This document shows positions 1 through 64,000 of a DNA stretch of 64,000 nucleotides, piece by piece. The translations under genes were made by a program, and so were the position numbers. Source of the DNA: Rhizophagus irregularis (lineage: Eukaryota; Glomeromycota; Glomeromycetes; Glomerales; Glomeraceae); NCBI RefSeq assembly GCF_026210795.1, contig NC_089451.1, forward strand, positions 322,501 to 386,500, given 5' to 3'. Below the pieces are notes generated by a model. It searched no databases and had not been told where the DNA came from. It was given only the letters and a program-made list of their open reading frames with translations. The first letter of the stretch is position 1. Each line of letters begins with the position of its first letter.

Positions 1-140
1 ATATAGAAATATTCAAAAAAATAAAAAACTATATTATTAAATATTACTTTTAAAATTACAAAGTTATAAATAGTAGGAAGGCAACTATTTTATTAAAATT
101 TTACATTTATACATCAGGAAATTTTATAGCATGAAAAATT

Positions 141-545
141 GCGTAAGTTTACGATTTTGTAAGTTTACGAAAGTTTATGGCATAATATTTCAAAAAATTT
201 CAAAATATTACATAAGTTTACAATTTCGTAAGATTTATGTAATATTACAGTTAAAATATTACACAAGTTTTCAATATCGTAAGATTTACGCAATATTACG
301 GTCAAAATATTTTGAAAATTTACGAAATTGTAAACCTGCGTAATATTACGGTTAAAATATTTCAAAAATTTACGAAACTGTAAACCTGCGTAATATTACG
401 GTTAAAATATTTCAAAAATTTATGAGACTGTAAACTTGCGTAATATTATGGTTAAAATATTTCAAAAATTTACGAGACTGTAAACCTGCGTAATATTACA
501 GTTAAAATATTTCAAAAATTTATGAGATTGTAAATCTGTGTAATA
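141..545. repeat. 50-bp AT-rich minisatellite
   Basis: Tandem units of about 50 bp. Equivalent positions recur at about 221, 271, 321, 371, 421, 471 and 521, each with a core like TGCGTAATATTACGGTTAAA followed by ATATTTCAAAAATTTA. Units become more diverged towards position 141. Short open frames across it are repeat translations and not genes. Confidence 0.85.
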
Positions 546-1250
546 TTACTATTCGATCGTTAAAGCTGCATATACAATAGAACGTATATAAGGGGCATGT
601 GATACTATTGAATAATCAAAAATAATATAAACACCTTTTCTTTTATATAAACACCTTTTTTTAAAGTTTGAGAAAATAAATTTATTTTTATTTACGAATT
701 TTTTATTATTTACAATTTTTATGTTAAAAATCAAAGTAAATTTTAATTTTTATTATAACTTAATTAAAAAATACACATTTGATACTTGTTCGCTACTATT
801 TTATAAAATAGTACCCAGGCTGTACGGCGTGGACGTCAGTATCAGTCACAGCCCAAAAAAAATGTGAGTCTCCAGCCGATATTTAGTACGGATTGGACCT
901 AGCTACTTACTTAATAAATAATAAAAAAATAAAAATAAATATCTTCTTCTAAGTTTCTCCTTACCCTATGATCATTACGCGTGACTAAAATTAATCAAAT
1001 TTATCAAATTTAAAACATGAACGTAAATATTAATTATAAATTTTATTATAGTATAATTACCTGGTCTCTCCTAAAATCTCGTTTTAAATTCACGATAATA
1101 TCTTTAGCCGGTACGCGTCCACAGCTGCCGCCTAGGGTTACATTACGATAAAGGACATAGTTCTTAATATCAAAATCAGTTTGAATATTCAATAAATACA
1201 TTTAATTTATATGAATGTAATTTTATTTATTTACTTACATGGTAATTCCT
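546..1250. other. Non-coding AT-rich DNA
   Basis: No open frame with coding character on either strand. A slightly GC-richer stretch at about 805-900 and another at about 1105-1140 are unassigned. Confidence 0.5.
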
Positions 1251-1361
1251 GCACAGGTCGAAAAGTGAAAAATCAGGCATCAATCAGTCACCAATCAGTC
1301 ACCAATCAGCTACCTGATTGGTGACCGATTGGTGCCTGATTTTTCACTTTTCGATCTGTGC
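1251..1361. repeat. Palindromic MITE-like inverted repeat
   Basis: The left arm starts GCACAGGTCGAAAAGTGAAA and the right arm ends with its near-perfect complement (TTTCACTTTTCGATCTGTGC). The arms are about 50 bp around a very short spacer, with inner CAATCAGTCACC repeats. It would fold into a long hairpin. No flanking target duplication is obvious. Confidence 0.7.
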
Positions 1362-2512
1362 TGATGAGGTTCCTCCACTTTTAGCTGCACTGTTGCCCAG
1401 AAACCCTCGTTCGAAATATTCTATTTATTCTGATTCAATTAAATGGATTGGTTAATTTGAATTTAAATTTTTTCTTAAAGAAATTATAGATATTAGTCAT
1501 ATGAACCTATTGGCAACAAAGTCCCAAAAATCATGGCAGCTTCTACCATTATATTGTGGTAGGCGCAGTTTCTGTTTTGGCGTATGTTAACAAGTTCGTC
1601 CATCATAGTCCAGTTTCAATAAACGTTATAATGAAAATGACGTGAACGTGTGTAGCGAGGCATTATTAGATTAGATTTGATTTTTATAATTTGATTTTAG
1701 GATGAGTAAAAATTTGAAAGAAAGTCGTAAAATGTCACTTTAAATAAAATTTAAACAATACCTCTTTGGTTTGATTTTATTTCTCATTTCAATTAAAATT
1801 TAATTTATTAGACTTTTCATCATTAAACATATTAATTAAATCTCATGCGAATATGGATTATCTAAATATAAATATGATTAAATCAAAAAATAAAAAAAAA
1901 TCTTAGTTTGATTTCAATTAAAAATAATTGAAAATCATGTACATGTTTAATTGTTTTAAATATAAATATCAATATATCATATTTAAAAATAAAACAATTT
2001 ATTATTAGCACATTCTATTGAATTTTAAAAAAATCAATTTTTTTTTAAAAAAAAATCATCAATATATCATATTTAAAAATAAAACAATTATATTTTGATT
2101 AAATATTTTGCGTACATTTCTTAAAAAAATCATAAAAAAAATCTTGTACATCGTACATGCAATTACTAAATATCATCCCCTTGTGATAAATAAAAAATTA
2201 CGCAACACAAATTCAACACAAATTCAATACAAATTTATCAAATTTAACGAAATTTAGCCAAAATTAATAATTTTTTACCAGAATTATCAACACAAATTGA
2301 ACACAAATTGAACACAAATTTCAGTCACGATTTATTTATGTCATATCCGCGTTATTAATAATTAAATAAATAAATCTGCATTTTATTTATGATATGGAAA
2401 ACATGATCATAAATTCTTTTAAGGATATAATTTTATTAAAATAAATCAAAACTCCTATATCAAGTGACTAAAAAATATATTTATTTACGAAATATTCATT
2501 TTGTTTATCAAA
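1362..2512. other. Non-coding AT-rich DNA
   Basis: No credible gene. It contains low-complexity runs such as repeated AACACAAATT between about 2205 and 2320. Confidence 0.5.
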
Positions 2513-2668
2513 TCAAGGTACTATGTGAACGACACCATGTATAGACTCTATAGCTACAAAGTTATATAATTCTATCAATTTTAAGTGAGGACATCCATAT
2601 AAATATGGGTTCCTTTTAGATTTAAAATCGTACTATTGAATTAATGCGAGATTTAGTGGTAGGTCTGT
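2513..2668 (-). pseudogene. Plavaka-type transposase, C-terminal remnant (left of the Maverick)
   Basis: Read on the minus strand, this continues the transposase fragment found at 34146-36303 once the Maverick and one copy of TCTGT are removed. The translated end has the motif VAIESIHGVVHIVP, which resembles the C-terminal end of Plavaka (CACTA-like DDE) transposases. An in-frame TAG interrupts it about 40 nt in. It is therefore a broken 3' part of the gene that the Maverick disrupted. Family assignment is by recall of motif style. Confidence 0.55.
2664..2668. repeat. Target-site duplication TCTGT (left)
   Basis: TCTGT directly abuts the left end of the Maverick and is repeated at 34141-34145 directly after the right end. 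Five- to six-base duplications fit retroviral-type integrases. A sixth base would match only if one mismatch is allowed. Confidence 0.85.
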
Positions 2669-3187
2669 GTCGTCGGGCTGGTAGTGTGTCTCGCTAGCGC
2701 TCACCCCACCTCGGTCTCACGGCCTCGCAGTACCTACATCCACCCTCCGTGGGGTAGGGAACCCCCATAGATCCTCCACAATTCTCCACATAGATCCTCC
2801 ACAAAAATATATAACAAAAAAGGATAAAATAAGGGAAAAGAGAGGAAAATAAGAGGGAATCGGAGAAGTGTGGAGGATGTGGAGGATGTGGAGGACGTTT
2901 TAAAAAAATCGGGAGAGGGATCCCCCCAGAAAAAAGTTTTGATTTTACCCCCCCAGATCCTCCACATCTTCCACATCTTCCACACGTACAGGATTCCATT
3001 CATTTTCCTATTGGAAGCAATGAGATAGCAAACCAGGTAAGTTATTAGCAGGTAAGTCCCTAGAAGGCCTGTAGAGCCATAGAGATATAACCGGGTAGGA
3101 GCACGGATCCTTGGAAAAAATATATTTGGCAATTGAAGATTAGGTAACTATAAATTAGTACTCGATTTGATAGAACGAAAAAATGAC
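2669..3187. repeat. Maverick left terminal inverted repeat
   Basis: 519 bp, matched by 33622-34140 in reverse complement with only a handful of differences (for example G/A at 2672). It contains clustered TGTGGAGGA and TCCTCCACA units that are inverted with respect to each other (about 2870-2990), so each TIR can itself fold. The inner end includes a TTGAAGAT motif (3133-3140), a TATAAATTA box and the start codon of the first gene. Frames open across the TIR are not credible proteins. Confidence 0.92.
3133..3159 (+). promoter_or_regulatory. TTGAAGAT promoter-like motif plus TATA box in left TIR
   Basis: TTGAAGAT at 3133-3140 is followed by TATAAATTA and, 43 nt after the motif, the ATG at 3183. 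The same arrangement is present in the right TIR. Related motifs precede the starts at 9886, 10629, 27877, 28454 and 30976. The role as promoter is inferred from position. Confidence 0.6.
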
Positions 3188-3710
3188 ATATACCGTAGAA
3201 AAGTTGGCAGGAATCTTTGGCCGCACAGTCCCTGATGTTATGGGTATCAATAGGGAGATCCTAAAAAGCCACCAAAACCTGCACGCAGTATCAGTAATCC
3301 CCGAACTTGTAGGCCATATCCTGGAACGTATTCCAAGTAGCAATTTTGGACCGCATCTTCTAGAAGTCAGCCCAATCTGGAGAGCCGAAGCTGAACAAGT
3401 ACTCTGGAAGCGGCATAAAGAAGCTGAGAAGGTATACAAACAGGCAGTAGACTACTACAGGGAGGCCATTGACAATTTCAATGAAGCCGATCAGAAAAAA
3501 TACACTAGGTTCGCAGGAATGGTGGCAGTGAAAGAAAAAGCTCTCCTCAGATGTGACTTTATAACGCAAGAGTCCGACTGGGAGAAATGGACTCAAATAA
3601 CGTATAACATCCAATTGCTTAAAGAAGGCCGCACTCTTGATGACTCAGACGATGAATCAGATGATGGAGAGGTATCTCTCGATGACTCAGATGATGAGGA
3701 ATACTTTTAG
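3183..3710 (+). CDS. Maverick leftmost ORF, unknown protein with acidic tail
   Basis: I do not recognise this 175-residue protein. The first half is mixed helical with several charged residues. Residues about 75-105 (rich in A, E, K and Y) could form a helix. The last 25 residues are strongly acidic, with repeated DDSDDE. The ATG lies at the inner end of the left TIR, so its first codons and its promoter are shared with the helicase gene at the other end. It is uninterrupted, unlike several neighbours, and reads inward from the terminus. An acidic tail is common in DNA-binding or DNA-mimic proteins, but no function can be given. Confidence 0.75.
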   Translation: MTYTVEKLAGIFGRTVPDVMGINREILKSHQNLHAVSVIPELVGHILERIPSSNFGPHLLEVSPIWRAEAEQVLWKRHKEAEKVYKQAVDYYREAIDNFNEADQKKYTRFAGMVAVKEKALLRCDFITQESDWEKWTQITYNIQLLKEGRTLDDSDDESDDGEVSLDDSDDEEYF

Positions 3711-3790
3711 AAGGCGATACTAATCCGTCTTCCTCTTTTTTGCCTTCTTAAGGCATTTATCAATACACTGTTTACACGCGTCATCAGCTT

Positions 3791-4039
3791 CTAAAATTTT
3801 TTGCCCGAGTTTTTTGCATTGCCGATTGTACGCCGTCTGATGTCTTTAGCTGCGGTTTCTTTTTTCTTCTCCTTGGTTTTCTTTTTGATAACCCAGTCTA
3901 TCCCAGTAAAAGTATTCTTATGCATCCCACAAACTACACAGTCACCATGTAAACGATAGCGGCCATTTGTGGTCATATCTTGTATTTCACTAGCAGTCTC
4001 GGTTTCCTTCTTACACTTTAGGCAGTAAAATCGTGTCAT
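3791..4039 (-). CDS. DUF5679-like small zinc-binding protein
   Basis: An 82-residue protein starting with MTRFYCLKCKKETE. It has one four-cysteine zinc site (C6, C9, C34, C37) with a TNGRYRLHGDCVVCG core, which is the pattern of the DUF5679 domain seen in large DNA viruses and virus-like transposons. The C-terminal third is lysine- and arginine-rich, suggesting nucleic-acid binding. The frame stays open upstream to 4384, but that part runs antisense to the integrase; I chose the ATG at 4039 because the recognisable domain begins there. The gene diverges from the integrase across a few bases. The function of the family is not known to me. Confidence 0.65.
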   Translation of the reverse strand: MTRFYCLKCKKETETASEIQDMTTNGRYRLHGDCVVCGMHKNTFTGIDWVIKKKTKEKKKETAAKDIRRRTIGNAKNSGKKF

Positions 4040-4047
4040 CTTAAGAT

Positions 4048-5173
4048 TTGAAGTCCGAAATCTTTCCTTTAATTTGTCGTAATATGTCGCATTTAGAGAA
4101 TTACTACAAATACTACAATCTCTCCAGAAAGACGGCACGAATTCTAAAAAGCAGGAAAGAGCACTACAACCTATATAAAAAGCCCCTAAAGGAGAAGTCA
4201 TCAGAGCGTCCACGAGTAGTTGTATGGAAACCAAATGCAACACATCAGGCAGATCTTGCAGAGATGCCAGTCGACCCCAAAGGATTCCACTATTTCCTCG
4301 TAGTGGTGGAAGTCGCGGGTAAACAAGTCGATGCAGAACCCCTAAAGATAAGACTGCAAATAGGGTTCTAAACGGGTTTGTCAAAATCTACAGAAGAAAT
4401 CGTATTAAGCCACCAACACACAGACTGGAGACAGACTCCGGATCAGAATTCACTAACGACCAGGTACGTGATTTTTTCCTGAACAGCCTAGGGTAATGAT
4501 GAGGTTTGGCGAACCAGGAAGACACAAACAGCAATCATACGCTGAACGAGCCATCCAAGCAATCCAGGAACCTCTCCTAAAACGAATGGTGGCACAGAAG
4601 TTGAAGACCGGGGTGACATTCGTGGAATGGTCAGAAGATTTCCGTGATGTAGTTAATAAAATAGATGAAATCTGGCAGAGAAATCCCCCAGACATTCCGA
4701 CAGGCCACTCAAAGTGTCAAAAAGACGGAACTTCTCTCGAAGGAACACATGTCCGAGTCAAGTTAGACGAACCTATTTTAGTACTCGGGAATAAACTCCA
4801 TGGAAAATTTCGTACAGGTGACATAAGATGGAATCCCAATATCCGTGTCATCAAAAAAATGATCCTCTCACCCGAACAGCCTCCTACGTATCTTCTTGAT
4901 GGACCACACGGGCGTCTAGTAGTATCCAGATGTGCGTACACCCGAAAAGAGTTGCAGATTGTTCCAGAAAATGAACATCCCCCACCTGACTCCGTGATAA
5001 GAGGGCAACCCGAAAGATTTGTACCTGAGCGGATACTCCGGCATCGCATCAGGAAGGGTCAAGACCAATATCTAGTCAAGTGGGAACGATACCCAGATAC
5101 CGAAGCCACTTGGGAACCCGCTGACCGGTTGGAGGAGGATGTCCCTGCCTTAATCTGCAAGTTTTGGGAATAA
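4048..5173 (+). pseudogene. Maverick integrase (rve-type) with C-terminal chromodomain, frameshifted
   Basis: A DDE retroviral-type integrase that would join the TIR ends to target DNA. The catalytic acids are visible as D in HQADLAEM, D in LETDSGSEF and E in SYAERAIQAIQ. A chromodomain ends the protein (QDQYLVKWERYPDTEATWEP), as in Ty3/gypsy chromoviruses and some Polintons, and may steer insertion to marked chromatin. The frame breaks twice. Near 4344 a run of A seems one base short. Near 4492 a run of G seems one base short, leaving a stop at GGG TAA. Both lie in homopolymers, so sequencing error is possible. The in-frame ATG at 4084 is an alternative start. The stop lies 14 bp from the convergent protease stop. 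Confidence 0.85.
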
Positions 5174-5187
5174 AAAATAAATATTCC

Positions 5188-5937
5188 CTATTTTTTGTCT
5201 CCTCGATTCACATCAGAAACTATCGGGATAAAAACATTCTTCTCATTACAAGTAAGGGCGATATGTTCACGTGATTCATGGACATCATAATTGTAACGTT
5301 TCAGACACGTCCGGCTCAATCCAATCTCCCTATGCTTATAATCGCTTAAAACCGCGAGATTCTCAGTGATTACACAATCAGGGGTTAGTTTGATTGACAC
5401 ACCTTTTACCATGCCGAATGTCCTACCAGAACCCGGAGCGCCGGATATGTTATGTGTAATACTCTTGTCGATATCCAACCCTAATTCTTCAGCGGCTTCC
5501 CTCTGAATAAAAGACGCGTTAGCACAAGTGTCTGCTAAACACTGAATTGCTATCCCATTGACCTTCCCATCCAGCGCTAAAAAATCTTTAGTATTCTCCA
5601 AACGAGCTATGTCAATATCCATCGGGTCATCTTCCCTGATATCCTCTTCTTGTTTTTCCTCAACTAGGTCTTCCGGAATCTCCGTACTTTTACGAGCAGA
5701 CTTTAATTCTTCCCGAAGAATCTCGCGGAGTAATTTTTTAAAATCTGCAGACCTTAATAAACTTAATGAATCATTTTTGGTGACGGCTTTTATAAGTGTG
5801 GGCTTACTACTAGTAACCTTCACAGGAATCTTAATAGGAGTCATTTTAACTGATTTTTTTGGAACAGATTTAAGAAGTTTCGAGATACTTACACCCTTAT
5901 CCGAGTTTACTTTTTTTTTGTACTTCGAACCGCACAA
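5188..5937 (-). CDS. Retropepsin-like aspartic protease (Pro), expressed by frameshift from Gag
   Basis: The catalytic Asp lies in the motif LADTCANASFI (about D136, where most retropepsins have DTG or DSG). A downstream EIGLSRTCLKRYN segment resembles the conserved second motif (LGxxxLxxY). The first ~115 residues are lysine-rich and then acidic, probably disordered linker. There is no ATG at the 5' end: the frame opens inside the end of gag, and the overlap has A AAA AAG just before the gag TAA, so a -1 ribosomal frameshift would give Gag-Pro. By analogy it would cut Gag during particle maturation. No reverse transcriptase or RNase H follows; the integrase gene comes next, on the other strand. 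Confidence 0.75.
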   Translation of the reverse strand: MCGSKYKKKVNSDKGVSISKLLKSVPKKSVKMTPIKIPVKVTSSKPTLIKAVTKNDSLSLLRSADFKKLLREILREELKSARKSTEIPEDLVEEKQEEDIREDDPMDIDIARLENTKDFLALDGKVNGIAIQCLADTCANASFIQREAAEELGLDIDKSITHNISGAPGSGRTFGMVKGVSIKLTPDCVITENLAVLSDYKHREIGLSRTCLKRYNYDVHESREHIALTCNEKNVFIPIVSDVNRGDKK

Positions 5938-5938
5938 A
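5907..5938 (-). promoter_or_regulatory. Putative -1 ribosomal frameshift site (gag to pro)
   Basis: On the minus strand the gag frame ends ACA AAA AAA AAG TAA. The heptamer A AAA AAG (5916-5910) lies directly before the stop. Slipping back one base leads straight into the open protease frame. A AAA AAG is a well-known -1 slippery sequence. A length error in the nine-A run would instead fuse or separate the frames artificially. Confidence 0.6.
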
Positions 5939-7402
5939 TCCGAAAACCACCTTCCTCATCGGGAACAATTTTCAAGTCATCAAAACTCGTGGTATTAGTA
6001 TCAATATCCATAGCATCATCATTAAGATCGAGGTTTCTCATTGCTCGGGCTAATTTCAGATCATCGCGTCTATCTTTAGCCTTCTGAAGTCTCTTTGGAA
6101 ATCTTTTAGACGTCTCATATCCCATAATAAGATCAATAACATGTTGATCATCCTCACTAGTCCACTCAGGAGCATCAGGGTCACCAGGGTCATCACCAAA
6201 ATCATGATCTACATAACCATCATCCCAATCAGGATCCTGATGATCCTGAACAACGCGTGGCCGTGGCTTTGGCCAAACAGGTTTAATCTGTTGTCTATAG
6301 ACCGGTGGTTTACGAACTGGCTTAGATGCTTGTAATTGTTTAAATTGTGCCTGGAAATTCTTGGTAAGTTCCTCGGCTTGTGCCTTGAGCAATTCTTGTA
6401 ATCGTTCTTGAGTAATAACGTCTGTCGACCTTTGTATTACAGCACCTTCGTGTGGAGTCACGGGATGAGTATAGCCAGCCAATTCCTCTTTTTTAGCCTT
6501 TTCAATACCCTGACGCCTTTGTAATCCATAGAACATTTCGCCCTTTCGTCGCTCAAGATCACTCAATCTATCGATTAATGTATTAAGAGGTGCCGCCCGA
6601 TTCTGGAAGCTTCAATAACGTTTTCTGGCAAAAGTCCTCTATAGAACTGGTCAGTAACCATAATTCGATTATATCCTACAATATCTCCAGCCCTCTCAAC
6701 TCGCTTATAGTAAGATCGAACAGGTTCATCTTGTTCCTGGTAAAGGTTACTAAATCGTATCTGAAGTCTTTCTTCCATGACGGTTGGAAAATTTGTACGC
6801 ATATGCATAAATGCTTGATCTAGGAGAATCCCCTGTAAGACTATTGGTTGATTCTGGATAGCAGCATTAAATGGACCTCCATGATTTCCCAACCCATTAA
6901 CGGGTTGATGAGTAGGACGTCCGCCCGCACGCCTCCACTGCTCTTCAACTTTAAAATTCGTTCTAACGATATCAGCACGTGATGGGAAAAATGCATCTCC
7001 AACGGTTACCGCCGCATTACCTGCAACCCTTGAATATACATCAGCATCAGACCCGGGTAAGTAAGTACCAACATGTAATCCATTAGCAACCTCAGGAACA
7101 GCTAAAGCTCTGAACGCTCGGCGAGTAGCACCGGCTCCACCATTTGCAGTAGCCACTAATTGAATATTTGAGAGTTCCCAATTTTTTCCAGTAAGTTCTG
7201 CATCAAACCACCTCGCTGCTTCATCTCTCATACAGCTACGAAGAACCCCCATCGCTCACACCCGACCTGGAGGTGCACCGGCATCATCCAATGGATCAAT
7301 ACCAACGGTATTAATATACTCTAAAAAGTTATCAATAAAAAGATTAAGATCTTCATCTTCCTGACCATGAAATATAGGGGCAGCTATACCAACGGCAGCC
7401 AT
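5907..7402 (-). pseudogene. Gag-like capsid protein carried by the Maverick, interrupted
   Basis: The protein starts at the ATG at 7402. An N-terminal part with IAAPIFHGQEDEDLNLFI and, further on, MRDEAARWFDAELTG follows the pattern of retrotransposon Gag capsid domains. A middle part contains MRTNFPTVMEERLQIRFSNL and then YYKRVERAGDI. The last ~215 residues are charged and lack a CCHC zinc knuckle. Two lesions are visible: an in-frame TGA at 7258-7256 (probably CGA before) and a frameshift near 6595. I recall similar Gag proteins, often preceded by a coiled coil, in Rhizophagus proteomes. It sits between the coiled-coil frame and the protease with no LTRs, and it probably forms the particle shell of this element. 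Confidence 0.7.
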
Positions 7403-8067
7403 ATCGTATTTTGTGGATGGTTGAGAGGAGGTGGAGGAAGGTTCAATTGTCTAATCCGAAACCATTGTACTTGGATACGCAGAGCGGCTATTTGTTGGAA
7501 AAGTCGATTCCTAAGACGTCCCAATGTCCGAATTCCAAAAAGAACCCGATTATTGGCATATACAAGCCGATTTCGTGCTGCATCACGCTCGCCTATAGCT
7601 CTATTACGTTCTCCTCTCATAAGATTATATTGCTGCTGAAGACAACGATTAGTCGTCCGCATACCACCAAACTCACGTTCCAATTCAGCCAAATTAGCTT
7701 CTAAACTAGTAATAGTATCTTGTACGTTATTTAGCTCATCTTGTGTAAGACCTAACAAACCCATTTGAACCTCGAGTTCATCTTGTAATTCATCACGTTC
7801 TTTTCGAGATCGATCACGTTCCGCTTTTAATATATCGCGTTCTTCGTATGTTTCTCTACAGCGATGAATTAATAAATTAAGAGCATGTTTAAGACGATGG
7901 TTTGCATTTTGTACATCTCGATTAACAACCATGCGATCACTGACAGTTAAAAAATCTGTTAGATCCTTAATTACCGCAACTAATGGTATATTATTCATAT
8001 CACGCAAATCCCTAGGAGGCGGTCCAGTAGGCTCTGAAGGAGTATAAATTGCAATTGGTGTCGACAT
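7384..8067 (-). CDS. Coiled-coil protein, probable N-terminal part of Gag
   Basis: A 227-residue protein. Residues about 60-190 are heptad-like and rich in E, R, L and Q (for example RDRSRKERDELQDELEVQMG), a long coiled coil. An N-terminal proline-rich stretch (TPSEPTGPPP) precedes it. The frame overlaps the start of gag by about 19 nt and lies in another phase, so the two may be one Gag polyprotein (coiled coil plus capsid) joined by frameshifting or separated by an indel. The ATG at 8067 is only 31 bp from the divergent ATPase start. No homology to known capsid scaffolds is claimed. Confidence 0.65.
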   Translation of the reverse strand: MSTPIAIYTPSEPTGPPPRDLRDMNNIPLVAVIKDLTDFLTVSDRMVVNRDVQNANHRLKHALNLLIHRCRETYEERDILKAERDRSRKERDELQDELEVQMGLLGLTQDELNNVQDTITSLEANLAELEREFGGMRTTNRCLQQQYNLMRGERNRAIGERDAARNRLVYANNRVLFGIRTLGRLRNRLFQQIAALRIQVQWFRIRQLNLPPPPLNHPQNTIWLPLV

Positions 8068-8098
8068 CGTATTTAAACTAAGATAGAATAAAATTCAA

Positions 8099-9322
8099 AT
8101 GGATCTTTATGTATACAATTTGGATGAGTACACGACCGACTCGAGACAGGGTAATGAGTTTGCCCCATCATGGCCTTTCCGTCTTGCCGTAGCAGGAAGT
8201 TCTGACTCGGGTAAGACAACTATGATTATTAATTTGTTAATGGGAGACAAGAAGGCAAAGGAGGATGGCAAAAGGTACATATTATGTGATGCGGTAATTC
8301 TAGTTGGCAGATACCTCGATGAACCGAAGTGGGCAGTCATACGTGATTTTTTCAAAGAAGAAGAAATTCCGTTTACCGCAGTATCCCATAGTGAGATTCC
8401 AAATGTTAAGGACTTCAACTCCACCCAGGCTACTGTGGTAATCTTCGAGGATTTGATGGATGCGCCTAAAAAAACCCAGGATCTCATCACTGGATTTTTT
8501 ACACACAGGCGTCACAAAAATATCTCATGTATCTATGTGGCCCAAAGATTCTTTACCATTCCCAAGGCTATTCGTGAAAATGTGAATTATATTTCCCTAC
8601 ATGGAGGTCACGGAAGTTTGACCGATACTAAGAGGATCATCCGCCAGTATACAGAAGAATCGGAGTCACTAGCTCCAGTAATCGATGACCTTACTCTACA
8701 ACGCGAATTTATAGTATTTGATCTTAGAAGATCCAAGAGCGATCCGTTATCTATTCGGGTTAGATGGGATACTAGTCTCAGTTCGATCACCGATCAATCT
8801 CAGTTCGATCCTAGTTCGATCTCAGTTCAATCCCCGTTCGATCCGAGTTTGAACTCAGTTCGATCGAAGTTCAATCCGAGTTTGAACCCAGTTCGATCAA
8901 AGTTTAGTTCCTATGGCCAGAAAGCTGTAGCTGAAGCAAAAAAGTCCTCCCAGCTAATCGAGTTTGCTCGGGAATATCTGTCGCCTAAAGAGAGAAAACA
9001 CCTTCTCGTATCTGGTGTTATAGCTAAGAACGCAGATACCTGGATTAAGTACGTCTTTCGGGAAGCCTACGGACTATCTGGTAAGACCTTGGGATCAGAC
9101 TTCCAAAACTTCTTAGCGAAAGTACGGGATAGGACCACGAAGACTGAAATTCCAAAACCTGAGACCGTAAAGGAGTTATTCTCCCGATATGAAGTCCTGA
9201 AGTCTAGTCACCCTTTGGATAATAAAAAATTAATAGAAGGCATCGGGGTTCTTTTACAGATCTTTTCTAAGGGTCATATGGACCGTCGAGCATTACGAGT
9301 AGGGATCAATAGTATTTTGTAA
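8099..9322 (+). CDS. Packaging ATPase, A32/FtsK-HerA type
   Basis: Walker A is GSSDSGKT (residues 33-40), Walker B is TVVIFEDL (about 113-120), and a sensor-like segment NISCIYVAQR follows (141-150). This is the order seen in the genome-packaging ATPases of Polintons, virophages and large DNA viruses, which pump DNA into capsids. After residue ~225 there is a tandem repeat (QFDPS, SPFDPS, KFNPS with intervening SVRS), then a helical C-terminal domain of ~130 residues. At 407 residues it is longer than the usual ~250-residue Polinton ATPase because of this extension. The frame is intact. The start is 31 bp from the divergent coiled-coil/gag gene, which suggests a shared promoter for packaging and particle genes. 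Confidence 0.85.
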   Translation: MDLYVYNLDEYTTDSRQGNEFAPSWPFRLAVAGSSDSGKTTMIINLLMGDKKAKEDGKRYILCDAVILVGRYLDEPKWAVIRDFFKEEEIPFTAVSHSEIPNVKDFNSTQATVVIFEDLMDAPKKTQDLITGFFTHRRHKNISCIYVAQRFFTIPKAIRENVNYISLHGGHGSLTDTKRIIRQYTEESESLAPVIDDLTLQREFIVFDLRRSKSDPLSIRVRWDTSLSSITDQSQFDPSSISVQSPFDPSLNSVRSKFNPSLNPVRSKFSSYGQKAVAEAKKSSQLIEFAREYLSPKERKHLLVSGVIAKNADTWIKYVFREAYGLSGKTLGSDFQNFLAKVRDRTTKTEIPKPETVKELFSRYEVLKSSHPLDNKKLIEGIGVLLQIFSKGHMDRRALRVGINSIL

Positions 9323-9886
9323 GAATCTGGCTGCTTTAGCAACCCATCTCGTGAAGTTCTTCCGCAGAAGCCCTAAGAATCATGGCGCTTTTTTACGTCC
9401 TTCGAAGTCAATCCGTAGCATCCTAGCTTTTAACCCAATAGCTCCGGCGGCTCGAAGCAAAGTTCTTAGTCATCGGATTTCTTACATGACTTACATAGTT
9501 TTCATAGAATGTAGTAAAGGGTTCGTCAATACCATCCGGGTATGTATTCCGTAAGAACTGATATAAGGCAATTTCCCCACTGTCACATCCAATTCGGCTA
9601 TAAGCTGTTCAAGAAGCCACTTTCTAGTATCCTCGTATGAATCTCCGTCCATAATTTTCATATCCAGTCTTTGTGTGAATAATTGCGTAAAATCCGCATT
9701 ACTTGCCCGACGGATAATCTGGACCAACTTATCCCTGGCAAGTCCCAAGGCTTGTAAAGGTTCACTCTCGTCGCCAATCTTCTTTATAATCTGTCTATAC
9801 AACACGCTGGATAATCCTCTATATGCCGCTTTTGCAGAAAATACTCCACAGTTCTGACACTGGTTTATTACGATTGATGTTGACAT
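9296..9886 (-). pseudogene. Unknown Maverick protein, frameshifted
   Basis: The first 131 codons are open from the ATG at 9886 and begin with a CQNC pair. The frame then breaks at a CCCC run near 9577. The next frame reads EIALYQFLRNTYPDGIDEPF and later a third frame reads ALGLKARMLRIDFEGRKK-like sequence (actual core AIGLKARMLRIDFEGRKK), also with a stop before the end near 9296. Coding character shifting between frames suggests a single gene of about 190 residues with two indels and one stop. Its 3' end overlaps that of the ATPase. It belongs with the next gene (same strand). No function is recognised. Confidence 0.55.
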
Positions 9887-9948
9887 GGCTATCTTTCTTT
9901 GATTATTCGCTCACTTAGTATCCTTCACAATCTTTTTTATATATTGTT

Positions 9949-9956
9949 ATCTTTAA
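9949..9956 (-). promoter_or_regulatory. TTAAAGAT promoter-like motif
   Basis: TTAAAGAT followed by AACAATATATAAA lies 62 nt before the start at 9886. It is a variant of the TTGAAGAT motif that precedes other genes of this element. Confidence 0.4.
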
Positions 9957-10047
9957 ATACCTGTCATTTGTATAAAAAAAAAATAACTGGCATTAAGGAA
10001 TCGACCGTTGGAAAGACCGGAGGACCGGAGGACCGGAGGACTGACCA

Positions 10048-10629
10048 TTAGGAAGCGCAGTCCTTGCACAACTTGTCCGTTAAGTCACTTGGGCTCACAG
10101 GCATGAGACATTCCCTACACAACTCAATATTAAGCTCTGCAAGTCTCGGGGCATGGTCCTCCAAAGTTCGTGGACGACCGGAAGGACCGGAGGAAGGTGT
10201 CCCGTTAGTCGTATCTTGCTGTAAGATAAAATCATCATATTCATCTTGGTCAGCTTGAATAGCGGCTCTGATTTGTTGTATATTATTGAAAGTTAACCGC
10301 TGGCCATCAAGATTTTCCTCATTATAGCGCGTTTCATTGATGATTTCCTCTATAAGCTCCTCCTCTTCAGAATGAACAAGGTAGTAGTCCTCAACTACCT
10401 CGTAGTCACTCTCAACCAGTCTATGATACGTTCTAGTACGTGTTGAATATAGCGTCCTGTATCTGTATTTAAATATACAGGTTGTTCCCAGGTGGAGCGG
10501 TACGGTTTGTCTACGGACAAGCCTTCCATCGATATAATCATGGGATTCCATAACTATTCGATTAAAGGTATCTCCACCAACACGGATTGGACGTCCGGTT
10601 ATAGGATTAGTTATATAAGGGTATGACAT
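10048..10629 (-). CDS. NPxTGR-motif protein with C-terminal zinc ribbon
   Basis: A 193-residue protein, intact from ATG to stop. The N-terminus has YITNPITGRPIRVGG, like the NPxTGRxI core of the 2-cysteine adaptor domain seen in large DNA viruses, although the paired cysteines of that domain are not obvious here. The middle is tyrosine- and arginine-rich, then strongly acidic. The C-terminus has four cysteines (C171, C174, C188, C191) that can bind one zinc. In viruses such adaptors are attached to other domains and may mediate protein contacts; the role here is unknown. The LINE insertions lie just upstream of its promoter motif. Confidence 0.65.
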   Translation of the reverse strand: MSYPYITNPITGRPIRVGGDTFNRIVMESHDYIDGRLVRRQTVPLHLGTTCIFKYRYRTLYSTRTRTYHRLVESDYEVVEDYYLVHSEEEELIEEIINETRYNEENLDGQRLTFNNIQQIRAAIQADQDEYDDFILQQDTTNGTPSSGPSGRPRTLEDHAPRLAELNIELCRECLMPVSPSDLTDKLCKDCAS

Positions 10630-10666
10630 GTCTTTTTTCTGTACGTGTCTACATACCTAATTGTTA

Positions 10667-10674
10667 TCTTCAAT
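10667..10674 (-). promoter_or_regulatory. TTGAAGAT promoter-like motif
   Basis: TTGAAGAT followed by AACAATTAGG lies 37 nt before the ATG at 10629. The LINE target site begins 23 bp further upstream, so the promoter motif itself survives. Confidence 0.55.
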
Positions 10675-10696
10675 TTACAATAACCAAGTGACATCG

Positions 10697-10711
10697 TCAT
10701 CAGTCCTTGTC
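10697..10711. repeat. LINE target sequence TCATCAGTCCTTGTC, copy 1
   Basis: This 15-bp sequence recurs at 18901-18915 (between the two LINEs), in part at 27060-27072 and in full at 27110-27124. It flanks the 3' end of LINE copy 1 and marks the insertion site. Confidence 0.8.
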
Positions 10712-10981
10712 AAGGCAAACATGGCATAGTAGCCTTTATCTTTATTAAATTTATTTAACGAACTTACAAAAATAATATTAAAATTTTCAAAGTACAAAAA
10801 GGAAAATAAAATTAACTAAAAACAAAACTATATAGTCTCCAAAACAGTAATAAAGCTATAAAATTAATTCAAAAGGAAAAAAATCGCATAACACTAAAAC
10901 TATCCTGATCCCCCGCCTAGATATATTCCAACCTAAGAAGAAGCAACTATGCAAACAAACTAACGAACAATGCACCCATTG

Positions 10982-13900
10982 TTAAAATCGACACACCACC
11001 CTGCTAAAGCTGTTAGTAAGTTGCACCGTTAGACGACCCATAAAACCCGAATAGTGATTAAACCAAGGCAAACCATATTTCATCGAGTTCTTTAAATAAT
11101 CAACGTCGGAGTCACATGCGGCGTCGGAAAGGGTCGGAGGATGTAAAGTTGAGAAAGGTAAGTACGTGGACTTTGGCAAATTTGAAGGCCGAGAAAGTTT
11201 GAGTTTATGAGTAATATTCATCGCGTCTTCCCATTTAGATTTATCATAGGAGCGCGGAAGCCAAATTCGTTTTCTGATCTTTTGGATAAAGTGATTGTGG
11301 ATAGCAGAGATAACCTTCATCGCGGAATTTCGTGGAATAGAAAGTTCATCAAAAAATGCGACAAAGGATTTCGGAAGGCAGCCACGGACAAGGCTATATG
11401 AAGTCCAATTTGAAGAGGAAAAGGACCAACAAGAAAGAGATTTAAATTTGTTAATAACTAGAGACGGATCTTTGTTAACAAGATCACCAGCTTCTTGAAG
11501 TTTGTTAATAAAGTGATGTTGGTAGGAGAGGAGAATCTGTTCCATAGCGATTCGTCTACATTTGCACATAAATAAGTGCATGAAATCTTCCTTGGAGTCG
11601 AGGCATGAACGACATAATAAGATGTCGATATACAAGTCCGGGCGGATTCTTTTAAGATGTTCCAAGGTAGGTAAATCTTCCAAAAAGAGTTTGAATTTGA
11701 AGGTTCGATGAGAGGAAGCATGAGCACGAGTAAAAGAAGCATCATGCTGAGGTTCAGCATTTAACGTAAACCAGGTAAGATCCCAATCGATTACGAAGTC
11801 TGAGATGGAAGATAAAGCAATGGTAAAGTTAAATCGCGATAAACGCGTTAATCTATGCATCCACAGCATTTGCGAATATTGCTTGAACAGGCGTCGTGGG
11901 TTAGATTCGCATAAAACATCATCATAATTTAAAACAAAATCGTGAGGAGATACTTGATCCAGATCAGAAAGAAGAATTGCTGAAGAGGAAGTATGCGCAG
12001 AGTTGGCTAATGAGTCCGCGTAGTCATTGTAGAAATTACCAGAGTGATCTTTCACTTTAACGGCAGTGACGGATAAAGATTTGGATGAAATGAGACGTTC
12101 AATAATAGCCCAAAGTTCAAAATTGGTGGTCTTATAATAAAGCCTACTAGTGAAATAAGAAAACGTAGCATATAGACGAAGACCATCTATGGCAGATTGA
12201 GAGTCAGTATGAATAGTGACCGTTGAAGAGGGAGGAGTGACTGTAAGAGCAGCATGTATAGCGGCAATTTCAGCCCTTGTAGAAGAAGGCCAATTATGAA
12301 TAATTCCATGAGCGTGAGCAGCGATAGATTGGAAAAAGCCAGCGCCATCAAGGACTTGAACCCAAGACCAACCCATAGAAACATCAGGAGTGCCAAGGTT
12401 AATTAAAGAACCATCGGTATAAAAACAATAGTGGTTATCAGGAGGAGTCGCTAACGGTGAGGCAGCAAAAGCAAGAGGGGCAGCTGAACCCAAAGAGGGA
12501 AGAGGAGAAGAAGAAGGGAGAGTAGCCACAGCTTCTTGTGAAAAATTAGGTTGAATGTCCAAACGACCATAATAGGATCTTACAGTCTCGTCAAGGTCCG
12601 CCCAAGTAAAGGGAGAAGTAATATTGGTGGTGTCATGTCTAATACGCTCTTGCGTTGTTAGGAAAAGTAAAGATCTAAGAGGGGAGAGTTTTGGGATGAT
12701 ACATAAAGGAGTAACATCTGTTGGATTGCTTTTAGTATGGGTAACCGGTACATGTTTAGAACAACCGGGACAAGGAGTAAGCGTGATAACATCATTAGGT
12801 CGAGTTACACAATCAGAGGTCCAATGGACAATCTTGCAGGAATATTGTTGTTTACTGAGCTGTTTTCCAAAAAGAGGAGAACCATCATCATCCAAAGTTA
12901 CGATCCATTTCATGGATTTGCGAGAGGAACCAAAGGCGGGGAGCAAGTCGATATTGGAAGGAATAGCATCAGAAGAAAATCGATCCAAAAGAAGAGAATT
13001 GGAACCTGGAGTAGTGACGCGTTGATGAATGTCATTGAACCATTTGTGCGGGAGGACACGATGACCTTTCTTGCTCGATAAATTGGATAGATAAACGTTC
13101 CAAGTAATCATATGAGTTCCTTGAGGCGTAATAAATTGTGATAGGTAATAAAGTTGCAAACTTCTAAGACGTCGGAAGTAAGATATAAAAATTTTTGGAG
13201 TCATAACATCATATAAAGGTGTATGACCGTTGAATATAGTAAGGTCAGGCAAAGTTGAAAGTCGTGAACGCAACAACTTGAAAGGAGTGGTGGTCAGGAG
13301 AGCAATGGTGCAAGCGATATAATCCTGTTTAAAAGCAAAAAGTTTAGACCATATAGTCCAATCTTTAACTAACAAAGGAGAAATAGGAATCAAAAAAGAA
13401 AATTGAATTAAACGTAATCTATATAAAAATAAATATTTCATAAAAGAAGAAGACGAATTAGCTAATAAAAACAAATTAGTTAAATGTGTTTGTGATTGGT
13501 GAAAAAATAAATTAATCAATCCCAAGCCTTGAGATAAAAACAAAATAGAATCAGGGAGCACTCGTGAAAAGTTGGCCTTATGTTTAACCAAGGAACGGAT
13601 GCTGCTGGTTGCTGAGGCACATTCAGATTCGGAGAGGTGAGTGACTTGCATACGATATTCCAGCTTCGGAATAAGGACGGTATTGTGCAGATAAACAACT
13701 TGTTTTGCAGATAGTTTGGCAGGGCGAACGATAGCCGCGAAGGAATTACATTCACGAGTGACTTGCTTCTTGACAAAATCACGAGAACCGGCGACATTGA
13801 ACCAGACGCCTAAGAAGCGAAAAGAGCTATTCATAGAGATAGGTACAATAGAAATGGAAGGAACTTTGTTCAGTCCAGATAATTGCAAGTCAAACACGAC

Positions 13901-16603
13901 TGGAGAAGGCGAAGAAACTGAAGTGGGAGGCAACAAATTAGTAATTAAAACATATTTGTTGTGATTAGCGGAAGTATTATTAATTTGATAAAATTCTTCC
14001 GTAATAGAAAGCATTGATTCCATTCCAGATTTGGATGACGAAATTAAAGTAGAGTCATCCATAAAGACCAAATTATTGATACGTAATCCATCTGAATTAG
14101 TCTGAGCCAAAGGATTGATTAAAGAGGGAGCATGAAGCATATATGGATCCATCATTTCTTTTTTGAGAACAGTCAATAAAGGGTCTATATATATGACCCA
14201 GAGTAAAGGAGAGATAACTTCGCCTTGATCTATACCAATGCGAACACGGTAAGAAGGAGTAGTTCCATGAGCAGTAAAAACGCGATTAGAGCGTTTCATG
14301 AAGAGGGATAAAATAAACTTGGTAGCAAAAGCAGGAAGTTTAATGCGATCTAGAGCGAAACGCAACATCTTGAGATCAACCGAGTCGAAAGCCTTTGAAA
14401 TATCTTGCGAAAGGATCCAAAGCGGCGATTTATTGACATGAGCATCATGGATAATAGATTCCAGAACGACAATAGGGTCGCGACAAGAACCACCTGGGAG
14501 ACCGGCGAAGTTACCTCCTTTGAGAACTTCATTTGAAGCCAAAATGGAAGCGAGACGGTTATAAAAAAGTTTGACCAAAGATTTTCTAATTACTTCGAGC
14601 AAAGTAATAGGTCTCGTATTCTTTAGTTGACATTTTCATTCGTGAGGTTTAGGGATAGGAAAGACCATAGCCTGGCGCCATAAATCAGGAATATCTGCGG
14701 TACGAAGACATGATTGGACAAGGATTAAAACCAAAGCAGAAGTGTTTAAACCCAGATGCTTAAGCATTTCATAAGTAATCATGGAAGGACCAGGAGCTTT
14801 GTCATTAGGCATTGAAGAGACCGTAGACAACCATTCTTCGAGAGTAGGAGGATCCAATAAAGAATTATAAATTGAAGAATCCACATCGTCCATAGGGTGA
14901 TAAGCAGAAGACCATCTTTCAGGAAGAGTTGAAATGGTATCTGGAGGAGATGATTTAATAGGTACAGAATTCTGGAAGTGGTCGATAACGGCGTCGTCAA
15001 TATCATGCGGGTCTGTCAATAATTTTGGATGTGTAGGGTGGTCAATAAATACACGATCCAAGGTAATACGACGTAGAGTTCTTGAAAGAGCGGAATCAAT
15101 AAATGAAGAGATGTCAGTTGCAAAATTGTTATCCCTATCATCCAATTTAGCACGAATGGAAGAATCTTGAAAATCTTTTTCTTTAAGGAGAAGGAAGCCA
15201 TAAAGGGCACTAGAGATAAGCTTTAATGAGTCTAATAGAAATTTAAAATCGTCTTGCCTACAAATGGATAAAGAAACAGGCAAAATAGGGGGAGAAGGAA
15301 TAACCTTCTTATAAAGATGTAGAATATTTTAAAGTCTAATGAAATGAGTAGACCAAGTACGTTCATATCTATTATAATAAGTAGAAGGATATTTTCGCAA
15401 TAAACGTATCGAATGCAAAAGACGGCTGAGGAAACGATAATGTTGAGTTAAGGCTTCCAAATCCTTGGGCATCGTGGGTGTATGCTGATTACCAACTATA
15501 ACAGATGGAAGGGAAGCATTAGCAGCTTTCAATATACGAGAATGTAGATATTCGCATTGTTGATTAATATGCCATGTTGAGAAGGTTGATGGCGGTACGT
15601 CGCATAAAGAGTCAGTATGAGTAGAGAAAATTTCCCATTGTTGATCAGTCACTGAATCAAATTTGAATATGCGGCGAGTTCGACGTTGAAGTTGTTTAGC
15701 GCGAGCAACCTTGATAGACGCAAATAAGAGTGAATCATCGAAATAAGTGATGATGGGATTATGATCAGAAGAGCAGGTGTCTTGGGCGTCAAATATATAG
15801 GAGGTGAGAGCAAAACTTTTAAGCATTGGACAAGACCAAACATAGTCTATACGAGTAACTTGATCGTCACGGTGAAAAGTGCCTAAGGAATCAGAAGCGT
15901 TAACAGGAATAGTTTCTTCATATCCATGAGATAAAAGATGATGTAGCAAACGATAAGTTCGTTGAGAAGCAATAGAAGGGCGGTTAAAATAAATAGGATA
16001 GTAGGCATCTAAATGCATATTGAAATCGCCACAAATGGCGTGATAAAAATTTTGTTGTTTAGTTTGCACTAATAATTGTAAAAGGAGATCAATAGTTTCA
16101 GATCGTAATTTAGAATCAGAAATAGGGGGGATGTAAATAACAAAAATACGCAATTTAACGTTGCCTTTAAAATAGAGGTCAACAGATAAAATACGTGAAG
16201 AATGTGAAACAAAATCTTGTACGTAGGAAGCAAGAGATTTTTCAATAAAAAGGGAAACGCCACCAGTAGATTTGACTTGTTTGGTTTTATCTATATCAGA
16301 TGAAAAGACAGTATAATTAGGAAGGCGTTTAGAGAGAAAATGAAGTCGTTTAGGGGATAAATGGGTATCTACGATACCACCAAAGGAAATATGTTTAAGG
16401 TTGAAAAAGTTGGAAATTTGTTCAATTTTAACTTGGCTATTATGTCGAAGGCCATTAATATTAAAGGATGAAATATTAAAGGAATTGGGAATAGGGGGGG
16501 AATTTAATGTAGTAAATAAAGATTCATGTTCCAAAAAATTATAAGTATCTACAGGATTGGGTGGGTTTCGAACAAACGTATCATGATTAAAATTGTCAGA
16601 CAT
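10982..16603 (-). pseudogene. LINE copy 1 ORF2: endonuclease, reverse transcriptase, RNase H (two nonsense codons)
   Basis: A single frame of about 1873 codons. The APE endonuclease shows SFNINGLRHN, CGDFNMHLD and SDHNPI. The reverse transcriptase shows SQDISKAFDSVDL, GIDQGEVISPLLW and the catalytic FMDDS. RNase H shows FYTDGSL, AEIAAIHAAL and HTDSQSA. A CRSC-HLFMC zinc motif follows near the C-terminus. Two stops interrupt it: TAA just before 15329 (CAA in copy 2) and TGA just before 14636 (TGG in copy 2). The rest is open, so inactivation is recent. The RNase H motif VKDHSGN has D where copy 2 has G. The enzyme would nick DNA and prime cDNA synthesis on the target. Confidence 0.9.
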
Positions 16604-16650
16604 TAGAACACTATGATAATAAAGTACGGGGAAAGGAGGTGAGAAGTCAG

Positions 16651-18783
16651 TTATTGCGAAGGAGCTGAAGCTCGATCGGAGGGAGAACCACCAAGAGAAG
16701 CAATAAAACCTTTTATGGAACCAGTGAGCGATTGTAAAGTATCTTTAATCGCTTTTTGATCTTGAATAACGGAGTTCAATTCGTCTTGCGGGGAAGGGTT
16801 AGAAGTGGATGCAGAAGCAGAGTGTGGGGCTTTGTTGGATGTAGATGCAGAGGAAGAGGATTTCATTGAACCAGCAGATAAAGGAGCATTGGGATGCTGG
16901 ATTAAAGTGCCAGTGGTTTCAGGAGGGTCTTCTTCCATTCGATCAGGTTCAGTATTAACGACAGGTGCAGAGGGAGGATTGATGCCTAAATGGGCTTCAA
17001 TAGCAGATAGCCATTGATTGTTAAGTTCAAGATTTGAAATGCGGGATTCCACTCGAGCAACATCTTGTTGAAGATTCTTTAAAACATTAAGAATCTTAAG
17101 GGCAGCCTCAAGAGCATTAGGAGAATTCGGATCCGGGAGTGGAGCACGAGCATTGGACGAAAAGGAAACAGATCTATCTTTGCCTTTACGGTTGTTGGAA
17201 GGTGTACGTCCATGAGCAGTTGAGGAGGAGTTAGCTGAGCCAGAAGAGGAGGAGGGCTTAGCATTAATATTGGAATTATTATTATTAGATCTATTGGAGT
17301 TGGAATTAGAACGTTGAGCTGAAGCAGAACGATCCCGAGATTTAGATCGAGATCGAGAATGAGAATTATCGCGCGGCGTTCTTTGTTGGGTGGGCCTTTG
17401 GCCAATGTTGAAGCGTTCTTTAAGAGCAGCCACAGGGTCACGTGTACGTGAACGACCACGGCGTTGGTTAAGCGGACAGGAGGTAGGAGCACAACCGAGT
17501 TTACCGCATCGGTGGCAAAGAGCTTTCGAATCGTTGGATGTACCCCATCGAAGAGTACGACCTTGGAAACCAATAGTCTGCTCCATAGCGGCATCCATTG
17601 TCTCTTGCGAGTTGAAGGTAACATAAGCCCAAGGTTTGGGTTTATAAGAATTTAGGGAAAGGGGGATGTTAATGGCTTTTCCTCCATGTTCTTTGACCAA
17701 AGGGGCGAGATGGATATCTTTGGTATTAGCGGGAAGTCCAGAGAGAACAGCTACAAACGCTCTACGAGCAGCTTTTTGATCCAAAGAGTAATGGCATGGG
17801 GTAACACGTAAGCAGGTGGAAAAGCAGTAAACTGCCCATTGAGTAGTGAAACGGGAGATGGCATCAGCATGATCATAGACAATGCGAGCTTGTTGCATCT
17901 TAGCACCTTTCCTTGAGTAAAGATGAAGGGCAAGGAGATTGCCGAATTTCTTGAAGTAGGATTGGAGTTGCGGTTTAGTAATGAAGAACGGTATATCCGT
18001 GACTTGAATTGCACAGAGGTCTTCATCGGACCGGAGTTGTTTGGGATCGTACAGGTGGAATTGTAGGTCCGGAAAATCGGAGTGTGTGCTTCCAACACAC
18101 AAATCACGAGCCTCCGCAGTATGAAAATGTATGATAAGGCGCTTAGCGTCCCCTGAACCAGTCATACGAGCCCGACCGGTATATGATTCGTAAGTTTCTA
18201 AAAATAAATTGTTAACGGCATCTATAATTGCCTTATTAGTTTTAAGTTTCTCTAGAGTTTGGGGAGCGGAGTTGGGCGCAGCCGCAGCCAGGAAATCTTG
18301 ACGATTAATGGTAATGGTAGGGGAGGGATCGACAGCCTGATCGGGCGATGTACCATCATTCACGTCCTTATTAGGGGACGCGTTAGGGGATGAGTTATTT
18401 TCTTTGTTTCGAGGTGCATGAATAGACGCGTTAGCTCCAGAGGACGCGTCTCGGCCAGGCGCAGTAGGCGCAGCAGAATTATTCGGGGTAGAAGCTTGAG
18501 TATTTTCTTGGGCAGTGCTGCGGGAATTATTTTGTTGAGGAATAGCAATCGAAGTTGAACCAACTAAACCACCGTCAGCCGGCGCATCGGCAACGAAATC
18601 TTCATAGTCTTCATCCATGGAGTCTTTTGTAAGTATACGGGAACGTTTTTGAGAGTTATTGTCACTATCGGAACCAGAGTTGTCAGAGAGTTGTTTTTTA
18701 TTATTTTTCTTTTCTTGACGAGCAGCCTTATTACTATTAGGATTAAAACTGCCGCCACCTCTTTTAGCAAAGTTTCTAGACAT
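16651..18783 (-). CDS. LINE copy 1 ORF1 protein (RRMs, zinc knuckle, SR-like region)
   Basis: A 710-residue protein, intact. The N-terminal ~160 residues are low complexity (N, S, P, A). Two RRM-like folds follow: one around AIQVTDIPFFITKPQLQSYF and one around FVAVLSGLPANTKD with AYVTFNSQETMDAAM. Next is a cysteine-rich knuckle (CHRCGKLGCAPTSC), then an RSRSKSRDRS stretch and a possible C-terminal helix. Such ORF1 proteins bind element RNA and form the ribonucleoprotein. It is the only intact LINE ORF1 in the window. It ends 47 nt before ORF2. Confidence 0.9.
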   Translation of the reverse strand: MSRNFAKRGGGSFNPNSNKAARQEKKNNKKQLSDNSGSDSDNNSQKRSRILTKDSMDEDYEDFVADAPADGGLVGSTSIAIPQQNNSRSTAQENTQASTPNNSAAPTAPGRDASSGANASIHAPRNKENNSSPNASPNKDVNDGTSPDQAVDPSPTITINRQDFLAAAAPNSAPQTLEKLKTNKAIIDAVNNLFLETYESYTGRARMTGSGDAKRLIIHFHTAEARDLCVGSTHSDFPDLQFHLYDPKQLRSDEDLCAIQVTDIPFFITKPQLQSYFKKFGNLLALHLYSRKGAKMQQARIVYDHADAISRFTTQWAVYCFSTCLRVTPCHYSLDQKAARRAFVAVLSGLPANTKDIHLAPLVKEHGGKAINIPLSLNSYKPKPWAYVTFNSQETMDAAMEQTIGFQGRTLRWGTSNDSKALCHRCGKLGCAPTSCPLNQRRGRSRTRDPVAALKERFNIGQRPTQQRTPRDNSHSRSRSKSRDRSASAQRSNSNSNRSNNNNSNINAKPSSSSGSANSSSTAHGRTPSNNRKGKDRSVSFSSNARAPLPDPNSPNALEAALKILNVLKNLQQDVARVESRISNLELNNQWLSAIEAHLGINPPSAPVVNTEPDRMEEDPPETTGTLIQHPNAPLSAGSMKSSSSASTSNKAPHSASASTSNPSPQDELNSVIQDQKAIKDTLQSLTGSIKGFIASLGGSPSDRASAPSQ

Positions 18784-18900
18784 GTTAGAAGGTATGAGTT
18801 GGGTAAAATATAAGAGTTGTTAGTACGAAGATATAAAATTTTCTTTCCGAAAATTTTTGGTTAATAGATCGGCAGTAAGAGATCTATCAGTCCTATCATA

Positions 18901-18915
18901 TCATCAGTCCTTGTC
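18901..18915. repeat. LINE target sequence, copy 2, between the tandem LINEs
   Basis: TCATCAGTCCTTGTC is the only sequence of pre-insertion type between the 5' end of LINE copy 1 and the 3' end of LINE copy 2. Just left of it lies a partial duplicate (ATCAGTCCTATCATA, 18886-18900), a sign of a slipped 5' junction. Confidence 0.75.
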
Positions 18916-19181
18916 AAGGCAAACATGGCATAGCAGCCTTTATCTTTATTAAATTTATTTAACGAACTTACAAAAATAAAATAAAATTTTCAAAGTACAA
19001 AAAAGAAAAATAAAATTAACTAAAAACAAAACTATATAGTCTCCAAAACAGTAATAAAGCTATAAAATAATTCAAAAAGAAAAATCGCATAACACTAAAA
19101 CTATCCTGATCCCCGCCTAAATATATTTCAACCTAAGAAGAGGCAACTATGCAAACAAACCAACGAACAATGCGCCCATTG

Positions 19182-22100
19182 TTAAAATCGACACACCACC
19201 CTGCTAAAGCTGTTAGTAAGTTGCACCGTTAGACGACCCATAAAACCCGAATAGTGATTAAACCAAGGCAAACCATATTTCATCGAGTTCTTTAAATAAT
19301 CAACATCGGAGTCACGTGCGGCGTCGGAAAGGGTCGGAGGAGGTAAAGTTGAGAAAGGTAAGTACGTGGACTTTGGCAAATTAGAAGGCCGAGAAAGTTT
19401 AAGTTGTTGAGTAATATTCATCACGTCTTCCCATTTAGATTTATCATAGGAACGCGGTAGCCAAATTCGTTTTCTGACCTTTTGGATAAAGTGATTGTGG
19501 ATAGCAGAGATAACCTTCATCGCAGAATTTCGTGGAATAGAAAGTTCTTCGAAAAATTCGACAAAGGATTTCGGAAGGCAGCCACGGACAAGGCTATATG
19601 AAGTCCAATTTGAAGAAGAAAAGGACCAGCAAGGAAGAGATTTAAATTTGTTAATAATTAGAGACGGATCTTTGTTAACAAGATCACCAGCTTCTTGAAG
19701 TTTGTTGATAAAGTGATTTTGGTAGGAGAGGAGAATCTGTTCCATAGCGAATCGTCTACATTTGCACATAAATAAGTGCATGAAATCTTCCTTGGAGTCG
19801 AGGCATGAACGACATAATAAGATGTCGATATACAAGTCCGGGCGGATTCTTTTAAGATGTTCCAAGGTAGGTAAATCTTCCAAAAAGAGTTTGAATTTGA
19901 AGGTTCGATGAGAGGAAGCATGAGCACGAGTAAAAGAAGCATCATGCTGAGGTTCAGCATTTAACGTGAACCAGGTAAGATCCCAATCGATTACGAAGTC
20001 TGAGATGGAAGATAAAGCAATGGTAAAGTTAAATCGCGATAAACGCGTTAATCTATGCATCCACAGCATTTGCGAATATTGCTTGAATAGACGTCGTGGG
20101 TTAGATTCGCATAAAACATCATCATATTTTAATACGAAATCGTGAGGAGATACTTGATCCAGATCAGAAAGAAGAATTGCTGAAGAGGAAGTATGCGCAG
20201 AGTTGGCTAACGAGTCCGCGTAGTCATTGTAGAAATTACCAGAGTGACCTTTCACTTTAACGGCTGTGACGGATAAAGATTTGGATGAAATGAGACGTTC
20301 AATAATAGCCCAAAGTTCAAAATTGGTGGTCTTGTAATAAAGCCTACTATTGGAATAAGAAAACGTAGCACATAGACGGAGACCATCTATGGCAGATTGA
20401 GAGTCAGTATGAATAGTGACCGTTGAAGAGGGAGGAGTGACTGTAAGAGCAGCATGTATAGCGGCAATTTCAGCCCTTGTAGAAGAAGGCCAATTGTGAA
20501 TAATTCCATGAGCGTGAGCAGCGATAGATTGGAAAAAGCCAGCGCCATCTAGGACTTGAACCCAAGACCAACCCATAGAAACATCAGGAGTGCCAAGGTT
20601 AATTAAAGAACCATCGGTATAAAAACAATAATGGTTATCAGGGGGAGTCGCTAACGGTGAGGCAGCAAAAGCAAGAGGGGCAGCCGAACCCAAAGAGGAA
20701 GGAGAAGAAAGAGAAGGGAGAGTAACCACATCTTCTTGTGAAAAATTAGGTTGAATGTCCAAACGACCATAATAGGATCTTACAGTCTCGTCAAGGTCCG
20801 CCCAAGTAAAGGGAGAAGTAATAGTGATGGTATCATGTCTAATACGCTCCTGCGTTGTTGGGAGAAGTAAAGATCTAAGAGGAGAAAGTTTTGGGATGAT
20901 ACATAAAGGAGTAACATCTGTTGGATTGCTTTTAGTATGGGTAACCGGTACATGTTTAGAACAACCGGGACAAGGAGTAAGCGTGATAACATCATTAGGT
21001 CGAGTCACACAATCAGAGGTCCAATGGACAATCTTGCAGGAATATTGTTGTTTACTGAGCTGTTTTCCAAAAAGAGGAGAGCCATCATCATCCAAAGTTA
21101 CGATCCATTTCATGGATTTGCGAGAGGAACCAAAGGCGGGGACCAAGTCGATATTGGAAGGAATAGCATCAGAAGAGAACCGATCCAAAAGAAGAGAGTT
21201 GGAACCTGGAGTAGTGACGCGTTGATGAATGTCATTGAACCATTTGTGTGGGAGGACACGATGACCTTTCTTGCTCAATAAATTGGATAGATAAACGTTC
21301 CAAGTGATCATATGGGTTCCTTGAGGCGTATAAATTGTGATAGGTAATAAAGTTGCAAACTTCTAAGACGTCGGAAGTAAGAAATAAAAATTTTTGGAGT
21401 CATGACATCATATAAAGGTGTATGACCATCGGACATAGTAAGGTCAGGCAAGGTTGAAAGTTGTGAACGCAACAACTTGAAGGGAGTGGTGGTCAGGAGA
21501 GCAATAGTGCAAGCGATATAATCCTGTTTAAAAGCAAAAAGTTTAGACCATATAGTCCAATCTTTAACTAACAATGGGGAAATAGGAATTAGAAAAGAAA
21601 ATTGAATTAAACGTAATCTATATAAAAATAAATTTTTCATAAAAGAAGAAGAAGAATTAGCTAATAAAAATAAATTAGTTAAAAAAATAAATAAATCAAT
21701 CCCAAGCCTTGAGACAAAAACAGAATAGAATCAGGAAGAACACGTGAAAAGTTGGCCTTATGTTTAACCAAGGAACGGATACTGCTGGTTGCCGAGGTAC
21801 ATTCAGATTCAGAGAGGTGAGTGACTTGCATGCGATATTCCAATTTTGGAATAAGGACAGTGTTGTGTAAATAAACTACTTGTTTAGCAGATAACTTGGC
21901 AGGACGAACGGTAGCAGCGAAAGAGTTACATTCTCGAGCAACTTGCTTTCTGACAAAGTCACGAGATCCAGCAACATTGAACCAGACGCCCAGGAAGCGG
22001 AAGGAACTATTCATGGAAATAGGCACAATAGAAATGGAAGGAACTTTGTTCAGTCCAGATAATTGCAAGTCAAACACGACTGGAGAAGGCGAAGGAGCTG

Positions 22101-24783
22101 AAGTGGGAGGCAACGAATTAGTAATTAAAACATATTTGTTGTGATTAGCGGAAGTATTATTGATTTGATAAAATTCTTCCGTAATAGAGAGCATCGATTC
22201 CATTCCAGATTTGGATGACGAAATTAGAGTAGAGTCATCCATAAAGACCAAATTGTTGATTCGTAATCCATCTGAATTAGTCTGAGCCAAAGGATTGATT
22301 AAAGAGGGAGCATGAAGCGTATATGGATCCATCATTTCATTTTTGAGAACAGTCAATAAAGGGTCTATATATATGACCCAGAGTAAAGGAGAGATAACTT
22401 CGCCTTGATCTATACCAATGCGAACACGGTAAGAAGGAGTAGTTCCATGATCAGTGAAAACGCGATTAGAGCGTTTCATGAAGAGGGATAAAATAAACTT
22501 GGTAGCAGAAGCAGGAAGTTTAATGCGTTCTAGAGCGAAACGCAACATCTTGAGATCAACCGAGTCGAAAGCCTTTGAAATATCTTGCGAAAGGATCCAA
22601 AGCGGCGATTTGTTGACATGAGCATCATGGATAATAGATTCAAGAACGACAATAGGGTCGCGACAAGAACCACCTGGGAGACCGGCGAAGTTACCTCCTT
22701 TGAGAACTTCATTTGAAGCCAAAATGGAAGCGAGACGATTATAAAAAAGTTTGACCAAAGATTTTCTAATTACTTCAAGCAGAGTAATAGGTCTTGTATT
22801 CTTTAGTTGACATTTCCATTCGTGAGGTTTAGGGATAGGAAAGACCATAGCCTGACGCCATAAATCAGGAATATCTGCGATGCGAAGACATGATTGGACA
22901 AGGATTAAAACCAGAGCAGAAGCGTTTGAACCCAGATGCTTAAGCATCTCATAAGTAATCATGGAAGGACCAGGAGCTTTGTCATTAGGCATTGAAGAAA
23001 CCGTAGACAACCACTCTTCGAGAGTAGGAGGATCCAATAAAGAATTGTAAATTGAAGAATCCACATCGTCCATAGGGTGATAAGCAGAAGACCATTTTTC
23101 AGGAAGAGTTGAAATGGTATCTGGAGGAGATGATTTAATAGGTACGGAATTCTGGAAGTGGTCGATAACGGCATCGTCAATATCATGCGGGTCTGTCAAT
23201 AATTTTGGATGTGTAGGGTGGTCGATAAACACACGATCCAAGGTAATACGACGTCGAGTTCTTGAAAGAGCGGAATCAATAAATGAAGAGATGTCAGTTT
23301 CAAAATTGTTATCCCTATCATCCAATTTAGCACGAATGGAAAGATCTTGGAAATCTTTTTCTTTAAGGAGAAGAAGGCCATAAAGGGCACTAGAAATAAA
23401 CTTTAATGAGTCTAATAGAAATTTAAAATCGTCTTGCCTACAAATGGATAAAGAAACAGGCAAAGTAGGGGGAGAAGGAATAACCTTCTTATAAAGATGT
23501 AAAATATTTTGAAGTCGAATGAAATGGGAGGACCAAGTACGTTCATATCTATTATAATAAGTAGAAGGATATTTTCGCAATAAACGTATCGAATGCAAAA
23601 GACGGCTGAGAAAACGATAATGTTGTGTTAAGGCTTCTAAATCCTTGGGCATCATGGGTGTATGCTGATTACCAACTATAACAGATGGAAGGGAAGCATT
23701 AGCAGCTTTCAATATACGAGAATGTAAATATTCGCATTGTTGATTAATATGCCATGTTGAGAAGGTTGATGGCGGTACGTCGCATAAAGAGTCAGTATGA
23801 GTAGAGAAGAATTCCCATTGTTGATCAGTCACTGAATCAAATTTGAATATGCGGCGAGTTCGACGTTGAAGTTGTTTAGCGCGAGCAACCTTGATAGACG
23901 CAAACAAGAGTGAATCATCAAAATAAGTGATGATGGGATTATGATCGGAAGAGCAGGTGTCTTGAGCGTCAAATATATAGGAGGTAAGAGCAAAGCTTTT
24001 AAGCATTGGACAAGACCAAACATAGTCTATACGAGTAACTTGATCATCACAGTGAAAAGTGCCTAAGGAATCAGAAGCGTTAACAGGAATAGTTTCTTCA
24101 TATCCATGAGATAAAAGATGATGTAGCAAACGATAAGTTCGTTGGGAAGCAACAGAAGGGCGGTTAAAATAAATAGGATAATAGGCATCTAAATGCATAT
24201 TGAAATCGCCACAAATGGCGTGATAAAAATTTTGTTGTTTAGTTTGCACTAATAATTGTAAAAGAAGGTCAATGGTTTCTGATCGTAATTTAGAATCAGA
24301 AACAGGAGGAATATAAATAACAAAAATGCGCAATTTAACGTTGCCTTTGAAATAAAGGTCAACAGATAAAATTCGCGAAGAATGTGAAACAAAATCTTGT
24401 ACATGAGAAGCAAGGGATTTTTCAATAAAAAGGGAAACGCCACCAGTAGATTTGACTTGTTTAGTTTTATCTATATCAGATGAAAAGACAGTATAATTAG
24501 GAAGGCGTTTAGATAAAAAGTGAATTTGCTTGGGGGATAAATGGGTATCTACGATACCACCAAAGGAAATATGTTTAAGGTTGAAAAAGTTTGAAATTTG
24601 TTCAATTTTAACTTGGCTATTATGTCGAAGGCCATTAATATTAAAGGATGAAATATTAAAGGAATTGGGGATATGGGAAGAATTTAATGTAGTAAATAAA
24701 GATTCATGTTCTGAAAAAATATAAGTATCTACGGGGTTGGGTGGGTTACGAACAAATGTATCATAATTAAAATTGTCTGACAT
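19182..24783 (-). pseudogene. LINE copy 2 ORF2, frameshifted
   Basis: The same domain order as copy 1. The first 1034 residues (endonuclease and reverse transcriptase through FMDDS) are open, including the sites where copy 1 has stops. A deletion of about 18 bp with rearrangement near 21680-21700 ends that frame. A second break near 21330 (one A lost compared with copy 1) separates a ~110-residue piece from the intact RNase H and C-terminal zinc region (from 21311 down). In RNase H the motif KVKGHSGN is complete here. Confidence 0.9.
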
Positions 24784-24830
24784 TAAAACACAATGATAAT
24801 AAAGTACGGGGAAAAGAGGTGAGAAGTCAG

Positions 24831-26966
24831 TTATTGTGAAGGAGCAGAAGCTCGATCGGAGGGAGAACCACCAAGAGAAGCAATAAAACCTTGAATGGAA
24901 CCAGTGAGTGATTGTAAAGTATCTTTAATCGCTTTTTGATCTTGAATAACTGAGTTCAATTCGTCTTGCGGGGAAGGGTTAGAAGTGGATGCAGAAGCAG
25001 AGTGTGGGGCTTTGATGGATGTAGATGTAGGGGAAGAGGATTTCATTGAACCAGCAGATAAAGGAGCATTGGGATGCTGGATTAAGGTGCCAGTGGTTTC
25101 AGGAGGGTCTTCTTCCATTCGATCAGGTTCAGTATTAACGACAGGTGCAGAGGGAGGATTAATGCCTAAATGGGCTTCTATAGCAGAGAGCCGTTGGTTG
25201 TTAAGTTCAAGGGATGAGATGCGGGATTCCACACGAGCAACATCTAGTTGAAGGTTCTTCAAAACATTGAGAATGTTGAGAGCAGCCTCAAGGGCACTAG
25301 AAGAATTTGGATCGGGGAGCGGAGCACGAGCATTGGACGAAAAGGAAACAGATCTATCTTTGCCTTTACGGTTGCTGGAAGGTGTACGTCCATGAGCAGT
25401 TGAGGAGGAGTTAGTTGAGCCAGAGGAGGAGGAGGGCTTAGCATTAATAGTGGAATTATTATTATTAGAACTATTGGAGTTGGAATTAGAACGATGAGCA
25501 GAGGCAGAATGATCCCGGGATTTAGATCGAGATCGAGAACGAGAATTATCGCGCGGCGTTCTTTGTTGGGCGGGCCTTTGGCCAATATTGAAGCGTTCTT
25601 TAAGAGCAGCCACAGGGTCACGTGTACGTGAACGACCACGGCGTTGATTAAGTGGACAGGAAGTAGGAGCACAACCGAGTTTACCACAACGGTGGCAAAG
25701 AGCTTTCGAATCGTTGGATGTACCCATCGAAGAGTACGACCTTGGAAACCAATAGTCTGCTCCATAGCGGCATCCATTGTCTCTTGCGAGTTGAAGGTAA
25801 CATAAGCCCAAGGCTTGGGTTTATAAGAATTTAGGGAAAGGGGAATGTTAATAGCTTTTGCTCCATGTTCTTTGACCAAAGGAGCGAGATGGATATTTTT
25901 GGTATTAGCGGGAAGTCCAGAGAGAACAGCTACGAACGCTCTACGAGCAGCTTTTTGTTCCAAAGAGTAATGGCATGGAGTAACACGTAAGCAGGTGGAA
26001 AAGCAATAAACTGCCCATTGAGTTGTGAAACGGGAGATGGCATCGGCATGATCATAGACAATGCGAGCTTGTTGCATCTTAGCACCTTTCCTTGAGTAGA
26101 GATGAAGGGCAAGGAGATTGCCGAATTTCTTGAAGTAGGATTGGAGTTGCGGTTTAGTAATGAAGAACGGTATATCCGTGACTTGAATTGCACGGAGGTC
26201 TTCATCGGACCGGAGCTGTTTGGGGTCGTACAGGTGGAATTGTAGGTCCGGAAAAATGGAGTGTGTGCTTCCAACACACAAATCACGAGCCTCCGCAGTA
26301 TGAAAATGTATGATGAGACGCTTAGCGTCCCCTGAACCAGTCATACGAGCCCGACCGGTATATGATTCGTAAGTTTCTAAAAATAAGTTGTTAACGGTGT
26401 CTATAATTGCCTTATTAGTTTTAAGTAACTCTAGAGTTTGGGGAGCGGAGTTGGGCGCAGCCGCAGCCAGGAAATCTTGGCGATTAATGGTAATAGTAGG
26501 GGAGGGATCAACAGCCTGATCGGGTGATGTACCATCAGTCTCGTCCATATTAAGGGACGCGTTAGGGGATGAGTTATTTTCTTTGTTTCGAGGTGCATGA
26601 ATTGACGCGTTAGTTCCAGAGGACGCGTCTTGGCCAGGCGCAGTGGGCGCAGCAGAATTATTTGGGGTAGAAGGCTTGAGTATTTTCTTGGGCGGTGCTG
26701 CGGGAATTATTTTGTTGAGGAATAGCGGTCGAAGTTGAACCAACTAAACCACCGTCAGCCGGCGCGTCGGCAACGAAATCTTCATAGTCTTCATCCATGG
26801 AGTCTTTTGTAATAATACGGGAACGTTTTTGGGAAGTGTTATCACTATCAGAACCAGAGTTGTCAGAGAGTTGTTTTTTGTTATTTTTCTTTTCTTGACG
26901 AGCAGCCTTATTACTATTAGGATTATAGCTGCCGCCACCTCTTCTAGCAAGATTTCTACCAGACAT
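24831..26966 (-). pseudogene. LINE copy 2 ORF1, frameshifted
   Basis: Homologous to the intact ORF1 of copy 1 along its length (RRM pair, CHRCGKLGCAPTSC knuckle, RSRSRSKSRD region). Compared with copy 1 it has one extra G near 26670 and one C too few in a CCCC run near 25725, giving three consecutive frames. Both indels are in short homopolymers. Confidence 0.88.
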
Positions 26967-27059
26967 GTTAGAAGGTATGAGTTGGGTAAAATATAAGAGT
27001 TGTTAGTACGAAGATATAAAATTTTCTTTCCGAAAATTTTTGGTTAATAGATCAGCGGT

Positions 27060-27148
27060 ATCAGTCCTTGTCAAAAAATGCGAGGATGCCTGATGATGAG
27101 GTTACATGGTCATCAGTCCTTGTCGCAAAACACGAGGATACCTGATGA
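27060..27148. repeat. Pair of hairpin repeats forming the LINE target
   Basis: Two related units of ~37-39 bp (27060-27096 and 27110-27148). Each runs TCATCAGTCCTTGTC, a short A-rich loop, then CGAGGAT(A/G)CCTGATGA. The outer TCATCAG and CTGATGA arms pair, as do TCCT and AGGA, so each can form a hairpin or cruciform. The LINE junctions lie within this motif. It may be a natural terminator or recombination site of the Maverick. Confidence 0.6.
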
Positions 27149-27484
27149 ATAAATTATTGGATTATTGGCCTAAAAAGCATTCATGGAAAAACTATGGATT
27201 ATATTACAGAAAATGTGAACGGAGTTCATGTCACGTGATACCCTGAACAAATGTGTAGAGTGTCACGTGACTTCATGCGGTACGTAGATCATTTCCTTTT
27301 TGGGCGATACCCGTTCCACAAAAATCGATTTGGTAAGAATGCGTTTGGAACCTTGTGTAACATAAATTTCCTTTTTCGGTAATTCGGGATTACGCGGTAA
27401 TTCCGGCCGGATCTAAAAAATATGACTCTGCAGGGTAATTCCTACGAAAGTCAAGTACAAAATGCTTACTCCTGTTGAGTCCAT
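27149..27484. other. Maverick intergenic DNA with a possible small gene remnant
   Basis: Two TCACGTGA-type palindromes lie at about 27231-27268. On the minus strand about 46 codons are open without an ATG (core ELPKKEIYVTQGSKRILT, ending PHEVT at about 27235). The composition looks coding, so this may be the tail of a frameshifted gene. I cannot name it. Confidence 0.35.
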
Positions 27485-27877
27485 TCATTCCACTCCCAGT
27501 CTCCAAGGATCGCCTCCCCATCTATGTTCACTTAATGCATGCTCTATGGTTTCCCTCTCTTGGGGGTCCACGACCATCCCATTTTTAAGCATTTTCTCCA
27601 TAATATAAAGCTGATCCTCGGTGAGGCGGTCTATCCATCTTTTATAGAAGTCATTTACATCTTCAAATGTTATCCAGTCAACATTCCCTTTTTTGAATGG
27701 CTTTCCAAGAGCTTGGACATACCCGATCGTAGTGGCATAATTTTTCCACCTCTTATATGCCTCTCGACGAACTTCCTGCCACCACACTCTATCTACCTTA
27801 CTAACTGCAATAAGGTCAGTATCCGGGATCTTTGCGACAATGCATTCGACTATTTCTACTGGTAATTGGTCCAACAT
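27485..27877 (-). CDS. Small F-box-like protein carried by the Maverick
   Basis: A 130-residue protein. Residues about 1-45 (MLDQLPVEIVECIVAKIPD, then DRVWWQEVRREAYKRW) follow the F-box pattern, which normally binds Skp1 and brings substrates to an SCF ubiquitin ligase. The rest is helical, with no leucine-rich or WD repeats, so any substrate domain is small. The frame is intact and preceded by a TTGAAGAT motif. Viruses use F-box proteins to degrade host factors, and a similar job is conceivable here, but this is inference from a short domain. Confidence 0.6.
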   Translation of the reverse strand: MLDQLPVEIVECIVAKIPDTDLIAVSKVDRVWWQEVRREAYKRWKNYATTIGYVQALGKPFKKGNVDWITFEDVNDFYKRWIDRLTEDQLYIMEKMLKNGMVVDPQERETIEHALSEHRWGGDPWRLGVE

Positions 27878-27903
27878 GATGTTATGTTACTTGTACTATA
27901 GCT

Positions 27904-27911
27904 ATCTTCAA
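27904..27911 (-). promoter_or_regulatory. TTGAAGAT promoter-like motif
   Basis: TTGAAGAT followed by AGCTATAG lies 26 nt before the ATG at 27877. Confidence 0.55.
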
Positions 27912-27985
27912 TTACTGTATGCCTATTACACATGGATAAAAAATATGACTAAATTCGTACAGAATCGTAGGACCACAGGAGCCGC

Positions 27986-28454
27986 TTATGCAAGGAGTTC
28001 TGTTAAGGTTTTCTCAGCCTCGTTTGCAGTAATAGCTCGCTTTGGGGGACCGGTTGATGAGTTCTTAGTCGCATTATAATACAATTCGAAGAGGGCCTCA
28101 AGCTTATCGGGAGAGCTTGTTTATTCTTGTATGATTCGCAGATTTTTGCTATTTTAGCAGTATATGCCGCATTATCGGGAAGAGTTTTCTGGCCACGAAC
28201 TTCACATATGATACAGGAGAATTTGCCGTCTGGATTCGCTTGATATACTTCACGTGGTCCTGGACGAGGTAACTGGTTTTGCTAAACCCAGATACTAATG
28301 CAACTACTATAGTATCTTTTAATGCGCGGATAATCTTGGGGACAGTTTCGTCAGTGATAACACTAGGCTGAATGCGCGATGCCTCGTAAATAACCTCCTC
28401 ACTAGTGCTGTCAATGCTGTTAACAATGCTTGTGAATTCGGTATATGTTGACAT
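27986..28454 (-). pseudogene. Unknown small Maverick protein, frameshifted
   Basis: 101 codons are open from the ATG at 28454 (MSTYTEFTSIVNSID). Near 28190 coding character passes to a second frame (LPDNAAYTAKIAKICESY) and near 28105 to a third (KLEALFELYYNATKNSSTGP), ending at 27986. The whole would be about 155 residues, mostly helical. I do not recognise it. The first break lies in a short TTTTCT context and could be an assembly error. Confidence 0.5.
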
Positions 28455-28482
28455 GATTCTTTGTACTTTGTAAAAAATATAA

Positions 28483-28490
28483 ATCTTCAG
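28483..28490 (-). promoter_or_regulatory. CTGAAGAT promoter-like motif
   Basis: CTGAAGAT followed by TTATATTTTTT lies 28 nt before the ATG at 28454. It is a one-base variant of the shared motif. Confidence 0.5.
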
Positions 28491-28536
28491 TTACCTGTTC
28501 ATTCGAATGAGAAAAAATAAATATGAACCTCGGGGT

Positions 28537-29070
28537 TTACACTTGGGATACTGCGAGGCAGTAGAAGTGTCGCTCGGTCTTTTGTATCAATGGAGAGCCT
28601 GGTCTATATAACCAGGGGATAGCGACTTTCTGGATGATCCTAGCCGCTTTATTGTTCCTTCTTTCTATATATCTCCTAAAGGCTTTCTGGATCATTTCAG
28701 CATGATGAGTATAATAGTCGAAATTAAAATGCTTTGGGCAACTATATAAATGTAGTCGTACCGCTTGATCCATGGAAGCGTCGGCTCCCCATCCGCGATC
28801 AATAAAAGATTTACAGTAGGTACAGTACCACCTATTTGGTAGTCGTGATACTATTCTCCTAATGTGCACAATATAAGCATATACAGCTTGACGAGACCTT
28901 GGATAAGGTGGCCGCTTATAACCTATTCTACTACAAGTATCATAATATTGCACAGCATTCTGAATGCGCCTAGCCCACGTGTGGAAACTTTCGTCGTCTT
29001 GTCTACCTAATCCGTCGGTGTTTTGCATTTGGGTATCTCGTAAGATTATATATCCCATAGGTTTATTCAA
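28537..29070 (-). CDS. IQ-motif and zinc-finger-like protein of the Maverick
   Basis: A 177-residue intact protein. Around residues 82-113 the spacing CTYC then HLYSCPKH gives a C2-HC-type zinc site. Residues about 125-150 (AEMIQKAFRRYIERRNNKAA followed by RIIQK) match the IQ motif that binds calmodulin in eukaryotes, although such basic helices can also bind nucleic acid. It lies 51 bp downstream of the polymerase gene on the same strand. No family is recognised. By context it might assist replication or packaging. Confidence 0.55.
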   Translation of the reverse strand: MNKPMGYIILRDTQMQNTDGLGRQDDESFHTWARRIQNAVQYYDTCSRIGYKRPPYPRSRQAVYAYIVHIRRIVSRLPNRWYCTYCKSFIDRGWGADASMDQAVRLHLYSCPKHFNFDYYTHHAEMIQKAFRRYIERRNNKAARIIQKVAIPWLYRPGSPLIQKTERHFYCLAVSQV

Positions 29071-29121
29071 TTATGCCATCACGGTATGTCGGTAAAAAAT
29101 AAACCTACCAGTTCTTAGCAA

Positions 29122-30960
29122 TCATGTCCAGATAACCTTGTTCGCATTTTTCACATGGCAGTATCCCGCGGTTTCAAACTTGAAAGTCTTTAGAGTCGTA
29201 TCTGCATTCTCTGAACAAGTGAAAAGCGCGGGGCTATCTGGCTGCTCTTCTAAAATAAATCCGTCTGTATGGATACGTCGTACTTTATCCTTGTATGGTT
29301 GAATTGCCTCAGATGTGATTTTGCGACCACGTGCTAATAAGAATGAGGCGATCCTGGGATACTCACCTTTGAAGGGATTACCCGGGTTTGTAAACTGGAA
29401 TCGCCACTGGTCAGATCCTACTGGTATGATAGAGTCGAGTGTATAGCCCTCTGGAAATGTAAACGGGTCTGTTTGATCTGTGGTGAGTGTCTTGTAATTA
29501 CGCTTTCTCTGGCATAATGCTCCCCATAATGTGTTGAGAACTCGCTTTGCCACGCGGCCAGCTACGCCACCCTGGTTTTTAATTTTGAAGAGGAAGTGTA
29601 CATACTCACCAAATATTACAGTTCCAGGGATTCTCGCTTCTCTATCATATATCAATGCATTTGGCTTCCCATCCTGTATTAACTGTATATTGAGACCAAG
29701 TTTTTTTGCTCGTTGTAAGTTGATGAATGTATAGATTCCCCTTTTATTCTGTCGGAAGAGAATATTATTCCCACTTACCTTAGCATGGAATAATCCATAC
29801 AAGGCATAACCCCTGTGGTCAACAAAGTTATTAAGTGTCTGGAATTTACCCCGTCTGATTGGAAAGTTCGCGTTCGATTGTTGGATACTCGGGTATAAAC
29901 TTGTTGCATCGTACTGTCTTCCATAGCCCTTCCACTCGTTATCTGCCCAGATTAATCCTCCCATCATTGCATCACTTAACCACTCTGCTTCTATCGGGTC
30001 AAGAGGATCATTGGCTGGAATCCCTACACTTAATCGTTCGAATAACCAGAGAGCCGTTCTTTTGTAAGACCAGTTATGGTATGATAAGTCGATTCCTAAA
30101 CTGAACTTCTTTGTAGTTTGTAAGAAGACATCCCGCTCCTCGTGGATTCTCTGATATGCTTCTTCAAGAGTTTCATATATTCCCGTTTTACGGTTTTTCT
30201 CAACAGAGATAAAGGAACTCTTGGAATTCTTAGTTTTTTGAAACTGCGCAATTGTACAAGACTTAACCGTTTTGCCGTTGTATATTGTGACTACATTATT
30301 GGTCCCATCTTCATGGTATACGATGGGTAAATTACGCTTTCTATCTATTTTACTGGAGTGGAGTCTTCCGGGATTTAACGCGAGGGAGTAATGGCCTTCT
30401 GATAGGATGAGTGTTACACATCTATCGGACTTACTCTTAGAGATTCGGGTAATGTCCCCCACAATATTAATTGCGAGACTTCCTGCGAGTTGTTCAACCT
30501 TGTCCATGCATGAAACTGGGATGGGAGCATCGCGATTGAGACCTAATGCCTTTTTGATATACTCGGGCTTTTCGATTGACTTTGGCATTTTAGAGAATGT
30601 GCCGTAAATATTTTTTAGGCATTCATACAGGCAATCATTTAGCTCCCCATTGCATCCTCCTGCGGCCGGTGGACTATCTCTTGCATAAATTATGAATCGT
30701 TCAAAATAATCAGGGTCTGCGTCATCCGGTAGTTGTGCTTCATCATAATGGTCTAATAGTGAAAAGAGGCTGGCTGGTTGGTTTCCCTGATGTCCATCCA
30801 CCGGGTTTCCAGTTTTCATAGGGAAGTAGGATCTGAAACTTTCTATCTGGAAATCGCGTCTGGAGAGTCTGACCGAGTCTGGCGATAGCTCCTCTGGAAA
30901 AGCGAGCACCGGAATACTGAAGTTCCTTGATGTCAGGTCGTGTTGGTAAAGTGCGGGCAA
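29122..30960 (-). CDS. Family-B DNA polymerase with N-terminal OTU-like segment
   Basis: The replicative polymerase of the element. Catalytic motifs are A (YDATSLYPS, D351), B (KRVLNTLWGAL, K472 to G480) and C (RIHTDGF, D566). Motif C has HTD for the usual DTD, keeping the main metal-binding Asp. At ~612 residues it is shorter than many Polinton polymerases, and I see no clear 3'-5' exonuclease motifs. Residues about 100-195 look like an OTU or papain-like fold (LNDCLYECLKNIYG with C110; SEGHYSLAL with H190). The start is unsure: no ATG lies in this frame upstream, while an ATG at 30976 in the next frame follows a TTGAAGA motif, so an indel near the N-terminus is likely. Protein priming is assumed from Polinton relatives. 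Confidence 0.85.
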   Translation of the reverse strand: MPALYQHDLTSRNFSIPVLAFPEELSPDSVRLSRRDFQIESFRSYFPMKTGNPVDGHQGNQPASLFSLLDHYDEAQLPDDADPDYFERFIIYARDSPPAAGGCNGELNDCLYECLKNIYGTFSKMPKSIEKPEYIKKALGLNRDAPIPVSCMDKVEQLAGSLAINIVGDITRISKSKSDRCVTLILSEGHYSLALNPGRLHSSKIDRKRNLPIVYHEDGTNNVVTIYNGKTVKSCTIAQFQKTKNSKSSFISVEKNRKTGIYETLEEAYQRIHEERDVFLQTTKKFSLGIDLSYHNWSYKRTALWLFERLSVGIPANDPLDPIEAEWLSDAMMGGLIWADNEWKGYGRQYDATSLYPSIQQSNANFPIRRGKFQTLNNFVDHRGYALYGLFHAKVSGNNILFRQNKRGIYTFINLQRAKKLGLNIQLIQDGKPNALIYDREARIPGTVIFGEYVHFLFKIKNQGGVAGRVAKRVLNTLWGALCQRKRNYKTLTTDQTDPFTFPEGYTLDSIIPVGSDQWRFQFTNPGNPFKGEYPRIASFLLARGRKITSEAIQPYKDKVRRIHTDGFILEEQPDSPALFTCSENADTTLKTFKFETAGYCHVKNANKVIWT

Positions 30961-30993
30961 TTCTTGAGTATTGCATTTTTATGTATATGATTT

Positions 30994-31001
30994 GTCTTCA
31001 A
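30994..31001 (-). promoter_or_regulatory. TTGAAGAC promoter-like motif
   Basis: TTGAAGAC followed by AAATCATATACATAAAA lies 17 nt before the ATG at 30976, the probable polymerase start. Confidence 0.45.
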
Positions 31002-31060
31002 CTATAAATAATATCTTTCTATATATATACGAAAAAAAAAGAAATAATCTCAAATAGCGC

Positions 31061-33626
31061 TTACAATATGTCGTTGATAGCGCCCTCAGTATCCTCTTCG
31101 TCCCAGTCATCAATGATTCCATTGGCGGCCTCCCATTCACGTTCCATATCAGTTTTTGGACGTTCCTCGGGGATCTCTCGCGCTTTACTCCCTTATCTGC
31201 CCTCATAGTTTCATAACCAGAGGGGGTGGGAATAATCTCGGCATTACGATTATCCTTGTATATTCTTATTAAATCTGCGAGTTCTTTACGGCTAGGTATT
31301 TTAGGTAAGTATCCATTATATTCAATCCAGTCCTTGAAGCGGTCTACTACCTCCATAAGGTAGTACTGGTACTCGTCTTCAATACGCGTTGTGGGACATT
31401 CCTCTATTTCAAACGCGAGTATTTCCCAGTCATATTCGTCTGACGCGTCTTGGTACTTGGCCCATAATTCCTTACCTGTATTGTAGAGATCATTGAAGAC
31501 CTGGTCCTTTAAATTTTTAACCCATGGTTTGCGATCCCATCGGTGTCTTTCTTGCCAAGCCCAGTGCGCTCGAGTGCCTTCCTTTGGTTCAGGATCCCGG
31601 TCAACTTCTGGTTCTGTGTCGGGTTCTGGGATAAATTGCTCTTCAGAAGCCGGTTCTGGGTCAGGCTTAGTGACAGATGCAGAAGATTCTGCGGGATACT
31701 CGGGTTGTTGTTCAGGAGCTGGGTTCACAGTTGTAAAATCTGAGTCAGATAGCAAGTCATCTAAAACGTCGTAGTTATCTGGCTCGGGGATAGGTTCTTC
31801 TTGGTCAGGTTCCTCGTCAGATAGATAACAATCTGAGAAGTTATCTATAGATTTATCGGTGTTTGACTCATTAGTATCTTCATCGGGATCTGGTTGTTCT
31901 TTTCTTAACTCTTGTGGACGTTCTTTTAAGTGGTCAGGCTTGGGTGGAAGCGGTGGAGGAGTCTTGCGAATTACAGGTGCAGGTTTTTCCTCAGCGGGTT
32001 CGGGTTTTTTCTCAGCGGGTTTTTCCTCAGCGGGTTCGGGTTTTTTCTCAGTGGGTTTTTCCTCAGCGGGTTCGGGTTTTTTCTCAGCGGGTTTCTCTTG
32101 TACGTCTTGTGGATTGTTAGCTGGATTATATATATTTGCCAAGAACTTTTCCAAGGCTTTAGGGTCTGATGCAGGTTTCTTAGAAGTCTCTATATCAATT
32201 CCTTCTATGTCTATCTCGTCTGTTTCGTGGATCCAGTTTTTGCCGAGAAACTTCTTGTATAGATCCTCCCTAGATATACTGTAAACTTGTGGTGTTATTT
32301 TACCTATACGCATTTTTTTACTTTTTATACTTAGCTCATTTGATAGGATTCTAGAAGCGTTTATCTTTGATAAGGGTATAATGCCATGAGTTTCACAGTA
32401 TGAAGTATATACCCTATAAAATTCTTGAATAGGTAGGTCGGTCATATAATTTTTCATTACGAGGTATGTATCCTTTATAAACTGAAATAGGGGTGGAAGA
32501 GTCGAGATGATATGTTCCTGTTTGAGGATTAGTTGTCATAGGTGGTGGATTTCCATTGAAGTCTGGGTAAGCATCCGCGATGGCTCTCAAGTAAGCATAG
32601 AATGCCTTACTGGCGCTTGGGTATTTCATAGCGTCACTGAGTTTTTTGAAGTAGTTGAGGTCTCCCTTACGGGATGGTGACACATCCAAGAACACTGTGC
32701 GCCTATTGTCATTCTCCACTCTGAGAGCATTTTCGTTGGTTAGGACGATAGTGGACATAAAGTTTTTATAATGTGTTGGTGTCTTGTATTTTTCATGGAT
32801 TTCCATTATGTCACTCGTTACCTTATCCTTCAAAGAGCGATACAGATTATTCCACTGGCTTTTTTCTGTGGGCATTTCCTCGAAGAAGAAGAACCTTACC
32901 CTGTAATTGCCCATTAAAACTTCCAAGAATCGTCTGAGAATCGCTGGTCTTATAAACGAGTTGAGTGCCTAGGACGCTGCGCTGAATGAAATCTGTTATA
33001 ATACCTTTGCCCCAACCCTGTCCAGATTTCAGGTAAAGGATCGAGTACATCTTCCTTCCAGCAGATACACCGGCCAACCACTTGATGATATACTCGGTGA
33101 GATTCCAATCACCCGAACACCAGATATCCTGAATGTGAGAGAAGATAAATTTAACCGCGAGGTGAATTGTAGACTCAAAGGTGGATATCGGACGTAAGAC
33201 GTGGAGGAATCCTGGGAAGATATTTAGATAGAGTTGGCCGGTTAAGGATCTGAAGATTCGCTGTTTATGGGGATCACAGGTTGCATTACATACATCAGTA
33301 TTCTCGACCATAAACCACTTGTAGATGTTGAACTCGGTCTTTTGAGAGGGTCCTTATTCAGGTTGTGTGTAGAATACCTTCGTGATTGGACGGATAAGTT
33401 TACCAATATTTTTGTCAATAACGTGTTTCAAACTTTTACTATCCGGGTCCCACCAGAAAACCCCATGATGATCTGCACAGGGAATGAAATAACTGCAAAG
33501 ATACCTCTTGGCTTGATCGAGGTCACTCATACTCTTTGCAGTGACAATAAGCCGTTTAAGCTCATTGATACTGAAGGCTTTCGTTTGTTCACCGAATTTG
33601 GGGATAACTTGAGCTTGAGTGGTCAT
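31061..33626 (-). pseudogene. SF3/D5-type primase-helicase, interrupted
   Basis: The ATG at 33626 lies at the inner end of the right TIR. Walker A is SGQGWGKG in the second segment. Walker B is the LFFFEEMP segment, reached only after a frameshift in a CTT run near 32890. TIVLTNENALRVENDNRR resembles the sensor region of SF3 helicases of the D5/DUF5906 group. A winged-helix-like end (PIQEFYRVYTSYCETHGI) follows after another shift near 32485. Next is a long disordered tail with EKPAEKKPEPAEE repeats. Lesions: an in-frame TAA before 33354, the two shifts named, and one near 31185, after which the true end reads DDWDEEDTEGAINDIL. It would unwind DNA for the polymerase. A helicase is not usual in a Polinton. 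Confidence 0.75.
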
Positions 33627-34140
33627 TTTTTCGTTCTATCAAATCGAGTACTAATTTATAGTTATCTAATCTTCAATTGCCGAATATATTTTTTCCAAGG
33701 ATCCGTGCTCCTACCCGGTTATATCTCTATGGCTCTACAGGCCTTCTAGGGACTTACCTGCTAATAACTTACCTGGTTTGCTATCTCATTGCTTCCAATA
33801 GGAAAATGAATGGAATCCTGTACGTGTGGAAGATGTGGAAGATGTGGAGGATCTGGGGGGGTAAAATCAAAACTTTTTTCTGGGGGGATCCCTCTCCCGA
33901 TTTTTTTAAAACGTCCTCCACATCCTCCACATCCTCCACACTTCTCCGATTCCCTCTTATTTTCCTCTCTTTTCCCTTATTTTATCCTTTTTTGTTATAT
34001 ATTTTTGTGGAGGATCTATGTGGAGAATTGTGGAGGATCTATGGGGGGTTCCCTACCCCACAGAGGGGGATGTAGGTACTGCGAGGCCGTGAGACCGAGG
34101 TGGGGTGAGCGCTAGCGAGACACACTACCAGCCCGATGAC
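33622..34140. repeat. Maverick right terminal inverted repeat
   Basis: The reverse complement of 2669-3187, equal in length. It holds the same TTGAAGAT motif (33669-33676, minus strand), TATA box and start codon, here used by the helicase. It contains the same opposed TGTGGAGGA and TCCTCCACA clusters. Confidence 0.92.
33669..33676 (-). promoter_or_regulatory. TTGAAGAT promoter-like motif in right TIR
   Basis: The mirror of the left TIR motif, 43 nt before the helicase ATG at 33626. Confidence 0.6.
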
Positions 34141-34145
34141 TCTGT
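34141..34145. repeat. Target-site duplication TCTGT (right)
   Basis: Identical to 2664-2668. Confidence 0.85.
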
Positions 34146-36303
34146 TAATACTTCTGCTAATAATAAGGCCTATAAATAATAAATATTTATTAATACTTTT
34201 ATAATAAATTATTACATAAATTGGAAAAATACCTGTCTATAACAAAGTCCTTTGTCTGATATATAATCATTTGATTCTTCAGAATCAATTGAAATAGCTA
34301 TGTCGCTAAACCATACTTTATTATGATACCTGTTTGTGGCATGCATTATAGCACCATTTTCCAGTGTTACCGATCTGTATATGTTTATTCAGGTTTCACC
34401 AATAATTGTGAAACTATCAAGTAAATCTAGATATGAATCCAGACAACCTATAAATCTAGCAAAACCAATCTGCATTTTATTGTCTACGGAATCTTTTTTT
34501 CATTAAAAAATGTATTTGTGTAAAGAGAATTCAAAGAGTCTTGCAGAAATTTACAAGTGCGAGGTGTTTTTGCCGGATTCACTGAATATTGAGACATTCT
34601 AATAGATATTGCTTGACGTTTTATCTATTAATTTAATTTCCATCTTAAGTTATATAATAAATATATACAATAAATAAATTTCCAAATACTTACAGTTCGT
34701 AAAAGCTGAGGTTTGACTAAGGTTGCTTGTCTAAACCTCTTCAAAATCCTACGATTAGTTTCATCAAAATTTTACTATAGATTTATATATAGTTTTGGCA
34801 GAGTTTCGGCAGTTTCGGCATTTATAATAAGTTTCGGCAGTTTCGCCTTTCTCCAAAGTTTCGCCAGTTTTTTAATATAACTTTAATATAGTTTCAGCAG
34901 AATTTCACTTTTCGGCGAAATGCCATCTTGCCTAAACCCCTAGGTTTCGGCAAGCAACCTTAGGTTTGACATCTTTTTTATTGCTAATTCGGTAGGGTAT
35001 TTTAATGAAATATTTATATGAAGACTTTCGTAAGTTTCTGTGGTATAGCCATTTATTGCGCCATAAGATCGTATTGAGTCAATAATGTGATAAATCCATG
35101 AATGCAATTTAGGCAACTTCAAATTGGAAGGAGAAACAAATTTAAAAGCCTTGACAAACATCCGGGCCCATTTATGTATTGCATCCTAAAATTTAAATGT
35201 TAATTTAATTTATTTAATTTAAATTTTCAATTTTACTAAAATTTTAATACATACATTAAATTTCTCCAAGTCACTTTCACTAAATTCTTCATATCTACTT
35301 AAAATATACATTTCATTCCAATATTCGTACAATTTCGCAAGATCATCATTATTTACAAAATTATCTACTTCGTTATTATTTTCATCATATAAATTATCAA
35401 TAACAAATATCATGACTTTCATCAAACTTCAATATTCATTAGCAGTTAATCTTGCAATTGACTGCAGTCCATTGGAAAAAATTTTAATGACGGGAAAACG
35501 TGGAATTGCTGCTAGATGGCGATCTACTTCTTTAACTAATTTATTACCATTAACATGTTGCAATTTTAAGATATCGCACGTGAAGATAATTTGATAACGA
35601 AATAAACCCAAATCTAAATGATGCATTCTATCAGAAACAGTAGCCAAGTAGATATTTATATTCCTTGATAATATAAATAATTATAATTAATATATATATA
35701 TGTTATTATAATTATTTCTACTTTTGCATACTTACAGCAAATCCCAAAAAAAATTATATACAGATTCTATGCAAACAGATTTTTGTGTATCATTTTCAAA
35801 ATATTTACACATTTCATCATGAGTTCTTAGTATTACATCATTAACTGATAAGTCTATATTTGCAAGATTGTCCCTTTTAATTAAACAGGAGTGACATGAA
35901 AGGCTTGAATTGGAGGATTTATAAACTAAATAAAAACTTGCGGCTTCTGGCCAATCTGCAATAATAGTTGAAACTCTAGGATAAAACCAGGTATTTTCAT
36001 TATTTATAAAAAGGTCTATACCATATTTTAATAAAATAATCAGTTCTAGTAAATGACGTAAAGATTTATGAAAGGTATCACAAACCAGATCTTTATTTGC
36101 AGCTTCTAAAATTGGTAAATATCCCAAAAGTTGCTTTGCATCCTATTTATTATGACGCCATATTGGGATATTGCCTAATGTAATATATATTGAATGCAAT
36201 TGACTTTTTCCTAATGTATCTGTGGTTGTTGCATCTGAATATAAAATAATTGATAATAATTTGGAACCAGTAGGTAAGGATTCTTGCACATGATCAGAAT
36301 TTT
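34146..36303 (-). pseudogene. Plavaka-type (CACTA-like) transposase, main remnant
   Basis: The minus strand carries successive fragments of one transposase: SDATTTDTLGKS and SIYITLGNIPIWRHN (near 36150-36240), then GYLPILEAANKD and a CHSCLIKRD cysteine pair (35732-36127), then MHHLDLGLFRYQ (35429-35647), and TLENGAIMHATNRYHNKVWF (about 34260-34370). This order is that of Plavaka transposases. Stops, AT-rich introns and frameshifts divide it. A likely intron with a TTTATAG acceptor lies at about 34175-34230. The gene continues at 2513-2668, so the Maverick landed in it. Confidence 0.7.
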
Positions 36304-37803
36304 GCGCACACCTTTTTTAGAAAGGATGTGCGGCATGCGCACAAAAAATTTTGAAATATCCTTATGTGATTGGGCGCATATGTGTTACAGTACCTATTAT
36401 AGTAGTATAGCCATACCACTTTGCAGCACAGTAAGACTCAATAAATTGTGCATTGTCCGCACAGTAACTTTTTATCGAAAAATTAACACTGACCCTGGGT
36501 ATCTTGCAAAAATCGGGGGTTTGACCCTGTACCCCTGGGTACTAAACAAAGTCTAAAAATTCCATTTTTTGCGAATATCTCACGATCTACTGGTCCAATT
36601 TGAACGATCTTTTTTTATTTTCAAGAGCTCAATGAGAGCTATCAAACAAAAAAAGATGGCTCAAATCTGATCACTAGATCACGAGATAATTGTAAAATAT
36701 CCCCCTGGGTACTATACAATTCTATGAAATTTTTCAAGGGGGGTACTATACATAGGGGAGGTACTATAGCTCGCGATATACGGTAGTTAATTTACAGTCA
36801 GTTCATAAGTTAGTTAGTTTCACAGATAGTCAAGAGTTGTATTGTAGTTTTCGAGTTATACGAAAAGAATATTATTCCCAGTAGTATAATTCAGGATAGT
36901 TAATTTCGCAACCAAAAGATTATCTATATTTTTCGTCATATCTAAAATTTTACATTATTTTAATAAAAACCTATTTTCTTTAACTAAACATCTAACGTTA
37001 TTTTACATGATTATTTGTGATCAACTTAAGACTCTCCTATTAAGTTAAACTCCAGTTAACCTGTTAAAGTGTTAAAGTTTTTCAGTCGGCTTTAATTATT
37101 GACAGGATAACAATATGTTCAAGTAATGAATAATAATAACAAAATTATTTTTTGTAAATGTTTGACTGTAAGACCTTATATAAAAGAAAAGTTTTTTATT
37201 AATAAAAATTTTTGAAATATTCATTAGACTCTTTGATATATATACAGTATATGAATATGCTACAATATATAAAACTCCTATTATTCTATTCCTATTTACT
37301 TATTTCATTCATGCTTGAAAAATGATATCCGTAGACTAAAGAAAGAACTATAATACTATAATATATACCTAGCAAGACATTTTTCACTTCAGTAAACTGC
37401 TTATAGTGTATAGACTAAAGGTAAAGGAAAAATTTTTTTTTTTCTTACTTCAAGTATATAAGAAAGTGAGAGTTTTATTCGTTTGTAATGCAGTTCAATT
37501 TAAAATTGTTTTATAATGAATATTTTCTAATAAGGATCGAATTATAAAAGGAAAAAATAGGCAAGATATTTAAGATATTTATAAAAAATATCATATAAAT
37601 CTGCATAATTATTTTTGCAAAAAATTAGCTATTTTAGGAATAAAATTATTAAAAGTATTGATGCAAATTTCCTGATAACCTATGATCATCAATAAGCGAA
37701 CTAGAAAAAAAGGAGATGTATGTGTTAACTGTAATCCATATTCTTGATTATGTGAATGATTTATAATAATGCTTTAGCCCTTTTTCAAATATAATATAGG
37801 ATC
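36304..37803. other. Non-coding DNA
   Basis: No gene seen. 36486-36780 has repeated GGTACTATAC and CCCTGGGTACT motifs in both orientations, probably an old element end. The rest is AT-rich and featureless. Confidence 0.4.
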
Positions 37804-37946
37804 TTTGCAATAAAAAGGTACAAAACTCAAAAAATATCAAAAATTGAATTAATATTAAATTTGCATTTATTTCAGTAAAAAAAATATAATTAGCATATAA
37901 AGTAAATTAAAATTTTTTTTTGAGTTTCGTACCTTTCTATTGCAAA
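37804..37946. repeat. MITE-like inverted repeat, ~143 bp
   Basis: The left end is TTTGCAATAAAAAGGTACAA and the right end is TGCAATAGAAAGGTACGAAA on the other strand, with arms of ~30 bp around an AT-rich centre. No clear target duplication. Confidence 0.6.
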
Positions 37947-38512
37947 AATTCCATATACTGCTTATTTGTAAGCTGATAAAACTGCTAAAAAATTATAATA
38001 GTAATATATCTATTTTCATTTCATTCTAACAACACAATTAGCAAAACACTTTACTGTACATTGAAATGAGAATTTAATCTGATTAAATTAAATAAAATAA
38101 AAATTACCTACTATTTATCATATATTATTAGAATAAAGAATTTTCAAAATTAGATTAATATGTGATTAGCCTGTACACGTAATTTGAATGCGTTAACATC
38201 AGTAAAATAATAAAAAGTTATCGTTTATCTGAAGATTTGCAAATTATAAATTCTAATTGCTCTATTTCTATTTTTGAATTTCTTTTTAATGACATCCTGT
38301 TTTATGATCTACATGAAAATTAGGAACGTGATTTTTTTATTAGTAATTCAGTACTGTGTAAATGGGTGAAATAGAATATACCAGAACTTTGAGGGAAGTT
38401 CATTAGCCAGTATAGACATAAAAATATTGATAGATTCTACAATTGCGGATGCCAGTAATGTATTGTTACACATAGAATATTCTGCAAATATAATTCATAT
38501 GAACTAATAATA
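37947..38512. other. Non-coding AT-rich DNA
   Basis: No coding signal and no clear repeat on either strand. Confidence 0.4.
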
Positions 38513-41208
38513 CTAATAATCAGTGCTTAAAATAGAAATCAAATTTTACTGGCCAAGAATCCGGAATGAAAATATTTTACCGGACAAGGATCCGGAATTT
38601 CATAAAATTTACCGGCTTATAAATTTTAGTAAAAAAAATTTATTTTTAAATTTGTATTTTTACATTTTTTATTAAAGAAAATTTATATTTTTTATTGAAA
38701 AAAAATTAAATTCTTCGTTTATAAGCACTATTCCAGATTTGCAATGCTCTAGTAAAATCAAATTCAGATAAATCTGTTTCTTCTAATCCAACCATCATCC
38801 AATAATGTAATGTCTCGTTATTTAAAGAATTTCTCAAATCAGTTTTTATTAAATTCTGTTTAGAAAAACCACGTTCACAATCAACAGATGAGAAAGGAAT
38901 TGAGTATATAATTCCTAATAATTTAATAATATTAGGAAAAGTATCATAGTAAAATTCAAATAATCTTGGAAGTAATTTTTCAATTTTTATATTTCTAAAA
39001 TTTGAATGTATTATAGCTTTGTACCCAAACCATTCTCCGCAAATGTTATTAATTTCTTTTTTGTAAAATTCTGACAACATATTTAATTTCTCTTCCCCAT
39101 AATTTGTGAGTTCTTCTTTATTACTTGGCCAGTTTGCATGATCAAGTATTTTCATAGAATTAAGTAAAGGTCTATCAGGAAATCTTTCTTGGATCTCTAA
39201 AACAACAGCTGATGCAAATGATAAAATATCAGCAATTAAATCAGCTTCGTAATTTTCATTCCATAACAATTGATGTGCGCTAATACTATAATTATTTTCT
39301 TCTTCTGAAAAATGTGATAAAAATTTATTTAAATGCTCGCCTAATGATAATTTTCCATCATCATCATAATCCAAAAATTGTTGTTGAATTTTATTGAGAG
39401 TTAGCTCTATAATTGGATCTATATCAGATATTTGAATATTTTTTCGTTGGAAAATTTTACTTAACGTAGAAAGATAACCAAGAATATCCCATAAAAAATG
39501 CAAAAAAGCAAGCAATTTCCAATCACAAATTTCTACATATAAAGAAATAAAATTTTGTCTCTGAGAATTATTAGGCGTTGAAGTTATTGTTTCCAATAAT
39601 GTATCCATCAAAGGTTCAATAGAAAGACATAAATTTTTGATTGCTTCATACCAAAAAAGCCATCTAACTTCATAAATTTGCTTAATTTTCAAAATTGGAT
39701 GCTCTAGTATTTCTTGATATTTATGTAAAATATCTATTCTATTGGTAGAATTAGAAAAAAAAGTGTAAACTGACCTAATAACATGTTCAGCATGTTTGCA
39801 AAAATCTACTTTTTTTTCGGCAGAATTGCAGGCTAAAGCAAGTCTATGTGCAATGCAATGTGTTATAAATAAACACTCATTTATTTCTTTAAGTCTTGAT
39901 GCTACTCCAGTTGATCTTCCTAACATAACGCTTGCTCCATCTGAAGCAAATGACATAAGTTTATTTGTTAAACCTGTAAAAAAAAAACTGAGTTAATTAT
40001 AAAATTTATAAATTAAATAAAATAATATACAATATTATTTAAAAACTTGCCTTTTTTATCAAATAAATCAACAATTGCATTGAAAATAGTTTTTGAATCT
40101 TTGCTTTTTAATTGTATTAATTTTAAAAAACGAATCTTAATATTTCCATACAAACAGTATTTAACATATATAATAAGATGGGATTCACATGAAATATCTG
40201 TGCTTTCATCCACCATAATTCCAAATGCAGCTGCTTCAGCCAATTCTTTCCAAATAATTTCTTCTATTGAATTTGAAATAGCAGATAAAATTTCACGTCC
40301 AGATACATTATTTTCATAAGTAATTGTATTAGAAGCTGATAATAGCTGTGGACAATCAAGAATTCTACATAGTCTTACAACTTCAGGTAATTTGTTTAGT
40401 GAAATATCATTTTCTGCTAGCCAAAATATTATCTTCATTAAAACACTAACGTGATTTTGAGCCCTATCTATAGCATTGTTGGTAACCTTAATAAGTTCTA
40501 CCTTTGCAATCTCCCGATTTGTTGCATCAGTGTGATCTTTAGTTGTGAAATGTTCTGATAGTGCGGAAGATTTAAAATCCTTTGAACCTAATTTAAAATA
40601 ATTATTTTTAATTTAAATTATAATAATAGACAATTAAATTAATTATTTATAAAATAAAAAAAACTACATACCTTCTTTTCTAAACTTATTTTGTTTTTTA
40701 TGACTTTGGCATAGTGAGCAAAACATTAGATTTCTTGATCCATCATATATCAACCACTTATAAATATTTAACCATTCATTTTGAAAAACTCCTGTTTTTC
40801 TCTTTGATAAAAGTTGCACTTTCTTTTTTTTTAAATTTAATTTTTTTTGTGTTGCGCGTCTATAATTATTTGGTACTTCAATATCAGCTTCTTCTAAATC
40901 CGAATCTACTTCACTAGATTCATTATTGTCAAATTCTACGTCTTCCTTAGGCATTTTTGTCTTAAAATATTGCTCGATAGACATTTTTTAACAGTAACGT
41001 AAAAATCAAAAATCGCAAATGATTATCAAATTGATAATTTATGATTTTATTTAATGCCGATATACAAAAAATTTTGCCGGACAAAAATCCGTTAAACTTA
41101 AAAATTTTCTGGAAAAAAATCTGAAATATAAAAATTTTTACCAGTGATTTTTTGAAAATTCCGGTTTTCACCGGAATTTTATCATCTATTTTAAGCACTG
41201 CTAATAAT
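38513..41208. mobile_element. Intact hAT transposon, 2.68 kb, with 8-bp target duplication
   Basis: The element proper is 38521-41200. Its ends are 16-bp perfect inverted repeats (CAGTGCTTAAAATAGA at 38521-38536 and its complement at 41185-41200). It is flanked by the 8-bp duplication CTAATAAT (38513-38520 and 41201-41208), the length typical of hAT elements. The single gene inside appears intact, so the copy is young and may be active. Confidence 0.95.
38706..40984 (-). CDS. hAT-family transposase, three exons
   Basis: I place exons at 40984-40672, 40587-40051 and 39973-38706, which join in frame to 705 codons plus stop. Intron 1 is GTATGT-AG. Intron 2 is GC-AG (GCAAGT donor). The N-terminus has an acidic region and a CSLCQSHKK zinc-finger part (TTF/BED-like). 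Exon 2 carries DESTDIS with the first catalytic Asp, exon 3 SFASDGASVM and THCIAHRLALAC. The C-terminus has the hAT dimerisation motif with SSVDCERGFSKQNLIKTDLR. It would cut and paste the element. It resembles the ZNF862-type hAT group. No lesion is seen. Confidence 0.93.
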
Positions 41209-41417
41209 GAAGCAGTAATGTTTTACTATAGGATGCTAAAAAAAAATATAGATAACGTTTACATGCTATTTAAGCCACTTACATAATTTAAAAAAAGAAA
41301 AAAACTATACAATAATCCAATCTATGTGAATAAATAATTCTCCCAATATTACTTTTAGGTAGTCACCAGAGAGATGATGGATTTTATTACTAACTGAAGT
41401 ATGAGATTATCAAAATA
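41209..41417. other. Non-coding AT-rich DNA
   Basis: Nothing recognised between the hAT element and the SINE-like repeat. Confidence 0.4.
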
Positions 41418-42620
41418 TTTTTTTTTTTTTTTTTATTTTTAGGAGACATCAGCATAGCCGGTTCGCAGAGCTACATGGAAGGAGCACTACAACTAAAGTT
41501 GTGGAAATGCACTCCTACCATTGAGCGACAGCTAACTAAACACCTACTCTAATTATTAGAAGTAACCGGATGTACATCCCCCCTACCCCCTATATATCAC
41601 ACTGGGAAGATGACCCAAGTTTATACCCACACAAGAATGGATCATAGTGTAGCAGGGTTCTGACACAGTTATACTACCCACTAGCGCCTGTCAGAAGTGA
41701 GCAACCACCCACGTACGGCAGATATAACGGAGCAGACATCTAGAAGTCCTTCCACGATGGTTAGCTTAGAGGAATACTGCAATACTTAAGACTACTAATA
41801 TGGCCGCACAAAGCCCACTACAGGCCGCGATTACCATACCAGCCTACCATAGTTGTAAATCCCCCAGTAGTAATAGTAGTGACTACTAGGACAGTAAGCT
41901 GCTAAGGGTATTGGGATCACCCCTTTATTATAAGTAACCAATCCAGTTACCCAAGGATCACCCACCAGTACGTCAAATTCAAACCTCACCTTAGAACCGA
42001 ACGTCTCCAATCAGCCTAAACCTATTAGAAGGTAAACTACTGCTAAGACATTGCACTTGAGACTTTACCATCTATGAGTAGAGCTTCTAATGAGTTGAGT
42101 TGAGTTGAGTCACGAGTCAAAAACCTTAATTTTAAAGTACTTTTATTAAGTTGGAATATAATTAAACGAAAATTTACAATTATGCGAGTCAAAAATGCAA
42201 GTTTATGCGAGTCATTTTTGAAGCTCTATCTATGAGGACCATCTAGTGTAGTAAACCCCTATAGTAAGGTTTACCACATCCTTAGTGGTATTGTAGAGTG
42301 ACCACTAAGACAAGAGCTCACCCAGATGGTATGCAAGTAGTGACCATCCAGACAGGACAATAGGCTTCCCAATGGCCTCATAAGGAACGCTAAGAGGATA
42401 CCATGACCCTTTGTTGAAATATGCTGCCGACCGGTACATACTAATTTATCATGATGCAGTCCAGCCTACACTAATCCCTGTACTTTCACACTATTGGTAG
42501 TAGTGTCTGCAGTAAAATTCTTTTAATTTCTGTGATTGGTGGAATCGAACCTGCGACCTCACCATACTCAGGCTTCATGAGAGGACTCACGGACTAACCA
42601 ATGAGCCAAGGGTGATCAAC
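41418..42620 (-). repeat. SINE-like repeat, ~1.2 kb, copy 1
   Basis: Read on the minus strand, the head (about 42620-42535) has an A-box-like TGGCTCATTGGTTAGTCCG and a B-box GGTTCGATTCC, as in tRNA-derived Pol III promoters. The other end is a run of T (41418-41436 on the plus strand), which would be its poly(A) tail. It does not fold as a good tRNA. The body is GC-richer than its surroundings and matches 54786-55728 over much of its length (for example CATGATGCAGTCCA and the terminal CAGTAAAATTCTTTT). About 150 bp near 42085-42235 is extra in this copy. Confidence 0.6.
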
Positions 42621-42939
42621 CCTTTTAGATCATCAAAATATACATTATGGTTTTTGTGAATTTTTATAAGTATTTTATCAAAATCATCATCATTTACTTG
42701 AGAGTCATTTTGTGACCACTCTTTAAGTTTAGTTAATGTTTTATTCTCTAACTTCACTATTTTTGCTATTTTTTCATGCATAACTGAAGCTTTTCATGAA
42801 GTTTATAATTATATTCATTATTAGAGTCAAAATTATTAAATTTGAAATATATATTAGAATCAGATTTATTAGTATCAGAGTTAGATTCATTAATTTCAGA
42901 ATCATCTGAATTAGAATCATAAGCTGAAGTAATAGCCAT
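42621..42939 (-). pseudogene. Broken short gene, unknown
   Basis: From the ATG at 42939 about 57 codons are open (MAITSAYDSNSDDSEINESN, serine- and acid-rich). A second frame from 42781 then carries MHEKIAKIVKLENKTLTKLK and DDDFDKILIKIHKNHNVYF before running into the SINE-like repeat. The two look like one protein start with a frameshift near 42785. I do not recognise it. It is probably the N-terminal part of a repeated gene family. Confidence 0.4.
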
Positions 42940-43273
42940 GCTTTCTGCTCAGTGATTGTCTTAGATTTGACCTGTTCTATAATATAATTAATTTGAGGAT
43001 TAGTGAGCCTTGAACTTTGTTAGTATTACAGATAATCTGATTAACTATATATCTGATATAATACCATTAATCTTTTTCAGAATTACAGGATCATATTCAT
43101 AGCTAAATAACTTATTGATTTTTTTTGCTTTACAGGTCATTACTTGTAAATATTCATCAAAAATGTCTTTACAGAAATTTAACATTTTTAATCAATATAG
43201 AATTGATATTGTTAACTTTATCTTAATAATATTGTTTTGATATTATTTCAATATTGATTCAATATTAATTTAA
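42940..43273. other. Non-coding AT-rich DNA
   Basis: No gene seen. Repeated AATATTGAT and TTGATATTA strings near 43190-43270 also occur after the next MITE and may belong to a larger symmetrical element. Confidence 0.4.
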
Positions 43274-43431
43274 TTATACATGCCACCCAAATTATTTTGG
43301 ACTGCCGTAATTATAAGTAAAATTCCAAATTCAATTATGGCATCCCAAATTATTTTGGCACTTTACATAGTAAATTATATATAAACCGAATGAATTATGG
43401 CATCCCAAAATAATTTGGGCAGCATGTATAA
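43274..43431. repeat. MITE with GCATCCCAAATTATTTTGG repeats
   Basis: The ends TTATACATGCCACCCAAATT and CAAAATAATTTGGGCAGCATGTATAA pair as inverted repeats. The centre holds another CATCCCAAATTATTTTGG unit, giving three related copies. Confidence 0.65.
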
Positions 43432-44079
43432 ATTTAATATCGATGTGATATCAAAATAAAGTATTATCATTTTGATATCATATTAATATTGAATCAATAT
43501 TAAATTAATATCAAAATGATATCTGAAATGACATTAAAATGATATCTTTAAATTAAACTTAAATATATTATTTTGATGTTACTTCAATTATTATTTTAAT
43601 ATCATTTTAATATCAAAATAATATTAAAATAATATTGTTTGAAAACTTGAAGTTTCTGTAAAACGTCTGCAAAGTATAGTTTCATTTCAGCGTAAATTTG
43701 TAATTTTGCAATCCACTGGTCGAAATAAGAAAAATTGGCAATAAACCATACCAGCCAAGTTTCGGTAATGCAGGCTAAAGTTTTGGTAAAGTTCCAGCCT
43801 GCATTAAAAACTGGATGAAAATTGACCAAAATTAGGTTTGCCAATTTATCACCTATTTCTGGTCTTAAGAACCATTTAAAATTCACCAATCATCTAATTG
43901 TTAAAAAAAAATTGCCAAACACTGGTCATTATTAAAAATCGGCTAATACCACTGGTCGAAATCAAAACTTTTGACTGTTAAGAGCTTTCGGCATAATTTT
44001 TGCCGATTGGTCATGTGATTCGTTACATTTTTTGACCAATGGCAAAAATCTATTAACTTTATTTAAACTTTTTTTTTCT
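43432..44079. other. Repeat-rich non-coding DNA
   Basis: It starts with inverted TTGATATCA-type strings and goes on with sequences related to CCAATTTGGC and TTACCAAAAC in both orientations (about 43690-44050). Similar words recur at 45780-45950, so these may be the ends of an element that contains the intron-like array. The open frame at 43602-43889 has no coding features. Confidence 0.35.
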
Positions 44080-44241
44080 CACACTTTCATCTTCCCTTTT
44101 CACTCACTTTACTTTTCCACACACTCCTTTGTCATCCTTTCATTTTTCCCCTTTCTACTCACTTTTTCGTCTCCCTTTTCCTCTCACTTTTCGTCTTTCC
44201 CTTTCCCCTTTCTTTCGTCCATTCCCTCTTTCTTCTTTTAG
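44080..44241 (+). other. Pyrimidine-rich tract before the intron-like array
   Basis: About 160 bp of almost pure C and T on the plus strand (TTTTCCACACACTCCTTTG and similar), ending TTCTTTTAG. It looks like a long polypyrimidine stretch or a promoter-proximal CT tract. Confidence 0.5.
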
Positions 44242-45566
44242 GTGATGCCTCAGCTCTTTGGATACCGTATTTCGGTAAGTTTTTATTTTTTTTTATTTTC
44301 CTTGTTTTCGCTTAATAAACTAATTTCAATTTTTTTTTTAGTTATTCAGCTTTTAGACGTGTAGGAACGAGTTAGATTTTTTAAAAAAATTATTTAACGA
44401 AACGTTTACTAATATTTTCATTCTTTTTTTTTGTAGGTTCAAGATACCCTCAAAGTATAATAGATATTAGAGTTTAGGGCATGAATTAGTCAATGGTAAG
44501 TTTTGAAGTTGGGTTAATTTTGAAACTTTAAAAGAAACGATTTACTAATTATTTCTTTCTTCTTTTTGTAGGCTTTCACTTCAAGCTGATGGATCAGATA
44601 AGTTTTGAAATATTTCAAAACTTTTTGAGATTTTTTTTATAAAAGAATCGGTTTGCTAACGGTTTCTTTATTTTTTTTATAAATTCTTCTTCGTACTATT
44701 ATTGAGAAATAGACGAGTAAGTTTTAATGTGTATTTTGAAACTTTATTTTTTATTATTATTAAAGAAACGGACTAACTGTTTTCTTTATTTTTTTTTTTT
44801 GTAGGTTTCCATTAATGAATTGGGGTAAGGGAGTAAGTTTCAAATATATTTTGAAACTTTGATTTTTTTTTTATCAAAGAAACATTAAACTAATTGTTTC
44901 TTTTTTTTTTGTAGATTTCCCCTTCGGACTTTATTGGATTGGTAAGTTTCAAATTTTTCAAAACTTCAGTTTTTATTATTATTAAAGAAACGAACTAACT
45001 GTTTCTTTTTTTTGTAGGTTTCCATTATCGATTTGAGGGTAAGTTTTGAATATATTTTGAAACTTTGATTTTTTTTTATTGAAGAAACATTAAACTAATT
45101 GTTTCTTCTTTTTTTTGTAGATTTCCCTCTTCGGACTTTATTGGATGGGCAGGTAAGTTTTGAATTTTCAAAACTTATTTTTTTTATTAAAGAAATGAAT
45201 TAACCGTTTCTTTTTTTATTTGTAGGTTTCCATTAACGAATTGGGGGTAAGTTTCAATATTTTGAAACTTTATTTTTTTTTATTGAAAAAACATTAAACT
45301 AATTATTTCTTCTTTTTTTTTGTAGATTTTTCTCTTCGGACTTTATTGGATTGATAAGTTTCAAATTTTTTGAAACTTCAGTTTTTATTATTATTAAAGA
45401 AACGAACTAACCGTTTCTTTACTTTTTTTTGTAGGTTTCCCCTTTGAATTTTATCAAATCAGGTAAGTTTCTTTTGAAACTTCAATTTTTTTATTTAAAA
45501 ATAGGTAGATTACTAACCGTTTCCTCCTTTTTTTTGTAAGTTTTCTACAGATTTTTATTAAGTTAG
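44242..45566 (+). repeat. Tandem array of intron-like units with micro-exons
   Basis: Acceptor-like T-tracts ending in AG lie at 44241, 44436, 44571, 44804, 44914, 45017, 45120, 45225, 45325 and 45434. GTAAG donors lie at 44275, 44496, 44717, 44833, 44942, 45039, 45153, 45247 and 45463, with ATAAGT variants at 44598 and 45354. Between them are micro-exons of 21-59 bp that alternate between two types: one like GTTTCCATTAATGAATTGGG and one like TTCGGACTTTATTGGATTG. The two-intron unit repeats about every 208 bp. Inside each intron AAAGAAAC and GTTTCTTT can pair. The first exon holds an ATG (44245) for ten residues, MPQLFGYRIS. Joined exons give no long frame. Confidence 0.65.
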
Positions 45567-45625
45567 GTGAAGATGATGGGTGGATGATGGATGATGGATG
45601 GTGAATGATGATGGATGGTGTATAT
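45567..45625. repeat. GATGATGG minisatellite
   Basis: Short tandem GATGATGGATG units at the end of the intron-like array. Confidence 0.7.
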
Positions 45626-46713
45626 AGATAATAGATAGCTATATATTAATTTAATATGTAATTTTTAATAAAACAAATTAATAAAATTTAATTAATAAAT
45701 TATTATAAAATTAAAATCAATAATCAGTTAAATATACAAAAATCAGTAATAAATTATTAGGTTTATTAACAATCATCAATTTAATTTTACCAATTTGTTG
45801 CCAATTTCTACTGATCGATTTGTTAACAAGTGGCAGGTGAACTGTGCAAATCATTCATAATAATTTTGACGATTTTTTTGGTAATGATTGGCCGAATTTA
45901 GACCAACTTTTATCCAACATTCGTCAATTTGAAATTTGGATGAAATGGATGGTCTTATCCGCAAGTTTCTTATTTTCAGACCTAGGCTCTAGAAATCTAA
46001 AATCTGCCATATAAAAATTTTGTTAAAGGATTATCAAATATAATTCTGGCACTAGATATTTTCTTAGACACATCTTCATAGAACTTTGAGAATGACAATT
46101 TTTATATTAAAGTCTATGATACTGTAGGACTCAGAAATATATATATAGGGGTAGGATACACAAATGCGTCACCATCATAGTGAAATTAGAAAAAGTAAAG
46201 TTTTGATTTGCGTACAATCTAAGAATTTTTCATCTAAAAAAATGGTAAATTAGAATAAATTCTATTTTTTCACATTAGTATTTGGTTTTATAAATAATAT
46301 AAAAGTCATGATAAAATAATTAATAACTTAATGTCTGAAATTTTATTTGCGTATTTTTGCAGGATTTTCAATATTAGGTGTCAATTATGCATATTACTCA
46401 TATAAAAAGTCTCTGTGTACAGCTCATAGAGAATCCTGAACAATACTGATACAACTCACATTTGAGGTTTGCGTAGAGTTTATATTAAAATTTTCAAAAG
46501 TTGCGTATTACAGAGGTATTTCAAAATTTTGTTATCACACATACCCCTGTTTTTAATATAACCAGTTATTTGATTTTAATAAAATATATATCATTAAATT
46601 CATCTCGATGAGAGGATTCTAATGATAGTAAAATCGAATCCCTAGCTTCAATATTGACAGAGTTATGTCATAAAATGTATTTTTACTTCAGTACTTAAAG
46701 TTTACTTGTGAGT
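45626..46713. other. Non-coding DNA
   Basis: No gene seen. The stretch around 46125-46160 (CTGTAGGACTCAGAAATATA) resembles the complement of about 56725-56760, so the pogo-type element may itself sit in an older element with inverted ends. Confidence 0.4.
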
Positions 46714-46753
46714 TACAGTCAACTCTCTTTATAGTCACACATTTGGGACAGTC

Positions 46754-46769
46754 CATATTTGGTGATTAT
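46754..46769. repeat. 16-bp target duplication of LINE 3 (3' side)
   Basis: CATATTTGGTGATTAT here and at 54770-54785 bounds LINE 3. 15 bp of it recurs at 55729-55743 after the SINE-like repeat. Confidence 0.9.
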
Positions 46770-47034
46770 GAGCAAACAGTCTTATGACTTTATCTTTTAT
46801 TATTAAATTTAAACGAAAAGTACAATAAACAAATCGAACAATATTACAAATATCAAATATAGAAAATAAACATAAAAAATAAAAAGAACTAGCTTCACGA
46901 TTCATACAAGTAAAGAAATCTAAACAAAATAAAATTAAGTAAAGAAAAACTAAACTATTACAGAAACGCATACCCCATCTTTACCCGAAGGCCAGTGTGA
47001 GTCAACTATCCAGCATGTCCTAAGATCCAATCCG

Positions 47035-50000
47035 TTACCAAAAAGAAATCCTAAGTAGAGGCTGAACTGTTAAGCGGCGCCAAAAATCCAAATGCGAAAT
47101 CCAAGATCCCCCACGGATTATAGAAGAGGAAACCCAAGAAACCCAGGAATCCAAGGAAGCTGTCGCCAAGGAAGGTGTCGAAGAGTCAAGAGGAATGTTA
47201 GAGGAAGGTTGAAGAATAGAAGAAGGCCCAAGAGCTGACGATTTCATTTTTTTTGTAATGCCTTGAGCTAATTCCCAATGATGAAAGAAAATGGATCGGC
47301 ACAACCAGATTTGAACATAAAGGTCAAAATGAAAGTCGTGCAAAGGTGTATCTAAGATAGACCATATGGTAGGTAAAGAAAAATAAATTCCAAGAAATCC
47401 TGTCAAAGATATCGGTATAAGTCCTCTTGTGAGTCGCAGGCAGGAAATTGAAGGAGGGTCACAATCCCAACAATTAAGAGCCATAAATTCAGCTGCAAAA
47501 GAGTCCGGTAAAGGGATTAAGGATGACGCGGAAAGGAAATTATCAAGATAAGTAGTCCGAAGAGCCAATAGTAATGTTTTAAAAGTTTGTAAAGGGCTAA
47601 ATTCCGGTAAAATATAAGGACAAGTCCACAAGTGGTCCAGAGTCTCGGGGAAAGGAATTACATTGAGGACAAAGCCAACTTGGATTATAAAGATGAGGCT
47701 TTCGTCTCTGAAGAGTTGTAAGCGTTGGAAGCATATCTAAAAGTAGCTTGATACGGAAACCACAAAACTCGGAACGGCCATTCTGATGAGAGATAAAATG
47801 CTTATCGTTATTGAGACAAAATTTGGTGCAAGCCCAATCAATATCAGAAGTTGAAGAATAGGAATTAAATCTTGGTAATACAGCAAGAGTTAAAAGACTT
47901 TTGGCGTCAAAAATATCTCTAATAAATTTCTGGATATTCATATCCACAGGTAAGGAATTAAATTGTAAAATGCAAGGAGCCATCAATTCCGATGGTGGAC
48001 AAGAAGAGAGATGTGAGTCAGTATGAGCGGCTTTGGCTAATGCATCCACATGATTATTCAAAGGGTCGTCGGCATGAGCAGGAACCTTAATCAAGATAAC
48101 TTCCAGATTTTTTTGCAACATAATAGTGCGTATGGAGGACCACAAAAGGTGGTTGGATTCTTTAAGCATTCTGGGAATAAAAGGAGCATCCACATATAAA
48201 GACCATAAAGAAAGTAATTGAGCACAATCAGTGGCAACAGTAATCTTTAAATTCCGAGGAAGGGAGTCCAATCCGTGCAATAAAGCAAAAACTTCTGAAC
48301 GTAAAGCAGAAGGAAAAATGGAAGAGATGATATTATAATGGGATTCCAAAATAAATCCATCAGAGTCGATAGCAGTCCATGCATAAGCCATCGAAGGTGT
48401 CGGATGACTAGAAGGAGGAAGGAAGGAACCATCAATATAAAGGGTAAACACCGAAGAAGGAAGTTGGATATCAGAAATCCTAAGCACAAGTTCATTCGTA
48501 GGAGGTAAGCGAACTGGAGCAAAAAGATGAAATAGTAAAAGAGATTTGGCATAGCCTAACGAGGCAGAAAGTGAAACCGAACGAGTATCCGCATGTATAT
48601 AAGTACGAGGTTTCGTAGGATAACGGATCAAACTTGATAACGGAACATAAGAGAAACATCCTTCAGAGGGACATCGTTTAATCAAAGTCTTAGAGGTAGA
48701 GGATCGCGGAATAGCAGAGGCACAACCTTGGCATGCAGTAAATTCAGAAAATAAATCATCAACCGATGACGCAATCCAATGTGAAATAAGAGCTTCATTA
48801 CGTGGAGCAGGATAGGTGGTAATCACACGGCCAACGAGGAAAGAGTTAGTATTGCGATTAAAAGAAATAGCCCATTGAGGGTTAAACCAATAATTTCGAC
48901 TAATATCTATAAAAGAAATAGAAGCTACAGTATGAGAACTAGGAATTCTAAATTGTTGTAAAATAAAAAAAGAAGGTGAATTAGGAATAACAATAAGATT
49001 GAACAAATAATTAAACCAAGCAGGCACAGATCCTTTGTTCGATACTCGTTTAAGAAAACGTAAATCTTTCCATGAGAAAAGTCGAGAGCCACACGGTGTA
49101 ATCAATTGAGCAAGAAATTGAGTGCAGAAATTTATCCGAACATTTTTCATGGAAGTAAATAAATCTTTTGGTAAGATAGACTGGAGTGGAATCGCCGGAC
49201 GTAAATCTTTCCTCAGAGGTCGGAACAGTAAAGACCACGTGATATTTAAACGAGAAGAGAACAATAAAGAATTAAATAAAGAATGTGTTCGCAAAGAAAA
49301 GGTGTGGGACCATGGTTTCAGGTCAATAGTAGAAGGGCAGACATCACAGTCCAAAAAACCTTGGAGATAAGTAATCATATAATTAGCAAAGAGCTTATAT
49401 GAAGGGTGAGAAAAAATTTTCTGCCATGAAGCCACATGAGATGATAGAAATCGACCAAACGCTTGTTGAATAGAGAAAGGCAACAGTGTGAAGAGTGCGG
49501 AAAGAGGAGTGACTGAGGCCAAACCAGCCTTCTGACGAATAAGAAAAAGCATTGGAGAAACCATGCGATTAATGGTGGATTCTGCAAATAATGTGGTTTG
49601 TAGGCGAAATTCTAGCCTCGGAAGTAGGACAACGTTATAAAGATAAGCTATATGTTGTGCTAAAAGTTTTTTAGGACTGAGTAGAGCGGCCATATCTTTG
49701 ACCATAGAAACAGTTTGGTTATGAACGAAACGAGAAGAAGCCGAAAGGTTAAACCAAACACCTAAAAACCGAAAAGATGTAGATAAGGCTAACGCCTTTA
49801 AAGTAAGGGTATGAATCGTATTTAAAGAAGATGGGAATAGATCAAATACAATAGTTTGAGAAAATTGTTCAGAAGAAAGAAGAATATATTTTGCTGAATT
49901 TGCTTGAGTATTATTTAAAGTGTAAAATTCAGCAGTGATGGAAAGGCGATCTTCAATTCCTTGTTTAGATGAAGCAATCAAAGTAGAGTCATCCATAAAT

Positions 50001-52514
50001 GTAATATGTGAAACAGGAAGATTATGTTGTTCATATTCAATTGGAGAATAATCCAATAATGCAGAAGATTTCAAAATAAAGGGATCACAAGCTTCTCGAT
50101 TAAGTGTGGTAAGTAATGGATCCAAGTATATAACCCATAATAGTGGAGAGATGATTTCACCTTGGTCAATACCAATTCTAACTCTATATCCAGAAGTATC
50201 ACCATGATGTGTAATAATTTTATTATTACGCCTTGTAAAAAGGTTAATGATAAATTTGATAAATAAAGACGGGATATGCAGACGGATTAAAGCCAATCTA
50301 AGCATGTTCAAATCAATTGAATCAAAGGCCTTAGAAATGTCCTGAGAAACAACCCATAGTTCTTGGTCATCGCTTTTATCAAAGCGTCGTTGATGAATAA
50401 TAGCATCAAGCATCTTAATAGGAATGTCGGTGGAGCCGCCTGGTAATCCAGCAAAATTACCACCTTGGAGCACTTGATTGTCGGCTAGGATTTTGATAGT
50501 CGAGTTGTAACGATCTTAACCACACATTTTCGTACTATTTCCAATAGAGTGATAGGTCACGTATTCTTCAATTGGGCGTCAAATTCATAAGGCTTTGGAA
50601 TGGGATAAACAAGCGCTTTACGCCAATCAGCAGAAATATCTCCATGAATAAGACAAGCATTGGCTAATACAAGGGACAAATCGAAAGTTTCTCCAGTTAA
50701 ATGTTTGAGCATCTCATAAGATATCTTGGAAGGACCAGAGGCTTTATTATTAGGCATAGAATTGAGAGTATTTTTCCATTCATCGGCCAGAATAGGAGAC
50801 ATAACCGAGTTATATAAGGACGAATCAATATCTGGAAGAGGAGTATAAGCTCGTTGCCATTTTGGAGGAAATGAATCTGTAGAAGAATACTGGACCAAAG
50901 GAGGAGCGACAACCGATTGGAAGTGTTTAATAGCAGCTTGTTTGATATCTGAAGGATTAGTAAGTAATGTGGGTTTGGAGTCAATAACAACTAAAACTCT
51001 ATCAAGGACGATAGAACGATGTTCCACTGATAGGGCTGAAGAAATAAAAAGCCCGGGGATGTAGAGAAATGTTCATCTCTAAGAGCAGTATAATATTCAA
51101 TGGAATCTACACGATGCTGATGAAATTGTGTGGAAAGATAAGCTGAGACCAAAGCTTTTTGTGAACGTAAAAATTTGACAAAAGTAGGAAGCGGTGTTGT
51201 ACTATAAGAAGGTATAGTATAATCTGTTAAAAGAGACTTAAGGAGGATTAATTGGGTTGGTAAAGAATTAATCATTTGTAAAATTTGAACAGGACGACCA
51301 GGCCTAGATGTGGTCAATTTAAACAATAATCTATCCAAGAATTTGTTGACAGCGATAAGCATGGTAAGTTCAGGAGGATATTTATGGTGATGAGTATTGG
51401 ATACATGTTGGAATGGTAGAGAATCAATGGCACCACCAAGAATAGAACGTTTAAGAGCGTGCCAAAGTTTGTCCAATGAAAGAGCTGAAAGTGAAGAAAC
51501 TGAAGGGTGGTGTGTGGTCAAGTATAACTCAAGACGTGAGTTTACTTCATTGGAAAATTTGTCCCAAGTGTCATCTTTCAAATTTTTGTAAAGAAAGATG
51601 GTGCGTTGTTCGCTTTTCTGCTTTAATCGAGCTTTGGATAAAATAGCGAAACATGAGCTAAAATCAAAAGCCGTTATAAGTACACGATGATCAGTAAATT
51701 GATTATCATTCAGCTTAGGACAAGTTGCAACTTGAGAGAAAAGACCGGGAGCAGGAAATCCAGGGGATGACCAGATATAATCAAGTCTTGAAGAACCATT
51801 TTGATGATAAAAGGTAGGACTAGGACCTGAAATTGAGGAAATATGGGATTGGTGATCCGTAAAATATCGAGAAGAGAGTGATCGTAAAATTTTCAAATGA
51901 TGTTGAGAAAGATGTGAATGTGAAATTTCATCTGCATTAAAATCACCAAGGATAACTACGTGATAGTTATTGGAACGGGCTTTATCAAGCCATAAATTAA
52001 GTTGAACAAGAATAGCATCACGTTTTTTATAATGAATAGAATGATAAGGAGGAATATAAACAGAAATAATAGAAATTTTTGTCTGATGAAAAAAAAGATC
52101 TAATTTTAAAAGACGACCTTTCCAGGGATCAATCTTCTGAACATGTTTGTGTAAAGGATGGCGAAGTAAAAGACCAACACCATCATGTGGTCACGAATTA
52201 GAGGGGGAAGGAGCCCAATAAGATTTAAAATTATATTGGGAATGTTCATTTTGATAAATAAATTTAGCACTAGAAGAAGTAAGACGAGTATCATTTAAAG
52301 ATAAAACGCCAAAAGAAGAATGAAAGAAATAATTTAACAAATGCAATTGTCGTACAGGGGAACATAATCCATTAATATTGATTTGTCCAAAGTTAATAAA
52401 AGGGGAAGAAAAAGGAGGAGGAGGGGAATTATTAGGACTATTAAAATTAGGTATCGCACTATCAGGGGGGTGAAATCCCTGTGAGACACCCGATACAAGT
52501 TGGTGTTCAATCAT
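47035..52514 (-). pseudogene. LINE 3 ORF2: endonuclease, reverse transcriptase, RNase H (broken)
   Basis: The ATG at 52514 overlaps the ORF1 stop (ATGATTGA). Endonuclease motifs are FGQININGL, VILGDFNADE and TDHRVLI. Reverse transcriptase motifs are SQDISKAFDSIDL, GIDQGEIISPLLW and FMDDSTLIAS. RNase H motifs are LYIDGSF, ALRSEVFALLHGL and VATDCAQ. A CPQCNSF zinc motif and an LWTCP segment follow. Lesions: TGA at about 52193 and at about 50557 (both probably CGA before), and frameshifts near 51045, 50490 and 47610. The region from 50473 to 47597 is open for 958 codons. Confidence 0.9.
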
Positions 52515-54689
52515 TAGAAGGGGAGGGTTTTGAAGGAGAGAAGGAGTCCAATTTTTCCATAATCGAACCAAGTTGGGCAGAAAGATTCTTTTGTGTAGTA
52601 GTAACATTAAAAATTTCTGATTGCAAACGGGAAGTGTTAGCGTCGGGGGTGATATTAGTAGGTCGGGAAACAGGTAAGGGGACATGTCGTTTTGATAGGA
52701 TGGAGCTAGGATCCAAAGCTGAGAAGGAAGCATCAGGAGAAACGTCCATAAGAGAAGAGGAAGTATGGGGAGGAAGATTGAAACCAGAATTCGTGTCATG
52801 GGTTGGAGCATCATCCCATCCACCATTATCATAAGAATAATTTTGATTTTCATGATCTTCACGAGGCGGATACAAATCAGAGTCACCAGGGTTATCATAA
52901 TTCATCATTGATTCAAGCTCAGATAGCCTATATTCATGGGACGTGATAGTATCATTCATCCAAGAGACAGTTTCCTCGAGAGTATGGAGGGTGTTAGCGA
53001 TCTCTTTAATTTGCGCCTTTAGTTCATCAATAATATGTTGAGGAAGCGTAGGGGCAGGATTGTCAGACGAAGAAGTAGGTGTTGTAGAAATAATAGGATG
53101 AGGTCTGTGTGGAGATTGAGTAGGTCCGGAAGAATTTCCATTGTTCCTGGAATTAATATTATTATTGTTAGTCCGGTTACTACTTCGAGGAGTATTGGGA
53201 CAAGAAGTGTTAGACTTATTATTGCTGTTGTTAGAGCGGGATGAAGAGGAATTATTATTGCGAGATCGAGAATTGGAACGCGATCTTGAACGGGAATTAG
53301 AATTGTCACGTGATTGTCATGAATCCTGACGGCCACGTCTAGGGCCAGCATTGAAGCGAGAGTAAAGTTTGTTAAGGCGATCGTCCACTTTTCGTGTGGG
53401 GCGAGGGCTACATACAGAAGGAGAGCAACCTGAACGTCCACAGACATGACATAAAGTGTGAGCTTCATTAGGAGGGTGCCAAGTTAAACCTTTGTCGCGG
53501 AAAGCCACGGTCATTTCTTTAGCAGCTTCAAGAGATTCAAACGAGGAGAAGTTCAAATATACATAGGGTTTAGGCTTGTAGGAGCTGATAGATAGAGGAA
53601 CGTTAAGGGCTTTAGCGTTAACTTGAGTAGCAATTTCCAACAGATCAGCTTCTTTAATATTCTTTGGGATGCCAGCAAAAATGGCGACATGTTCTCTACG
53701 GCTGTCGCGTTGGGTTTTTGAGAAAGATGCCGGGCAGACACGTAAAGAATTACCAAGGCAAATGATCGCCCAGATATCATTAAATTGGGTAATTGCATCC
53801 ACGGAGGAAAACTGGATATGTCCATTGTAATAATGTTTTCGAGGAGTAAGTTTGCACTTGATTACAGTGCCATATCGGGAAAAGGCCTGACGGACTTGAG
53901 TCTCGGTAAGGAAAAGTGGGATATCAGTAACAAACAAAGACTTCGCTTCGTCATTGAGTTTGGCATCTGCAGGGGAATAATGAATAAAGGCTAAATTGAG
54001 GAGTTCTGCACGTGGTAAACTGACACAATCGGTATAATCATGCTGATCATTAAAGAAGACAAGGATCTTTTTGTTATCGCCTGATCCTTCGCAACGTGCA
54101 CGAGCGCCATAAGAAGAGTAACGGGAGAGTGAACAATCCACTTCGTCACACATGGAGCGATTGGTGGTGAATTTAGCTTTGAACGCGTCAGGCGCGTCGC
54201 GTAAATATGCCGCAGCATAATAACGAGATGGAGTGGATTTTATAGCGGCGGCATTACCATCGGGGGATGGTCGTCATTCTGGAACATCAAAGACGACAGC
54301 TTTGCCTTTACCATTGCGTTAGGGAGGGCATGGATAGAAGCGTCAACAGTTTCAACAGGAGTAGTAGTAGAAAGAGGTGAGGTAATCACTTGGACTTTGT
54401 TGACAGGAAGACCAGAAGGAACAGAAGAAGTAAGGGTGGGAGCAGGAGCAGAGGGCGAAGTTATATCAACATTCATAGCATCATCAGTGACAATACGTGA
54501 ACGTTTATTAGGCGCGCCAGCGGTAGTCGTGGGAGACAAAGGTCGGTCTCCAGAGGGAGTAGAAGTAATAGGATGCGGTGGCGGCGGAATATCCGGGTTA
54601 ATAACAGAAGGAGCTGGAGGTGTAGTCATAGTATAAAGCTCAGTAAAGAGGAAAGCAACTGTGGAAATATTAGTATGTTGAACGAGCAC
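52507..54689 (-). pseudogene. LINE 3 ORF1 (RRM, zinc knuckle), broken
   Basis: A proline/threonine-rich start (from 54689), two RRM-like folds (SLFVTDIPLFLTETQVRQAF; VAIFAGIPKNIKEADLL with YVYLNFSSFESLEAA), a CHVCGRSGCSPSVC knuckle, an RSRSRSNSRSRNNN-like stretch and a C-terminal part ending at 52507. There is one frameshift near 54200 and one TGA at 53317. Its stop codon overlaps the ORF2 start by 8 bp. Confidence 0.88.
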
Positions 54690-54785
54690 TTAGAAATTTT
54701 CGAACGAAAATTTCAAAAATAATTTTTATTAGTATTTTCAAAAATTCAGGAAAGAGTTGCAATGATCCTCATATTTGGTGATTAT

Positions 54786-55728
54786 TTTACAAGTGTTTTA
54801 CAAGTGTTTTGTAAGTTTAGTGGCCACTACTTTCCGCACCCTCTATTGAAGGCTATGGAGGTAGGTCGTTCATTGCATCATCCTCACTAAGCCATGATGT
54901 AACCATCCCTGCCACCTTTTAACAGGGACAATTCAACACCACAACCAGAACGCAAGGACTTATCCCAGGGACCCGAAGGCCTTCGAATCTGCTGAACACC
55001 ACCCTACTCGTCCTTTAATCCGTTGCATGATACTGTAATGGCTACTATTATAAACCCCTCACCACTACTACTGTCACGGAGGACTTTCGCCAGATAACTT
55101 TCAAACATCTAGACCCCTTCCATACCACCATATTAGGTACTAGGTCTCACTCCAAGGCCACTACAGCCCGCGATTACCCACCACCGATAGTACAGTTGTA
55201 ATCCCCAAGTGGTATACTTTGTAGCTGACCACCTGAACAGAAGTGTCGAGGCGTTACCCGCCAGATCATCCCTTATGGTGCGTATCAACCACCAGGAATC
55301 ACCAACCAGGGCCCATCAGAGAAGGGAATCGAACCCAATCACCAAGCTATCTGTCTGTGCACGAACACTGTGGTTGGTCTAAGACCTAACAGAAGGTCAA
55401 ACTACCACTAAGACATTGCACCCTCAGCTTTACCATCTAGGACGACCATCTAGCCATTACTGACCCCAAGCGGTATCGTGGAGTGACCACCCGGACAGGA
55501 AGTCCCCCCCAAGGTATAGTAGTGACCTCAAGAACAGGACTGCGCACATACCAATGGCCTCATAGGGAACGTTAGAAGGACACCATGACCGCCCTTAGTT
55601 GAAATGTGCGGCCTAACCGTACACACTAATTCACCATGATGCAGTCCAACTACACTAATCCCTGTACCTTCACGCTATTGGTTGTAGCGTCCGCAGTAAA
55701 ATTCTTTTTATTTCCGTGGTCATGGGAA
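54786..55728. repeat. SINE-like repeat, copy 2, inserted at the LINE 3 target
   Basis: 943 bp between two copies of the ATATTTGGTGATTAT target. It matches 41418-42620 in many blocks (ACTAAGACATTGCAC, CATGATGCAGTCCA, CAGTAAAATTCTTTT). A GGGTTCGATTCC B-box-like word (minus strand) lies at about 55327-55340. No open frame. The orientation is the same as in copy 1. Confidence 0.65.
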
Positions 55729-55743
55729 TATTTGGTGATTATA

Positions 55744-57099
55744 AAGAGATGTGACTATATAAAAAATTTCTTATATTTGTATATCATAATTCCGGCCAAA
55801 AATTAACATAATTTTAGCAGAATTATACTTAAAACTTTATTGTATCATAACTTCGCCAATATTAATCGTAGAGAGATGATCTTACCGCCATTCGATTCGT
55901 CTTGATGAGACGGTTCTAATGGTATAAGATACATCGAAATCCAATCACTAGATCAATTTCCGAAATTAAAAAATATTAAATGGTTTTTAAGTAATAACTC
56001 CGTCAATATTGATCGCAGAGAGATGTGAGCTTACCACCATTCGATTCGTCTCGATGAGGCGATTCCAACGAGCTATAAATCGTCTTTTTACAATCACTAG
56101 GTACTGAGAAATCTAGCAAAATGTTAAATGGCGCAGTAAACGTAAATCAAGAAATATTATAATGCCGATGTTCAACATTTTGTTGAATAACTCGTCAGCC
56201 AGTGATCAGAAAAGGATAAAACTACCACCATTCGATTCGTCTCAGTGAGACGATTCTAACAAGCTATGATACATCTTTGTACGATTATTAGATGCCAAGT
56301 TATTTAATATATTCTTTATATAACTGTGATTATAAACGGTTCTTTTTAATATAAGATTTTTGAGGATAGGTGTGATAGTGACTATAGATAGATTGTGACT
56401 ATATAGGATAAATTTTAATAATAAAGTGTTTTGAACATTCAACTGGTGTGACTATATAGTAGAATGTGACTATAACGGGAGTGACTATAGAGGGAGTTGA
56501 CTGTATATTAGTTATACTTTTTGTCAAAATGACAAAATACTAATTAAATTTATTTTGACAGACGTAATGTATTTTGACAGATGCAATTAATTCATAGTAA
56601 TTTTATAATAAATAGTGAATTGGTCTGTTCGCCAAAATACGATGTAATTAATTAGCGAAGAAGTATAATATTAGTATTATTCAGGGTCCTGCTCATAGTA
56701 AAAAAAATTTTCACCACCTGACTCTTATATATATATTTCTGGATCCTATACTGTCTACTTAGAAAATGAAAAGATTTTAAGAACTACAGGAAAGTTCTAA
56801 GGTAAAGAATAGTTCAGTAATATAGTGGTAATACTATTCAGACTAAAGTTGCTGGGCTAAACTTATTTTAGAATTTGACAAAAGTCTAAACTTTTATTAA
56901 AACAGTTTAAACTATTGACAAAACATTTCAACATTGTCTAAACTCAATAATTGTCTAAACTTTTCAACATATTTATTACTATAATTTTAATATAGTTTTA
57001 ACAGTTATTATATTTTTAATTACTATTAAATAATGTAATTTAATATATATTAAATTAAAATTAAAATGTAGTAGGACAGTTAGATTTTTTCCAATTTTC
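55744..57099. other. Right part of the pogo element and AT-rich DNA
   Basis: 55744-56503 has several TTCGATTCGTCT(C/T)GATGAG repeats, spaced about 120-190 bp, and GTGACTATA words. From 56506 on nothing is recognised apart from the weak inverted match to 46125-46160. Confidence 0.45.
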
Positions 57100-58651
57100 A
57101 AACAGATCCCAATAGAGTACAATTTAAGGAAATTTATCAAAACTCTAATGAATGCTAGAGTGGCAGCAGAATGGTCAATGTTAAAAACCAATGGACATGA
57201 AATACCAATTGCCTGGAATATAACATGAAACTTAATTAATAGATATAAAGGGTTTAATTGTATTTCAGTTAAAAAACACTGGCATTTAATATTTATTATT
57301 AAACTATTTGCTAAACTTCTTCCTATAGGTACTATCCTGTTACAGCAAAAACTAAATATATACAAAGATTTTGTTTGTCCCAGGTGCAATGCTAACAAAG
57401 AAGAAAACAGATATCATTTTATTGAATGTGATGCCAATAAGGATCTATGGCCTATAATTAAAAGTAGAATGCAAGATGTTGTGATTCCTATAATTCAAAA
57501 ATGGAGTAACATACCAGAAAACACACCTAAAGTCATAAGTGAGAAATTAAACCAGATACTAGGATTACAACATGATAACAAAAAATTTATTGATTTTAGC
57601 TTATTAACCTTGGAAGCTAAAATTAACACCAATATTTCCAAAATTTCAAAATAAACATTTGGATTTTCAGAATCAAAAAACATTTTATTCTTGGCTTCAC
57701 TTTTGGACTCCTTTATTATTCACTTTAAAGAACTAATTTGGATACCAAGATGTAATGCTACTATTGCATGGGAAAAGACTAAAAATATTGGAAGAAAAGA
57801 AAAATTAAATGAATCTGAAAATATGGATCGTTACTTCAAATCCTCTCACCAATAGGTTAAACACTTAAAACAGAATAAACAAACTTTAAAGAAGAACAAT
57901 TATTCAGATTTACAGGAAGATCAAATTGCAGTACTTGATGATATTTCAATTGAGTTGGATTCAATATAGTCTGAAAATTCATTAAATGAAAATCACATTA
58001 TATCAAAGTGTTATAGAGTGGGAAAAAAAGCTCAAGATTAGATGAGTTTACTAATTAGTAATAATTGGCACTGGTAAAAAAATGGTCTATCCTACACATA
58101 TCTTACACATATCTTACATATATCGGCATTCAAAATGTGTAAAATCATACACAAATAATACACATATCATATACATATCAGGTACTTATATATATAGTAT
58201 ACCTATCAGGTACCTGATATATGTATGATATATATATTAGTACCCAATATGTGTATGATATATGTATTATTTGTGTATGATTTTCTACATTTTGAGTACC
58301 CAATATGTGTAAGATATGTGTAGGATAAATCATTTTTTTACCAGTGTGGTGGTATAGTTGGGCATATAAGAAAACAAAAAATATTATTAACAATGTTATA
58401 ATAGATTTAATAACAACATAATTAATTTTACTCTGAACTTAAATTCATTAATTGGAAAAAAAAAAAAAAAAAAACCTCAAAATCTTGTAGTTCAAATTAA
58501 TTGGTATAGTATCAACTATTATTTTTCTTTTATTATCTGTATTTTGATGATTGCATCCTGCTGGGTGGATATAGCTCATGATAATTTGTTTGTATGGTAT
58601 ATAAACTTAATATCAATAAAGCATATATAAATCATTAAAAAAAAAAAAAAA
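57100..58651 (+). pseudogene. 5'-truncated LINE 3' end (zinc-binding tail of ORF2) with poly(A)
   Basis: Plus-strand fragments read WHLIFIIKLFAKLLP, then DFVCPRCNANKEENRYHFIEC, the CPxCN-HxxxxC motif found after the RNase H domain in LINE ORF2 proteins. Stops interrupt it (for example TGA near 57226, TAA at 57652). Further on it reads FGFSESKNILFLASLLDSF. The 3' end has AATAAA (58615-58620) and poly(A) at 58637-58651. A CACTG MITE interrupts it. This family is different from the three longer LINEs. Confidence 0.6.
58069..58346. mobile_element. CACTG-ended MITE, 278 bp, TGG duplication
   Basis: The left end is CACTGGTAAAAAAATGGTCT and the right end its complement ending CCAGTG. TGG flanks both sides (58066-58068 and 58347-58349). 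Almost the whole element pairs as one long hairpin made of CATATCTTACACAT-type repeats. CACTG ends with 3-bp duplications fit the CACTA superfamily. Confidence 0.75.
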
Positions 58652-59963
58652 TTAAAATTAAAATTAATATTTTTTATTAAATGTAATTAAGATCTTATAT
58701 AAATTAATATTTTAATATTAAATTTAATTATATATTTAAATTTGCTATTTACTAAATTATATAAATTATATAATTTAACTTTTATTTGCTAAACTATATT
58801 AAATTATATAATATAAATATGGCTAAACTTAATAAAGTTTCAATATTTACTAAACTTTTTGCAGTTTCACATTTTTTTAACTTTTTAGCAAAACAGTTTA
58901 AACAGTTTCAATTTCAATAATTGTTTAAACTGCTAAATTTTGCCCAGTAATTTTAACTCAGATGATGGTGCTTGGTATGAAAACTTTGATTAATACTAGG
59001 AAACGGGAACCGTTGTAAGTCCAGAACGAAAAACTAAAATTTGCCGATTTCATTGGGTGACGATCACGTGGCGGACAGAGAAACTCACGTGATCGATTTT
59101 TTTTTCATAGTGCGTAGACATATATTGTCCTTCGCTTCGCTCCAGACAATTAAAGTATGATTTTTTTTTACCTTAATATCTTTAATAAATGGATATTTTT
59201 AAAGGTATTATTATTGTTTAAATTCTTTTGAAGCTACTCAAAAAGTCATATGAACTCACTCTTATTTGCTAGTATGATATCAACATTTTTGAACCAGAAC
59301 TTTATGGCTATCTGCAGTTGCATTACATTGAAGAATACAATACAATCCCAATTGGTTCAATTAGCCGAAAAGTTCATATTGTGCTGAGATTTGCCAAGAA
59401 AAATCAATTTTTATTGAATAAATACTATATGTTTTAATAAAAAAGATATTAAAGACTGGCAAAGTTATTATTAAACCATAATTTCTTATAAAAACTTCAG
59501 TTTAATATATGAAAAGAAAAAAAAAAATTTTAAAAAAAATCAAAGTTCAGTGAACTTCATTAACTTTGAAAAGTTTAAATAAACTTTAAATAAAGCTTGA
59601 TTTTCAGATATTCCTGCAGATTTTTGCAGATCTTTTACCAGTTTACATTTGCAAATTGCTGAAACTGCTGATTCTTATTTAAAAATTAAAATTTTTACAA
59701 TTCTGAAAATTACCGCAGATTTCATATTTGAAAAATTATAACAATTTACATTATTGAAAGTTGTCACAGATTTTTTACTGAAGAATTACAGCAGTTTGCA
59801 TTTTTATAGATTTATATCAAAATTTTAAAAAAATAATGGTGGTAATCTGCATTTACAGATCACCATTAATTTTCATTAAAAAATTGTGCAAAAATTATAA
59901 AATTGCAGACCTGCACAGATCTGCACCCTAAAAAATTTCCCAGTAAAATTTTTATTAATAGAA
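58652..59963. other. Non-coding AT-rich DNA
   Basis: No gene seen. A short GC-richer patch at 59040-59100 has an inverted GATCACGTG pair. Much of the rest is A and T. Confidence 0.45.
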
Positions 59964-60420
59964 TTATTTGATTACATTAACAAAATTATTAAAATTGATT
60001 TGCTTTGTAGAACAAAAGCGTTCTCTTAAAGCTTCTTTTTTTAATTTTTTTATAAACTTAATATCCTCATTATTTGAACCATAATTTTTTTTCTGATATT
60101 GTAAATATAAGATCACTTTATCGTAACATTCAATAATTTCATTATGAATTATTGTTGGTAGAAATTCCTCTTCAATTTCTTCTTTTTCTTGATTGTTAAG
60201 TTGAACTGCTTTTAAAATTTCATCATTAGAAATTATTTCCGTTATTACCTCAGAATCATCATAAAGAACAAATTTTTTGGCTGTGATAGAATTGTCAAAA
60301 TCAAATTTATTTATTAAGACTTGAACTTCTTCCAACTTTCTTAGGTATTTAAGATCTGCATCAACTTCTTCTAAAACAATTATTGAAGCATCTTTAATTA
60401 CTGAAAGAATGGTATATTTA
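59964..60420 (-). pseudogene. C-terminal tail of a pogo/Tigger transposase
   Basis: The minus strand reads from about 60420 (IIVLEEVDADLKYLRKLEEV) into 123 open codons ending FNNFVNVIK. The acidic linker, the DDSEVITEIISNDEILKAV stretch and the basic end are like the non-catalytic tail of Tigger-type transposases that I recall from Rhizophagus. The DDE core and DNA-binding part are absent upstream. The call rests on recall and no motif is diagnostic. Confidence 0.45.
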
Positions 60421-61578
60421 TAATTTTTGTTAGTGTTTACAATATTTATAATATTACAATTTATAATTTGATAAATATAAGAAGCAATAAAAGTTTAATT
60501 AGAATAACGAAATCAAGTTCAACAAAAGAAAAAAAAACAACTAATAACCAAATTACTACTTGAAAAAATCATAAGAAAGCTAAAAAATAGAATAAGTACT
60601 TTCAGATAATAGCTGGAAAATATGAATAAAAAGAACCTGTAAATCTGTAATATTCAATAAATTTTTCTGGATACTTTCGGATAATATATATATCTGATAA
60701 TATTCCGTTTACATTCATAAAATTACTGAGCAATTTCGGGTAAAATCTGTAGTAATCATTCCGAAAAATGATCAATTTCCGTAGTAAAATCGGATAATAA
60801 AATCGGAAAATTTCTTATAGGGGCATAATGACTTATCAGTAATTCCATAATAATCGAAATCTTCACTACTAAATTTTCTATACAAATTAGGATATTGATC
60901 CAAATAGGATCGGTCATGAGATTCCGATAATATATTTGCCGATGTATTTACCTCAGCCTTAATCTGATCGTTCCCGAAGGAACGGGTTTTAAAATCACAT
61001 GACTGATGATCACTACTAGTATATTTTTATACCATTTCTTTTAACCATTTTCCACCCAAATATTCTGAGATGTTAATATTTCAGATCTACTGCAAAATTC
61101 AGGAGCAAAAATGACAACCAGAATGAAATTATTTTATTGATACATGCTTGAGACAATATCTCGAATTAGTCGAATTACATAATGTTGTATCGGATTGAAC
61201 ATATTTATTTATTGAAATATACATAAATATCTTGATTTTAAAATCAACAAATTCTGATACTAAGTTTTTTATATTGTATATCTGATATGTTGATATGTGA
61301 CATGGTAAGTAACACAATTTCAAATTTCAAATTTATTACAATATTCATACCATATCTATCAAATTATATTAAACCACAAAAATCAAGCAATTTATATTAT
61401 TCATTTTCAGTATTATTGCAGATAATTATCATCGAAGTAACAAGAAAACTTCTAGCACTAGCATCAAAGAAAAATTAAAATTGATTGGAATTTAGTGAAG
61501 ATCCACAAAATATGGCAATGAAACTATATTAAATAAATAAATTCTATCACACAAAAAAAATTTCCTACGGATGTACTT
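60421..61578. other. Non-coding DNA downstream of the YIPF6-like gene
   Basis: AT-rich. A perfect small hairpin CGTTCC-CGAA-GGAACG lies at 60971-60986. No coding features. Confidence 0.5.
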
Positions 61579-62730
61579 TTATAATCCAGTTACAAACACC
61601 ATCCAACCAATAACTGAATAAAATAAGAAGAGAGGATATACAGCTAATGTCCGACGATTTGCTAAATGTGATGCGGAAAGAAAGCTAACAGATGCTAAAA
61701 ATTGAAATTAATTGTTAATAAGTAATTTATTTAAACAAATTCTATATTAAACCTTTTACCATATAGTGACCATCCTAATGCAAGAATCACGAGTGGAATC
61801 CTTATAAAAATATTGCTTGTAAAAATATTTACAAAAGCAATAAGCACCAACGGAAAAATACAGTAACCTAGAGTACAAACACTCTGGAAAAATGAACTGC
61901 ATTTAATAGAAAACCATACTATTAATTTAAATGATTTTAAATAAACATAAATACATATTTAAACATTAACATACACAGCTCCCCCCAATAATTTAGCGTT
62001 TATCGTCACGATAGCAGATCCACACCACACAATAACAAAAACACCGGTAAAAATCGAGATATCTTGTCCTGTTGGTCCATTAAAGCTCAAAATTCTATGA
62101 TAAAAGAAACAAGATTTGTTCTTATATGAATTTTTTTAAAATATGAAAATGTATAAGAACTTACATTGCTAAAGACAAACAAAGGATCAAAGGACCCCAT
62201 AAATCCCCTAATCAAAAATAAATGTTTCTTACTATTAAACTTATAATACAATTACAATAGTTAAATAAATAAACCAATATATACAATCTTTTAATACATC
62301 TCTACGCCCTTTTGGATTAAGAACCTGTTGTAATTTAATTGCCACATTCCTCAAATCACGAAGCTAATATTAAATAACTGGTTAGTCATTCTATGATAAT
62401 TTGTATAATTAAAGTTTCACTTACAATGGTTACTGAGACTGGTTCGTCGAGAGTATCATTAGCATAAGGTCTGGTTTGTTGACCAATTGATCCTGAAACA
62501 GATGTTGAAGTTTGTTCAATATTGATAGTAGTTGTAGTTTTAGGTGTTGGGCTTTTTGCTTTTGTTTGAGATTTATTATCTGTTGAAAGACCAACATCAT
62601 CAGGCTCTATTGTTATATTAGGATCTGCCGAAGAAACATTATCCGAAATTTCGAAAGGATTGATAAATGTATCTTCATTGGTATTATTATGAAGAGGAGA
62701 TTCGCTCTCTGATAGTGGTGAGAGTGGCAT
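61579..62730 (-). CDS. YIPF6: Yip1-family membrane protein, YIPF6-like, six exons
   Basis: Exons at 62730-62425, 62363-62285, 62207-62165, 62094-61975, 61896-61760 and 61694-61579 join to 266 codons plus stop, all with GT-AG introns. The N-terminal ~100 residues are polar and disordered. Then LRDLRNVAIKLQQVLNPKGR and DWDLWGPLILCLSLA match the start of the YIPF6 Yip1 domain. Five hydrophobic segments follow, including FVIVWCGSAIVTINAKLLGG, a LGYCIFPL segment and RTLAVYPLFLFYSVIGW at the end. These proteins sit in Golgi/ER membranes and act with Rab GTPases in vesicle traffic. The reading frame closes exactly over five junctions, which supports the model. It is a host gene and it diverges from MKT1. 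Confidence 0.93.
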
Positions 62731-63112
62731 GATAACTTTCTACATGAAAAATTTAATTACTTAATTAAAAAAAATCCAATATCAGTAATAGTAAAAAAAT
62801 AAAATCGAAAAGTTCGCGATTCATCTTAATTGCAAAAAAAAAGAAAAGGTCTACACTCTAAAACTACGGTAATAGCCTCAAAATACTATTTCACTTGATT
62901 TGGCGAACAAAGACTGTTGAGTCCATTAAAGATTCGTAACTTACAGATATTTACAAAAATCGAAGTAAGGTAGTTCCTCAAAAATTATGCAAAGATGAAT
63001 TTCTACCTTTTATATGCCACTTAGCAAAATTTGATTGGTTCATTATTTAAGCTTTTTTTAACTTTATCACATAATCATTTAGATCAAAACTTGTTCTTTT
63101 AACTTTATTGAA
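62731..63112. promoter_or_regulatory. Shared intergenic promoter region of YIPF6-like and MKT1-like genes
   Basis: 382 bp between two divergent start codons. AT-rich, with no clear TATA box at a fixed distance. Both promoters must lie here. Confidence 0.6.
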
Positions 63113-64000
63113 ATGATTAGACATTTTGAATGTAAGAGTAATTTGTTTCGGTACTTTTGATTAATTAATATCTAATATACATTTGGGTTACTAATTTATT
63201 TATTTTTTAGTTTTTACGGCAGAACGTCGCCTGGTTCAACATAATGCACTCTCAAATTTGAAAGACACTCGTCTTGGAATTGAAGGTACACATTGGCTTA
63301 GGAAACTTTTACAAAATTCAGCGAAAGAGCCTGCGACTGCTGCTTTAGGTGGAATACCAATTGGGTTAAAAGCAGCAATAGAAAAAGAACTTGAATTAAT
63401 AAAGTACGTATTAATATATTTATTTATAAATAAAACTCCATATTCACTTGTTCAAAATTTTTCCGTAGATCATATGGAATTACACCAGTCTTTGTGTTTA
63501 ATGGGCTTAACGTAATTAGAAAAGATAAGCCATTCTCTACGGAAGATACAAGACCCACGAAACGTGCTCAAGCTTGGGATTTTTATGAGAAAGGTTGGGT
63601 GGATTCAGCTTATAGTACTTGGGCAGGATCTGGGTTTATAAATCAACCAGACTTATATTATCTTGTATTCAGTATTTTGAAAGAGAATGACATAGAATTT
63701 ATACGTGCACCTTATTTGGCTTGGGGACAAGTATGTAGGAAACTTTCTAACGCGTTTTTTTAAGTTGGTAGTTATTATATATAATATGAGGTTGTCATAT
63801 TTATGAAGAAACATAACTCATGCGAATTACATATTTTAAAATTCCCTGTGATATCCACAAGTTAGTGTATTTAGAACGTCATCCAAAAGGATTCATCCAT
63901 GCAATATACGGTGGATCAGAATTGTTAATGTATGATGTTGAGAAAGTTATTATAAGCCTGGATTTAGAAGTTTGTGTTATATAAATCTGTTGATCTAATA
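63113..64000 (+). CDS. MKT1: MKT1-like post-transcriptional regulator (5' part, cut by the window end)
   Basis: Exons at 63113-63131, 63211-63403, 63469-63730 and 63862 onwards, in phase throughout. The 19-nt first exon is inferred from the ATG followed by GTAAGAG and the in-phase TTTTTTAG acceptor. The protein begins with the XPG-like N domain: LKDTRLGIEGTHWLRKLL, GITPVFVFNGLNV, AWDFYEKGWVDSAYSTWAGS and RAPYLAWGQ, then LVYLERHPKGFIHAIYGGSE. MKT1 keeps the nuclease fold without nuclease activity, binds Pbp1 and affects translation of certain mRNAs in yeast. The 3' part is outside the window. Confidence 0.9.

Follow-up and report, generated by a model that had tools for sequence, protein, structure and literature searches.

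A Polinton/Maverick-like element occupies positions 2669-34140 of the 64,000-nt stretch of Rhizophagus irregularis DNA analyzed here (the window). Its terminal inverted repeats (TIRs) are 519 nt long and 97% identical, and an exact 5-bp target-site duplication (TSD) flanks both. Two tandem LINE copies, ~8.2 kb apart, lie inside the element; once these are discounted, its length is ~15 kb, and another copy with both ends visible measures 15.0 kb. The TSD was 5 bp in both copies seen at both ends (TCTGT in the window, ATTAA in the second copy), and the 6-bp TSD typical of Polinton/Maverick elements was not found in them. The rve integrases of Polinton-like viruses likewise typically yield 6-bp TSDs, according to the available text of PMC12220804. 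The features of the element were as follows:

2669..3187, + strand: left TIR, with the TCTGT duplication at 2664-2668
3183..3710, + strand: ORF of 175 aa, no assignment; MIT match (0.025) below cut-off; 3' part present in most copies
3791..4384, - strand: ORF with a DUF5679 domain (E 1.6e-17) in its low-coordinate half
4048..5173, + strand: rve integrase (INT) with C-terminal chromodomain, in two ORFs (4048-4371 and 4496-5173)
5188..5937, - strand: retropepsin-like protease (Pro), motif DTCA; Asp_protease_2, E 3.1e-8
5907..6566, - strand: Gag C-terminal region, with an A-run before TAA; overlapped by Pro in another frame
6575..7402, - strand: Gag capsid (CA) region, interrupted in the window copy; Retrotrans_gag and CA profile matches
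7384..8067, - strand: coiled-coil (CC) protein upstream of Gag
8099..9322, + strand: A32/FtsK-type P-loop ATPase (Pox_A32, 1.5e-9), head-to-head with CC-Gag-Pro
9491..9886, - strand: ORF of 131 aa, no assignment
10048..10629, - strand: ORF of 193 aa; weak 2-cysteine adaptor match (E 0.0021), below cut-off
10697..27060 (approximate), - strand: nested LINE, two tandem copies, with endonuclease and reverse transcriptase; outside the core element
27485..27877, - strand: ORF of 130 aa; weak F-box match (0.025), below cut-off
28149..28454, - strand: ORF of 101 aa, no assignment
28537..29070, - strand: ORF of 177 aa; weak IQ-motif match (0.0026), below cut-off
29122..30960, - strand: family-B DNA polymerase (PolB); DNA_pol_B_2 (3.1e-5), below cut-off; phrog_1907 (4.5e-6)
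30979..32457, - strand: ORF of 492 aa, first ~65 residues helicase/primase-like, remainder repeat-bearing; Pox_D5 (0.0035), below cut-off; DNA primase (0.0077, PHROGs)
32414..33311, - strand: SF3-type helicase in two overlapping ORFs; DUF5906 (3.8e-8 and 0.0023)
33354..33626, - strand: ORF of 90 aa, no assignment
33622..34140, - strand: right TIR, with TCTGT at 34141-34145

Long TIRs, an rve integrase, a family-B polymerase and an A32/FtsK ATPase, all features of Polinton/Maverick elements, are present, and the window element is a Polinton/Maverick-like self-synthesizing DNA element of arbuscular mycorrhizal fungi. A preliminary description of this DNA had placed an integrase, A32-type ATPase, PolB and SF3-type helicase within one pair of TIRs, and a coiled coil, Gag and retropepsin between integrase and ATPase; all of these are present, close to where it had put them. 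An ORF it gave as 9296-9886 contains four stops, and the open frame is 9491-9886. The C terminus of the ORF at 3183-3710 is acidic by eye.

In the window copy, gag, integrase and helicase are each split over more than one frame. Other copies have gag or integrase in one open frame: Gag ORFs of 494-500 aa are open in L017, L022, L026 and L027, and the integrase of L011 is a single 363-aa ORF (rve, E 1.2e-8, plus chromodomain). The chromodomain of the window integrase matched at E 3.6e-17. The GKT and IFED motifs of the ATPase were conserved in all six aligned sequences, three of them window-family copies. Searching the PDB with single window proteins (PolB, the helicase-like ORF and the ATPase) returned nothing useful. 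PolB is probably protein-primed, judging from its family and the TIRs.

A Gag-Pro module in the capsid slot

Gag spans 5907-about 7402 on the minus strand, and its Retrotrans_gag match in the window (E 0.0025) is below the curated cut-off. Eight of nine CA segments taken from a comparison of relatives matched this family (best, 2.5e-5); the window-family CA segment alone had no Pfam match at 0.1. The CA profile matched the CA-CTD of PEG10 (E 2.2e-4) and, weakly, the CA-NTD of Arc2 (0.18), in the correct order. Gag is predicted to contain a two-part CA as in Ty3/gypsy (Metaviridae). The A-run at the end of its C-terminal region varies from A8 to A10 across copies. CC and Gag are joined in NCBI gene models and form a single ORF in L030. 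Homologs were named in six Glomeromycotina species, in the genera Rhizophagus, Glomus, Paraglomus and Cetraspora.

The CCHC pattern was absent from the window-family Gags checked (P0001, P0002, P0003 and P0015). It occurred in 14/46 homologs, with zf-CCHC in 6/46 at E 0.01; in L034 the zf-CCHC match (0.0039) is below cut-off, and in L029 the pattern was recognized by eye. A Gag lineage designated type C combines the CCHC pattern with a DTGS protease motif; DTGS was seen in P0152, P0176, P0192 and P0193. In the window family, DTCA replaces DTG/DSG despite the profile match of the protease, and L030 has DPGA (by eye). The profile of the Gag alignment, A1, matched DDI1-type retropepsins (2e-8) and Ty3 Gag-Pol (0.0019).

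CC and CA are the most divergent parts between subfamilies, with 22-65% identity per block vs 60-92% elsewhere. Such divergence might be expected if Gag-Pro were a weapon, the captured Gag co-assembling with and poisoning the particles of host LTR retrotransposons in favor of the element, and captured Gag fragments, Fv1 and Ty1 p22, do restrict retroelements elsewhere. A whole Gag-Pro kept beside INT across lineages would exceed the needs of a restriction fragment, and we rate this alternative as very improbable.

No reverse transcriptase, RNase H or LTR was found between INT and the ATPase, and the ends of the element are TIRs. The earlier statement that no reverse transcriptase accompanies Gag thus stands for the Gag module and fails for the whole span, in which the LINE copies encode reverse transcriptase (RVT_1, 5e-18 and 1e-23).

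Polintons normally encode a jelly-roll capsid and a cysteine protease. At the sequence level, neither Pfam nor PHROGs gave a jelly-roll capsid match in the window ORFs, which agrees with the earlier claim that the element has no double-jelly-roll capsid gene; in the 492-aa ORF, matches were confined to the first ~65 residues. A PDB sequence search with ORFs 3183-3710, 10048-10629 and 30979-32457 likewise returned no jelly roll. A jelly roll hidden in 3183-3710, 9491-9886 or 10048-10629 was considered and rejected at the sequence level, being unsupported by Pfam and PHROGs and, for the first and third, by the PDB. Wholly unassigned ORFs measure 90-193 aa. There was no sequence match to a single-jelly-roll penton, nor in the window ORFs to an adenain-type (C5) cysteine protease, in place of which the retropepsin-like protein is present. 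Genome searches with PF21738, PF00770 and PF04451 gave no match; the controls were silent too, so these searches carry little weight.

The double-jelly-roll major capsid protein is common rather than universal in Polintons: it was full length in 46/72 and split in 13 more (PMC4028283). The text available from a 2021 survey of Polinton-like viruses counts Glomus intraradices (Rhizophagus irregularis) Polintons with those in which no major capsid protein was detectable; the missing capsid prompted the idea that they live as transposons, and no such protein had so far been identified in them (PMC7805220). Our literature search, which covered open-licence papers and few subscription journals or preprints, found no report of Gag in these elements and does not prove novelty.

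These data bear on a second alternative: Polinton-like viruses would use the Gag-like protein as an accessory core or scaffold protein, and their outer shell would be hidden in an unassigned ORF, have been lost, or come in trans from another element or virus. A protein of this kind does not have to form the shell, because in the available text of a preprint the helical (Cah) proteins of a few adintoviruses are remotely similar to retroviral capsids while the great majority of the group have a penton (PMC11071296). The 492-aa ORF, mostly without a match, would also leave room for a shell gene. Against this stand the jelly-roll searches of the window ORFs and, with silent controls, of genomes, all of them empty, and the retropepsin and, in several lineages, CCHC pattern that accompany Gag in a complete Gag-Pro order. 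We regard this alternative as quite unlikely. It is well supported that a Ty3-type Gag-Pro module occupies the place of the usual jelly-roll capsid and cysteine protease.

Conservation across copies and lineages

Twenty other copies of the window element were examined in a same-family comparison. CC and at least part of Gag adjoin the ATPase in all 20, and the order INT-PRO-GAG-CC-ATPase was found in 18 (L012 with a partial INT); L018 and L020 break off within the module. Full copies without Gag-Pro at this position, which the preliminary description had named as contrary evidence, did not appear, as 0/20 lack Gag. The ratio dN/dS was below 1 in each of five genes tested: 0.48 for Gag (5 open copies), 0.28 for Pro (16 copies), 0.44 for CC (15 copies), 0.17 for the ATPase (13 copies) and 0.08 for INT (9 copies).

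More distantly, at least four deep lineages of Gag have the module beside an integrase. At each of four distant A32 loci inspected, with ATPases 34-40% identical, an integrase and a related Gag were present, the latter visible at its C-terminal end only at one of them. Among the matches listed, 55/64 loci of subfamily-B Gag lie within 6 kb of an A32 match, 55/55 of these head-to-head (chance, ~1.2%), and A32 was head-to-head beside Gag at 11/13 and 6/6 loci in two further lineages. A search with the distant L030 Gag listed 53 Gag loci, 49 of them head-to-head with a listed integrase match within 4 kb (chance, ~0.7%). In viral contigs, no relative was found with any of four queries: P0123, P0002, the window ATPase and the ATPase alignment.

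Fungal genomes carry many Ty3 elements, and a piece of an LTR retrotransposon could have inserted by chance into one Maverick. This explanation has a negligible probability and was rejected: the position is shared by the 20 copies examined, dN/dS is below 1, and the same head-to-head order with the integrase occurs in several lineages that are about 30% identical. That Gag is part of an LTR retrotransposon was rejected for the window family; in type C, read on the upstream flank of one locus, a reverse transcriptase may lie on the far side of Gag-Pro.

Type-C Gag is head-to-head with an integrase at 32/34 loci among the matches listed, 16/34 at a 9-bp gap, and has an A32 match within 6 kb at 0/34. 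The ATPase may therefore not be universal with this Gag. The preliminary description had asked whether Gag-Pro always sits between the same integrase and ATPase; it does so in 18/20 same-family copies. On the one upstream flank that was read, a Gag start as in P0152 is followed by an integrase, by a 667-aa ORF whose polymerase-like motifs were recognized by eye and which had no meaningful match in Pfam or PHROGs, and by a domain of endonuclease VII (1.1e-4, below cut-off).

Type C lends some weight to a third alternative, in which Gag forms a nucleoprotein particle inside the cell, where it protects the element's DNA, integrase or RNA or transports them between hyphal nuclei, with the ATPase serving replication or segregation rather than packing. 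The element would then be no virus but a transposon equipped with a Gag compartment. Integrase adjoins type-C Gag where A32 was not listed, with a polymerase-like ORF at the flank read, and the hyphae of these fungi are multinucleate, which would make nucleus-to-nucleus transfer useful. The head-to-head A32 genes listed in the other lineages and the low dN/dS of the ATPase run counter to this alternative, which we judge unlikely. We are highly confident in the anatomy and lineage-wide conservation of the Gag-Pro-bearing element.

Proposed mechanism and comparison with known systems

Gag-Pro is probably the functional replacement of the capsid, with the largely unmatched 492-aa ORF counting against it. 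In the proposed mechanism, PolB, probably protein-primed, would copy the linear, TIR-ended DNA, and the coiled-coil/Gag protein would assemble a Gag-type shell. Pro would be produced as a Gag-Pro fusion, via a frame change at the A-run or an intron, and would then trim Gag. The A32 ATPase, divergently transcribed from Gag, would load or move element DNA into or with the shell, and the integrase would insert the DNA with a 5-bp target duplication. The explanation as a whole, a Polinton/Maverick-like element with a Ty3-type Gag-Pro in the capsid slot together with this mechanism, is moderately favored. The preliminary description had the capsid module replaced by Gag-Pro; the presence of Gag-Pro in the capsid slot stood, being kept in copies and deep lineages.

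That the A32 ATPase drives the packing of double-stranded DNA into Gag shells is conceivable and remains tentative. We know of no particle of these elements. Three observations do not fit simple packing: no A32 near the 34 type-C Gag loci among the matches listed, non-canonical protease motifs, and no zinc knuckle in the window family. We put forward with similar caution that a Glomeromycotina DNA virus or transposon lineage swapped its jelly-roll shell for a complete Gag-Pro and packs protein-primed double-stranded DNA by means of an A32 motor. This would be a new particle type that links two large realms of viruses and whose cycle includes no reverse transcription.

Among the traits of virus lineages, shell proteins are regarded as the most stable. 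If true, the replacement would be a clear natural exchange of capsids across realms, between a retroelement and a Polinton-type element with double-stranded DNA, and one maintained in several lineages within a single group of fungi. Gag-Pro in the capsid slot may explain the failure to find an ordinary capsid gene in these transposons and would answer the open question of Polintons without a detectable capsid, as posed in the available part of PMC7805220. It would also allow particles to be sought in the laboratory-grown fungus, and raises the question of whether an A32 motor can operate with a Gag shell.

Among known systems, Ginger elements also have a Gypsy-like integrase serving a TIR-ended DNA element; they are cut-and-paste elements of about 2.6-7 kb with a 4-bp TSD (Ginger1), and the available text describes no PolB, ATPase or capsid (PMC2836005). 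The window element, with its 5-bp TSD, 15-kb length and PolB, differs from these small elements with 4-bp CCGG/CCGT TSDs. Adintoviruses and other meldviruses share PolB and integrase, and the helical proteins of a few members remotely resemble retroviral capsids; a clear penton gene is present in the great majority, and the available text names no retropepsin (PMC11071296).

Polinton/Maverick elements (Polintoviruses) share the long TIRs, rve integrase (with a chromodomain in the window element), PolB, A32/FtsK-type ATPase and SF3-type helicase. The window element differs in having Gag and a retropepsin, no sequence-recognizable double-jelly-roll capsid, penton or adenain-type protease, and a TSD of 5 bp vs the typical 6 bp. 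Ty3/gypsy elements (Metaviridae) have in common with it a CA related to Retrotrans_gag and PEG10 and weakly to Arc, a retropepsin, the CCHC pattern in related lineages, Gag and Pro overlapping in different frames, and a chromodomain integrase, a feature of chromoviruses. Unlike Ty3/gypsy, the window module has neither LTR nor reverse transcriptase, its integrase is encoded separately, on the opposite strand, its CA carries roughly 100-130 extra residues inside, and the element has TIRs and a DNA polymerase of its own.

Borders and gene content of the element

The Polinton/Maverick-like element of the window and its surroundings comprise the following features:

236-549: direct-repeat array with 50-bp spacing, five copies in register
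2664-2668 and 34141-34145: TCTGT outside both ends of the element, an exact 5-bp duplication
2669-34140: the element, enclosed by 519-nt TIRs that are 97% alike
10697-27060: mid-element LINE of ~16.4 kb in two tandem copies, with endonuclease and reverse transcriptase, starting ~70 bp past a 193-aa ORF
29122-30960: family-B polymerase (PolB) ORF

Minus the LINE copies, the element measures ~15.1 kb. Another copy, C13:658218-673230, whose ends lie in the fetched loci L022 and L037 and which was read over its first 10 kb and its last part, is 15,013 bp long; its flanking duplication, ATTAA, likewise measures 5 bp. The target-site duplication was 5 bp, not 6 bp, in these two copies with both ends seen (TCTGT, ATTAA). 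The element encodes an rve/chromodomain integrase, a DUF5679 protein, a coiled-coil protein with Gag-Pro, an A32 ATPase, a family-B polymerase and an SF3-type helicase, together with several small ORFs of no known kind and a 492-aa ORF that is mostly without a match. Public proteins named Rhizophagus irregularis were near-identical to the window Gag and ATPase in a protein search.

The LINE occupied the same site in 8 of 20 other copies (L009, L010, L014, L016, L021, L024, L026 and L028), and a ninth, L011, held a 711-bp LINE piece there. Either the LINE targets that spot or a Maverick lineage carries it. In L018, L012 and L017, element copies appear to be nested in one another, at the integrase, Gag or the 193-aa ORF. 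By eye, a DCLYECL...GHY pattern in the N-terminal region of the PolB ORF resembles that of OTU-type cysteine proteases; it had no Pfam match.

Conservation of the Gag-Pro module

The coiled-coil ORF, Gag and the retropepsin-like protease (Pro) lie on the minus strand, with the integrase on one side and the ATPase on the other. Gag overlaps the coiled-coil ORF at its start and, in a different frame, Pro at its end, where 8 to 10 consecutive A stand shortly before the Gag stop. All three are parts that belong together because they occur fused: in the public gene models P0003 and P0015, they form a single protein, apparently via predicted introns; at the distant locus L030, coiled coil and Gag constitute one 823-aa ORF; and in the type-C Gag group, Gag and Pro make up a single protein of about 1056-1075 aa. 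In the window family, Gag and Pro may be joined by either frameshifting or splicing. The Gag frame is interrupted in the window itself. Open Gag ORFs of 494-500 aa were present in 4 of the 20 fetched copies (L017, L022, L026 and L027).

A DNA search of the genome (146.7 Mb, 32 contigs) with the ATPase returned 41 matches, counted as the window itself, a locus split in two and 38 further loci. Stretches of 10 kb from 20 loci other than the window were then compared. In all 20, the ATPase was adjoined by the coiled-coil gene and Gag, at least in part, and the order integrase, Pro, Gag, coiled coil, ATPase was kept in 18. Two copies, L018 and L020, were truncated within the module, and L012 had only a partial integrase. 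Among open ORFs, dN/dS values, as plain means over non-independent pairs, were 0.48 for Gag (few copies: 5, giving 10 pairs), 0.44 for the coiled coil (15 copies), 0.28 for Pro (16 copies), 0.17 for the ATPase (13 copies) and 0.08 for the integrase (9 copies).

The association extended to distant lineages in the same genome. A Pfam A32 search gave at least 136 matches (186 candidates, 150 scored), and five A32 loci were chosen by ATPase match, ahead of any Gag search at them. One, L032, belonged to the window family and had the module. At the other four (L029, L030, L031 and L034), the ATPases were 34-40% identical to that of the window, and all four loci carried an integrase and a Gag relative. 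The Gag of L029, L030 and L031 was 29-30% identical to the window Gag; the fetched piece of L034 included only the Gag C-terminal part, which bears a CCHC and is 40% identical to that of L029. Pro was observed at one of the four, L030. A cysteine-rich protein resembling, by eye, a zinc-ribbon nuclease was noted at L029:6877-7392 and L030:4555-5220; the latter had no Pfam match.

In a search starting from Gag in subfamily B, among the matches listed, A32 lay within 6 kb of at least 55 of 64 Gag loci, the chance figure, taken as the genome share close to a listed match, being ~1.2%, and no A32 lay within 6 kb of the other 9. All 55 pairs were head-to-head, 0.8-2.6 kb apart. The L030 Gag as query found at least 53 loci in three groups. 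Among the matches listed, A32 was nearby at 11 of 13 L030-like loci, 6 of 6 loci of the second group and 0 of 34 type-C loci. An integrase stood head-to-head within 4 kb at 49 of the 53 (chance ~0.7%, likewise a genome share), including 32 of the 34 type-C loci, again among the matches listed. The type-C result, though short of proving absence, counts against the ATPase as a universal partner of Gag. At L035:1144-3606, beside a type-C Gag/integrase pair, lie a 667-aa ORF with polymerase-like motifs, seen by eye, for which Pfam gave no meaningful match, and an endonuclease VII domain.

Other species also contributed relatives. The 72 homologues of the L030 Gag included proteins named R. irregularis, R. 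clarus, R. diaphanus, Glomus cerebriforme, Paraglomus brasilianum and Cetraspora pellucida, the remainder carrying no species name, and the 120 ATPase homologues listed of 447 matches included R. clarus, Gigaspora rosea and Diversispora epigaea. In R. clarus, a Gag (RclHR1_13470009) and an ATPase (RclHR1_13470011) have locus tags two apart and are each listed with a 26,861-base contig, which suggests that the linkage exists there too. It is almost certain that Gag-Pro is an old, selected component of these elements.

Identity of Gag and the search for a jelly-roll capsid

The window Gag matched Retrotrans_gag weakly (0.0025, below cut-off, single protein), and the open 498-aa Gag P0002 had no Pfam match at 0.01. 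Among 46 homologues, Pfam (E 0.01) found Retrotrans_gag in 9, zf-CCHC in 6 and Asp_protease_2 in 10, all such matches lying below curated cut-offs in the ten homologues checked singly; a C-x2-C-x4-H-x4-C pattern was present in 14. Of nine capsid-region (CA) segments, eight matched Retrotrans_gag, the best at 2.5e-5, the sole exception being from the window family. Against the PDB, the nine-segment CA profile found the PEG10 CA-CTD (2.2e-4, profile positions 195-268) and, weakly, the Arc2 CA-NTD (0.18, positions 10-67), with the two domains in their expected order along the profile. Between these matches lie ~100-130 residues beyond what those domains explain; they include an invariant E-x-W, after which most segments have AGG. 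Judged with its relatives, the Gag assignment is firmer than from the window protein alone.

Comparing Gag subfamilies A and B by 40-residue block, identity was 22-65% in the coiled coil and CA versus 60-92% in the Gag C terminus and Pro, which suggests that the shell part has been exchanged or is fast-evolving. At L030-like loci such as C8:3489533, C8:1521939 and C1:5516504, the coiled coil was 82-95% identical and, at some, the Gag C terminus also matched (43-74% identity); the matches listed included none in the CA region, where the capsid segment may have been swapped or shortened.

No capsid match was found in the window ORFs with Pfam or PHROGs, and a PDB sequence search with three of them yielded no meaningful match. 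A match of a 90-aa ORF to a phage virion family (0.043) was taken as chance. Genome searches with PF21738, PF04451 and PF00770 were empty and carry little weight, as the controls were equally silent. The ORFs wholly without assignment span 90-193 aa, and the 492-aa ORF by the polymerase was matched at its start only. The little room for a jelly-roll gene would be an extra argument, not a complete one given the 492-aa ORF.

The preliminary description had proposed that Gag-Pro took the place of the original capsid module and that double-stranded DNA might be packed into Gag shells. We consider the replacement likely. Packing of dsDNA by Gag-Pro via the A32 motor is a good but tentative hypothesis; type C, altered protease motifs and the absence of a knuckle in the window family all weaken it.

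Comparison with described Polintons

A literature search of open-licence papers found none that describes a Polinton-like element with a Gag-Pro module. Excerpts from PMC4028283 describe 72 Polintons, with full-length capsid proteins in 46 and split ones in 13. Excerpts from PMC7805220 place Polintons of R. irregularis (Glomus intraradices) with those that lack a capsid gene, none having been found by 2021. Maverick is mentioned twice in excerpts from one TE paper on R. irregularis (PMC8647823) and once in those from another (PMC11075540). The nearest hint comes from excerpts of a preprint, according to which some adintovirus helical proteins are remotely like retroviral capsids (PMC11071296).
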